64,000 nucleotides of DNA. Origin: Sanderia malayensis. Its lineage: Eukaryota > Cnidaria > Scyphozoa > Semaeostomeae > Pelagiidae. The stretch covers positions 1 to 64,000 of the forward strand of contig RQOL01000880.1 of assembly GCA_013076295.1 (NCBI GenBank), given 5' to 3'. The notes below the pieces were generated by a model. It did not search any database and had not been told where the DNA came from. It was given only the letters and a program-made list of their open reading frames with translations. This document shows, piece by piece, positions 1 through 64,000 of the stretch. A program made the position numbers and the translations under genes. Position 1 is the stretch's first letter. Each line of letters begins with the position of its first letter.

Positions 1-55
1 GATTCAAAATATTCTGACGGTACTTTGCAGAAGATATTTTCTTTCTTTTTCTCAG

Positions 56-3000
56 CCTGACAATAGAAGATGTGAATTCAACACTTGACATGATGGCTCA
101 AGCAAATATGGAGAAGAAACGAAGTGGTGCCAAACAAGAGATTCACAAACTCATCAGGAACATGTCACCAATTGAACAAGTAAGCAATTTTCACTTTATT
201 CAACTTCTTATTCCTCTAAACAATTGTTTTAATAATAAGGGTAGTAGTGTAGTAATATACACGGAGCTTCTGTGTACCACCCCCTCGATGAAGGAGGCTG
301 TGGGTGGGTGTAAGTGCATGGGAACGAGGTTGGCGGGGTGGGACGAGAACTGCGAGGGCGCAGGAGCACGTGCGGGTTACGTGCAGGTCACGCGCGGGTC
401 ACGTGGGTCGGGAAAAGGTGGGCGCTATGGTGTAGGCGTCGGCTGCGTTTTTTGTCCATACTTCCATTAGATGAACGGTGTGTTGGGCCGATGCTGCTTA
501 GGAAGAGGAAATTTGTCGTCAAGGTGATGCAGAGAAAAAAGAAAACACTCGACATTGTGAATATCAGCGTGTTGTTACGATAATACCAAAATGCAAATGC
601 TAACATGAGTAAAAGATTATAAAAAGTGACACAGGTTCGTATAGGTATGTATATATATATATATGAAAACAGCGCAGCAAAAAAATAGAAACAAGTTCGT
701 GCGTTTTAAACAGCGGTGCCGTTTTTGTTGTTGTCGATGTTATGACGAGGCACGTGCATTGTTGTGTCGAAGTGGTACACTTTCAATAAATTCACTTTCA
801 ATAAATTCCAATTTTATTTACATATATAATTTATTAAGACTCTATATTTAAACTTTTACCAAAAGAAAAAGGACAGGTTTCGACAACAATAGCAAAAAAT
901 TTAAACAGTTCTGCAAGCCCAAAGTTTAAAGTCACTCAGAGGTCGGTGCGAGAAAAATTGGAGAAGATGATACAAAACTTCAGGCAGAAAGATGCCTACG
1001 AGCGAAGAGCAAGCGGTATTAACCCAGAGAATGACGAAATAAATCAAGCCCTCGCTGAAATAGCGGATAGAATGGCTGAATTTGAAAAACTGTGGTCGGA
1101 GGAAAAAGAGCAGGCAAATGAAAAAGCCGAGCTTGAAGCCTCTCAAGCTGAAGAAGTTAGGAGGAAAACAACAGAGCGACTTGGTCAATCAATGGACAGG
1201 TTAGACCAGAAGGAGAATAGGAAGTGTAGGTCCTCTACAGAAGCTCTGGAGATTGTAAATGAAAGTTTAAAGGTGAAAAAACAACACTTGGAGCGAGATT
1301 TAGAGCTCAGAAGACAAGAATTAGCAAAGAGAAAAAGGCAAGTAGATGAAACAAGACAGTGTCAACAGATGCAAATCAGGTGAAACAACAACAGACAATT
1401 ATTTATTTAAATTTTTAATCAGTTCGATCATACTCATAATCATCTGCATTTTGTGTTGTTGCTGAGCTTCCATAGCTTGCTGTTGCTGAAGTTGCTGCAT
1501 CCATTGCATTTGCATCTGTTGGAACTGTCTTGTTTCATCTGCCTGCCTTCTTCTCTCTTCTAATTCTTGTCTTCTGAGCTTTAAATCTCGCTCCAAGTGT
1601 TGTTTTTTCACCTTTAAACTTTCATTTACAATCTCCAGAGCTTCGGTAGAGGACCTACGTTTCCTATTCTCCTTCTGGTCTAACCTGTCCATTGTTTGAC
1701 CAAGTCGCTCTGTTGTCTTCCTCCTAACCTCTTCAGCTTCAGAGGCTACAAGCTCGGCTTTTTCATTTGCCTGCTCTTTTTCCTCCGACCACAGTTTTTC
1801 AAATTCAGCCATTCTATCCGCTATTTCAGCGAGGGCCTGATTTATTTCGTCATTCTCTGGGTTAATACCGCGTGCTCTTTGCTCGTATGCATCTTTCTGC
1901 CTGAAGTTTTGTGTCATCTTCTCCAATTTTTTTCGCACCAACCTCTGAGTGACTTTAAACTTTGGGCTTGCAGAACTGTTTAAATTGTTTGCAATTGTTG
2001 TCCAGGCCTGTCCCCTGTTCGTTTTCTTCTGTTTCTTCTGTTTCTTGTTGGTGTTGTGTGTGTGTGTGGTGTGTGTGTGTGTGGTGTGTGGTGTGTGTGG
2101 TGTGTGTGTGTGGAGAGAGAGTGTGCGGGCGTCTTATTTATAGCTGTGCGGATGAATGAAAATTCCACGTTTTATTGTTCTAGGGTTTTTTTTGTTTTGC
2201 TATTGTGAGAGTTTTCCGCTGTTGCCTAGGATTTTCCGTTATTGTTCAGGGTTTGTCGCTATTGTGCGATTTGCTGCTCTATTGTGTTATTTGCTGCTCT
2301 ATTGTGTTATTTGCTGCTATATTGTGTTATTTGCTGCTGTATTGTGTTATTTGCTGCTCTATTGTGTTATTTGCTGCTCTATTGTGTTATTTGCTGCTCT
2401 ATTGTGCGATTTGCTGCTCTATTGTGTTATTTGCTGCTCTATTGTGTTATTTGCTGCTCTATTGTGTTATTTGCTGCTCTATTGTGTTATTTGCTGCTCT
2501 ATTGTGTTATTTGCTGCTCTATTGTGTTATTTGCTGCTCTATTGTGTTATTTGCTGCTCTATTGTGTTATTTGCTGCTCTATTGTGTTATTTGCTGCTCT
2601 ATTGTGTTATTTGCTGCTCTATTGTGTTATTTGCTGCTCTATTGTGTTATTTGCTGCTCTATTGTGTTATTTGCTGCTCTATTGTGTTATTTGCTGCTCT
2701 ATTGTGTTATTTGCTGCTCTATTGTGTTATTTGCTGCTCTATTGTGTTATTTGCTGCTCTATTGTGTTATTTGCTGCTCTATTGTGTTATTTGCTGCTCT
2801 ATTGTGTTATTTGCTGCTCTATTGTGTTATTTGCTGCTCTATTGTGTTATTTGCTGCTCTATTGTGTTATTTGCTGCTCTATTGTGTTATTTGCTGCTCT
2901 ATTGTGCGATTTGTTGCTCTATTGTGGCTGTTATTGTGTTATTTGCTGCTCTATTGTGTTATTTGCTGCTCTATTGTGTTATTTGCTGCTCTATTGTGTT

Positions 3001-6000
3001 ATTTGCTGCTCTATTGTGTTATTTGCTGCTCTATTGTGCGATTTGTTGCTCTATTGTGTTATTTGCTGCTCTATTGTGTTATTTGTTGCTCTATTGTGTT
3101 ATTTGTTGCTCTATTGTGTTATTTGTTGCTCTATTGTGTTATTTGTTGCTCTATTGTGTTATTTGTTGCTCTATTGTGCGATTTGTTGCTCCATTGTGTG
3201 ATTTGTTGCTCTATTGTGTTATTTGCTGCTCTATTGTGTTATTTGCTGCTCTATTGTGTTATTTGCTGCTCTATTGTGTTATTTGCTGCTCTATTGTGTT
3301 ATTTGCTGCTCTATTGTGTTATTTGCTGCTCTATTGTGTGATTTGTTGCTCTATTGTGTTATTTGCTGCTCTATTGTGTTATTTGCTGCTCTATTGTGTT
3401 ATTTGCTGCTCTATTGTGTTATTTGCTGCTCTATTGTGTTATTTGCTGCTCTATTGTGTTATTTGCTGCTCTATTGTGCGATTTTTTGCTCTATTGTGTT
3501 ATTTGCTGCTCTATTGTGTTATTTGTTGCTCTATTGTGTTATTTGTTGCTCTATTGTGTTATTTGTTGCTCTATTGTGTTATTTGCTGCTCTATTGTGTT
3601 ATTTGCTGCTCTATTGTGTTATTTGCTGCTCTATTGTGTTATTTGCTGCTCTATTGTGTTATTTGCTGCTCTATTGTGCGATTTGTTGCTCTATTGTGTT
3701 ATTTGCTGCTCTATTGTGTTATTTGCTGCTCTATTGTGTTATTTGCTGCTCTATTGTGTTATTTGCTGCTCTATTGTGTTATTTGCTGCTCTATTGTGTT
3801 ATTTGCTGCTCTATTGTGCGATTTGTTGCTCTATTGTGTTATTTGCTGCTCTATTGTGTTATTTGTTGCTCTATTGTGTTATTTGTTGCTCTATTGTGTT
3901 ATTTGTTGCTCTATTGTGTTATTTGTTGCTCTATTGTGTTATTTGTTGCTCTATTGTGCGATTTGTTGCTCCATTGTGTGATTTGTTGCTCTATTGTGTT
4001 ATTTGCTGCTCTATTGTGTTATTTGCTGCTCTATTGTGTTATTTGCTGCTCTATTGTGTTATTTGCTGCTCTATTGTGTTATTTGCTGCTCTATTGTGTT
4101 ATTTGCTGCTCTATTGTGTGATTTGTTGCTCTATTGTGTTATTTGCTGCTCTATTGTGTTATTTGCTGCTCTATTGTGTTATTTGCTGCTCTATTGTGTT
4201 ATTTGCTGCTCTATTGTGTTATTTGCTGCTCTATTGTGTTATTTGCTGCTCTATTGTGCGATTTTTTGCTCTATTGTGTTATTTGCTGCTCTATTGTGTT
4301 ATTTGTTGCTCTATTGTGTTATTTGTTGCTCTATTGTGTTATTTGTTGCTCTATTGTGTTATTTGTTGCTCTATTGTGTTATTTGTTGCTCTATTGTGCG
4401 ATTTGTTGCTCCATTGTGTGATTTGTTGCTCTATTGTGTTATTTGCTGCTCTATTGTGTTATTTGCTGCTCTATTGTGTTATTTGCTGCTCTATTGTGTT
4501 ATTTGCTGCTCTATTGTGTTATTTGCTGCTCTATTGTGTTATTTGCTGCTCTATTGTGTTATTTGCTGCTCTATTGTGTTATTTGTTGCTCTATTGTGTT
4601 ATTTGTTGCTCTATTGTGTTATTTGTTGCTCTATTGTGTTATTTGTTGCTCTATTGTGCGATTTGTTGCTCTATTGTGTTTTTTGTTGCTCTATTGTGTT
4701 ATTTGTTGCTCTATTGTGTTATTTGTTGCTCCATTGTGTGATTTGTTGCTCTATTGTGTTATTTGCTGCTCTATTGTGTTATTTGCTGCTCTATTGTGTT
4801 ATTTGCTGCTCTATTGTGTTATTTGCTGCTCTATTGTGTTATTTGCTGCTCTATTGTGTTATTTGCTGCTCTATTGTGTTATTTGCTGCTCTATTGTGTT
4901 ATTTGCTGCTCTATTGTGTTATTTGCTGCTCTATTGTGTTATTTGCTGCTCTATTGTGTTATTTGTTGCTCTATTGTGTTATTTGCTGCTCTATTGTGTT
5001 ATTTGCTGCTCTATTGTGTTATTTGTTGCTCTATTGTGCGATTTGTTGCTCCATTGTGTGATTTGTTGCTCTATTGTGCGATTTGTTGCTCTATTGTGCG
5101 ATTTGTTGCTGGATTTGTTGCTCTATTGTGCGATTTGCTGTATAAAGTGTATGGATGATGGTATTTTGAGTTTTTCATTCAGCTGCTCGGCAAAAGTAAA
5201 ATGAGTCAAGCATGGGGACATATTTGCTACATATTTCCTGCATGTATATAAAACAATGAAACTCTTTGAATCAATTGAGAAAAGTATAAGAGCCCTAGCG
5301 CGCTGCACACCCGCCCACCTTTTCCTGACCACCTGCTCCTGCGCCCTCGCAGTTCTCGTCTCCGCTGCGCAGCATACTTTCCCGCCATTATTGCACCACT
5401 AAGACGTCAGATTACGTCACTTTCCCGCTAACCTCGTTCCCATGCACTCCCCCACAGCCTCCTTCCTCGAGGAGGTGGTACACAGAACACAGAAGCTCCG
5501 TGTATATTACTACTAAGGGTTAATGCATTGAATGTATTCATTATAATCATTAATGTTTGGTTATTGTTATATTTTAGAAATGGCTAATCAGAATCATCTT
5601 GAAGGTTAATTATCTGTTTTAATTATGCCAGTGCTGTAGTTCTATATTCTGCAAAATGCTACAGTATCTATGGTTCTATTGCTGTGTGTATGTGTACTGT
5701 GTTTACTCTCTTGTCTCAAAACAGCATGTCCATTAGAGACAGCATGTTTTAGTGCTGTCAAACACTGTCAATTACTTACATTGGACTTTTTCTTACAACA
5801 TATCATTTGTTATATCCAAAAAGTGTTGGCACTTTTATAATCTTTCTCGATACATACAGTAGCCAGTTAAAAACAGCAAACAGTAACCTTGAATATGTTT
5901 GTGTTTGCCAGCTTGGTGATTGTCATAGTAAAAATGGGGTTTGTCACAGGGTTGGTATATTGGCAATTTAATTGCCAAATTTTAGAATTTTGGCGTTTTT

Positions 6001-9000
6001 CAGCACCTTGCTGGCAGTGAATTTTTCTTTTGGCAATTTGGCATATTTTTGGCAATTTTGTACTTTTGGCAAAATTATCTACCTTGAAGAATAAAAACTG
6101 CAGATTTTTGTCTTATCTCGACTCAACTCCATGAAATCACCAAAATGTACATGTACAATCTAAATCTAAACAATTTTAATAATGTTATAAAAATAACGTC
6201 TGACTCAAAACAAATTTCATTGATAAAGACGAGGTCATGAAATCAATCCGCATGAAGGAATGCTCATGCGCAATTTTTGAAAAATGTCAGTACTACTTGG
6301 CATTTTTTGCACAATTTTGGCATTATATGAGAAAAATTGGCAAGTTTTGGCATATTTTGTTCATTTTTTTTATTGGCATTTTTTGGCAATTTCTCACCAG
6401 ACCTTTGGCAATAGGCATGCGCAGTGACCTACCAACCCTGGTTTGTCATTTCACAAACAGGAGGGTTTACAAGTGCAATACACTTCTCTCATCATTGTGC
6501 CAATGATGCATAGGATGAATATCTCAACATTTTATCATCTATTCTCATAAATGCCCATTTTATCGTGGAATTTTCTGACAAACTTTTGGTTTGTATTTGC
6601 TCTTCTGAAACATCCTGTTTTTGTTTTAGGATCTGAAGATAGGACTCAATGAGAACAACTTATTTCCAATCTTTCACCCGGATGCCCAAGAATTGTACAA
6701 TGTTTGCAGCAGCCTTTCAAAAGTAGCTATCACTTTGTTGTTACTTTTTCATTTTATTTCAATATCTTGCATCTTATGCTTCTCTTAATTTAAAGTGTAT
6801 GTTTTTCAGGTTTGCCACGATCTCAGTGACCCATATTCAAGTTCAGGTGAAGCAGCAATAACACTGTTCAATCCATTTAGGCCTATGCTTGGGCAAAGGG
6901 CTGCTTATGAAAATGTAAATATTACTATATGCATAGTTTTATCTGAGAACAACTCAGTCTCTTTTTCTGCTAAATATCCAGCTATTTTTTTTAAATATGC
7001 AGCTATTTGGCTGCAAATATCAACCATGTGTTTGCTAATTTTTTTGTTCTAGTAATTTTTTTTCCATAACACGATGTTTATTTGCTAAACCTATGTCTAT
7101 TCTTCCACAAAAACATGCAGTTGTTTTCCAACTGCATGTACAACTATTCTGCTAAACCTATTTTTCCACAAGACATATATAACCACCAATTCCCATTCCC
7201 ATATAATCACCAATTGACTCTTTTTCGTGCAACATTTTTTGCTATGTATATTTTCATTTATACCCAGCTTCTTCTCTGCACAACTAATATTTGATTAATA
7301 CCGCATTACGTGTTATTAATTTCAGGTCGAAAACTTAATGAACCATAATCCGTTTTACATTGAAACCAAAATTGATGGCGAACGAATTCAGTTGCACAAG
7401 AATAAAGGCGAATTCAGATATTTCTCTCGCAGGTAAGGCAATCTATCAATCAATCTAAGACAATCTTCCTATTGGCTTTAACATTCCAAACTAAGCTAAC
7501 GTAATCAGCAAGGCGATCCTGAAGTTTTCTGACAGTGAATGCTCGCTTTTCTTATTTCAAAGGCTTTTAATAGTCTGATCAGTTTTTCGACTGTTGAAAT
7601 AATGTGTTGGTAGCAATAGCGATAAAATAACATAATATGACATAACACAACGATACGGATCTTTATATTATCGTGTCTATTTACATTTCCTACCGAGATG
7701 TCACGATTATAGCGATTCATTTGGAGTGACAGAATTCAGAGGTACATTGACACCACATGTCACCAGATGTTTCTCGACGTAAGTAATTATGCAAGAATCT
7801 TAGTCCCTCCCGCCTTTATTTTCACCCTGTCTCTGTTTTCAACAACGTAGCTACTTCTCTTCTCACTCAACGATTTCAAAGTGAACACTAATCATTCCGA
7901 TTTTAACTATTCTTGTGCTTACTGCTTACCTGTATGCCTATGATTATCTTTCTTATGCTTATAATTATATTCTCAGATTTATAGCCTTGTTTTATCCATG
8001 CTTATGTCTGTATTCTCCGTAGATATCTGTATCATATCTGTTCATATTCTACTTGCATATTAGTTGTTTATATGTTTTCATATTTTACTTGTGTATCTGT
8101 TGTATATCTGTGTTCATATTCTACTTGTGTGTCTGTATGCTCTTAAATTCGCACTATTTTATTCTTCATTAGAAAGATTAAACATTTTCTCTCTCTAGTG
8201 ATTTGGTGAGCTGCATTCTGGACGGAGAAATGATTGCCTTTGATGCTGATAATGATGTATTCGTGTAAGTATTCGCATATTAATTGACGGCTGTACATGC
8301 AGTGCAATACACACATTGTGCATGGCAATATTAAGCATTTGGTAGTGAAGGGTTCTCTCTTCATACCAAATTGCTTCTTCTATTTTAGACCCAAAGGTAC
8401 GAATATTGATATCAAGGCAGCCACACTCGAAAGTAAGTGACAATTTGTTTCGTTATATTAATTAGTTCTAATGCTTTTTGTTTCATTGACAAAACGATGT
8501 TGTTTTTACTATTTCCTGTGTTATTTGATAACTTAATTTTGTTATTTGAATACTCCATGTTTCCATGTTGTTTTTCAATGCTTGGCAAGGTTAATAATCG
8601 TTAATTAAAGATATTTTCATTAGGTTTTAATTCAATGTTATTTCTTTTATGAGGTGTCCATCCATGCTTCATAGTATTTGACGTTCTATCCATCAATGGT
8701 GAAGTGCTCGCTAATCTTCCACTATCGGAGAGACTACAAAGACTAGAAGGGTGAGTTTTCACCACTGGTTTTTCCAACATTATTTCCACCTTATCTTGCA
8801 TTTAGATCTTTCTTTGCTTGCTCTTTATGACAACTGCTTGTTATGACAACATGGTTTTACAGGGACGTTTTCGTAAAATGACTTTTAACTTGTTATAATC
8901 TTTTTCCAGCATGGTAAAGCCAATCCCAAGAAGGCTGGAATTCGTTGAACGCAAGCAAGCATCGACAAGGTTTGTATATTTGAAATGGAGCCTGTGTTGT

Positions 9001-12000
9001 TTATCGTGCGAGTGTTTCATGTGAACTTGGTTTTCTGTTACAACAGGGAAGAGGTGGTGACTGCCTTGAATGACATTATCGACAAAAGGGGAGAGGGCAT
9101 TGTTGTTAAAAATCCTGCATCTGTTTACAAGCCGAACAAACGAAAAGGTGGGTGTTCTTAGATGGTTATTGATAGCTTTCTCTGGCGATACATGTGCCAA
9201 ACTCCCTCTCTCCCACTTTTTATTACCATAATTATACAGATACACTGTATCTTTATCCCAACATCGCTAGAGAGGCCGAGGAATAAAGAAAAGTGAATGC
9301 ATATTTTATATTGCAATACCGAATGAATGGAGAAAATGTTTGAAGGAAAAGAATGTTCAGAATAGATAAAGTCCCCCGTAATAGACAAAAAGAACATATT
9401 AACGTATTAACATAAAATGTATCTATTACGGGGGATTCTTTCTACATTGATATTCGTATACTTCATTTCTAAGGCAGTGGATGGTTCAAAATCAAGCCAG
9501 ATTACGTGGACAGCTTAAGCGACCAGGTGCGGTGTCCAATGTGGTATTTTTATTTGAAGACTTGTTTAGATTTTGAGGCCCCAGAGTTGACTTATTAAAG
9601 GGGGGAGGGTTTGATAGAGCTTCCACGGTGTGCAGCAAACTTATCAACGATAGTCGTTTGATAATCATTCGACAATGAGCATAATAGCTACTCCAACATG
9701 TACTTGTGCAAGAATTATTGATGCCCGATAGCTACCAATGTTGATCAATAAAATATGACAGACCAGAGTAGATTGAAAAACTCCTTGTTACTATTCACAA
9801 GCACTATCAACTAAATATAGGGGTATTTAATGGGACACGTCTCTTAGAAGTAACTGAATCGCTTCATCTTGTGATTACTTCGACTATCTTCCAGCTTGAT
9901 GTTCTTATAGTCGGTGGTCATTATGGAGTTGGAGTAAGTGAACTTTTCAATCGATTTTACGTCTATACATCATGAATTTGAAGATCTGTTGTTATTTATC
10001 CACAATGCTTTGGTGATTAATCTTGACTTCTTCAATTCAAGCGTCACGGTGGAATGATATCTCATTTCCTTTGCGCAGTGGCTGTTCCCCCGCAGAATCC
10101 AAACGATTATCCGTCAGTATTTCAGTCGTTTTGCAAGGTAAATCTTGAGAACTACTTAGAGAGAACCACTAACACGTAACACATTGAATAATCGCACCCC
10201 CTTCTATAAGTATATGTCATGCTTAGTATTGCGACTTGGTAAACACCCATCAGCTTTTATTGGAAATACAGTGTAACCCCCATACAACGGACAAATGTAG
10301 GCTCCATAATTTTGTGGTTCATTGTATAAATATTGCAAATAGGTGAATGATTTTGAAGAATTTTGGAACAAAATTTGTTAATAAAGGTTCCTCTGTATTA
10401 CATAAAGTGTTTTACTTTTAGGTGGGTTCTGGAATCAGCTTAAAAGAGCTTCGAGATCTCTGCCAGGATTTAAATAAACACTGGAGAAAATTCAACCCAA
10501 GCAACCCACCAAGCAATATCCAACTTGGGCCAGGTCTTAAGGTAATTACCACAACATTTCATAGCTGTCATAGTCAAGTCAACATATCATCTACAGTTGA
10601 ACCTTGTCATGAAAACCACAATTCGCATGGAATTCCTCAATGTGGCGACCACCAATCCGTCTCCCTTAATTTTAACTTGCCATAGTTTGTCTTATATTTG
10701 GCCAACTCTTGACTCGAAGGAAATTCTCATTTTTCTGGATGTTAGGTTCTTCCTTGATATCTTGATCTCCATCTTGAGGTTGCATCTTGATCCATTTTCA
10801 ATCTTGCCCTCAAGGTGACAAAGCGAACCAAGTTTATTTTCCAAGGCATTTTAACTTGGATTACAAACTTGAAAGGCAATTCTATTATAGCTAGCATTGC
10901 TTTGACATTGAGTTCTGTTAATTGTTTTTCTAGGAAAAGCCTGACGTTTGGATCGAACCATCGAAATCGGCAATTTTGCAGATCAGAGCAGCTGAAATTA
11001 CACAAAGTGAGAAGTTCAAATGTGGCTACACGTTAAGATTTCCTCGGGTCGATAAAATTCGAACAGACAAGAATTGGTTCGATTGTATGACTCTTGACGA
11101 GCTCGACAATTTAAGATCGGTATGTTTGGGGCGTTGTTTACTGATAAAAGTTTCAACGTCATGTGCCTTGAGCAGTTTTTTAAACGGGGATAGGCACTAC
11201 AGTAGAAACCCACATATAAGAACCAATAGATGAAGAACCTTCAGGGTGATTTTGCTGTTCAAAACAATAGAAGAAACAATAGCCTATTGTCTTGAAACAA
11301 TAGGCTGGATGGAAAATTTACAGGTTCTTAAATGCGGGTTTTCACTGTACTCAGAAATCTAGCATCCAGCGTTCAAAAGTACCAACTTGTGGTCAGAGTA
11401 TTAGAAATAGTGATGAATATATTATTGTGACTAGTTTACGAAAATTTCTACTATTCATTAGATATGAAAGGATAGATAGCCATTAATCAGAATAAAACAT
11501 CACGAGTCATTAATGAGATGACAAAATTACTAGGTGTTAATTAGAAGACAAGAGTGCCAGGCATTTAATAAGAGGACATAAGTACCAGGCATTAATTAGA
11601 GGACAATAGTACCAGGTGGATTGCAACATGAGACTTATCAAAGCTACGAGATTAAACGAGACATTGCCTCTACCTTCAAAACCAAAAGATAATAAACTTA
11701 TTAGAAGTTATCATGCATTTTTCAATGATTTTATTTCAGAGCACTTGTGGATATTTGCCAAACAAAGGGATAGACGACGATGGGGTTTCTCAGCCAGTTG
11801 CAAAGAAACGGAGAGGTGTGGCAACAAAAATTGAAACATCCAGATCAGTTGCTGCACATTTAAAAGGCGCTGACATCACGAATATCAAAGAGGTATTTTT
11901 TTTATTAATTTTGCTTTGTATCCTCTTTTCTTAAATCCTTTATGTTATCATATTCAAGAGATTCTGTGTTCCATGCCTACTATGCCTAATTGTATATAGG

Positions 12001-14707
12001 GTGGATTGATAATAAAATGAAACTGAAACTGAAACCTACGAGGATATATGACTTTAGGCCCTGATGTATTAAGTCAATCGAGCTTAATTTAATACTACCA
12101 CACGACGTGTCTCAAGAAATATCCCTTGTCTGATTTTAGGTTTCTAAACTGTTCAAAGATTACGAATTCTGTGTTATGAATGGATCAAATGAACACTCAA
12201 AAGGCACCTTAGAGAGACAAATAGCTGAAGTAGGTGGAAGCTATGTTTTCCAGTTGATTGGAGTGGCTTTTTCAAGTCACGTTGTTATCTCGATTTCTCA
12301 GTTTTATTTTTTGATGTTCTCAGCGTGGTGGAACATTTACTCAAAATCCCTGTTCAAGTACCTACTGTGTCATTGCAGAGAAAGTAAATGTTCGAGTTAA
12401 AAATGTCATAAGGTAAATATGCACAGCTTCATTATTTCTCAATTATTACGCAATTCATTTTTCATTCATTTTATCTATCTATACATTTGTCTGAAGATTG
12501 CGTAAGCATGCAACACAGAGTAACAGAATACATGTCTCTCTTATCTGATTGTACTCCTTATATGCTATTTCTCTGTGAGCCGTGCATGTTAAGCACTAAT
12601 CGTTCGTTGGCATAGACAACATTAACTCAGTTATTTGTCTATTTCTTTATTTCTCTATTTGTTTTTCTGTTTTAGTCGTGGTGAATTTGATGTTGTAACT
12701 GTGGACTGGCTTGTCAAATGTTTGGTGGGTAAAACAAGAAGTTCATCTTGTGTTTCGACCAATATTTTTGCAAATAATATGTCAGAAAGAAACGAGATGC
12801 AACTGCCGATGTTCTGTTCTAGGACAAAGATGAAGTGCTTGCCTACATGCCACAGGACCTTATATTTGCATCGACGAAAACCAAAGATAAACTAGCAGAA
12901 TATTTTGATAAATATGGAGACAGTTACACTGAGGATGTCACACAAGAACGACTGCACAAAATATTCAGTGAATTAAAGTATGAGGTAAGTGCTTTATTTG
13001 TTATTACACGAAAACATGCACCTCACCTCCTCTTCGCAATTGGTTGGACACAATGAGCTGGACATTAGAATTTGTCTTCTGTTACTTTAATTGGATTACC
13101 GTATAAGTGAGCATATGTATATAAATACATACCTTAAAAACTCTATTAGGCTTCCCAGGGGGCCTATTCAATTTTTGAGGTTCCAGCGAGCTTATTAGAG
13201 AAGGGGGCTTAATAAAATTCTCAAATAAACTTCAGAAAAATGTTCATGTAAAATATCTGCAAAGTAACTTTTCTGAGTTGAAAATTTGAACATCATTTAG
13301 AGCAGGTTGCGGATGATGCCTCTGATGAGGCGCAAGCTTCAATAAATATGTTATATAGTTGAGTGTTTATATTTAATGACTAAATTATGAAAAACTTTAT
13401 AAGCTTTTATGGTTAAATCAATGAGAGTTTCATCCCCGTTCATGATTGTAAAAACAAGGTTGAGGATTAATAGAGGGCGCTCACAATTTCGCTTCAAAAT
13501 GAAGCCTTATTAGAGAGGGAGGTTTAATAGAGAGAGGGCTTGATATATCTTTTACGGTATGCCTGTATTATTTGTTAATGGGTCCATTTGCTTAAAGGTT
13601 GCTAGAGGGTTTATCGTGTCATGAGGCAGAGTGTTTAGGTTGCTACTCGTTCATCAACTTGAAAAGCAACTTGTCAGATATATTGACAAATAGTATGTCT
13701 CTAGTAGTATGTCTCTGACTGATACATTTTGCTCTGTTTTAAGGTTGAAATCAGTGCTGATGAAATTGCTGAAATTGAATCGCGTTATTTCCCGAACGAA
13801 TCCCAATTTGGCCTCTTTCGGAGGTGTCAGTAAGTTGATCTTAAACGAGGCTTTTACCATAGCATACATGTAAATAGCTCATTATAATCTGTGGATACAT
13901 TCATTCCTGTGCTACTAGTTAGTAGTCCTGTGCCGTAGTTACTGTTGAAAACTAGCGTTAATCAACTTGAAATCGAGGTAGCAACCAACGTATTGTATCC
14001 TTGCAGGGCATACGTTGACTGTTGGTCAGAAATTGGGGGTGACACCAGTGTAAGTAATGCATAGTTTTATATGGTTCGATTACAATGTTGCTGGGCTTTG
14101 ATTATTCCCATGTCCATAAACCTGTATGAATGACATGATATATATTGTTGAGCAAATTAAATTGTATGAAAGTGAAATTTTACTATCCTACTGGTAAGGA
14201 TAAAATAATTCGTACACATTTACCTCCAAACTCTGTGCTCCAGACTTGATGCTAAGAATTTCGACATAGTTTTACTGACATTTTTTGCAGGAGAAAACAA
14301 GCCAAGACATTGATCTATTGGCGTTAGAGTTCCAATTCTATGGTGGACAGATATCTGCATGCTTAGACAAGGATGTCACGCATGTTTTAGTTGACAAAAC
14401 GTAATTGTTTATATTTTTCTTCACTTTTGATCTTTTATTTTGATCTTGTTGGTATTTTATCATCTTACTATCATGGTATTTAGTAAGCAGAAGATGAACA
14501 GAGGGTCCATTTTAAGGAATTACAATCTATTGTATTTCAATATTTTCATTTTCTGTTTCATTTTCTAGCGCCACAGCGAGGCTATCCATCCTCAGAGAGA
14601 GGATCAGACAGATGAAACGAAAGCCGCATATTGTTTCAGACGCTTGGGTAAGAGACTGTATTGCGAAATCATTTATCATGGAAGAACGACTATACGAACC
14701 TTCATGA
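56..14707 (+). CDS. LIG4: DNA ligase IV, exons 5-29 (3' part of gene)
   Basis: ATP-dependent DNA ligase that seals double-strand breaks in non-homologous end joining with XRCC4. Exons read from splice sites and frame: 56-179, 5578-5604, 6630-6722, 6810-6914, 7326-7432, 7698-7778, 8199-8264, 8389-8432, 8654-8750, 8910-8969, 9047-9147, 9474-9526, 9895-9933, 10042-10137, 10422-10541, 10934-11119, 11740-11892, 12140-12229, 12324-12412, 12676-12724, 12823-12984, 13744-13829, 14007-14049, 14291-14400, 14569-14707. The active-site motif KIDGER is in 7326-7432; ILDGEM, the EGIVVK-type motif V and [10 protein letters not shown] follow, then two BRCT regions (BRCT1 about 12140-12724, BRCT2 about 14007-14707). 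The XRCC4-binding linker between them is 12823-12984. All phases agree. Exon 5 starts in phase 2, so the gene must begin elsewhere; exons 1-4 are found at 61608-62806. The stop is TGA at 14705-14707. Confidence 0.95.
946..1383 (+). CDS. Transposon-borne coiled-coil ORF, plus copy
   Basis: An open frame of 145 codons without an ATG start (first codon GTG), so it is probably an exon or remnant rather than a whole gene. The product is highly charged and helical: Glu/Lys/Arg/Gln-rich heptads ([20 protein letters not shown], then a DLELRRQEL stretch). This composition is typical of the C-terminal coiled coil of Myb/SANT-like accessory proteins of eukaryotic DNA transposons, but no DNA-binding domain is visible, so that family link is inference. 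It ends 15 bp before the end of its inverted copy at 1399-1941. The 5' part of a third copy lies at the right edge of the window. Confidence 0.5.
   Translation: MREKLEKMIQNFRQKDAYERRASGINPENDEINQALAEIADRMAEFEKLWSEEKEQANEKAELEASQAEEVRRKTTERLGQSMDRLDQKENRKCRSSTEALEIVNESLKVKKQHLERDLELRRQELAKRKRQVDETRQCQQMQIR
1399..1941 (-). CDS. Transposon-borne coiled-coil ORF, minus copy
   Basis: An inverted, longer copy (180 codons, first codon TTG, no ATG) of the ORF at 946-1383. It shares [28 protein letters not shown] and the [14 protein letters not shown] block, then continues into a Met/Gln-rich tail ([28 protein letters not shown]) that the plus copy has lost to an early stop. This copy therefore shows the likely native C-terminus. 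Function unknown; probably a transposon accessory protein fragment. Confidence 0.5.
   Translation of the reverse strand: MVRKKLEKMTQNFRQKDAYEQRARGINPENDEINQALAEIADRMAEFEKLWSEEKEQANEKAELVASEAEEVRRKTTERLGQTMDRLDQKENRKRRSSTEALEIVNESLKVKKQHLERDLKLRRQELEERRRQADETRQFQQMQMQWMQQLQQQQAMEAQQQHKMQMIMSMIELIKNLNK
2260..5145 (+). repeat. 20-bp minisatellite array (~144 units)
   Basis: A near-perfect head-to-tail array of the 20-mer ATTGTGTTATTTGCTGCTCT from about 2260 to 5145. Variants include GCGATTTG, TTTGTTGCT and CCATTGTG, plus one irregular unit near 2925-2940. Variant units recur in the same order 780 bp apart (about 3180 and 3960) and again 440 bp on (about 4400), so blocks of 39 and 22 units were duplicated. 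Because 20 is not divisible by 3 and no frame has a stop, all three plus frames are open over long distances. The long [16 protein letters not shown] translations are artefacts of this. Confidence 0.97.
5947..6440. mobile_element. hAT-like MITE with 8-bp target duplication
   Basis: A 494-bp element in LIG4 intron 6. It begins CAGGGTTGGTA and ends TACCAACCCTG, and is flanked on both sides by the perfect 8-bp direct repeat GTTTGTCA (5939-5946 and 6441-6448). The interior is rich in TTGGCAAT/TTTGGCA repeats. CAGGG termini with an 8-bp target duplication are characteristic of hAT-superfamily elements. No coding capacity. Confidence 0.88.
11198..11349. mobile_element. MITE family B copy 1 (TACAGTA ends)
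   Basis: A 152-bp element in a LIG4 intron with inverted ends (TACAGTAGAAACCCACATAT; ATGCGGGTTTTCACTGTA) and an internal hairpin around CAATAGCCTATTG. A second copy lies at 33894-34043 and a decayed fragment near 32250-32330. Confidence 0.75.
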
Positions 14708-15063
14708 TCAAAATAAAGGTGAAGGAGATGATGGATTTTGTAGCAGCACTGCTTGGTTTGCTTGCTCTTTGGGTGGCAAAGATTGTACCAGCAATTATTG
14801 AAGGACAGAGCGTATGTTTTGCCTTTTAAAACATACTCTACCTATTCTTCTATAATCTATTTTCACTTGAATAACATTCCTGCATCCTTTTGATTACAGT
14901 AGCTTCAGATGTTTTTCAAATTTATTTTCAATTTATCATCCATAATTTTGTAAATACATAGGAACACACTCATTTAGTTTTATGTAGTTGATCTATCATC
15001 TTGAAGAAGAAAGAAGAACAAGAAAATTTGTCCTGGGTCTATGTTTTATTCTTAATGCTGCTG

Positions 15064-15560
15064 TTGTTTAAATCCCTTGGGAATAAACTGAATCCCTTGG
15101 GAATAATTGGCACGAAAAACAATTCCCTTGGGATTCAATTTTTTGTAAAATTCCATAAAAATTTATTGTCAAATCCCTTGGGAATTAACTAAATCCCTTG
15201 GGAATAATTAGCACGAAAAACAATTCCATTGGGATTCAATTTTTTTGTAAAAATCCATAAAATTCATTTTTAAATCCCCTGGGAATTAACTAAATCCCTT
15301 GGGAATAAACTAAATCCCTTGGGAATAATTGGCACGAAAAACAATTCCCTTGGGATTCATTATTTTCTGTAAAAATCCATAAAATTTTTTTAAATCCCTT
15401 GGGAATTAACTGAATCCCTTGGGAATAATTGGCACGAAAAACAATTCCCTTGGGATTCATTTTTTTCGTAAAAATCCATAAAATTCATTTTTAAATCCCT
15501 TGGGAATAAACTGAATCCCTTGGGAATTAACTGAATCCCTTGGGAATAATTGGCACGAAA
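15064..15560 (+). repeat. Tandem repeat built on AATCCCTTGGGAATAA
   Basis: About four to five units of roughly 110 bp. Each combines AATCCCTTGGGAATAA, TTGGCACGAAAAACAATTCC, CTTGGGATTCA and a TAAAAATCCATAAAATT segment. Units differ in how many AATCCCTTGGGAAT boxes they carry (one to three). Confidence 0.9.
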
Positions 15561-16140
15561 AGATCTCTTCGAATTCAGGAAGCCATACCACATTGAAACA
15601 TCTCGCCACATCCTAACAAATAACAATCATTTTAAGGAATAGAGAATTTATTTGCATAATATTCAAAGGCTAAAGTACATATACCAGTGTTTCTCAAGGG
15701 ACAAGTATCTTCATATGATATAATGACTTTATGCAAGAGTATTTACATTGGAATAGGACAGGTTGGATGCTAAATAACTTTGTATGGACCCTTAACCAGG
15801 AATCATGGTGATTAGAGATATTTCTTACCTAGACAGCTTCTCTTTCATCCAGATAACCATGAAAACCATACTCCCACTGCCAATTTTCATCTGCATTGCA
15901 TGACCATCACTGTATCTGCACAGCAGTGCAAACCATTGAAGCTGGAATTCTGCTCTTCATTCGGCTGCAACCAGACTTCTCTGAGGAATCTCGTCGGAGA
16001 AACGGACCACAACGTGGTTGGCATCACCTTCAAGGACTTCAACGCTTCGGCCGCAATGGGATCTTCGCACCTTGCCAAGGCATTGGCCTGCTCCATGCCG
16101 ATTTCTTTGTGAAATCATCCGTGAACAGTGAAACCTTTTC

Positions 16141-16345
16141 ATACTACTACTACTACTACTGACTACTACTACTACTACTACTATCTTACTATCTACTACT
16201 ATGCTTACTATGCTATATGTATACTACTGCTACTACTATTATATACTACTGCTATATATACTATATATATACTACTATACTACTACTATGCTATACCACT
16301 ACTATTATGCTATACTACTGATACTACTATGCTATACTACTACTG

Positions 16346-16393
<48 letters not shown>

Positions 16394-16592
16394 TGCTATA
16401 CCACTACTATTATGCTATACTACTGATACTACTATGCTATACTACTGCTACTACTATGCTATACTACTGCTACTACTATGCTATACTACTACTGCTACTA
16501 CTACTACTATACTACTACTACTACTACTACTACTATGCTATACCACTACTATTATGCTATACTACTGATACTACTATGCTATACTACTACTG

Positions 16593-16640
<48 letters not shown>

Positions 16641-16702
16641 TGCTATACCACTACTATTATGCTATACTACTGATACTACTATGCTATACTACTACTACTA
16701 CA
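16141..16702 (+). repeat. (TAC)n microsatellite with higher-order units
   Basis: Long TAC/ACT runs alternate with a compound unit containing TATGCTATACCACTACTATT and ATGCTATACTACTGATACTA. The compound unit recurs at least four times, so this is a higher-order array and not a simple triplet run. Long Tyr- or Thr-rich translations are artefacts. Confidence 0.95.
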
Positions 16703-17272
16703 GCGAAGCGAGACCCCGCAAATAAGGAACCAATTCGATATTTCCAAAATAACAATAGGAAAACAATAGGATACCTTTGTAAACAATTGGAGCTCAATCT
16801 GAAAAACCTGTTTCGTAATTGCCCGGTCTTACTGTACCACTACTACATTCTACTTTTCAGTAAATATAAGTACTTCTATGTACTTCCATGGAGATACGAG
16901 AGTGAGGAAGAAGCATTATAATGAAACACAATTGTAGTTATAATGTTTGTACCTATGTTTACAAAACACTCTTTACAAAAACTTTGCTTTGAATTAAACA
17001 GTACTTCTTTAGAAAATCCAGTGTATACACCATGAAAGGAACCATTGCAAAATCATATCTAAAAAAACATCTGTCTTAAAAATGTTGACTTAAAAATCGG
17101 AATGGGAAAAAAGCGGCAAGTGTTGAAAAGGCAGAAGTTTGCTTGATTAACTATTTTGGACCAAATTAAAAGTCAGCCATTGTGCATTCAGTGCAATTTA
17201 ATAATAATAATAAAAAGATTGAACTGTGAAAGCATTTGTGGCCAAGATAACTGCCAAGCAAGACGAAAAAAT

Positions 17273-19709
17273 ATGCAAGGGTTCAACCAGCATCGCAACC
17301 CACTTCAAGCGATTCAACATGCAATGGTAATTGTTGCACTGTTTACAGCAATCGGTGTTCAATCGATACATGCTACCACATCACAAACCATCAGAAGAGC
17401 TGTTTTCAGGACTGGCGAACAATTTGAAGAAGACAAGAATGATATGCAAAAAGAAATTTCGCTTGCCACGCATACACTGCCAAGCGAGTTAGCATGCTCT
17501 CAAAAATGCCTTCACCAAGAAAATTGCAACTATCAGAAATACGACAGCGCATCACAGAAATGCCATTTGATGCAAAAGATTGCCGCTGCCAAGGAGCATG
17601 AAAGCAATAGCAACAGGGGCGGGGTTTTAAGAAAGAAGATCCAACAATGCAAACAGGTTCGTTTTGCGAATGTAGTTCACTATTTACTAATTGCCACACT
17701 TTGCTTCGCTCTAGCTGTGGTGATACATCTGTCGCTGTTTTAGGAAACTAATCTTTGCAATACCGTCCCGGGAAGCATTTGCAAGGAAAACTGCATCCGT
17801 GTGTACAGCATTGGGAAGAAAGTTGAGCACAAATGTTGTCGTAAGTAGAATTCATTTCGAACTTGTAATATTACAGATTTCGCAAAGATTGTTCACCGCG
17901 AAATTACTTAATAAGTGTTCAGGGGGGGCACTCAGTACATAGGCATACGGGGGGTCAGTCTGATATTTTTGGGTAAGACTTTTGCCAAAAATGATATTTT
18001 TGGGTGACAACTTTGTCCAAAATGATATTTTTGGGTGCTAAAAAATAGTCGAGGCTATTCTGATATTTTTTGGCATATCAAATTAGCAAACAATATTTTT
18101 AGGTCCTGTAATGGCAGTTGCATATTTCAAGTCGGCCAAATTTCTCTCTCACTTTATCCTTGATTACAATTTTTAATATTTTTGGGTGCAAGTTATTAAA
18201 AAATTGATATTTTTGGTTTTCTTGTGAAATTCTCGGACTGACCCCCCCGTATGTCTATGTACCGAGTGCCCCTCTGGGAATAAGAGACCCATAGTCGACT
18301 GGTCGGGAAAAACAAGTCAGATACAAAATTATGACGTCACAAAGTACGCTTTTAAACAAGACATGGCAAAATCACAAATCTGTTAGGACATCAACAGCGA
18401 ATCTTATCAAAAAATAACTTAAAATGAAAATAACCATTCATGGCAAGTATGATAACATAAGTATAACACACGACTGAGCATAAACATATGCATTGCCATG
18501 GAGATTCGAGCAGCGAGCCATTTATAACAAAGTTTGTTTGTGTATACCAACGCAATTTTTATGATAAAAATAAAATTTTATCGTGTCATGAGGCAGAGTG
18601 TTTATAGGGCGACGTTTCGAAAAATACTTTTCTCAACATCATCAGGAAAATCACGGAACAGGCAAACATATTGACGACAGTTTTGTTGACTCAAAAAACT
18701 CTGTGGATAAAAAGCGAAACTGTGAAACATTTCAACAATTTTGAGCCTCGCTGTTTTATAATTCTACACGTTTTTTTATAAGAAACTGGTTTATAAGAAA
18801 CCTAGATCTAGACACCCTAAAATTTAAGAAACTTTTAGAACTACAAGGAAATATTTAAGAAACATTAGAAATTTCGGAAACACGTTTTTCCTATAATACT
18901 AATATCTTGCAGCATCCAGGTTTTTTTCATTTTCACTGAAACTTTTTTCATTAAATTAAGAGACTTTTAAGAAGCTTTTAGAACTAAAATGTGGCTAAAA
19001 ATTAAGAAATCTTTACTACTAGGCCTTGAGCCAGGTTTCTTATAGAAAAACGTGTATTCTTACAAAAAGAGTGCATGATTTTATCTTCCAATGCACGACT
19101 CACGATAAATTACAATTCTTCTTCAGGAAAACCAATGTACGCGTCATGCAAAGAAGCACTAAAATCGAACAACTTTTTATCAGCTGTCTACGAGATTCAG
19201 CCCCCAAACTCGAGATGGAGCATTAAAATCGAGTGCACGAAAAAAAACAGCAAATACATGGCAGTGTTTCATCACAACAACGAGCAGCAAACATACGTCA
19301 GTGGTTACGAAGCAACAGGTTCTTACCAATTCAATTTCCAATACAACTTCGATTCAAGCATCATTGCCACAATTGTGAATCAATCTCATCAATGCCAACA
19401 GTACACGAAGTACTACTGTTACAACACTAATATCGAATACAGTTGGCTCAATGGTGGGCGGGGTCAAAGTTGGCGTTCTGGGGAGGGGGGCCGAGCGATG
19501 GGCAAGGTTGCGCATGCGGAATAACAGACACATGCACAAGTCCGGGCTATAAATGCAACTGCCACGCCAATGACCAAGTGTGGAGAACGGATGAAGGGTT
19601 GATCGTGAAGAAAGATGCTTTGCCGATAACTAAAATTGCCATTGGCGATACGGGTCATTCAAGCGAACGGATGTATTATACAGTGGGACCACTCTTGTGC
19701 GTTATCTAG
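17273..19709 (+). CDS. Secreted PAN/apple + CNTNAP-like fibrinogen-fold protein (frameshifted)
   Basis: Three exons fit in phase: 17273-17656, 17744-17840, 19127-19709. The N-terminus carries a hydrophobic signal (MVIVALFTAIGVQSIHA from 17324; the upstream ATG at 17273 is also in frame). A PAN/apple-like segment follows (LACSQKCLHQENCNYQKYD, then CHLM). Exon 3 resembles the fibrinogen-like module of contactin-associated proteins: SCKEALKS, VYEIQP, VFHHN, CACGITDTC, GYKCNCHANDQVWRTDEG, LPITKIAIGDT, YTVGPLLC. The frame shifts by one base near 19445-19480, between EYSWLNGG and FWGGGPSDGQGC, in a G-rich run; no intron fits there. This is either a base missing from the assembly or a pseudogene. 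Probably extracellular; exact function unknown. Confidence 0.75.
17922..18275. mobile_element. MITE with GGCACTC...GTATGTCTATGTACC ends and internal TGATATTTTTGGGT repeats
   Basis: A ~350-bp element in intron 2 of the PAN-domain gene. The left end (GGCACTCAGTACATAGGCAT, ACGGGGGGTCAGTC) matches the reverse complement of the right end (GACTGACCCCCCCGTATGTC, TATGTACCGAGTGCC). Several TGATATTTTTGGGT units lie inside. Non-coding. Confidence 0.8.
18766..19056. mobile_element. MITE family C copy 1 (ACGTTTTTTTATAAGAAAC ends)
   Basis: Inverted ends: ACGTTTTTTTATAAGAAAC on the left and GTTTCTTATAGAAAAACGTG on the right. The interior repeats TAAGAAACTTTTAGAACTA. A second copy is at 54673-55065 and a fragment at about 59905-59985. 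Confidence 0.8.
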
Positions 19710-20205
19710 TTGTTTTATTGTAATAACATTTGCCTTTGAATACAGAATACACCTTGACTAACTACGAATCTATAGTATCTGGTATAGACAAGGCAAAGAA
19801 GGCAATACTATGCTAGTCAGCAGAAAATTGCACTCTATATGAACTGCAATTTGTAATTTGCTCGCAGACAATGTTGCTATTAACGTAAGATGATTGCGAT
19901 TCGTAATATATATATACTTATATATACAATAAGCTATAATAACTGAGCAATGACAACCAAATTAACCTTCTGCATGGTTTGGCAATGCACAAACAGCAAA
20001 AAACGCTCTTTGTCGCTCGCTATCACACAGAAACTTCCCACTATGTTAACATTCTCAATTGGTTAGCAAAACAGTGACGTGGGAATGTGCATGCGTAGAT
20101 TACAAAGAGTATACACGTGTATTGATATAGTGGTACACGTGACTGCCAATGTTTTTGGGTGATAGTGTTGCAGTTGTACTAAAAACCCCTCTGTCTTTGT
20201 TTCAA
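19710..20205. other. Intergenic region between convergent genes
   Basis: Separates the PAN-domain gene (+) from the 3' end of LIN52 (-). It is AT-rich with a short TATATA tract near 19909. No ORF with recognisable homology and no clear repeat boundary. Confidence 0.5.
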
Positions 20206-22170
20206 TCATCTACGGAAATCAGATTTCCCAAGAATATTCAGGAACTTGCCACGAGTCATTTCACGAGCTGTGAAGAAAAACACGTGACAATCACCACAAA
20301 AACTCTTGCCTGTCATTCATTCTCTCTTCATTCATAGCTGATTGGATCAATGGATTGGATTATCTTTCATCTTTTCTGTCTCCCTTCCACCTACCCAGGC
20401 TGCCAAGCATTCCACCAGCCTCACTCATGCTCTGTTTCTGACATTTTGTAAGAAAAAGGGCAGTCTCCCAACCCTTTTTCATTGTATTTTTGAGCTTTGT
20501 TCCCCTTTGTACTTTTGAAAAAATAAAACTCAGTGTGAATAGCCTTACGTCATCTTGTACAATGGCATAAATATTGATTAAAACAGAAGGGAGTATTTAA
20601 AATTGGGGAAGAACTCCAAAAATATTAAAGAAAATGAAAAAATAAGGGAATTTGGTACCAAATGATTGAAGTGGGCTGATGGCATTGCACATTTAAGTCT
20701 GGCAAAAACTTAACTTAGTAACTGAGCCAATTGCCTATTTCATTACAAGCTCAACATCTGTACTCAAATGAATGTCAAAGTTCCTTTTAATGACAGTTTA
20801 GATGCTGCCCATGTTAACTGCTACTGCTAACATTTAGTTGGCTTCATATACCATTGATGAAAATCTCCAGACTTGCATTTTTCAACAAAAGATAAAAATA
20901 AATCACTTACCTTCTTCAAGACCGAGCTGATAGGCAAGGTTTTGCAATGCTTTGACTTTATCCATAAGCTGTGATGTTGTGAGGCTTCCAAACTCTACAT
21001 GGAAAATATTTCATCAAATTTTACAAAGGAAAAAAATACACTTATAATATACAGTGATGAATCGGCCATGAATCACTTTATGAAATGAAAAATTTGTTGA
21101 AGAAGGTGTTGGTGCTGTTGAGACCATGGTGAACAAAATGAGGATAAATATAACGCATCTCATTCTAAGGTACTACCAACAAGTCCCATAATTCAAATAT
21201 TAAGAGTGTTCTACCCCCACAATCCACCCCTACATCCATATGGTACGGGCATCAGCAATGCAACCTTGCCTAGCAATAATAATTTGGCAATAGGTACTCA
21301 AAATAAAGCAATATAATTACTTATAACTAATAAAACAATATAATTTAATCACTTGAGATAATATCCCATATATTTTCATTGTCCCAGGTCCTATATTCTT
21401 AATATTTAAGATATGTTTTACCTTGTAACATGTCACGATCATCTTTCTCGAGGGCTGAGTCCAGAGAAGATGCAACTGCTTCACTTTTTGACAGCACAGC
21501 CTAAGGAATGAAAAAGAAATTCTTCAGATACTCTTCTCTAATTGGTATTTCCTGAACAAATGGTGTTGGTGACATTTATAAATGATGCATTACAATGCAG
21601 TGGTATACGGAACTTACGCTTGTTCCAAAATGCGATGCAAACTCTCCAACTCCAGGAACTGTGAAAGAAAATTAAACCAGTATAAGTCACAGCATACTCT
21701 GCCTCATCAAGGTGTGTGTGGCTTGAAATTGAGAGGAAAAATTACAAAAATATCAGGCATACTTTTCTCAGGCCAAAGCTCGGGTGATGACCTCAGTATT
21801 TCTTTGCTGCACAAGGCTTCTTGTTGTTTGCAGTCCAAATCTGCAAATTAAATTGGAAACGTATACAAAATGAAACATGAAGAAATAAATTACAGCATCA
21901 AAAAGCAAAATAAATCAAAACAGACCAAGTGTTCTGCTAAAAAAATGCCAACACGGTCACGCAGGCTGAAGGTGTATTTTCAAAATGGGCGTTTTCTGCA
22001 TGGGTCGCGAGTTAAGAAGATAAATAAACACATGTTGTTGAAATGGCCTTACCAGTTGGAAATACATTACTCTCATGTCTTGGTATCTTCTTGTCGGGTG
22101 TTCCTCGCTTAGTGGGCGTTCTTGAGCTTATTGCTCGCTTTGGAGACCTGGTTTTCGATGGCGATGCCAT
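20206..22170 (-). CDS. LIN52: LIN52, MuvB core / DREAM complex subunit
   Basis: Small scaffold subunit that links the MuvB core to pocket proteins in the cell-cycle repressor DREAM. Six exons on the minus strand, transcription order 22170-22053, 21840-21763, 21658-21618, 21500-21422, 20994-20911, 20267-20206; all phases agree and give 153 aa. Landmarks: the pocket-binding motif LxSxExL is present as LCSKEIL, followed by SSPELWPE, the equivalent of the DYRK1A phosphorylation site in human (ASPDLWPE); then PGVGEF, EFGSLTTSQLMDKV, LQNLAYQLGL and REMTRGKFLNIL, the most conserved C-terminal helix block. The N-terminus (MASPSKTRSPKR) is basic and Ser/Pro-rich, longer than in vertebrates. The last exon is only 62 nt. 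Confidence 0.93.
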
Positions 22171-22783
22171 TTGTCAATTGAAAATATGAAACAAAGACAC
22201 CATTCCAAAATCCAAATGCCAAAACAAACGAAGAAGGAAGAAAGAGAAAGAGATGAAATTCAAATCAACAAAGAAAGAAAAGAACAGGGTGGAGAAGACT
22301 GGGGGGCACACTTGGTTTCCCCGATTTAACATGTGCCAAAATCACGCGATGACGTCATCGATGAATGTAATGCATCATGTCGTGTTCGTGTCGTGTGGAG
22401 TGGAGTAAAACACAGCCACACCAGTCAAAACAAAACAGAGCAGAAATTTAGCAACGTTCAAAGTTCTCATCATTGTGTTTTTTAGTATTATTTCTATTAA
22501 CTAAATAGCATGTTGAAATAAAAAAAGTAAAGCTAGAGAGGAAGGCATTTAGCACCCTCCCTCCCTCCTCCCAGGTTTAAATAATTGTATACAAACTTGT
22601 GTATTATATCTGTAACATAAGAAAGTGCAAATAGTTATAATTAATAAATGCAGTTATATTTAATACAGAAGATCTAAAAACATCCCCCCCCCCAATTGTC
22701 CAATAAAATACAAATCAATATTGTTATGATATATGAGAGAATTTTGCTTATTCCCTTTTCACTTCCAGTTCATTGGCTGGTGC

Positions 22784-25606
22784 TTATTCTTTGGCTGGCA
22801 CTTCTTCTTTAACAGGCACCTCTTCTTCATTAGGTGTTTCTTCTTCATTGGGTGTTTCTTCTTCATTAGGTGTTTCTTCTTCATTAGGTGTTTCTTTTTC
22901 CTCACCTTTATAGCAATGGTGTGCTGCAGAATCTATGTAGCTCCCACCTTTATAATGCCCTCTTGCTTGCAAGATTTTTCCACTGGCTAAAGTCACTTGG
23001 ATTTTGCACGGAGTGCAGAAGTACACCTGCTGGCATTTGTACGAGTACACTGATGTCTTGCCACCTGGGATCTTCCAGCTTGAGCTGGCATTTATCTGGT
23101 GCTTGTCGTTAGATGGTGCAAGTAATGGGGTTGGTGTCGTCTCTCCAAATAGTACCATACCACGTTCAGCTGACTTAGCTGGCTTGCCTGTACAAATGAA
23201 TGAATGAATACAAAAAAATGTCACTATCGACTATTTCTTGCCTAATATTTAAATGCAAATACAAATGAATGATCCCACATGATGATACCAGGCAAAACAT
23301 CAAAAACAATGATGGAACCATGAACCTTGTCATTAACTAAATTTCAAGGTATAAAAATTTATTTATTAGCTGATGGAACGATTTGCTTCATTAAGCAATG
23401 CAAAAGCTGATGCCTAAAAAGCAACACCTGTATCAGGGAAAATTCAAAAATAACTGATGTCCCAACAATATTGTACGAAATAAAGAGAAATGGAAAATCG
23501 TTCAAAAAAGCAAATGTTCAAGATAACGGGAAGTTGAAACAACAGATGTAAACCATGACATTGAACATAATTGCATTCTATTCTATTGAGCAGTGCTTGG
23601 CCAAGAGCAGAATGGTCTGAAATTGTGAGTACCATTGTTTTAGAAACCTAATTACGATACCCCTGTTTTCTTTATGAGGTGCCCCCACTGACTTTGAAAT
23701 GGTGCAGTGTAGTCAAAATGGAGCACTTACCTCCCAGGTAATTACCAACATAACTGAATCCATAAAACTCGAATCCTTCTTCCTTTGGATATTCTTCTTT
23801 AAATTGGAAATCTCCCGGTGATTCTTCATCGGACTTGTTTTCAATTTCTTTCACAATATCAGCAAGGAATTTGGTCTGCTTTTCAGTCTTTTCAAGTTCA
23901 TACTCAATTTTTGCCTCCTTAGCTTTCTGTATAAAAAACAAAAATTGCTGAGCATGCAATAAATATACAACACACAATGCCATGTCAAGTCACCTGAGTT
24001 CATCTTTTAAATTATTTATTGAAATAAATTTGGTAGGGGCTTCAACTTCGGCAAACCCTATCAGTTAGTTAATTCGATTGGTTAAAAATTTAGATCAATT
24101 TATGGGCTGCAAAGCTCTAAAATATCGCACAAATTATCATTATTATTACAAAATAAGTGCAATGACTATGTGGCACCACTTAAAATGCTGCTTATTCATG
24201 CTTTGGGACAACTAAGCTGAACAACAGATCATTGTATCGCAAGCAGACATTATACCACTTTGGCTCTGGAGAGGTACCCTGATCAATGCTCATTTAGATG
24301 AAAATAATCACTAATAATGTGTTAAAGAGTAATGAACAAATACCTTTCCAAGGACAAACTGAAACACCTCCATACCCTCTTGGTCATCAGTACTTGCATG
24401 CATGACGAAATTTGGAGGAAAACCAGCAGTGGAGCTTGACACATAAAAATGCGACCCATTACACTTGATCCTGTAGCAGCCAGTTTTTCCAACCTGCTCA
24501 AATGTGAGTTGAAAATGGCTCACATCTCCATGTTCCTCGGGCTTTCCGGTGGCACCCAAGACGTCATCTCCAGACAGGTGGACATACTTCTCAGTTTTCA
24601 TGTTGTACATGTAGTAACAATCCTTGTCTTCAACTTTTATGAGCTTGAACATGGTCCTGCGTGAGTTGCGATCTTCTCTAGTTTCAACTTTTGTGTGCAA
24701 CTTGTGTGTAATTGCAGGGTCTTTGGACATGAACACATATTGGCTCCTTTTGGGTGAGTATATCATAAAGTCTTCATCTGCCTTCGCCAATAGTCTTGGG
24801 TCAATACCAATTATATCACTACTGCTTTTATCCAATTCATATTCTTCTTTCCCTGTAATGATAGTAGAAAGTTTCTAACACAACAATATATTAAATTCTG
24901 TTCTACTGTCACATTACACTTTTTTTATAAGAAAATGTTTTTCAAACCCAGCATCTCAAACTTCTTAGGTATTTCCTAATTTTAATATTATAACTTTCCT
25001 GGCGAAAATTGAAAGGTTTCACCTCATTGAGCATGCAATTGCAGAGGTGTAACAGTTTCTATGCAGACACTCCACATTCCTTCACACTTTGGTGATTTCC
25101 TAAACATTATAGTCACAAAAGCCAAACATTTCGCTTTTCCAAGATAATCTCTTTAAAAATTTTAGCCTCTAAATTTTTCAACTGTCTTAAAATCGAGGAC
25201 TGAACTTTCTTGACTTTTTGAAGAAGTACCGAGCTGCACAACTTTCTTATAAAAAACGAAAGTACATATCTAGTACTGAATGCCAAACAAATGTTTATAA
25301 CAAAATAACCCCTTGAATGATCTGACCATGGATGATAAAAACAAAAATATAATTTAATCTCACTCAATACCTAATGAAACTTAATAGTAAAACCGGAATG
25401 CTTTGGAAATAGCGCAATGGTGGGCGCGGCACTAGGGGGACAATTATTCTCGGTGGCTTGCATAAATAAATTAGGCCATTCTGATTAGCCAAAACAAAAT
25501 GAAATTAGCGTGGTAAAATTCTATACAAGAAGAGCTTACGTCAAAAAATACTCGCTACAAGATTAAATAACGTTTATTTAAATTAACCTGGTTCTGAATT
25601 GGCCAT
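22784..25606 (-). CDS. Unrecognised 375-aa protein with repeated Tyr-Val-x-x-Ser units, Cys/His cluster and acidic tail
   Basis: Four exons in phase: 25606-25588 (ATG, MANSEP), 24852-24344, 23926-23731, 23187-22784 (stop). I do not recognise the family. Residues about 25-170 contain three similar segments ending in QYVFMSKD, KYVHLSGDD and HFYVSSS, each followed by an F-x-L/F-V strand (MFKLIKV, HFQLTF, FQFVLG). This suggests a three-fold beta-trefoil-like fold (inference). A charged coiled segment follows (KAKEAKIEYELEKTEKQTKF). Next comes a Cys/His cluster (SYKCQQVYFCTPC, ARGHY, AAHHCY) that could bind zinc. The C-terminus is four tandem copies of the hexapeptide ETPNEE plus EVPVKEEVPAKE. No signal peptide, so probably cytosolic or nuclear. 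It lies about 610 bp upstream of LIN52 on the same strand. Confidence 0.85.
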
Positions 25607-27738
25607 CTTTGCGTTTTTGTTGTCCTCCTCAAGAACGCCGGTTGACTGACAAACAAATAAGACAACAGCTTCGGCAAAGCAACACGAATAATGTCGTCAA
25701 ACTGTCAAGCTTCAAGTACGCCCATCAAAAAAAAACAAAGAGCTTCACATGACAATGCCAACAACAAGCAAACAACCACATGGGCACCAGGCAAGGTCAC
25801 GTCCACTGATCTAGACAAGAAATCTGCATAACCTAACCATCGCTGGATGATAACCAACAACCTGGGATCACAAGCATTGCCCCAAACAAACTGCCCATGG
25901 GTAAACCATAGTCAACAGAAAAACTATTTAAAACACTGTAAACGGAGATTAGTCCATGCATAATTTGCAAGAATCAAAAAAACGAAATTCAGTCTTTTCA
26001 GTCAAGTGCATTGGTGCACTTTGCCCTTCGAATAATAATTTATTCAAAGACATTATAAGCGCGACGTAGCAGATGTTTCAGTGTTTTTTTGGAAAGCAGG
26101 AGTTTATCTTGAGTGATCTCGTGGGAGAGATGGAAATTGCATATACATACACTTATTTAAAAGATGTCTTGGGCTGCACACGTGGTCAGAGTTCAGATAT
26201 TTGCAAAATATCTCATAAAATAAACGAGAATGCTAAATGTGTTACTTTAATGAAATTCAGGACGAGATACCTTTACTTTGTACCTGTCCAGTCTACGAAA
26301 AAAATAGATAATTTCAAAGACAGATGCATTGGTGGTCTGCGCCCTGTCTAAATTTATTGCACACCATAACACAAGCCAAAATATAAACGGATAATCCAAA
26401 CTCCAAAGTTTTTGTTGTTAATATAATATTAACAACAAAAACTTTGGAGTTTAAGTTTAAATAACAGCAATATTAATAATATTGCTGTTATTTAAACTTG
26501 TTCTCTTCTTTTTACTGTTTTACTGTTTTACTGTTGTGCTAGTACTTTGTAGCTTTAGCCGAGCCACCAAGCTTGTGAAGTGGTGTGATATCGCATTAAA
26601 TAATAATAATAATTATTATTATTGTTATAGTGATTACTCTGTTGAATTAATAATACATCTATGGTTAATAACATATAAAACCATTATTCCTCTACTTCGG
26701 GGGAGTTATTTTCTATTCAAACTTAAGTTGATATGTTTCATCTAAAATTGTATAAGATTTAAAAACTGTCTTAAAAACAGTCTTTCAACAAAAATAACGT
26801 TGGCTGGTTCAGCCGAAAGTATTTATGTTATGTGGAAAACATCTTGATACATCGGTAAACAATTTTTCTCCTATGCATAAAAAATATGGTAAGATAAACT
26901 AGAGATGTTTATCAAAGCAAACCACGTTTGAGAAATAAATGTTTCTTAACTTATTGAACTCAGTATTAAGTATTAAGAATTATTAACCCATCAAATTTCA
27001 AGAAGAGCGTTAAATTCTTTAAGCTATTTCCAAGAACTTTAAAACAATTTGTATCATTGTAAACTTTAAAACTCTGCAAAAGATTAGTTTAGAATAATTC
27101 TGAAAGACTTTCATGAATTTGTTGCAAATATCAAATATAAATCGCCACAAATAATAAACTTTGCAAGTTACCCAAGACTGAAGAGCCCAGTTGTCACATG
27201 TCTCAATAATCGTAAAATCGAGATTTTTCCGATTTTCGATTCTTCCGAAATACGAGAACGTAGAAAAACATGCACCTCAGTCTGTTTCCTGACGACATCA
27301 TTGCTAGAGAAGCAAAATGGGAGTTAGAACGCGACGCGAGATGGAACGTCTTGGCCTTGACCCTGCAATACTTACTGACACACACATGGAAGCAAGAGCT
27401 GACGCAACAAAGCTAGGGGCTAAAAAAGGTTCATGGTGTCCAACGTTTTGCCAGGCATCGATATTGTTGAATAATTTCGTTGGAGAGTATAAATTAATCT
27501 GACCAGGCAGATGGTTCTAACAAAAAGACTGGACACAATAGCTTAGACACAAAAATTTACAAATGATCATTTACTTTAATAAATGTGTATGTTGCAGGTG
27601 TGTTCTGCAAGCTCGGGAAGTCAAAATTTGAAAAAAATATCAACACTGACATGACATTGAAGAGCATATGACCAGAGGAAAGCGATCCAGAGCGAAACAA
27701 GAAAAAGAAGCGAATATCGTGACAAGCAAAGCCTAATC
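25607..27738. other. Intergenic region upstream of the 375-aa gene and the GPCR
   Basis: Divergent spacer of about 2.1 kb. Contains the double palindrome at 26398-26499 and a small AAT/ATT palindrome near 26598-26622. Open frames of 60-90 codons near 26073 and 27317 have no recognisable homology or splice context. Promoters for both flanking genes are expected here, but no definite core element can be called. Confidence 0.5.
26398..26499. repeat. Two adjacent perfect palindromes
   Basis: 26398-26452 has 27-nt arms (AAACTCCAAAGTTTTTGTTG...) around one central base. 26453-26499 has 23-nt arms (AAGTTTAAATAACAGCAATA...) around one central base. They abut exactly and both are mismatch-free. No gene overlaps them. 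Confidence 0.95.
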
Positions 27739-30700
27739 ATGACAAACTGCAATGGACATTTGCTTCTGAATTTAGCGAATCATACTGACTGACAGTATTA
27801 ACAAAGATCTGGTGGCATTTTCCGCAATTTTCACATCGTGTATCTGCACAACAATAGCATTTGGCGCAGTTCTTGGCAATTCAATCATGCTATATATCAT
27901 GTATAGAGGCAAAATGTACAAGACGACACAGGATATCTTGCTCACAAATATGGCAGTAACAGATCTGCTCAACGGCGTGGCTGTGATGCCTGCAAACATC
28001 GTGCTTCGCATACTGGACCTGCTGAATAAATACAATTGCTTCCTTGAGGTCTCTATCAAAACCTGCGCTCATGTTCTTAGCGGAGTTTCCGGCCTGACGA
28101 TTGGTCTCATTTAGACAGGGAATTATCCCTTACAAACTAACAAACAGGGTAACCTTAAATTTTAATGTTTCATATGAAAGCCAAGACAAAGAGGATCAGA
28201 AATCCGAGATGGGACATTTCGAAAAAGTGACGGGGGTCACGTCATCGCTCATCAAAGTATTGCACCATTGGTCACGGTCAGAAAAAAATCAACCATCTTA
28301 TATTGTAAACTTGAATACATATTTAGAAAGAGCATAAAGAGTTATGCAAAAAATATTAAGGAACTTTATCTTTAACATGAGCAGGTGAGGAGATATGGGC
28401 AGTCGAAGATGTTACGATTCAGGGGGTAAAAAAAAGAAATGAAATTACCTGAATTCTCCAATATTACCGAAACATTGACACAAATATTGAACTACATATA
28501 CCATCTCATTGATGGAAAACATTTAAAGTTGATTTCAGCCAAAGAAATGTTTGAAAAGCTGAGTTTACATAATGTGCAGGGTGTCTGAATTCCTGACATT
28601 ACCCCCCGATTTTCAGAGAAATCCATTTTTTGATGATTTGGGGTGAAACTTTTGATGTAGAGTCAACTCTGTTTAAGTTGAACACCCTAGGGAAGCGTGC
28701 GAATGTCCGAATTACAACATATTCGAATTGTAGAGGTTTACCTTTATAAGAATTAATTGTTTAACGATCCTTAGGAACGGAGAATTCCGTTCGAAATAGG
28801 TAAAGTTCGAATTACACGAGTTAGAATTATGCAGACATGACTGTATATTGTATTCCACTAGTAAGAACTCATTAAAAATGCTTTTCTGTAGCAATTTGCT
28901 CTTCAATTAGACATCAACTTGTCAAATAAAAGCTAATAAGTCATCAAAATTAGGGGGTAATATCAGCATTGCTGAAACCAAGATAAAATGAATTAAAGTG
29001 TATAGAAAAATTGTCAGCGAAAAAACCTCACTAATATTTTATGGTAACCATTCGTCCCAGGAGCTATCACTTGATATAAAATCGGAGACCTCCCATTTGC
29101 TCTCCTTGCTGTCACTTAACTAAGAATCATTTTCGTTAGCGCCTTTTTATGATTGGTCACAAACAGATTCGCTTGTCGGTCGATGCTTGTTGTTTATCTT
29201 GCTTTGCTTTCAAACCATTTCTCTTTCCCTTTGATTTTCGCCTTACTCCTGGTAGTCTTTTCTCTCTTGCTTTCTTACATTGTGTTTGCAGATCTGCAAT
29301 GTCAAATTCCTCGTTCGCTTCTGAAACAGGCTCCTTTTTCTTTCGCTGCACATTTCTTACAGGAGAAAATTGACTCCCGCAAACAAGACTGGCGGCTGTA
29401 CTTTTGAATTTTTAACTTTCCAACCCTAAATTCTTAAAATCTAGATGATCAATCATAAAATTGCAGGAATAATACCATTCGTATGGTGGACGGAGTTATG
29501 GTCCGGTGGAGGTAATAGCAATGAAGGCTTATGTTTAAGTTCCTTATATATGCGAATCCTAGTTTCAACAAAGTCATTAGGCGTTATACCAGAATAGGGA
29601 GCTGAGCATATGAACTCTTTGACGTGGTCAATATTCTCTGGAGCTAGATTGCTTCTCGACCCAAGGGCCAAAAGTCTCATTGCCATAGCACTGGAAAAAA
29701 ATAATGATGCTTTTGTTATTTGTAAGGATACCGATGTGGTGGTTCTCTTTCTTGTCCTTCATTGTCCAACACAAGTTATATTTCAAGTATGAGTCTTTTG
29801 TCTGCTTCCTCGTGATTGGAGTCCTTCTCAATCTATCTGTGTACGCTTTTCTAATCCTGTAGATGTTTTCCTTTTCCGTTATTGCCCGGTAAACTTCTCG
29901 TCCTAAGAAGAGTCCTTGCTGACAATACAAAGACCAACTTACTTTTGGTCCTTGGGTTGACAAGCAATCTAGCCCCAGAGAATATTGACCACGTCAAAGA
30001 GTTCATATGCTCAACTGCCTATTCTGGTATAACGCTTAATGACTTTGTTGAAACTAGGATTCCCATATATAAGGAACTTAAACATAAGCCTTCATTGCTA
30101 TTACCTCCACCGGACCACAACTCCGTCCACCATACGAATGGTATTATTCCTGCAATTTTATGATTGATCATCTAGATTTTAAGAATTTGGGGTTGGAAAG
30201 TTAAAAATTCAAAAGTACAGCCGCCAGTCTTGTTTGCGGGAGTCAATTTTCTCCTGTAAGAAATGTGCAGCGAAAGAAAAAGGAGCCTGTTTCAGAAGCG
30301 AACGAGAAATTTGACATTGCAGATCTGCAAACACAATGTAAGAAAGCAAGAGAGAAAGGACTACCATGGGTAAGGCGAAAATCAAAGGGAAAGAGAAATG
30401 GTTTGAAAGCAAAGCAAGATAAACAACAAGCATCGACCGACAAGCGAATCTGTTTGTGACCAATCATAAAAAGGCGCTAACGAAAATGATTCGGAGTTTA
30501 GTGAAAGCAAGGAGAGCAAATGGGAGGTCTCCGATTTTATATCAAGTGATAGCTCATGAGACGAATGGCTACCATAAAATATTAGTGAGGTTTTTTCGCT
30601 GACAATTTTTCTATACACTTTAATTCATTTTATCTTGGTTTCAGCAATGCTGATATTACCCCCTAATTTTGATGACTTATTAGCTTTTATTTGACAAGTT

Positions 30701-32084
30701 GATGTCTAATTGAAGAGCAAATTGCTACAGAAAAGCATTTTTAATGAGTTCTTACTAGTGGAATACAATATACAGTCATGTCTGCATAATTCTAACTCGT
30801 GTAATTCGAACTTTACCTATTTCGAACGGAATTCTCCGTTCCTAAGGATCATTAAACAATTAATTCTTATAAAGGTAAACCTCTACAATTCGAATATGTT
30901 GTAATTCGGACATTTGCACGCTTCCCTAGGGTGTTCAACTTAAACAGAGTTGACTCTACATCAAAAGTTTCACCCCAAATCATCAAAAAATGGATTTCTC
31001 TGAAAATCGGGGGGTAATGTCAGGAATTCAGACACCCTGCACATTATGTAAACTCAGCTTTTCAAACATTTCTTTGGCTGAAATCAACTTTAAATGTTTT
31101 CCATCAATGAGATGGTATATGTAGTTCAATATTTGTGCCAATGTTTCGGTAATATTGGAGAATTCAGGTAATTTCATTTCTTTTTTTACCCCCTGAATCG
31201 TAACATCTTCGACTGCCCATATCTCCTCACCTGCTCATGTTAAAGATAAAGTTCCTTAATATTTTTTGCATAACTCTTTATGCTCTTTCTAAATATGTAT
31301 TCAGGTTTACAATATAAGATGGTTGATTTTTTTCTGACCGTGACCAATGGTGCAATACTTTGATGAGCAATGACGTGACCCCCGTCACTTTTTCGAAATG
31401 TCCCATCTCGGATTTCTGATCCTCTTTGTTTTGGCTTTCATATGAAACATTAAAATTTAAGGTTACCCTGTTTGTTAGTTTGTAGGGGATAATTCCCTGT
31501 CTAATTGCCATTCATCGATACGTAAAAGTCGTCTACCCGATTAAAAGCAAATTGTGGCCACTAAAATCCATCTTCAAGCTGGCGATTGCCTTTGAGTGGA
31601 TCTACACTATAATTCTGGTCGGCTTTTACACGTCACAGGTCGTGAAGATAGCAATTCTGCGAAAAATATTAGTGTTCAATATTATTATTATTATATTATT
31701 ATTATTATTATATTATTCATCATAGTTCTCGTGGCTTGTTGCTATATAACGATATTCGCCAGGTTGAAAGCAAGAGAAGAAAACTTGTCGAAAATGGGGG
31801 TCACATTGTCAAGATCATCTCAAAGCAAAGCAAAAAAAACATCGAATACTTACGCAATGATTTCTTTGGTGTTTATCGTAATGTTTGCGCCGAGAGCATC
31901 TGTGCTTGTAGTCACGAATCCGGAGATACGATATCACTTGTTCCGTTGGACGGCAATGTTGATATTCGCGAACAGCGCTCTCAATCCGTTTATCTACTTC
32001 TATCGGCGTGATGTGTTCAAACAAGAGGTTTTCCGACACATCAGAAGTCGGAGCAGAAGCACCAGCATTCATCCAGCAAACTAA
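27739..32084 (+). pseudogene. Rhodopsin-family GPCR interrupted by a transposon and frameshifts
   Basis: A single-exon class A GPCR read as 27739-28111 plus 31504-32084. Visible parts: a short glycosylatable N-terminus (MTNCNGHLLLNLANHTD); TM1 with GNSIMLY; TM2 with LLTNMAVTDLLNG; the TM3 end IAIHRYVKVVYPIK (HRY in place of DRY); TM5; a basic loop; TM6; TM7 with NSALNPFIYFYRRD (NPxxY motif) and a Ser/Arg-rich tail. Three lesions: a tandem duplication TGACTGAC near 27787-27793 that shifts frame after NHTD; a 3,392-bp palindromic element inserted in TM3 (28112-31503) with a 3-bp ATT duplication; and a frame change in a TTA/ATT microsatellite in TM5 (about 31680-31722). Ligand cannot be inferred. 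Almost certainly non-functional in this haplotype unless the element is absent from the other allele. Confidence 0.85.
28112..31503. mobile_element. 3.39-kb giant palindromic transposon with ~1.55-kb inverted arms
   Basis: The ends are perfect inverted copies (TAGACAGGGAATTATCCC and its complement). The insertion makes a clean 3-bp ATT duplication inside the GPCR reading frame. The arms run from 28112 to about 29675 and from about 29943 to 31503, with a ~270-bp unpaired centre. Each arm carries the same material in mirror order: a TTCGAATTAC-type nested repeat (about 28660-28850 and mirror), a basic 64-codon ORF (29157-29351 minus and 30265-30459 plus) and a partial ORF (EFICSAPYSGITPNDFVETR, mirror EFICSTAYSGITLNDFVETR). 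The centre encodes NNDAFVICKDTDVVVLF, reminiscent of ORFs in repetitive elements. No intact transposase is visible. Confidence 0.9.
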
Positions 32085-33524
32085 TCAACTCGACAAGTCT
32101 GTCCTTTGGAAGTTGAAAAGAAATTTGAGCAATTTTTTACAGGGAAACATACTAATTGTTTTCATGCCTTTCATTTAAATCTTGACGGACTGCAGAAAAC
32201 GCCCGTAAAAAAGAACGAGCAGATCAACAAACTTTGATCCTAACATTTCTGATGAAAACAATAGAAGAGATGAGAGTCTATTGTATTTGAACAATAGGCT
32301 GGATGCAAATGTAAAAGATTGTTAATGCGTTTGCTTACTGGGTAGCAAAAGGTCATTCTAATCTTACGTGTCGACCTAACTAATCTAATTCTAATTCTGT
32401 TTTTGTCAATCAACTTCTGCAAAATAAAACTTTTGCATTTGCATATGTGAACAGTTTTTACTTGATTTGGTGAGAAGTGAGGCACTCTGGAGACTGGCTC
32501 CTTCTCGTTTTCGTTACAGCACAGTTCTAATCCAAATTATATTTCTGATTCCAAATTATTTACAAAGTTTACGGACTTACCAAAAACTCCCATCTTACCA
32601 TTTATCAAATTAGCATTCTTAAGGAATTTCCTGAGCATGAATAGATGGCCTGGACACATAAATCTTCGTAATATCAACTTGAATCATTCAATCTCAAAGT
32701 TTCATGAGCTCGTGTTTCGTGCCATTTTTAAATTCAGGCCGCTTGGCCTCTTTCCGTTCCTCTCATTAAACGAACACGAGGCTAGACAACCCCAAGTAAA
32801 ATATCGTGGCGAAGCAACAAAGTAAAAACTAAAAGTTTTGTTAAGTTATTTTTTCAATTCAATGTGATAGCATTTGACTACTCATAAATACAATGTAAAT
32901 AAATATATTTATTTGTTTTATATTACATATATAACTCTTAATTGCTACAAAGAAGCACTTATTAATTGTAAATTTATGGACACAAATACTACTGGGGTAA
33001 AGCGAGATTATCAGATTGTTATTTATTAGAAAACACGTATACATGAAAATTAAAAACTGTGGGCATTATTGTCAATATTGATCTGGAAAACTAAGAAACC
33101 ATTCCCCTGCGTATAAAGTTATCTGAAGCTGTACCTTCCGAAATCTAAACTGCGTAAAAATTTGGAAAGATGTCAAATATCTTCACTGTCATTTAATTGA
33201 ACGTATGTAGAATAGATGTATATAATAACTATAATTGCTATGTATTATTAGCTAACAACTCTGTTCCGTGGAACCTCTCTTTATGTGACCACATCTAGAT
33301 TTTTCGTGAAGTGAATACAATAAAATAGTAATTTTATTTCGCCTTCCCCTCAAAGGGGAATCTCTTTATGATCACTACAGCTTAATCATCCGATGTCCGT
33401 TGTTTAATTGCGCCTTCCAGAAATGGTCACACTTAATCAGACCATGTCCACATTAGGGATGGTTAACCAGAACCAATATATGATTTCATTTGCAATCCAC
33501 ATTGATGTGACCAAATTAAATTCG
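32085..33524. other. Intergenic region between GPCR remnant and FBXO11
   Basis: AT-rich spacer. Holds a decayed MITE-B fragment (about 32250-32330, CAATAGGCTGGATG) and a possible degraded repeat around 33260-33450 with TTTATG(A/T)CCAC-like segments. No supported gene. Confidence 0.5.
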
Positions 33525-36500
33525 TTACCTGACCATCGTTTCAGGTGGTATAGTATCGGATAGATTGACATTTGGAGTCGCTTTACTGCGTCCGCTTCTT
33601 AGACAGCGACCAGCACTACGCTTCTGTCTTGACCTGAGTGTCTTCGGCGACCTTGTTGAGCGCGCCTTCGCAGAAGACGATACAGCTGGCTTCAGATTGG
33701 CCAGGCGACATGTCGTGGTTGTTGTGCCAGCTCCGCAATCGCAAAAAAACCTGAACGAAAAATGTTGCATAAATTGAATTTCCATATTTTTGCATTGAAA
33801 CATAATACGAGTTCCACTTTGGAATTTCCTTAGTTCCTTGGAGGGGTCAATACAAAATTGTGACAATTTCCTAAGCTCAGTATAGGACTCCTATACAGTA
33901 AAATCCCGCATATAAGAACCAATGGATCAAGAACCTTCAGAGTGATATTCTGCTCAAAACAATAGAAGAAACAATAGCCTATTGTCTTGCAACAATAGGC
34001 TGGGTGGAAGTTTACAGGTTCTTATATGCGGGTTTTTACTGTACTGAGCAGAGCGTTCATCAACGTTTACCTGTCGTGTCTGACGAATTGAACATCGTGC
34101 CCCTGGTGGCACGTTCGTATGCAGTTGACGCATATTGCCAGGTTTTCTGTAGAGGCACAAGTCTTACATCTACAAAAAACATACACGATTCTCGTTAGAA
34201 AACAGCATTAGTAACTGATAAAGGACATTCTGGTGATAAATGGCATTTATCACTAGAGAAAGCAGAATTAAAATGCAAAAAAATAGTAACTCGACGTTTT
34301 AACTTCCTATCTACACGATGATTGACAGTAATGATAAAATACAGTAACATCCCGATAACTCGAACCCTCCTCCATAGCTCGAACCAATGTTCATTCCCCT
34401 TGAAAACTTTGCTAGTACTTTCTAATCCTTGAAAACTCGAGCATTCCTTAACTCGAGCCATGTCCATCGGTCCCTTGAAAGTTCGAGTTATCGGTATTTT
34501 ACTGTATCGATTTTGATTGATGTGATATACATATATTGCATGATATTGCAGCTCAGATGCAGAATGGATGGTTGCATCAAATTTCCCAGTGTGACGGACA
34601 CCAAAATCAAACAAACATAGTGTGGTATTTCATATTTACGTATACGTACTTGTAAAAGTCGTGCATTGGATAACAAAGGTTTCCTGATACTTGGAATAAA
34701 CATTTGCCAGCATTCACTGCCTCCGTGAGAACCTTCTTGTTATCGTGACAGAAATTATCTGAAAAATGTTGAAAAAGTCTTAAATAAAGTAAATGCTACT
34801 GCTTCAATAAGGCAATATTCGCGGAAAGAAGCGGCAATAAAAGAGAGGACAAGATTAAAGATAGCAGCAAAGGAAAATCTACATATCAAATGTGGCTACA
34901 TCAGGTAGAATGCAAGCAAAGAAAAGAATTGCATAAAATTGTTAAACGGGTTTATGACGTGGCAATGAATACAGCAGTAATCGCCGGCAAGAAAACAATA
35001 ATAGCTTGGTAAGCTGCTTACCTAACATTTTTGGAGACACTCCGGTTGCCAAGCTCACACCATCAAACCGATTGTTGAATATTTCATTCTTCTCTAGCAC
35101 TCCACCTGCATAAACAATGGACAGCGTGTTCAATCATCAAACCAATCAAGTCTATTACACTATCACTATTCTTAACATCCACCCTTTGTTGTCAAGGAGC
35201 CTGACATTATCATCATGCTACATGTTACCAAGATCGGTCTTCTGTTCAGCCTCACAGTCAATATTGACCAGTTCGTTTAATTTTAATTCAACCACATCCT
35301 ATTTCGGTATATCTTGATATATCTTGCTATCTCATTAAGTACGAAACAACAGGCCTTATTGGTCTGTTGCCTTCAGTAATTCGAGCATTACTCTCACTTG
35401 AAAGACAGTTACATTTTTGGCCGGGCACCATTTAATCAATCAATCAATAATCAATGTATTTACCTGCACTGTTAGTGATCTCTATTCCAGCTGCCCCGCC
35501 TTCGAAAATTCGATTCTTTCTCAGAACTGGAAAACTCGACGTGCTTATCAGGACACCGGTCAGTGCGTTTCGAAAGATGTCGTTCTCCTCCAACAGTCCT
35601 GGCAAGACAAAAGCCCACAAAATCAGAATCCATGCAACCTGGGAAGCTACAATCTCCAACCTCACATTCAAATACTTTACACCCGAGCCGAAACGACACT
35701 GATCTGACATTACTATCCGCATAGATGAATTGGAAGAACATACCCTTTCCGTTATTGAATATGCAAACTCCTCCTTCGTGGCCATCGTGAATTTTATTTC
35801 TCCTAAGGATCGGGTTACTCTCCGTTTTTATCCACACGCCGGCCATAGCATTGTCGAAGATCTCATTATCCTCAATGATGCCAAGTCCTCCATTGTAAAT
35901 AAGCACACCTCCATTTTTGCCACCCCAAATTTTATTCTTTCGTATCACTGGGTTGCTTCCACTCCTGCAAAAGAATTTTGACATTTTTAATCAACTCATA
36001 CGTACAGCAATAATGTCAATTAAACTCGTTGAATTGCTAAAATTTATGGCTGTATGGCTTTATTTATGGAGTCTAACAGGCCTATATCGGATAAAAATTC
36101 ATACTATCAACCCAGCTTCTGATACTCAACACCCCACTCCCCCTAAAACAAGGTTGCTCTCTCGATCAGACCCCTGTAATCATCGTGCAAATGGAGCTAT
36201 GTCGATAGTGCACAAATTTGGCTCTAGAGACAACATTGCTTGGGGGGGGGGGGAGGAAGGGGATGAAAGATGGATGCGAAATTTTCGAAGGCTGCAATAG
36301 CTCCCAGGAATTTTGTCGTCTGTTGTAGTCTCAACTCAACTCAAGATGTGTCTTGCTTTCTTATAAAATAGTAAAAAAGAAATAAATATATTCCCGTTAC
36401 CTTATTTGGATGCCAGAGTATTTATGATTGTAAATCTCATTGTCTTCGAGAGTGCCGCACCCTTTATCGTAGAAATAAACGCCGACCTATGAATGAAAAT

Positions 36501-39500
36501 AGTTAAACTTTAAATTTTGAACCTTTATATTATATTGTCAAAAATACGAAATTGAATCTCTGTAGAAGGTAGAGTATTTTCATTGACTTTATTTGCAACG
36601 GGAATGCGCCTGGTATGCAATGCATCATTGCATTCATCGTTTTCTAATGCTGACATACACAGGTTGACATACACAGCACATTGTTGCATGTAATACCAGT
36701 TGCATGCACAACTAGCTCGGACTACATCAACACTTGTACGAGCTTCTAATGAAAAACAACAACAACAACACTCACCTGTTTGCCACTGTGTATCCTGTTG
36801 TGCCTCAGAATTGGAGAGCTGCCTGACAAATAAAAACAATACAATAAACATCGAGCTCTACCCACACCAGCCCCGTGGGCTGACTCAACCTGCCTCAACA
36901 ATTACTTTACAATCACAATAATGATGATGATGATGATGATGATGACGATGATGATGATGATGATAATGATGAAATACAAATTTGAATATTTGTCTTGAGA
37001 CGTACCTGTAGTTATCCAAATTCCTGCTAAAGTATTGGAGTAGATTTCATTGTCTTCGATGAGACCGAGACCTCCTTCGTGCTGAAAAAAATTCCAAAAA
37101 CGTTCATAACATTCGCAGCGATTGATGCAGGTGAGCCGCCAGCTTTTAACTTGTTGTACTCTAACTTATTGAGTACTCTTGAAATTTCATGTTATTTTCA
37201 TTTGCACAAAGTACTTGGCAACAATTTGAATATGTTCAAGCTTACAATGTATATTCCTCCATGCAGACCATGGTGAATGCGATTCCGTCTCACAATTGGA
37301 TTGCTGTTCGACCTGATTTGGATGCCTGCAAGCGCGTTGCCGTGTATGTCGTTGTTTTCAATTAGCCCCCGGCCATCTCCAAACACGTAAATACCTCCTT
37401 GTTGACCATGGTAAATCTCATTGTCTCTGCAAAAAGACGAATCTCCCATCACAACACAACATACAGTATGCAAACAAATAACAAGTCAACCTGCATGTTA
37501 ATCGTCAGAGTTTCTCAATGTGCCAAACTGCTATTGAAAAGCAATGATCTTTGTTGACCGTGTTCTTAACTTAAAACTGAAATGTACCCCTTGCGAAAAT
37601 TCAATGGCACATGCTATACAAATTGGTTTAAATAAACGCCCAGGGCGACAAAACCATGGCGACAAGATTCAAATGAAAGCAGAGCTTTGGCTTTAGAAGT
37701 AAAAGTTGAATTACTCATTTGAAATGCGTACTTTATCGTTGGATTGCTGCCTGATGTTATCCAAACACCAGCAAAAGTGTTTGAATGAATCTTATTGCCT
37801 ATAAACTCTCCACGACCCTGCAAGGTGAATGAATGCAAATATTAACCAGAGTCACCAAACAAGTATCGAGTTCAGAACAAGCGTCGTTTTAGATACGTTA
37901 AAACGCACTGGAAGAAACAGAAGAGGAAAGAACATAATGAAGGCAGAGAGGAAGAGAACAAGGAACAAAAAGGAGAAAACAGAACCAGTGAAAAAGGGGA
38001 TAAAGTCCCTTGGCGGTAAGGTATTGAATAATAGCACAATTGGTAAAACAATTAGTCACGTTATGCTTACATCATCATGAACATATACTCCTCCTGTAGA
38101 CCCACCGTATATCTGACATCTCACGACAGTTGGGTTGGCACCGGATCTGATCTCAAAGCCAGCTATCCGGTTACTGTGAACGTTGTTCTCCTCAAAATAT
38201 CCCTGAAAAACGAATGTATTCAAACTTGATAAAATTTAAGCAAACTCAACTGAAACACGCAGTGGATTACCAAGATAAAATGCGGAAAAATCAACCACGG
38301 CATTGTACACGTACTTAAGACATCAACCATTTAACGCAGTAATCTAAAGTGATAATAGCTTGTTTAAGCAAGGTCTAATGTAAAAGGATGAGATAAGATT
38401 AGATGTTACTTACTAGTCCACCATCGAACATGAAGAGTCCAGCGTCTCTACCGTGATGTATGACGTTCCTGCGCACGACCGGATTGGCATTGCCTTTCAC
38501 CCAGAAGCCGGCAAGTCGGTTATTGCACACTTCGTTCTCTTCGTACGTTCCCTGGGCCCCTTCGGTCAGGAATATTCCCACGTTCTCGCAGTCCGCAATT
38601 TTGCACCTCACAACCTTCGGCTTTGCGCCATCGCCATGCACAAACACAGCAGACGAGTCTGCGATAACATGTGATAATTTCAATGCACAAAGTCAATAGC
38701 ATAACCTGGTGTGGCTAGATATTGAAGTCTTAAGTTGACCAGTATAATAGTGGGCTCAATCTTCTGGGGACAGGTAGCAAGAAACTTCAAATAAACGGGA
38801 AAGCAAAGCTTGTGCTGCACATTGGCGCATATATACGTTCACTGACTAAATAAAGTGGAAGAGAAAAGAGAAAAACTCACTTGAATTTTTACTGGTAATG
38901 AAACAATCCTGGATGATTGGCGTACAATCGTTGCATATTTCTATGCAGTGACCTCGACTTTGATTGCCAGTCTCTGAAGCAGCCGCCTTGATGAAAATGA
39001 AGCATGTTAGAACAGAGTAACGAGAGCGTGAACGTAGCAGAGTAAAGCAGGTGCCTCTGACATTATCATCTCCATGCATAGCAGAATATTGCAGCATAAA
39101 ATAAAATGAAAAACAAAACAAATCCAAATCATTTACCTCTAGTCTTAGATAGGCAAGAGTAGATCCTGTTGCTGTTGGTCGCAAGCGAAAAATCGATCCA
39201 TTTGAACATGTGACTGTTGGGAGTTCTTTGGTTATGGCATCTTCTGTAAAAGGTATCGAAAGATTAGTCAAATGAATCAACAGTTCAATGAATAGCAATG
39301 TTTGCTTGACTGATATAGCCTCTTCTGGAAACTATACACTTTACAAGGGCAGACTTTGTAAAAGCCAATCAACTCTTCTGATTACAAAATCATTTTCAAC
39401 CCTGGATAAACTGCATGAGAAATACACGTTGCCACATTGCAATGTTCATCAATAGCATACATGGACCGCCCAGGGAATGGTAAAGCTCAACAAGAAGAGA

Positions 39501-42500
39501 TGAAAAATCTGAAACAGTAAGGTCTCACCAGTGCCGACAATAGAAACACTCTTCTCCAGCGTGATTTCCTCTTTGTAGGTCCCAGGATGCACCAGAATGG
39601 TGCCTTCTGAGGGGCATTCCAAAACAGCTTCTTTTATTGTCTTGAAACACTGAAATGCGAACAATTCGAAACATAAAACAAACTTAATCTTGGATACAAA
39701 AATAAATATCAACGCAAGCAGAAATACACGTGTACTAAGTCATGATAACAATGCCTTACCCTTCTTTGCATGTACGTTAAATCCCTGAAGACCTTATCGT
39801 TCTTCGTGACATGGTAAGCCTTGGCAAATAAAGGAAATGCCGCCTTCCACGTGAGGCCTAGACATGACGCTGACTTGTTTGCTGACTCGTAAAGACGGTT
39901 GCTTCCCTTCAGGATAGGTAGTTTAAATCTGTATACTCTCTCGTATAAGCTTTTCCTGTAATGGTGTCGAAGGAAAGTGCACAGGTTAGTTGTGTATACT
40001 AGTGTGTGTTAATTAAGTATACTATCGTGTGTTGTTGGTTATGTATGCTAACTGTGTGTTCGTTGCGTACAATACTGCGTGTAATGCTGCTACTTGCAGT
40101 TGAAATCACGGGCACGCAATTATCATAATGTGGTTGCATAGTGAATAGCTGGAGTCGCGAGATTGAAAACACAAATACACTCCATGTATGAATATTCTAG
40201 CACCAGTGCAGTGCAGTGTACACCGAAAAGAAGAGATATAACTGCTGGGTCAACTTGCTTGTCATATTTGACCTAAAGCTATTCGATAATGATGACGATT
40301 TCTTGTGTTTCTATTACACGCACTCTGTCCTTCGAGAGGTGTCCATTGCCTGTACGCCAATGCATACATGGTATGGATAATATGGTGTGCAGCGATCAAA
40401 TGAATAAGAAGCACCTTATTTGCTAGTGAATAGGAGAGGCATTTTCATCTCTATTACTAGATCACGCATTACATCTCATATGAGATAATCACACAACAAA
40501 ACAGCCAGTGTCTAATTGACTTTTGTTCATGTTTTGCCGTACCGAATTGTGAAACAGGTCCTTTGCTTTGCTGTGTGGAATAGAAAACACATTCTTAATT
40601 CCTTTTGTGGATAACGAATCCATAAGCATATTATTTAATGTTGACTGCTGTTATCTTTTCAGGAGTGTCGAAAGGGAGAATTTCAGCATACCATTAGCCA
40701 TTGTTTGGATTCCAGCGAGAGCTTTACGAGAATAAGATCAAAAATTGGCCTGCATTTATCCGACAGAGATTGCATGGTTAAATTAAATTAAAAATACCAG
40801 GGATGCCAAGGGTGCAGTTGTAATAGTTTTGAAATGAAAGGACCCTGCTGAAACGTGTATACAACACAACGGCAACTGTATTTAATTATACTTGGGCATA
40901 CGCAAGGTAAAACTTTACGTGCTATGCATTGTTAACAAATTCGAAATGTTCTGCCATGGAATTGAATTATCCAATTAACATCAAATCAATGTTTATTTGC
41001 GACAAGAAACGAATTGATTTTCCAGAAAAATATTACACTGTTCTCCAATCGCCTTTGGATTGCTCTCCGACATCATTAGTAATTTTATATGTTTACGTGT
41101 TTATGAAATCATTTAAATTTACCTGATGTTGTGTTGAAATTTAGGATCGAAACTAAAACAGAGCTATTATAGATGCAACAACACAGCCCCAACACAGGCT
41201 CATTATATGTGTTTCAAGTTCGCTTTACTCACCATAAGCTATCGTCTTTGCACAGTGCATTTAGTCGCTTGCAAGTAACTGCCAGTCTGCACAGCTCCAA
41301 CGGGGCACAATACGAGCACAGCTTCAATAAAACTTCATCGGGCAACATCTTCTGCAAATAGCCAACTGCAACGGCGAGAGAAGCAGTCTGCTTCTTTCTT
41401 GTGTCTAAACAGTAAAAAACCGATTCGCTTTATAAATAGCGTTAAGTTAATGACACATGCGACGAGAACAATGAATGTCGAGTACAAAGAAAACAGGAGG
41501 AAAGGGACGAAATCCAAACAAATACAACAAGGTGTTTGCTCGTAAGCATAGGATGATGTGTACAGCAAAACAACCGCGTTTATAGCATAATTTGGTAGAA
41601 ATAATGCTTGGGTAATTTGTGGGAGACAAAAATCCGAGGAAATTAATTAAGCTATTCAGGAACAAATTATATTCAAGCTGGCTAAGTGACATCGGCAAGG
41701 CATTAGAGCAAGCTAGATTTTGATTAACATAAGGCAGTTACCGTTTGAAATGATTGGGGGAAATCTATCACTGCCTTGTGTTTTAATTTTCAGAGATTTT
41801 AATAGGCTGAGCTGCACGACTTTATCATGCAGAATTTCAATAGCAGAGCTGAGCTAGTCCGCAGGAATCCTTTGGGTTTTCTATTTCATCACTGATAAGA
41901 GGATCTAATACGCCAATAACTGTTTGAATGGACAAGGTATTGTTCGCATGCCAAACTAATTAAAGAGACGAGGAGTAATTGAGTTTGTTGATAATAACAT
42001 AGGGGAGCCATTCGTGATTTGAAAGGCTCCCGGTGGTGAGTCTGAAATTCCGGGCACGACTAAATTGATACCACTAAAGACCCGGTTGAAAAAATGGGCC
42101 GGGTGCTTATTCGTCACGATGGCCAACAGCCTCGTTTTGGTTGGAAGGCAAGGACAGTTGCAGGTAACCAATTTTGACAGGTGCGACAAGGACAGGTCAT
42201 AAATTGTGTAATACTCTTTTGTTGGTACTGCTAACAGGAGGACAGGCCAATGGCCATTGGACATGGGTGCTGGGTGCACATGGGCTCAAATTTATTGACA
42301 TGATACTACCTGATAAACTGGTCTCAGGATTCATTGATCCATGTGCGTGACCCAAGGATATGATCGACCATTTCACATTTTAAGTACTAGCAGCACTCAT
42401 TTTAAGAAATATTGATAAAAAGATTGGTAAAATAAGTAATTAGAAATAAGTATATGTGATATAAAATAATTAATGTAAACATACTTTTGGTACACAAGTT

Positions 42501-43254
42501 GGCTGATATTATTTTCGTTGTCTCATTTGTTTTCCTCTGAAAGAAAATTATTTTGTTATGGTAAAAAATAAAAAGCTATTCTTGTAACTATTCCTTCAAA
42601 GAAATGCTTTGAATTCATCTTCGAAATCTTAGAAATGTATTTAGATTTAATTTGTTTGTGTTGCCTTCCTAGAAATAAAATAATTGGAAAAAAAATTAAT
42701 AAGGAAGTCCTATAAGAGGTAATTTGTTGCAAATCCTACCATTTTAATGTCAATCCTTGGCCTTTTTCTTTCAACAAGACTTGATTTATCGTTGCATATC
42801 ATATTGTCCCCTGGAGAGAATAATTTACAACTGTTATTCGTAAGAATTATCACATATCCATCATTTTACTCGATCGAATAATTAATTCTTTAATTTAAGT
42901 TCAGTGTTCCATTGATGAATAGAAATATATATTCTCCAAAATTATTAGAGATAATTTCTAATAAAATATTCATTTTGAATTAATTAGAAAATACAACAAA
43001 TTCACACGTCCATTTCTGCTTCAATAAAGTGATTTATAGTATGTACAGGGCTGACTAGGCCAGCTGATAGTTGTCAATTAATGAAATAGTAATAGATAAA
43101 AATATACGTACTTGGTGAAGTAACACTGCTATTTTCATTGATATTTGTTGTTCTCCTTCGTCGTGGAGAAGGCATACTGAATGTTAGTCTACGAGCTTGC
43201 TTGGGCAAAGTAGCATCGTGGTCTTTATGTGGAGTGGCTTTTATTCTGGAACAC
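33525..43254 (-). CDS. FBXO11: F-box only protein 11 (SCF substrate receptor)
   Basis: Substrate-recognition subunit of an SCF (CUL1-RING) ubiquitin ligase. Nineteen exons, transcription order 43254-43112, 41404-41233, 39955-39760, 39649-39529, 39243-39137, 38986-38881, 38658-38414, 38202-38071, 37817-37732, 37426-37246, 37081-37006, 36822-36776, 36486-36401, 35964-35744, 35598-35464, 35105-35022, 34758-34650, 34169-34071, 33750-33525. From the ATG at 43175 this gives 830 aa in one frame; a further 5' exon cannot be excluded because the first exon is open upstream. The F-box is [19 protein letters not shown]. It is followed by a long right-handed beta-helix of repeats such as [20 protein letters not shown] and [20 protein letters not shown]. 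The C-terminal UBR-type zinc finger is [20 protein letters not shown], then FFCDCGAG. The tail after that (basic, Ser/Arg-rich) is unlike vertebrate FBXO11. It faces USP37 head to head across ~1.95 kb. Confidence 0.95.
33894..34043. mobile_element. MITE family B copy 2
   Basis: A 150-bp element with inverted ends TACAGTAAAATCCCGCATAT and ATATGCGGGTTTTTACTGTA, and the internal CAATAGCCTATTG hairpin, in the last FBXO11 intron. Better preserved than the copy at 11198-11349. Confidence 0.82.
34340..34506. mobile_element. MITE with TACAGTAA..CCGATAACTCGAAC ends
   Basis: A 167-bp element in an FBXO11 intron with inverted ends (TACAGTAACATCCCGATAAC, TCGAAC; GTTCGAGTTATCGGTATTTT, ACTGTA). Interior has CTCGAACC/CTCGAGCC repeats. 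It shares TACAGTA termini with family B but not the interior. Confidence 0.8.
36918..36971 (+). repeat. (ATG)n microsatellite
   Basis: About 17 ATG/GAT triplets with one ATGACG interruption, inside an FBXO11 intron. Confidence 0.95.
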
Positions 43255-45199
43255 CTGATCTGGATAGACCAAAACAACAAGATCATTTCTCGAATTTGAA
43301 AAAGTCTCCCATTGTTTTGACCAGGCCACAAGAACACACAGCAACAGCCAATCATTTCCCAATAATTATATTCCCATTGTTAGTTGACCAATCAGAGAGC
43401 GTTATTCTGCGAGCAGGCTGACCTTCGCTTGGGACCTGTCACCAAACAAAGGAAAGACTAAACGAGGCCACGAGTTAATTCTATTCTCGTCTCACGTGTC
43501 CTGCCATATGGAATTATCGCATCTTTGTTCAAAAGTATAATAAATGAATTAATGTATATATGCATAAAAATACCGTGTCACAATACCAAATACAAAGAAC
43601 GTGCTCAACATAAAGAAACTGGATATACGTCTGAGATTGAATGGAGAATAAATTGAGGGTTAATTCATTCGTTTATTCGGAATAGGATCTATAATAGAGG
43701 ATTTTCTTCCCCTGTTTCCAAATAGGGGAAGAAAGGGCAACCTTATGTTCGGTTTAATTGTAGAGAAAGACGATAATGTGGCCGATTATTCCACTGTAAT
43801 AACGATAAAGGTCAGGAATATTGGTGTGGCCATAAGTCTTACCCAAGCCCTCTCAGAAAATACAGTAAAACACTGTAGACTTTCACACAAATTCTTACCA
43901 TACCTTTCTGCATCTTCAAGCAATTTTGCCAGACAATAGGACAATACGTAGTTAATTACCACACCTGTTTGCAGTAAAAGCCGGGAAATGAACACAAAAC
44001 ACCTCGACCTCATTCTCAATCGGAGGCTTGTTGCCCTTACAAATGAGCAAGGAATGAATGAACTTGGTCAGATAAAAGATTCTCCAGGAAGGAAAAATCA
44101 CCAACCACAACGCAAATCCAGCTGGGTGCTGCATCCACACACAAACACGTGTCAATAAGCCAACAAAAAGTTTAAATGTAAATACACTGGCCGATTTTCA
44201 TATCATATTTAAGTAAGCCTTCGAAATAGGGGTTTAAATGGATTCAAAGAGTCTGCGCAACTTAAGGCAACCAACTCTCAAAGGCCCAACATGGGTTGGT
44301 TATGATTTGATACAAGAGTTTTGAGCCATTCGAAGTCCTATTTTACATGAAGTACATATAGCACACAAAATGTAATAGTTATAGTTTACTTCACTAATTA
44401 GTATACTTTCCAAAACGAAAATAAAAAGTTGAAAATACTTGATACAGCGAAACCAAGTTTCACTCTTCCAACAGTAGAACACAGAATCTATAGACTGTGC
44501 AGGAACATATCTCTAGCTTCTGGGCTTTTGCTTCATTGGCCTTTGCATACACGACGTAATGGTATTTAGAAAAAGGTGATATTGGAAACAGTGACCTCAA
44601 CATCAGTCTTAATAGACAACATCGCAATACCTTGATGGTATGGTATGCAAATGATCTGGTAGTTGCATTCCGATCAAAAAATGTTTACTTGAGCGAAAGC
44701 GTAATTTTTAAAGGAGAGGAAGGTAACCAACCAAGCCATATTATGAAAGCGACATGGAAACCAAGGATCCAGAGTGCATCAAAGGTGTGAAATTTTGATG
44801 GATGATACAAATTTTGATGTGGATGGGCTGCAAATCAATATGCCAATGCCCGTTGCATGATGAATAAAAAAGCTCATTTAACTCATTTTGTAATGAATTA
44901 TTGAAGGTCACAATATTGTCAAGGAAAAATCTGTCTTCAAAGTCACTACCTGATCTGATTTGACTCTCTGCCAGTGCAAACTTTTGCCCAAACGAAGTTT
45001 GACAATGTGGGTTTTGTCCCCTATTCTACGTCATAAGGAGGAGTAAGGTGGTCAGCATGCGCAGCGGCATTATACCCACCACACTAACTAATTAATTCCC
45101 GCCATTTTTAGCAAGGCAATTAGGCCCAAGAATTGATGATATACCACAGCAATTTTTGATTTGGAGAATTATCAAGGTAGTTATATTTATAAAGTGGAA
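43255..45199. other. Head-to-head intergenic region FBXO11/USP37
   Basis: About 1.95 kb that should contain both promoters. Near 45025-45070 lies TACGTCATAAGGAGGAGTAA then GTGGTCAGCATGCGCAGCGG, the same module seen in the tandem array at 58050-58410, so it is a dispersed repeat. No other supported feature. Confidence 0.55.
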
Positions 45200-48100
45200 A
45201 TGGCAACGGTAGTTTCTCCTTTATCTGGTGGAGTTTTTCAACTTTCTGGGAAGGTAAAGTTTACAAGCTTTCGGAACCCAACGACCTCTTCTCTCCAACC
45301 TGGAGTCCTTAAATTGGAGCTCACGAACCCCGACAAATGGTTCATTTCTGTTGACTGTCGTGGAACTAATAGGCTAAGCATGCGACAAACTAAAAAGTTC
45401 AAGGTAAACCGTTTTAGATGTTAGAAATTAAGTATTATTTGTTTATTACCTTTGCTTAAACATGGCCTGACAGATATGGGGCAGAATGAAGACAAACAAA
45501 ACATTCTGTTCTGTCGTCAATTATAAATCATTTTAAATCATGCATCGTGTGATATGTTTTATTTTCCTCAGTTGAATGATAATATAAAGCAGATTATGGC
45601 CAGTGAAAGGAATCTAACATTAGTTCTAGATGATGGCTATCAGGTGTGTTTTGGACAAAATAATATTTTCACAGTGTGCAGCTTAATATCAGCACATTAT
45701 ATGCCATGCATAACTTTTTATAAATTGGTATGGAAGGGCTGATTTGCAATATTTGCTGATTTGTGTTCTAGATTATTGCAAAAGATTGTCAATCTAAAGA
45801 TGTGAAGATCTTTCAACAATGTCTTGAAAAAATCAAACTTGGCAGACTTTCCAAAGGTAATATGTTTTAGAATCACGAGAGAATGACAAGATTTGCTTAT
45901 CAGATGCGTTGTGTACTTAATTCATGTGTACCATAAATTATTGTTTACAGCTGCATCTACAAAGCTAATCTCAAGTGCTGTTTCTGAAGAGGACATTGAT
46001 CCATTTGGTATTTTCAATGATATTAAAGAGGTATGATTCCTTGAGAATCCTTAAAAAATGTAGTACACAACAAATTCATTGTTTATATATGCAGTTAAAG
46101 TTTGTTATCTCAAGTCCCCAAAGGAATTTAAGTTTGTTTGAGATAGCAAATGTTTGAAATAATGCATGTTCTAACTATACTAAACCAAAGCAAGAGGAAT
46201 TTGAAATTTGCTTGAGACAGCAAGTATTTGAGAAAGGTGGCATTCAAGATGGCAAGTTTCCGCTGTATATGTCATTAGTGTATTGTAGGTTGCTTCCTCA
46301 GTAGCTTCTGCATAAATTGCTAAACGTAATGTATCATCATAATTAAATTCAGAAAATATTTTTGGTTTTAGAATATTGAAATGAAAGACAAGAAGAACTC
46401 TCCTCAAAAATCTACAAATCCTTTGAGTAAGATTGTATTTCGTGTTTGTTTTTTAGACTCACTGTAAAATCATTGCAAGCTTACCAAAATCAATTTTGTT
46501 TGCAGCCAGACCACCGAATCTTATGTATAAATCCTCATCACTAACAAGCCCATTTGCTTCAAGGTGGGTATCGATCTTGCAAAAGTTTGTATTTATCCCA
46601 GAATTTCTGTCATATAAAAGCTGCTTGCCATGCCTGAATTTTTTGGGAGGATTTTCAAACCCTTCTTACCCCTCTTCTCAGTCGTTTTTTACATCTGACT
46701 TTTCTTTTGTGCTGTAAATGAAGTTGCAAAATTCCAAAAAGCCACCCTGAGCTCAACACCACTTCACAGAGGCTCCAATTATTCACTTCTCTTTCTAACC
46801 ACTCCCAAAAGAAAGCAGCTGTCTTTCACTTCAGATGCACCAGTGACCAAGACTCTGAGTTCGAAGCTGTTGAGCTCATCTTCAAGGAATACAGCAAGCT
46901 CTAAGCTGTTCACCCACTCCCCAACATCTGGTAAACCTGCCTTCACTTTCAGAAGTCAACCATCTGACTCAAATTCAAAGCTGGTTGCAAGCAAGCCACT
47001 GTCAGAGGTAGCAGATGAGAGTCCAAAAAGCCAAATTGCTTTTACAGGGTTTGTTGAATTTGCTACGTTTATTACAATAATGCTGTACTGATGCAAGATC
47101 TACAGTGCAGTGGAACTTGGTGCTACATTTGTCCCAGTGGTGTCCACATAATGGAGACCATTGGAACAAATGTTCATTGTAGAGAGGTATTCGTTGTATC
47201 GAAGTTGTATTTGCAAAGAGATACAATTAATTGTTGTACATACAATTGTCCAGAGTTGTTTGTTGTATAGAGTTGTCTGTTTATGGAAGCTCCTCTGTAA
47301 ACCAATAACAATGTCATTATTGTATACTTATTACATAATAAGGTACAATGTATATGCAGTAATGCTGTATAATACAATTAAAGATGTGCAACTACATATA
47401 ATTAAAATCCTTGTAGGTTTACGAACTTGGGAAATACCTGTTACATGAATGCTGTGCTGCAGTGTCTTTTGGGAGTGAAAACATTCAGTCAAGATCTTGA
47501 TGATCGGGAAATTTTACGAAATGTTGAAGAAACAAGCTTATACCGGTAAGAGAAGCCTTCTATTTATTTTGCAGATTTCTTATCATATGTTGGATAGTTA
47601 AACATCAATATTGATAAAAAACTATACTATTCACTGTTCACTAATCTTATTATATGATCTAGCTAAAAGCTGCTTCACTCAATAACTCTTTGTGCGCTAA
47701 AATGGTCCCCACATAGAACACCATTTCAACTAAGCCATTATCGTGCCATGCATGTGAACTCTTGCCTTTTCATTTATAATATATTATAATTTATTACCCT
47801 TTGTGTTTTTCAGATCGTTGTACAGGCTTTTGGATGCCCAGGGCATGGAAAAGAAATACCTACTACGGAATATCAAGCGGGCAATCTCAAGACAGGCAAC
47901 GCATTTCTCTGGATACATGCAGCATGTATGTTACCATGATTTGTACCACATTGCCTCTTCTCTGTTATGTCCAGCTTTGCCCTTAATATAATATACTATT
48001 TTGTAATTATATGTTTTTCCGATCTGCTGGGCGTTCTATCCTTGCAGTAAAACTTGACCTGTCTATCCTTTAATTAATAACTTCCAATTTGTGCATTTTT

Positions 48101-51100
48101 CATTGCCGATTTATTTCAGGATGCACACGAATTTCTTGGCCAATGTTTGGACCAGTTGAAAATTGAGGCTGTTGGAGAAAGCAAAAGCGGCCAGGAAACC
48201 GTATGCTCAATATATTGTTATGATTTCTAACCTTGAGTACCATCGTTCAATCCAATACTCGACTCTACATTAGTTTACGAATTATGAAGACGCGAGGCTC
48301 TCTGTCTCGTTGAGTTTGGTTTGACCATAGTGAATTCTTTTTTGAATTTTGCAGGAAGCACAGTCTTGCTTTACTTTGCAATTTTGCTTTATTTAGGAAA
48401 CACATTCTTCGTGTCCTGTCGGCCGCAATTTCGAGTTTGTGATAAGTCACATTATCGAATGCAAAAAGTAAGTATCTTTGTCATGGGAATTCGACATTTT
48501 CATGCATATTTACTGCCACACGATCGCTTCTTTGATTTCCACCGTTCTTCAATTGCACTCTTCTTTTTTACAGTTGTGGTAATACAATAACAAAGGACGA
48601 AAACTTTAACGATGTTTCCCTCGACATTCCTGATTTGTGAGATATATTTCACTCTTTTCTTTTCATTGCTGATGCTCATGTCTACCCGTCTACATTGCCA
48701 AATCAGCTTTGTAGTACATCCCATTCGTTAAGCTTACTACACGAGTCTCTGAACACCGTAGAACCGACCAGTAATCACCCTTGTTGCTGCTGCGACAACA
48801 GGGACCTGTGCCTGTCAGTATACGAGTTTGTCTATATATACTTTAATTTCTTCGTTTTTTTTCAGAGATGAAAATGTGAATCCAGAGGAGAGGCATTTAC
48901 AGCAGCTGCTCGAAGATTATTTTAAAGTGAGTCATGAAAGCCAATGTCCTTTCCAGTCAGTTGCAATTTAGTCACCCGATTTTCCTTTATCGGTTTACAA
49001 CCGTGCACCAATAAGCCGCGGAGTGCTCGTGAATACCCTCGTGTTTTTCTGTTCTGCGATTGTCGTAATTAGAACAAAAGCTTATCATGCCACGAGTGCG
49101 ACGTTTTGAGAGATACTTCTCTCATGGTGCAATATCGTCTTCTTTTTCAGAACGAAAGCGTTAACTATACCTGCGAGGCATGCAGTTGCAAAAGCGCAAG
49201 ACTTATCCATCATTTTCAAAAGCTTCCAAGGTAATTTTTCACCCTGTCTTTTCAGTATGCAATTTCATTTATTTCGTGCATTACCATCAACAAATACAGT
49301 TCATTTTCAGGACTTGTTTCTCTATTTCTTCCTGCTGCTAGCTCTCTTTCTCTTTCCATCTCTTGTCTCGATTGCTGTGCGCGTTCCTACTCTCTTTTGC
49401 TTTTGTTGCGGTCCCTCGTTTTGTCCCTCGTTTTGTCCCTAAATTTCCTATGCTCTTTCCCCTGCCATATCTTACCTTTTCTTTTTCTGCCTGCTACTTC
49501 TTTTCCTATTACACTCCTTGCGCTCTTTCTCCTTTTATTTTGCTTTCCTCTTCGACAATCTATTTACTTTATATTTTCCAGAGTTATCATCCTTCACTTG
49601 AAAAGGTACTCCATCAAATGTAAAAAAAAGCTAGATACCGTCGATGTTCCGAAGGTTTTAAACCTAGGTGAGACTACGACACATTTTCTTCAACTTTAGC
49701 CAGGCCGAGCAACACGTTGACAAACCCACTGCGTTGTATCGATTGATTTGACTGATTAATTTGATTTCGTGATTAATCGATTTGCTAATTAATTGATTGA
49801 TTCATTGCTCTATTTGCAGGTGTATTATGTACAGAAAAGACCGGAGATCCTGCAGTGTTTGAACAGAGGGCAGTCAGGTACTTTCGGAAAACAACTTCTT
49901 ACCTTTTCTTAGCTTTTTTGCTTTTACTAAGCTGTAAAATGTTCACCTCCTCCATCCTATTTATTATACTGTTGTTGTCTTCTAACCCCTAAAAGATCGA
50001 TTTTTGAAGCACCCTAAATGCTCTATCAGTTCTGGGGGCTTATTTAATTTTCGAGGTTTCCGTGGGGGGGGGCTTAATAGAGAGGTGGGCTTAATAGAGA
50101 GGTGGGCTTAATAGAGTCTTTACGGTAAACGTGGTCCACAATTTAAAATGTATTCTCTAAAATGTTTGCCCTTTGTTTTTCTCAGTTCTTCCAAGAGAAT
50201 TCTGTCAAACGAAACAGCAGATGACATCGAAGATTTTCAATCGAGTTTGAAAGTTAGAAGAAAGCTGAGTTTAACTTCCAAGCCCCAAATAAGGTAGGAT
50301 TACTTCTTCATGAATCTGTTTGTTGTTTTATGGATCGCACTGCTAAAAATAGCCGGCATTATCCCTTAATAAAAGCATTACTCAAACTATATCAACTCAT
50401 GGTTTTAGTTACTCTGGCCGAGGAAACTATTTACCCAGGACGGTTTATCGATTTTGCGTGGAGATGATTTTTTGTAGCTGGGTTCCTTCCCTTTCCAAAA
50501 GAACTCAAATTCCAATTTATTTTCCAGCAAAGCTGATGAAACGGATAGATTCAGTGAGGACATGGAGAAAGCAAAGAAGCTATCGCTGGAGAATATGAAT
50601 CTGGAATCGATGACAGAAGAAGAGCAATTTGAGTTGGCTTTGATGGAGAGTGTAAAAACAAACGATATTCAGCCGTGGAATGATGATGATTTAATTGATT
50701 TACCCCCTGACTTGTTTGACGAAAGCCCCTCAACGCAGAAGGGCAGACAAAGAGAAGATGCAACTATGACGGATGGGGAATCAAATTTCACTTCTGTGCG
50801 AACTAAGAAAAACACAGACCAGCCAAGTGAGAAGAATGAATTTGAATCTGTTAAGTTGGTAGAAAGGGATGTATCGTTGCGAAAAGACAGTGATTCGAAA
50901 CAGTCACGAGTTTTGATAGTGGTATGTCTTTTGTTATTGCATAAATTGCATCGTATACTTAAACTTATTAACACAGATAGATAAAGGCGAAAGACAAAGG
51001 ATTTGGGAGTTAAACTTTTGTTTTTAGCAATAGAAGGTATTTGTCAAGTATTGTAACCGAAGTACCTTGTGCTGCAATGCCTGAAGCAACAGAAGTACAT

Positions 51101-51925
51101 TGTGTGAATTTCTTTTTTCTTAACGTTCTCAGAAAATTTTTTGTTGAATTTCAGGATAGCGACGAAGATCAGTTGTCTAAAGCATTAGAGATAAGCCTGC
51201 AAGGTAGACATAATTCGAATATTTTTTTAGCTTCTTTTCCCTTGTAGTCTCAGGCGTTACTGTTTATGAAAGAAGTTAATTTCATGTTGATCGAATTCTG
51301 TTGTTTTCAAAATTAATACATCTTATTTTAGAATTTAACCAGTTCTCTGCCTCAAAAGATGCAAATTCTCAAAGAAAACGTAAACTAGAGGAAAATAGAT
51401 CAGATAATGTAAAGAAAAGTAGACCGGCGGTATATAACACAAACGTTAAATATATTAATTCCTTTTTTATTTCGTTTAATTTGTTTTACTTTTTGGCAGA
51501 TTGGATTTATTTTTTTCAGACCTTGCAAAATACAGATGTATCTCCACCTAAAAACTATAAACTCATTGGCATAATTAGTCATATTGGAAACAGTTTGGAA
51601 TCGGGTCATTATATCTCCGATGTGTTTGACTTCAAAGAACAAATCTGGAAAAGTTATAATGATAGTGCTGTGAAGAAGGTACAATCATTTATAACCAGCT
51701 ATTAACTATGTATTTGTGCATGGCCTGTTGGTCTAGTGGTATGATTCTCGCTTAGGGTGCGAGAGGTCCCGGGTTCAACTCCCGGACAGGCCCAATTTTT
51801 CTGCGTCCTTTTCAATTCTACCGAATTACCTTTATTTATATTTTTATACTTTTAAGGTCACAGAGTACGAAGTTAGATATGGCCGAAAAAAATCTGCATA
51901 TATATTTTTTTATATTCATGAGTAA
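45200..51925 (+). CDS. USP37: Ubiquitin carboxyl-terminal hydrolase 37
   Basis: Deubiquitinase; in vertebrates it opposes APC/C-CDH1 on cyclin A and acts in S phase. Twenty-two exons: 45200-45403, 45572-45643, 45772-45856, 45951-46030, 46372-46426, 46506-46563, 46770-47048, 47417-47545, 47814-47925, 48120-48200, 48397-48467, 48574-48636, 48866-48926, 49151-49230, 49582-49667, 49820-49877, 50186-50293, 50528-50921, 51155-51203, 51332-51429, 51520-51678, 51857-51925. Total 816 aa, shorter than human (979). The acceptor of exon 7 is the least certain. An N-terminal PH-like domain (LNDNIKQIM) precedes the catalytic core: Cys box FTNLGNTCYMNAVLQCL, DAHEFLGQCLDQL, zinc cysteines (CPVG, ECKNCG, YTCEACSC), VIILHLKRYS. 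Ubiquitin-interacting-motif-like helices lie in the insert (EEQFELALMES; EDQLSKALEISLQ). The His box is GNSLESGHYISDVFD, and the last exon ends AYIFFYIHE. Start chosen as the first in-frame ATG. Confidence 0.94.
51722..51793 (+). tRNA. tRNA-Pro (anticodon AGG)
   Basis: A 72-nt intronless cloverleaf. The acceptor stem GGCCTGT pairs with ACAGGCC plus discriminator C. Box A is TGGTCTAGTGG, the anticodon arm CTCGC-TTAGGGT-GCGAG has anticodon AGG, and box B is GGTTCAACTCC. A TTTTT polymerase-III terminator follows within 10 bp. CCA is not encoded, as expected for a eukaryote. It sits inside the last intron of USP37, on the same strand. Confidence 0.97.
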
Positions 51926-52509
51926 GATTTATTTCATTGATTATATATTTTTAGTTTCATTTTATTTGTTTTCCGGTCTTATTTTCTGATCTTTTTTCCT
52001 TTCGCAGGGATTGTCTCAAAGCTTTCAAATAGGATGATGTTAATATCAGTGAAACATTCAACACTATGCGTATATATATTTTTACCATTTACAGTTTTCT
52101 GATAACAGTAGCATATCATAATTTAACATAGAAGTTACTGTAATAGGAACTATTAAAGTTTTGATCTTGAACCATTTTTTGAAGATCATGCTTGATGAAT
52201 ATTTTCTCCAAGAAAACATTAAGCAAACGTTTTATTTTTTCCATTTTGAAAAGAAGACAAAACTAATATCATCTTTCATTTTGTAGATATGTAAACCGAC
52301 AAATAGATATTGCAATACAGGCGTAGTAGCTATGTGAACAAAATGATAATATTTGTTTATAAATTTCACATTTAAACTAATTTCTTCGATGTTAACTCTT
52401 GTATATTATTTGGTTAATGCAAGAGTGTCTGTATTTCTTGTTGTCAACTAAAGTCCTTTACAAGTAGTTTTTTCACCAGAAATACACCAAGGTTCTACAT
52501 TTAAAGCAG
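51926..52509. other. 3' intergenic spacer between convergent USP37 and COPZ
   Basis: 584 bp of AT-rich sequence expected to hold both 3' UTRs. No ORF, repeat boundary or RNA gene seen. Confidence 0.6.
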
Positions 52510-53421
52510 TTACTTCAATAGTGACCACTTAAGTTGGTCTTTTGCTGTTTGAATGACCTGAAAAATGAAAGGTAACATTGCATATGCAAAGCAAAGTGTA
52601 TATCAGTGAAGAGGGTACAAATGTTTTTAGGGATAGAGGAACATGGTTGTTACCTGTGCAACTGTTTGCTCTGATAATGGCACTTCAACATCCATCTATC
52701 AAATGAAAAGATAAAATACAGGTGGAGTTTTGTATCAAATAAAAAGTTAAAATACAGGTGGAGTTTTGTCATTATTGTATACGTCTTTCTCTAGAGACAA
52801 CATTCTTTGGGGGAGGAGGGGTATGAAGGGTGCATGCAAAAGTCTGCACCCTCATTCCACTTTGTATCTTAGAAATCCAAAATCTTTTTACAGATACCTT
52901 CATTGCCACCCTTTGAACAATGCTATTTGAGTCAGCCTCAAGTATGACACCACCATCAACAAGTTCGTCAATTGCCAAGTAAATGGCATCCAAATGATCC
53001 ATAAGAAACCGCTTCTCAACATTCTTCTTCAGCATTTGACTAACAGCATCGTACAATGCATTCAACACACTAGCCAAGATTAACTGAAAAATAATGCAGT
53101 AATTATTGCATGCATGTATGGTCAACTGTAGATGTTTTATTTTTAAGAGTAATATTAAAGTCGTAATAACAATAAAAGCTAGTCATGTCATGAACAGGAG
53201 TGTGTGTATATGAGTTTGACAATTTGAGAAAGATACTTCTTTCATTGATGACAATCACTGCGCAGAAAGACACTGACATATTCACGGTAATACTGAAGTG
53301 TGTGCTAATAGAAAATATATTTACACATACTTCATTTTCATGTGAGGATCCCATGACATAAAATACAAATCAACATTGCTTCTGTAGACCACAGTGAGAC
53401 CCTCTAGCATGATTATTTCAG
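52510..53421 (-). CDS. COPZ1: Coatomer subunit zeta (COPI), 3' half; 5' exons missing
   Basis: Small zeta subunit of the COPI coat, which forms vesicles for Golgi-to-ER transport. Four exons: 53421-53331, 53083-52898, 52695-52654, 52557-52510 (stop TAA). Conserved blocks: EGLTVVYRSNVDLYF, MGSSHENE, QMLKKNVEKR, AIDELVDGGVILEAD, VPLSEQTVAQV, and the terminal AKDQLKWSLLK. The first ~60 residues of the family are absent: the gene runs towards the N gap at 53510 and no further exon is seen on either side. In the first visible exon one T is missing from a T-run (A-run 53360-53363 on +), shifting frame between DLYF and VMGSSHENE. Only ~150 bp from the contig end, this is most likely a consensus error. 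Whether it is COPZ1 or COPZ2 cannot be decided. Confidence 0.9.
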
Positions 53422-53509
53422 CTGAAAATGAATTAAAAACCATAAAACATAATTTAGAAAAAAAACTGAATAGTTTTTCTTGGATTTAATACAAATATGT
53501 TGCTGTGAA

Positions 53510-53609
53510 NNNNNNNNNNNNNNNNNNNNNNNNNNNNNNNNNNNNNNNNNNNNNNNNNNNNNNNNNNNNNNNNNNNNNNNNNNNNNNNNNNNNNNNNNNN
53601 NNNNNNNNN
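53510..53609. other. Assembly gap (100 N)
   Basis: Exactly 100 N, the usual placeholder for a gap of unknown size. On the left COPZ is cut off; on the right a cysteine-rich gene is cut off. Neither gene is completed by the other side. Confidence 1.
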
Positions 53610-54089
53610 AAGGATTGCCCAGACATGAACTGCACTGCACATTCATGCTATCCAACTTGCCAGGAAGATAATTGCAAACTTAGCTGTACAGGCAAAGGTG
53701 GTGATCCACGGAATCCAACAGATTGCTATCCAAGATGCCTTGGTAAGAATTGCACAATTCACTGTAAGTCGCTTTACTGTGAAGCAGCTTGTAATCAAGG
53801 AGGGTGCGACATCAAATTCAGTAAGGTAACCTTTGGAACTGTATCCTGCAAGGAGAACTGCACTTTAACATGCGCCAAAGGCAAGAGCTGTCGGTTTATT
53901 CGGGCATGCCCCAACTGTAAAACATTTGTTGTTGATGACCCATTTCCACCTACCAATAACACATTACCACCTACCAATAGCACATTACCAGTTCGACCTA
54001 ACAATGCTGGTAAAGTGCATTTTCTTCTTACCACCCATGTCTTGTTTTCAAGCAGCTTCATTTCTGCTTTTATTTTCTTGCTTCTTTAA
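53610..54089 (+). CDS. Cysteine-rich GPI-anchor-type protein, copy 1 (5' truncated by gap)
   Basis: The open frame begins at the gap edge with KDCPDMNCTAHSCYP and ends at TAA 54087-54089. Regular paired cysteines (CQEDNCKLSC, CLGKNCTIHC, CEAACNQGGC, CKENCTLTCAKGKSC) suggest a disulfide-rich extracellular domain. After the Cys-rich part comes a spacer with two PPTNNT/PPTNST glycosylatable repeats that copy 2 lacks. The hydrophobic C-terminus (FLLTTHVLFSSSFISAFIFL) has no basic tail, as in GPI-anchor signals. The first exon with signal peptide must lie in or beyond the gap. Family not recognised. Paralogue of 56417-57254. Confidence 0.82.
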   Translation, partial: KDCPDMNCTAHSCYPTCQEDNCKLSCTGKGGDPRNPTDCYPRCLGKNCTIHCKSLYCEAACNQGGCDIKFSKVTFGTVSCKENCTLTCAKGKSCRFIRACPNCKTFVVDDPFPPTNNTLPPTNSTLPVRPNNAGKVHFLLTTHVLFSSSFISAFIFLLL

Positions 54090-54672
54090 TAATGAAGTGT
54101 CCTCATTTTTATCTTTCGTTTTTTCTTGTTAAGCTTTTTATTTAAATTGATTGTGAACTGCAAGTGATAGTTTATCAGTGATTTATGTTTGTTAGATTTG
54201 TGAGATTATAAAGATGTTCTATATACAAATATGAAAGATGTTGATTGTCTGATTGCTGTTTTTGTCTTCTATGTATTGTATTCTATGGGCGAAGGAGCAT
54301 ATAAGCATATTTGATGTCATGCGCATCTTTCCCATGCAGTGGGTGTTGTTAAGTATAGTTGAATTGGTTGTAGTTATGCATTGTCATAAACTTTAAATAA
54401 CTTCCATGTACGAAGTATTAACCATTATCAGCCAATCCTTCCTCACCGGCACCCATACTTCGTAGGGGTAGGGACCGCTTTCATCCCTCCCGCCTTTAAC
54501 ACAGCATGATATTGGGCGCTGCGGTGGTGGTGTCCTACACCCCCGTAGCACTCCCTTGATTGTGCTTTTTTACACAGTAGCATTGCGAGTGGACCCATTG
54601 TATTTTATTGACTTATTGTCACATAATTGAATGCAGTTCTTTGTTATTTTCTTCCAGGAGTTGAACATTGGC

Positions 54673-55065
54673 AAACGTTTTTTTTATAAGAAACCGGTTT
54701 ATAAGAAACCTAGATCTAGACGCCCTAAAATTTAAGAAACTTTTAGAACTACAAGGAAATATTTAAGAAACATTAGAAATTTCGGAAACACGTTTTTCCT
54801 TTACGGATTCAACAAATATCAACTACAGTACAGTAAGTATGTTTTATGTGCTACGCATAACATTGTCGGCTCCACATGACGATTTTTCGCATTGTCGATT
54901 TTTCTTTGTTATGATACTAATATTTTGCCACATCCACGTTTTTTTCTTCGTTTTTACTGCAACTTTTTTCATTAAATTAAGAAACTTTTAGAACTAAAAT
55001 GTGGCTAAAAATTAAGAAACTTTTACTACAAGACCTTGAGCCAGGTTCCTTATAAAAAACGTGTA
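54673..55065. mobile_element. MITE family C copy 2
   Basis: Same ends and interior as 18766-19056 (ACGTTTTTTTTATAAGAAAC; CCAGGTTCCTTATAAAAAAC, GTGT), about 100 bp longer through an internal segment around 54800-54900. Confidence 0.82.
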
Positions 55066-55109
55066 ACGTTTCTGCAATCACTTTTGGGTTTACCTTGAAC
55101 TTTGTTGAT

Positions 55110-55700
55110 ATACCGTATTTCCTCTATTAAGCGCCCGGGCGCTTATTAAATATTTCGCAAAATTGGGCGGGCGCTTATTAGAGGGGGGCGCTTATTAGAG
55201 GGGGGCGGTTATTTCTTAGTCCTAAAATTTTAAAATTTAACATCTTCAAAAACAAAACAATAATCTTATATTAACAATAATAGTATATAACAATAATCAA
55301 TAATAACAAAGTTCCGAATGTTATTTATTGACATACGTTAAAAAATGCTATGTTAGCATTTTTTAGAAGAAATGAAGAAGCGACAGCATGGTAAAGCCGT
55401 ACACATGGACATTGAATTGACAAACATTAAAAATGGATATTTTCTTTAAGATATAATGACTAACTTTGGTCTTAAACTACTTGCTTATGTTGCCATTGAT
55501 AAAAGAAAGGAATTGATGTCTATTCACATGTTTCTACGCTATTATTTGAACCAAACAGTGAAAATGTAAGAATTCTATTAACCGCCCTGGGCGGTTAATA
55601 GAGGGGGGCGCTTATTTCATACTTTTTGATTTTAGGGTGGGCGCTTATTGGAGGGGGGCGGTTAATAGAGGGTGGGCGCTTAATAGAGGAAATACGGTAT
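55110..55700. mobile_element. ~590-bp MITE with ATACCGTATTTCCTCTATTA ends
   Basis: The left end ATACCGTATTTCCTCTATTA, AGCGCCC matches the reverse complement of the right end (GGGCGCTTAATAGAGGAAAT, ACGGTAT). GGGGGGCGCTTATTAGAG-type repeats sit inside both arms around an AT-rich middle. Related degenerate pieces occur near 9575-9640, 13145-13560 and 50035-50130. Confidence 0.82.
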
Positions 55701-56416
55701 CTTTTCACTTGTTGTTTATCCAATTCTTTTTATCTTGGTTAATTTGTCAGAGGTAATATTTTGAGTTATTCAAATGGAATTGCCAATTCTCTTTCTCCCT
55801 TTATATTCGTCCTTTATATTCTCTTTCTTACTATTAATGCATGGTTTCTAATGTATGACGTCAAGAGTCTTGAACAAGTCACCCAACTTCACTTCACCCC
55901 ACCCACCAAGGTAAGGGAAAATCACTTGGGTTGGGTCGGTTGGTTCCAAAGAATTGTTGGTTCCTTCTTCCGAAGTTTCAGTTTCATCTCCTCCTAGATA
56001 AATAAGTACATATATATATGTACTTACTTGGGTATATATACATGAAGCAATGTTCATAAAGGTAAGAAGAGTGTTTTACGAATAGTAGCTGAATTATTAC
56101 TACTTTTATATTATCGAAGAAACCTTGTGTGTGATGCAGAAAAACCACGCCCATCAAGGCAAGAAGCAGATTGTTGAACTTTTCTGTTGCTATCTTATGT
56201 CGTTATTTGTTGAATAATAGATATGATTTAAGTCATATGCTTTATTCTGCAATCAGAAGGTATCGTTCTTAATACACAAGCAAGTTACAAACCGAAAGTC
56301 ACTCTTCGAAATAAATTGTCCTAAAAAAGTAGGCTAGGCCTATTCCTATTAATGCCTAACCTTTGTCATTTGCATTTCGTGGAGTCATGAAATATTTTTT
56401 TTCAATTCCTCAGATC

Positions 56417-57254
56417 ATGGAGTTACAAATTGTTGTTTACTTGTTTGTTTTGATTGGGATGTCCTTAGACGGTGTCAGTTGCGAAATTAAAAATTGTACA
56501 TCTTCACCTTGTGACCTCACAACATGTCAAAATACAGCTGCAACATGCAAACAATTTTGTTCAGCAAGTCCTTGCAAAACGTCTTGCCAGTCAACTGCTG
56601 GCTGTGAAGCCAGTTGTTTATCGGGTAATTGTAATAAAATGGCATGTGATGTCCCAATCAAAGACAAAAATACGGTAAGCTCTGGTTAATAACTAAATAA
56701 CTAATCTAACTAAATTGATATTGAAATCTGAAACTGACTGATAAAGCTTTAAATGTTCAGGAGATGTCATACTTCTGTTTCATAATCTGCAGCCTTCGAC
56801 TTCGATCTGTTCTCTGACATGTAAAAAGGATTGCCCAGACATGAGCTGCACAGCACATTTATGCTATCCAAATTGCCAGGAAGATAATTGCAAACTTAGC
56901 TGTACAGGCAAAGGTGGTGATCCACAGCGTCCGCCACAGTGCTATCCAAAATGCTTTGGTAAGAATTGCACAATTCACTGTAAGTCGCCTCACTGCGAAG
57001 CACGATGTGACCAAGGAGGGTGTGATGTCAAATTCAGCAAGGTAACCTCTGGGACTTTATCCTGCAAGGAGAACTGCACTTTAACATGTGCCAAAGGCAA
57101 GCAATGTGGGTTTACTCAAGTATGCCCCAACTGTAAAAAATTTGTTGTTGACGATCCATTTCCACCCAATGCTGGTAAAATGCATTTTCTTCTTACCACC
57201 CACGTCTTGTTTTCAAGCAGCCTTGTTTCTGCTTTTATTTTCTTGCTTCTTTAA
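56417..57254 (+). CDS. Cysteine-rich GPI-anchor-type protein, copy 2 (complete)
   Basis: Two exons, 56417-56674 and 56793-57254, give 239 aa. The ATG at 56417 was chosen because MELQIVVYLFVLIGMSLDGV is a good signal peptide and a TTCCTCAG acceptor lies just upstream; a farther in-frame ATG would bury the signal. Cysteine pairs continue throughout (CTSSPCDLTTC, CKQFCSASPCKTSC, CEASCLSGNC, CSLTCKKDC, CYPKCFGKNCTIHC, CKENCTLTC). The C-terminus is hydrophobic after NAGK, fitting a GPI signal. Probably a cell-surface protein; function unknown, no named family recognised. It is the tandem paralogue of 53610-54089 and shows what the truncated copy lacks. Confidence 0.85.
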
Positions 57255-57922
57255 TAATGAAGTGTCCTCATTTTTATCTTTCGTTTTTTCTTGTTAAGCT
57301 TTTTATTTAAATTGATTGTGAACTGCAAGTGATAGTTTATCAGTAATTTATGTTTGTTTGTTTTGTGAGATTATAAAGATGTTCTATATGCAAATATGAA
57401 AGATGTTGATTGCCTGATTGCTGTCTTTGTATTCTATGTATTGTATTCTATGGGTGAAGGAGCATATCAGCATATATTTGATGTCATGCGCATCTTTCCC
57501 ATGCAGTGGGTGTTCGCAAGTATAGTTGAAATGGTTATAGGTATGCATTTTTTTGATTATTGTAGCTTTGATTGGTTGCATCGTAAAAATTTTTATTTAC
57601 GTTTTTCTGTGAAAAAGTTATTATTGTTAGGGTAATAAAAAAGTACAAAATATAAACATTTCCTCATGGATAGAAATAAAATAATAAATAGAATGGTGAA
57701 GGTAAAAAAGTAAAAGAATTATAGTTTATTTTAAAGGCTAAGAACATATACCCTGCATATGGACAAAGAACCAAAGCAATTCAGATGACTAGAGAGCTCG
57801 GCAGGTCGGTGGCTATCGATTGATATATAATTTACCCTATTTGGGTGTGGTCCATAAACTGCAAATCCGATGGATTTCAGGGGCTCCGCCATGATGCTCG
57901 AGAGTTAGACTTCATCTAATAT

Positions 57923-58030
57923 GTACTCGCAAGAACTCATTGTGGTGCAACACCCAAAAGTCTAGGGTGATGCTAAGGGTGGGAATCCAAGCATACAAAC
58001 AAGGGTGTGTGAGCACAAATTTTTATTTAT
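57923..58030 (+). mobile_element. SINE-like element, partial copy
   Basis: Shares ACTCGCAAGA(A/G)CTC, CAACACC, AGTCTAGGGTGATGCTAA and GGTGGGAATCCAAGC with the 3' part of 58411-58660. Confidence 0.65.
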
Positions 58031-58049
58031 TTTTTGTTATCTTTTACCA

Positions 58050-58410
58050 CATATATATAGGCACTGCGCAGGAGTATATATGACGTGACGCTGGTGGATG
58101 TATTGGTCTTAGGATTAGTGTTAGCGTTAGGGTAAAGGTTACGTCATGCGGAGGAGAAAAGTTGTCAGTATACGCAGCAGCATATATATTGGTACTGCGC
58201 AGGAGCACATGTGACGTGACGCTGATGGATGTATTGGTTTTTGGGTCAGGGTTAGCGTTAGGGTAAGGGTTACGTCACGCAGACGAGAAAGGTGGTCAGC
58301 ATGCGCAGTAGCATATGTATAGGTACTGCGCAGGAGTATATATGACGGGACGCTGGTTGATGCATTGGCCTTAGGGTTAGGGTTAGCGTTAGGGTAAGGG
58401 TTACGTCATG
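58050..58410 (+). repeat. Three ~130-bp tandem units containing (T)TAGGG-like motifs
   Basis: Units start at about 58058, 58190 and 58320 with GG(C/T)ACTGCGCAGGAG and carry TGACG(T/G)GACGCTGGTGGATG, GTTAGCGTTAGGGTAA, GGTTACGTCA(T/C)GC and GTCAG(T/C)ATGCGCAG. The third contains TTAGGGTTAGGGTTAGCGTT, an interstitial telomere-like stretch. Confidence 0.88.
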
Positions 58411-58660
58411 CGGAGGAGAAATATGGGCTTCGGCGTGGCAAGCCGAAGGTCGTGGGCTCGAGTCCCACCCAGTCACTGGCCCGGTCAATATGTTGCTGTG
58501 GCAGTACTTCATGTTGTTCGCGCTGGTGTTAGAGACAGCCTTTGGGCAAATAAAAAGACTTACTCGCAAGAGCTCAAGGCAGGGCAACACCGAAGAGTCT
58601 AGGGTGATGCTAAAGGTGGGAATCCAAGCGTACATACAAAGGTGTGTGAGCGGCATTTTT
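58411..58660 (+). mobile_element. tRNA-derived SINE-like element
   Basis: The head resembles a tRNA: GGCTTCGGCGTGGCAAGCCG hairpin followed by a box-B-like GGCTCGAGTCCCACCC. A unique body follows, ending GTGTGTGAGCGGCATTTTT. It is not a functional tRNA because no complete cloverleaf can be drawn. Confidence 0.65.
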
Positions 58661-59520
58661 TAACATTTTTTTCTCTATTTTATTTGTTTGTAAATTCTTG
58701 TAGCCTTGATTGATTGCTTTGAAAAAGTTGATAATTTGAATTATTTTCAAAATTTTTTTTGTTAATCTTTTACTTCTAGTAATAGAACAGTGCACGTGAG
58801 AGCAACATCTTCTCGCAGATGGAAATAGGAAGCCATAGTTTTGTTTCGGAACATTTGGATTTATACATAGGGATTCCATATACATGGGAATGGGTGCTAA
58901 AATTACTTTTCGGGACTCAGCATTTCTTTCTATACAAGGACCAACACCAATGGACTTATTTCTTCGTTTCGCGCGTGCGTATTTTCATATTCTCTGCAGA
59001 TACAAATTCGGATTTAATTTCATTCCGCTGCGTTATTGTTGTATTGAATAAAATCAGTTGAATAGAGTGTTATCGAGAAATGCCCAGCATTGAATTATTT
59101 TCGCCATTCCAGACATTGCAAACTGTGAGAGTTGTTTGCTTATTGTTATGAAAACGGAGAGTTGCTTTGCTTGTTCCCCGTCCAGGTTTGATCCTTAATT
59201 CTTGTCCGGTCTTGTGCTACGAGAAGGTAAGAAGTCTTGCGAAACGATCACATAATCTTTGGGAATCTGGAGATCCCTTGCGATGTTCTCTGACAACGAG
59301 AAAATACATGTTTATTTGGTGACGCTGAAGTGGGAAATATTCACAAATTGAAATTTACCACCCTCGTGTAACCCCCGCACTCTCGTGAACAATGCGTAAT
59401 TAAGCTTGGTTGCTATTTTCGTGTCATCAACCCAGTGTTTATAAAATACACAGCTTCAATCACCAAGCATCAGCAGAACAGACAGTAAAATAGTTTCTGT
59501 CTCCAAGGATTTGATCAATT

Positions 59521-61115
59521 ATGCCTTATCGACGTTTTGGAAAACAACAATCAACTGAAGAGAACTTATCACTATTTTCAAGGTATGCATGAAAATGCAT
59601 TTTATTTCGTTTATTTTTGCTCTGCCTGTATAGTCCCCACGAGAATTTTTGTTGAGATGGAAATATGTATGTGTGGTGTTTGTGATAGCTGATGCGATGC
59701 GGGTCATTATGGGTCAACTTTTACTTCTTATTTGTATTTGATTTCTTGTGTAACTTTTTCACATGTTACACAGGCATATCTGACATATTACACAATTTTG
59801 TGAAATACGTTTTGATCCAATTGGCCATTTGCCCCATTAAAATCTGTTGACGGGGAAACATGTGTCATTTTGTGCAAAAATAAAAATTATCATAAAAATT
59901 ACACGTTTCTTCATAACAACTCATAAGAAACTATATATGATAGACACCCCAAGAAACTTTTAGAATTACAAGGAAATGATTGACAACTTTACAAATTTCT
60001 TCAGTAGCTTTTGCAAGAAACTTGTCTCCTTTGTGATGTTTATTTCACAGCGCAAACGAGACTGTCTTTGATGGATAGAGCACTTGGCATTTCCGGGGGT
60101 TTGACAATGAACATAAAGATCGTGCCTCTGGGACATGAAAAATGGGTGCATAATCTTGCAAAATTCTTGAATTTTAAATGAGTACGCATTATATAAATGA
60201 GTTCATCCTGTAAAAACGTGTTTTGTGTGGCAAGAAGGTGGTCCGTTGCAAACGGGATCATCAGGTAGATAAGCGATTTACCCGAGTTACCCCCACTTAC
60301 GAAAACATGTGATCGCAAAATGCAGGTAGTTGATTGGCGTATTATATTTATGATTGTGATTGCCGATTGTGCAGTTCTGCAAAGGTTTTGAGCGGCTTTT
60401 TTGAAGTTAAAAATGGCTTCCCGAAGGATAATTAGTCCAGGCGCCCTACTCCATTGGACGGGGGTGGGAATCAAGGTTTAGTTAATTATCTTTTGCTGGA
60501 GGGGAGCTATGTAAGTCGAAAGAAAGTTTTGGCAAATATTTCTGGGGACGAAATGAAAACAATATATCATGGCATGAAAATATAATGATTTATTGCTATT
60601 ATAATTAATTTATCAATATTTGCACTTGAACTTAGCTCCAAATATTTGCATTTGTCTTGATGCTCAATGGAGGGAGGGAGGGGCGAATAAGGGGGGAAGG
60701 AGGGGCGAATATGATGGGAAGGACGGGCGAAGGAGAAGGGAAGGTAGATTTCGTGATTTGATTAATGTTTGTTTTTTTCAGAGCACCAAAGACATGTCCT
60801 GATGTGGAGGCTTGTTTGTCAAGAATAAAAACACATACGGGTGTACTGGGTGTTATAGTAGTGAACAAAGATGACATTCCCGTCAAGACAACCCTGGACA
60901 ATCAGACAACGCAATTGTACACAGAACATTGCAGACAACTGTCACAACTCGCTCGCCACACCGTCAGGGACGTGGACCCGACAAACGATCTGACGTTCTT
61001 GAGAATTCGCAGCAAAAAGAACGAAATTGTTATCGCCCCAGACCAGGGGTACACGATCATTACTATCCAAGCGGGGCCACGTGATGCTCCTCACACCGAT
61101 ACAAGAGGTAAATAA
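59521..61115 (+). CDS. DYNLRB: Dynein light chain, roadblock type
   Basis: Non-catalytic dynein light chain that binds the intermediate chain. Two exons, 59521-59582 and 60782-61115, in phase, 131 aa. The roadblock domain is clear: IKTHTGVLGVIVVNKDDIPV, KTTLDNQTT, HTVRDVDPTNDLTFLRIRSK, KNEIVIAPDQGYTIITIQ. Vertebrate DYNLRB1 is 96 aa. The extra length is about 24 N-terminal residues (MPYRRFGKQQSTEENLSLFS) and a short polar C-terminus (GPRDAPHTDTRGK). The first exon is supported by phase and a good donor (AG|GTATGC) but not by homology, so the start is less sure than the domain. Which DYNLRB paralogue it corresponds to cannot be told. Confidence 0.88.
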
Positions 61116-61607
61116 CTCGGACCATTGTATGCTACTCTTACTTGACCATGCCGAGGCCAAGTTATTATATATATCCCCTGATATCTGGAACAAATTTCGA
61201 TTTCTCTTAAGAGTTTGAGATGGCGGATGTCTATTGTACCACATATATAAACACTATATATCACATATACACGTATATATCAATTTACTATAAACACCAT
61301 TTTATAAATCAATAATTTTAAATTCGTACAATTAATAATGCATTTTAATATTTGAAATAACATCTCCTATTTAACTGTTTTTTTATTATTCGCACTCTTC
61401 TTTTGGCCGGATCTTCAACCCTGGAACACTAGGAACACATGGGACTTGGAGGTGACGTTCGTACGCATGCAAAAAGTCGTACCTCTACACTCTGACCCCG
61501 CCCACCCCAGTTCCTCCCCACTTTTAACTTTTGATATAATGCACTGCACCTTTCCCTTCTTCCTTTGGCGATCTGCATCTGTGATGACCTGACCGCGAGT
61601 TTGCAAG

Positions 61608-63043
61608 ATGGCGAGCGCCGTGGTAGTTGCAGGCAACGTTCCTTTCTTCGACCTGTGCATGGTTATGCAAAAAATAAACGATACACAAGGCACAGAAAAG
61701 AAAAAAGGTATCTTCAGGAAATTTCTGGAACGTTGGAGGCAGGCCTACTCAAAGCTGCATGGAGAAAACAGGGTCGAGGTAGGTGGTTGGTATAAGGACA
61801 TGTTTGATTGAAAGTGAAAATGTTCTTGTTTATCCATTCAGTCTGGAGCCAATAATTCTTCCAAATGAAGCTGAATTAATTTTAATTGAACATTATCACC
61901 ATTAATTGTCTGTTACCAATTTCAGGATGACACATTTTTTCCTGCAATGAGAATGTTCTTGCCAGCTTTGGATAAAGACAGACCATCTTATGGAATGAAA
62001 GAGGTTTGGTTTTAGTATTGTATGATCAATTTTTTAATAGCTTTTGTTGTGTTTACCTGATTACAGATCTGAAGTTCAGGTTGTGAACCCCTTCACTGCG
62101 CTGCATAGGTATAATATCTGTACACGAGACCAGAGAAATCACCATAAAAGGGGGTCCAAATCTGAGTTCTAGTAAGCAAGCAAGCAGTATTTATTTGTTA
62201 ACGCAGGCTGAGGGCTCAATCAGCCATATAGTTAATGTTTGCTCATGGCTTGTGCCCTTTGAATGATGTTCCAGAACGAATGTACTGTGCATTCATTTAT
62301 CAACCTCAGAAGGGTAGACGGTTGAGTTGGCTAACAGCTTGTAGTTTTTGACTCTGACCATTTGTTGATCTCAACCTATGAATGAGAGCCTTCAGGGATG
62401 CAAGATCTAACACATTTACCACTTGGTTACACTGGTAGGGCTCATTTGCCAGTTTAGGAACTATGCACAATGATCATTGTAGGTCAACTGCGAGAGTACA
62501 ATATCAATTTAAATTCCTCTTTTGTTCTAATTTCTGTAGGTTGTTCTTGCAAAATATTACATAGACGCTCTGGGTATTGCAAAGGAGAGTGCAGATGCGA
62601 AAAAACTTTTGAACTACAAGGCACCTGCTTCAGCAAGACGAGTGGGTATTACACGAATTGTTGTTTGATAAGAATTTTTAAAATTTGTTTAGACAATTTT
62701 TGTAAACTTTTTGGGTTGATTAATTTCTTTTCTGCTAGGATGCTGGTGATTTTGCAGCAGTTGCTTATGTAATACTCAAAGACCGATGCCAAACAGAAAA
62801 AGGATCGTAAGTTTTTCATTTTTCATTCATTTAAGATGTGATCTAATGTAAGTGTGTTTACGTACATTTGATCCAAAATATTCGACGGTACTTTGCAGAA
62901 GATATTTTCTTCTATTTCTCAGCCTGACAATAGAAATGTGAATTCAACACTTGACATGATGGCTCAAGCAAATATGGAGAAGAACGAATGGTGCCAAACA
63001 AGAGATTCACAAACTCATCAGGAACATGTCACCAATTGAACAA
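61608..63043 (+). CDS. LIG4: DNA ligase IV, exons 1-5 (5' part of gene; exon 5 copy frameshifted)
   Basis: N-terminal DNA-binding region of DNA ligase IV. Exons: 61608-61778 (ATG, residues MASAVVVAGNVPFFDLCMVM, as in vertebrate LIG4 PFFDLC), 61926-62003 (FFPAMRMFLPALDKDRPSYG), 62540-62641 (AKYYIDALGI, LLNYKAP), 62739-62806 (DAGDFAAVAYVILKDRC) and 62923-63043. The last is a second copy of the exon at 56-179 but is 121 nt instead of 124. One deletion after the codons for LTIE makes a premature stop, so this copy cannot be translated as it stands. With the left copy of exon 5 the joined coding sequence is 2,739 nt (912 aa plus stop), against 911 aa in human. Sequence after 63043 is the same intron and transposon as at the left end. 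The gene starts about 490 bp downstream of the roadblock dynein gene, same strand. Confidence 0.93.
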
Positions 63044-64000
63044 GTAAGCAATGTCACTTTATTCAACCTTATTCCTCTAAACAATTGTTTAATAATAAGG
63101 GTAGTAGTGTAGTAATATACATGGAGCTTCTGTGTACCACCCCCTCGATGAAGGAGGCTGTGGGTGGGTGTAAGTGCATGGGAACGAGGTTGGCGGGTGG
63201 GACGAGAACTGCGAGGGCGGGAGCACGTGCGGGTTACGTGCAGGGACACGCGGGTACGGGGTCGGGAAAAGGTGGGCGCTATGGTGTAAGCGTCGCCTCG
63301 TTTTTTGTCCATACTTCCATTAGAGAACGGTGTGTTGGCCGATGCGCTTAGAAGAGGAAATTTGCGTCAAGGTGATGCAGAGAAAAAAGAAACACCGACA
63401 TTGTGATATCAGCGTGTGTTGCGATAATACCAAAATGCAAATGCTAACATGAGTAAAAAATTATAAAAAGTACACAGGTTCGTATAGGTATGTATATATA
63501 TATATATGAAAAACAGCGCAGCAAAAAAATAGAAACAAGTTCGTGCGTTTTAAACAGCGGTGCCGTTTTTGTTGTTGTCGATGTTATGACGAGGCACGTG
63601 CATTGTTGTGTCGAAGTGGTACACTTTCAATAAATTCACTTTCAATAAATTCCAATTTTATTTACATATATAATTTATTAAGACTCTATATTTAAACTTT
63701 TACCAAAAGAAAAAGGACAGGTTTCGACAACAATAGCAAAAAATTTAAACAGTTCTGCAAGCCCAAAGTTTAAAGTCACTCAGAGGTCGGTGCGAGAAAA
63801 ATTGGAAAAGATGATACAAAACTTCAGGCAGAAAGATGCCTACGAGCGAAGAGCAAGCGGTATTAACCCAGAGAATGACGAAATAAATCAAGCCCTCGCT
63901 GAAATAGCGGATAGAATGGCTGAATTTGAAAAACTGTGGTCGGAGGAAAAAGAGCAGGCAAATGAAAAAGCCGAGCTTGAAGCCTCTCAAGCTGAAGAAG
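62870..64000 (+). other. Second copy of window bases 1-1156 (terminal self-overlap)
   Basis: These 1,131 bases repeat bases 1-1156 in the same orientation: the LIG4 intron end, exon 5, the same intron, the same transposon insertion junction (TAAGGGT then AGTAGTG) and the element interior up to the coiled-coil ORF. There is a net loss of 25 bases, nearly all before about 63490. From about 63490 to 64000 the two copies are almost identical. This pattern fits a poorly polished contig end overlapping another contig, or a recent tandem duplication of ~62.87 kb. Confidence 0.95.
63110..64000. mobile_element. Second copy of the LIG4-intron TIR transposon (left 0.9 kb only)
   Basis: Same element and same insertion point as 241-5513, cut by the window end within the coiled-coil ORF (63822 onward, same [16 protein letters not shown] start). 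Its first ~380 bp carry small deletions relative to the left copy; the remainder is nearly identical. Confidence 0.9.

Follow-up and report, generated by a model that had tools for sequence, protein, structure and literature searches.

The DNA ligase 4 (LIG4) of animals is recognizable by its domain set: an N-terminal domain, an adenylation domain, an OB C-terminal domain, two BRCTs and the DNA_ligase_IV motif. All of these are found in the composite LIG4 that can be read from the jellyfish Sanderia malayensis, which has 29 coding exons here and is 52% identical, over 94% of the query, to the protein of Rhopilema esculentum, the best species-named relative among the 120 matches listed of 399 LIG4 relatives. 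The copy X protein, defined below, shows nothing unusual, and the ligase it encodes looks ordinary from its sequence.

A second likeness is to unmerged haplotype overlap and misordering in assemblies combining long reads with Hi-C data, shared features being overlapping contigs of similar sequence, gaps of 100 N, contig edges exact to the base and a duplicated contig end that is identical. Assembly errors of this general kind (misjoins, false duplications) are already widely discussed in the literature, and HiRise inserts 100-N gaps. The present locus differs in that crosswise pairing appears to split one gene copy across two scaffolds, leaving LIG4 incomplete on the main one. The assembly account published for S. 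malayensis lists FALCON, FALCON_unzip, Pilon and TrimDup labelling of redundant or heterozygous sequence, and, as the last step, HiRise, run on Chicago and Hi-C data to break putative misjoins and make joins; the same account gives 970 scaffolds, 184,371,355 bases and a scaffold N50 of 4,676,287 (PMC7305137).

Two copies of LIG4 on one small scaffold

The window, the whole stretch of DNA analysed here, covers positions 1 to 64,000 of C834, a scaffold of 83,173 bp in a genome of 918 contigs and 184,004,477 bases. Because 100 N stand at 53510-53609, C834 is made of two contigs. Its features are as follows (positions are those of C834 unless C815 is named):

1..53509, no strand: contig 1 of C834, beginning in LIG4 intron 4, with copy X exons 5-29 and the downstream region
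56..14707, + strand: LIG4 exons 5-29, copy X, 25 exons, open
2259..5110, no strand: 20-bp minisatellite in LIG4 intron 5, 143 units in copy X; 216 in copy Y, past the window edge
16125..53509, no strand: stretch shared with contig M on scaffold C815 (4538674 down to 4503997), 99.3-100% by block, no N inside
53510..53609, no strand: 100-N scaffolding gap, probable site of the wrong join, separating the disordered LIG4 parts
53610..64000, on to 83173, no strand: contig 2 of C834, with the LIG4 upstream region and 29 of 29 exons (copy Y)
61608-61778, 61926-62003, 62540-62641 and 62739-62806, + strand: LIG4 exons 1-4, copy Y, splice model
62870..63471, + strand: low-quality stretch in copy Y, 25 bases fewer than at 1-627, its onset being the homologue of C834:1
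62923..63043, + strand: copy Y exon 5, with its frame lost: three bases fewer, at separate places, within the low-quality stretch

The earlier note, made from the window alone, described right-hand exons 1-4 (61608-62806) and left-hand exons 5-29, all on the + strand, as parts of one gene in reversed order. The arrangement is as it said, and its join splices cleanly (28 of 28 introns GT-AG, no internal stops). The joined frame of 2,739 nt and 912 aa was not reproduced: the present model, obtained by exact splicing against the public protein P0001 with the N- and C-terminal parts treated apart, has 2,718 nt and 905 aa. Intron 4 of this model bridges both contigs of C834. Nor do the parts make up a single gene copy, since exons 1-4 belong to copy Y and exons 5-29 to copy X. 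Inspection to the right of 64000, which the note had advised, finds copy Y exons 5-29 continuing there to 81654, and the gene looks cut at the right because the window edge merely interrupts copy Y. The proposed period of ~62.87 kb crosses an N gap, and is hence physically meaningless.

Copy Y thus has all 29 exons on contig 2 (61608-81654), with exons 5-29 at 62923-81654, mostly past the window edge, and 62870-64000 repeats the window from position 1 onward. Copies X and Y are 97-98.5% identical outside the minisatellite; the aligned blocks give 98.5% over 5.5 kb, 96.9% over 3.5 kb and 94.7% over a 5.1-kb block that includes the minisatellite. Judged by these alignments, the repeat at the ends of C834 is far beyond chance. 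Aligned over 2,175 nt, exons 6-29 show 25 mismatches and no gaps between the copies, the 24 changed codons comprising 13 synonymous and 11 amino-acid-changing ones. Intron 5 also holds a fold-back element (871-2013) whose 506-bp arms, 871-1376 and 1508-2013, run in opposite directions at 94.5% identity; the arms contain two mutually similar open frames, one of 145 aa and one of 180 aa, for which a Pfam search gave no match at E 0.01, and the right copy has the element too.

The N-terminal 181 aa of the model match PDB chains of DNA ligase 4 (seven distinct sequences, best E 3.4e-46), and the 905-aa composite contains PF04675, PF01068, PF04679, PF11411 and BRCT, the last as PF00533 in two stretches. 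Six ligase matches were found in the genome; besides those followed here, three are on C613 and one on C479, and these are presumably other ATP ligases.

Several other elements lie upstream of LIG4 on contig 2. One, of ~590 bp (55111-55701), is dispersed in at least 33 places at 95-100% identity, and its short opposite-strand end matches suggest inverted ends of ~28 bp, as in a MITE-like element. Cysteine-rich open frames at 53610-57514 and C815:4548597-4595077 are apparently a tandem gene family; the frame at 56841-57254 has no Pfam match. A tandem unit of 131 bp at 58050-58421 includes TTAGGG-like stretches and is interstitial telomere-like; further copies are at 4545-4548 kb of C815.

Base-exact contig edges on the main scaffold

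Independent sequence with the expected exon order is present on C815, a 5.76-Mb scaffold whose relevant pieces lie on the minus strand. Here homologues of C834 53.6-62.87 kb, mostly at 88-94% identity and including LIG4 exons 1-4, are followed by a gap of 100 N (4538675-4538774) and then by the homologue of 16487-53509, collinear and within a single contig, M. Exons 1-4 run from 4540077 to 4538839, just before the gap, with four mismatches and no gaps; spliced to exons 5-29 from C834:56-14707 they give 905 aa with no stops. Exons 5-29 themselves are absent from C815 between 4538839 and 4538657.

The contig edges on the two scaffolds adjoin base for base. At the first pair of edges, the last base of C815 before its gap corresponds to C834:62869 and C834:1 corresponds to 62870; at the second, C834:83173 corresponds to 16124 and the first C815 base after the gap to 16125. 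The four pieces can therefore be written as two contigs: X, consisting of the upstream side of C815 ending at 4538775 plus C834:1-53509, and Y, consisting of C834:53610-83173 plus C815 from 4538674 down to 4503997. Each would contain 29 of 29 LIG4 exons, and the 100-N gaps join the pieces crosswise.

The right-hand part of Y, called M, matches contig 1 of C834 at 99.3% (6 mismatches in 8.8 kb), 99.97% (1 in 2.8 kb), 99.5% (50 in 17 kb) and 100% by block; the last block, of 5,010 bp, is identical, and the two share their end base. A stretch of 3.4 kb in contig 1 (28112-31498) is absent from M, and 1.1 kb of M (C815:4528840-4529915) is absent from contig 1; both are candidate heterozygous insertions. 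Nearby, 31596-32084 encodes part of a 7-TM receptor of the rhodopsin family (PF00001, E 5.3e-11). A third copy of 32557-53509 is carried by the next contig on C815, K (4482971-4503896), which is 99.68% identical to contig 1 (10 mismatches in 21 kb). M and K differ by 32 mismatches in 16 kb, so K is closer to contig 1. A second 100-N gap (C815:4503897-4503996) separates M and K, which overlap by ~21 kb at 99.5-99.9%; on this comparison the main scaffold contains one more unmerged overlap.

One defect of copy Y begins at the first pair of edges. Between 62870-63471 and 1-627 there are 25 bases missing from the former, none from the latter and 23 mismatches, as against 1, 1 and 6 in the following 1,423 columns, and the former stretch looks like unpolished sequence. 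Exon 5 of copy Y is frame-broken because three of the 25 missing bases fall in it. The low quality in Y sets in exactly at the base at which C815 breaks off and C834 begins. Scaffolder breaks alone do not explain why the cut in X and the low-quality onset in Y should coincide at one base, and we infer that a read boundary or a graph boundary is common to both at this base (62870 and its homologue C834:1).

Alleles, paralogues and other readings of the locus

LIG4 is not a permuted gene in this genome. The reading we prefer, with a probability of roughly 0.9, is an assembly artefact: a single LIG4 locus in a heterozygous jellyfish gave two overlapping contigs, one per haplotype, which were paired crosswise and misordered on C834. 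X and Y would then be alleles. The scaffolder would have cut X inside LIG4 intron 4 and would have cut Y immediately ahead of a TAC repeat that lies downstream of the gene. C815 would then have received the left of X and the right of Y as a pair, and both off-cuts would have ended up on C834 with their real order swapped. Exons 5-29 would be missing from C815 at its gap because of this crosswise re-pairing. The earlier note had favoured scaffolding in the wrong order, and that part of its proposal stands (an N gap lies between the parts, C815 keeps the order, and the edges are base-exact), but two gene copies are involved rather than one.

Some observations count against an artefact. The copies diverge unevenly along the region: upstream, each 500 bp shows 2-10%, the 1.4 kb that follow 63472 show 0.4% and the gene ~1.5%, and downstream there are the mismatch counts given above for 8.8, 2.8 and 17 kb. 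Two alleles would account for two copies of 32557-53509, yet K carries a third; since K is nearer to contig 1 than M is, two haplotypes plus one redundant contig would explain the three copies, and the mismatch counts are as expected if K and contig 1 were one haplotype and M the other. The genome analysed is slightly smaller than the published assembly, which counts a little against an artefact as well.

The strongest rival is a real tandem or segmental duplication, in which each haploid genome has two LIG4 paralogues ~1.5% apart and C834 is copy A (exons 5-29) followed by copy B (all exons, perhaps decaying). Substitutions in exons 6-29 are clean, minisatellite lengths differ (143 and 216 units), and a second set of exons 1-4 does exist, on C815; this was one of two signs by which the earlier note would have recognized a duplication. 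At C834:75704-75705, before LIG4 exon 13, copy Y (B) has TG where copy X has AG. The TG may be a splice-site variant of an allele, a sequence error or a mark of a decaying paralogue, and it therefore lowers confidence in an artefact and raises that in a duplication. The defects of copy Y, together with amino-acid changes in 11 of the 24 altered codons, could likewise belong to a decaying second gene, to an allele or to sequence errors.

In a duplication, the sequence downstream of copy A would nevertheless have to lead into that upstream of copy B, and the sole link between them is the N gap on C834; no gap-free junction of this kind was found in the sequence read, and K, which continues without a gap 7,970 bp beyond the homologue of 53509, leads elsewhere, with no C834 match in that stretch at E 1e-5. 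The C815 matches upstream of the LIG4 5' end belong to the upstream gene cluster (4548-4595 kb), and no downstream sequence is seen there among the matches listed (queries 50000-62000 and 5200-25100; best 39 of 3235 and 38 of 3212 candidates). Silence in such genome searches means little because only the best candidates were scored: a search with 33600-53500 returned dispersed repeats only, despite the near-identical copies on C815, and the genome-wide queries covered the window on either side of 25101-33599. Nor is a duplication necessary for the crosswise base-exact edges. We consider it improbable, and alleles are favoured over paralogues. Its more specific form, a duplicated block of ~60 kb with two LIG4 copies per haploid genome, one of them decaying (exon 5, the AG before exon 13), on which the assembler failed for that reason, is if anything a little less probable.

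Two further explanations fare much worse. A circular extrachromosomal DNA of ~63-67 kb, opened in LIG4 intron 4, would account for C834 ends that overlap by ~16-20 kb in the same direction, like a circle read past its start; these ends are 1.5-3% apart outside the minisatellite and differ by 73 minisatellite units, closure would pass through an N gap, and parts of the supposed circle have neighbours on C815, all of which makes a circle very unlikely. True structural heterozygosity, with one haplotype lacking LIG4 exons 5-29, as C815 does, and the other carrying a rearranged copy, is scarcely credible: the supposed deletion is seen in no sequence because its place is the 100-N gap, and the missing part sits on C834, beginning at the very next base.

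A shortened public protein and its consequences

The assembly artefact favoured here has left a trace outside the genome sequence. In the EukProt protein P0001 (736 aa), residues 13-736 correspond exactly to exons 6-29 of the left copy, X, and exons 1-5 are absent; the first 12 residues differ, and match 5442-5477 in LIG4 intron 5. PF04675 is represented in P0001 by its last part only, at 22.6 bits and below the cut-off, compared with 135.4 bits in the composite. By this comparison P0001 lacks the first fifth of the LIG4 protein. As it is the left copy without exons 1-5, the assembly error has reached a public protein set.

A literature search found no paper joining Sanderia malayensis and DNA ligase. 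What results here is a correction to a public genome rather than new biology: on the main scaffold LIG4 is incomplete, with only exons 1-4 found, beside the gap. The crosswise base-exact pairing offers a clear pattern by which similar errors can be detected. Surveys of end-joining repair genes in jellyfish could otherwise wrongly score LIG4 as truncated.
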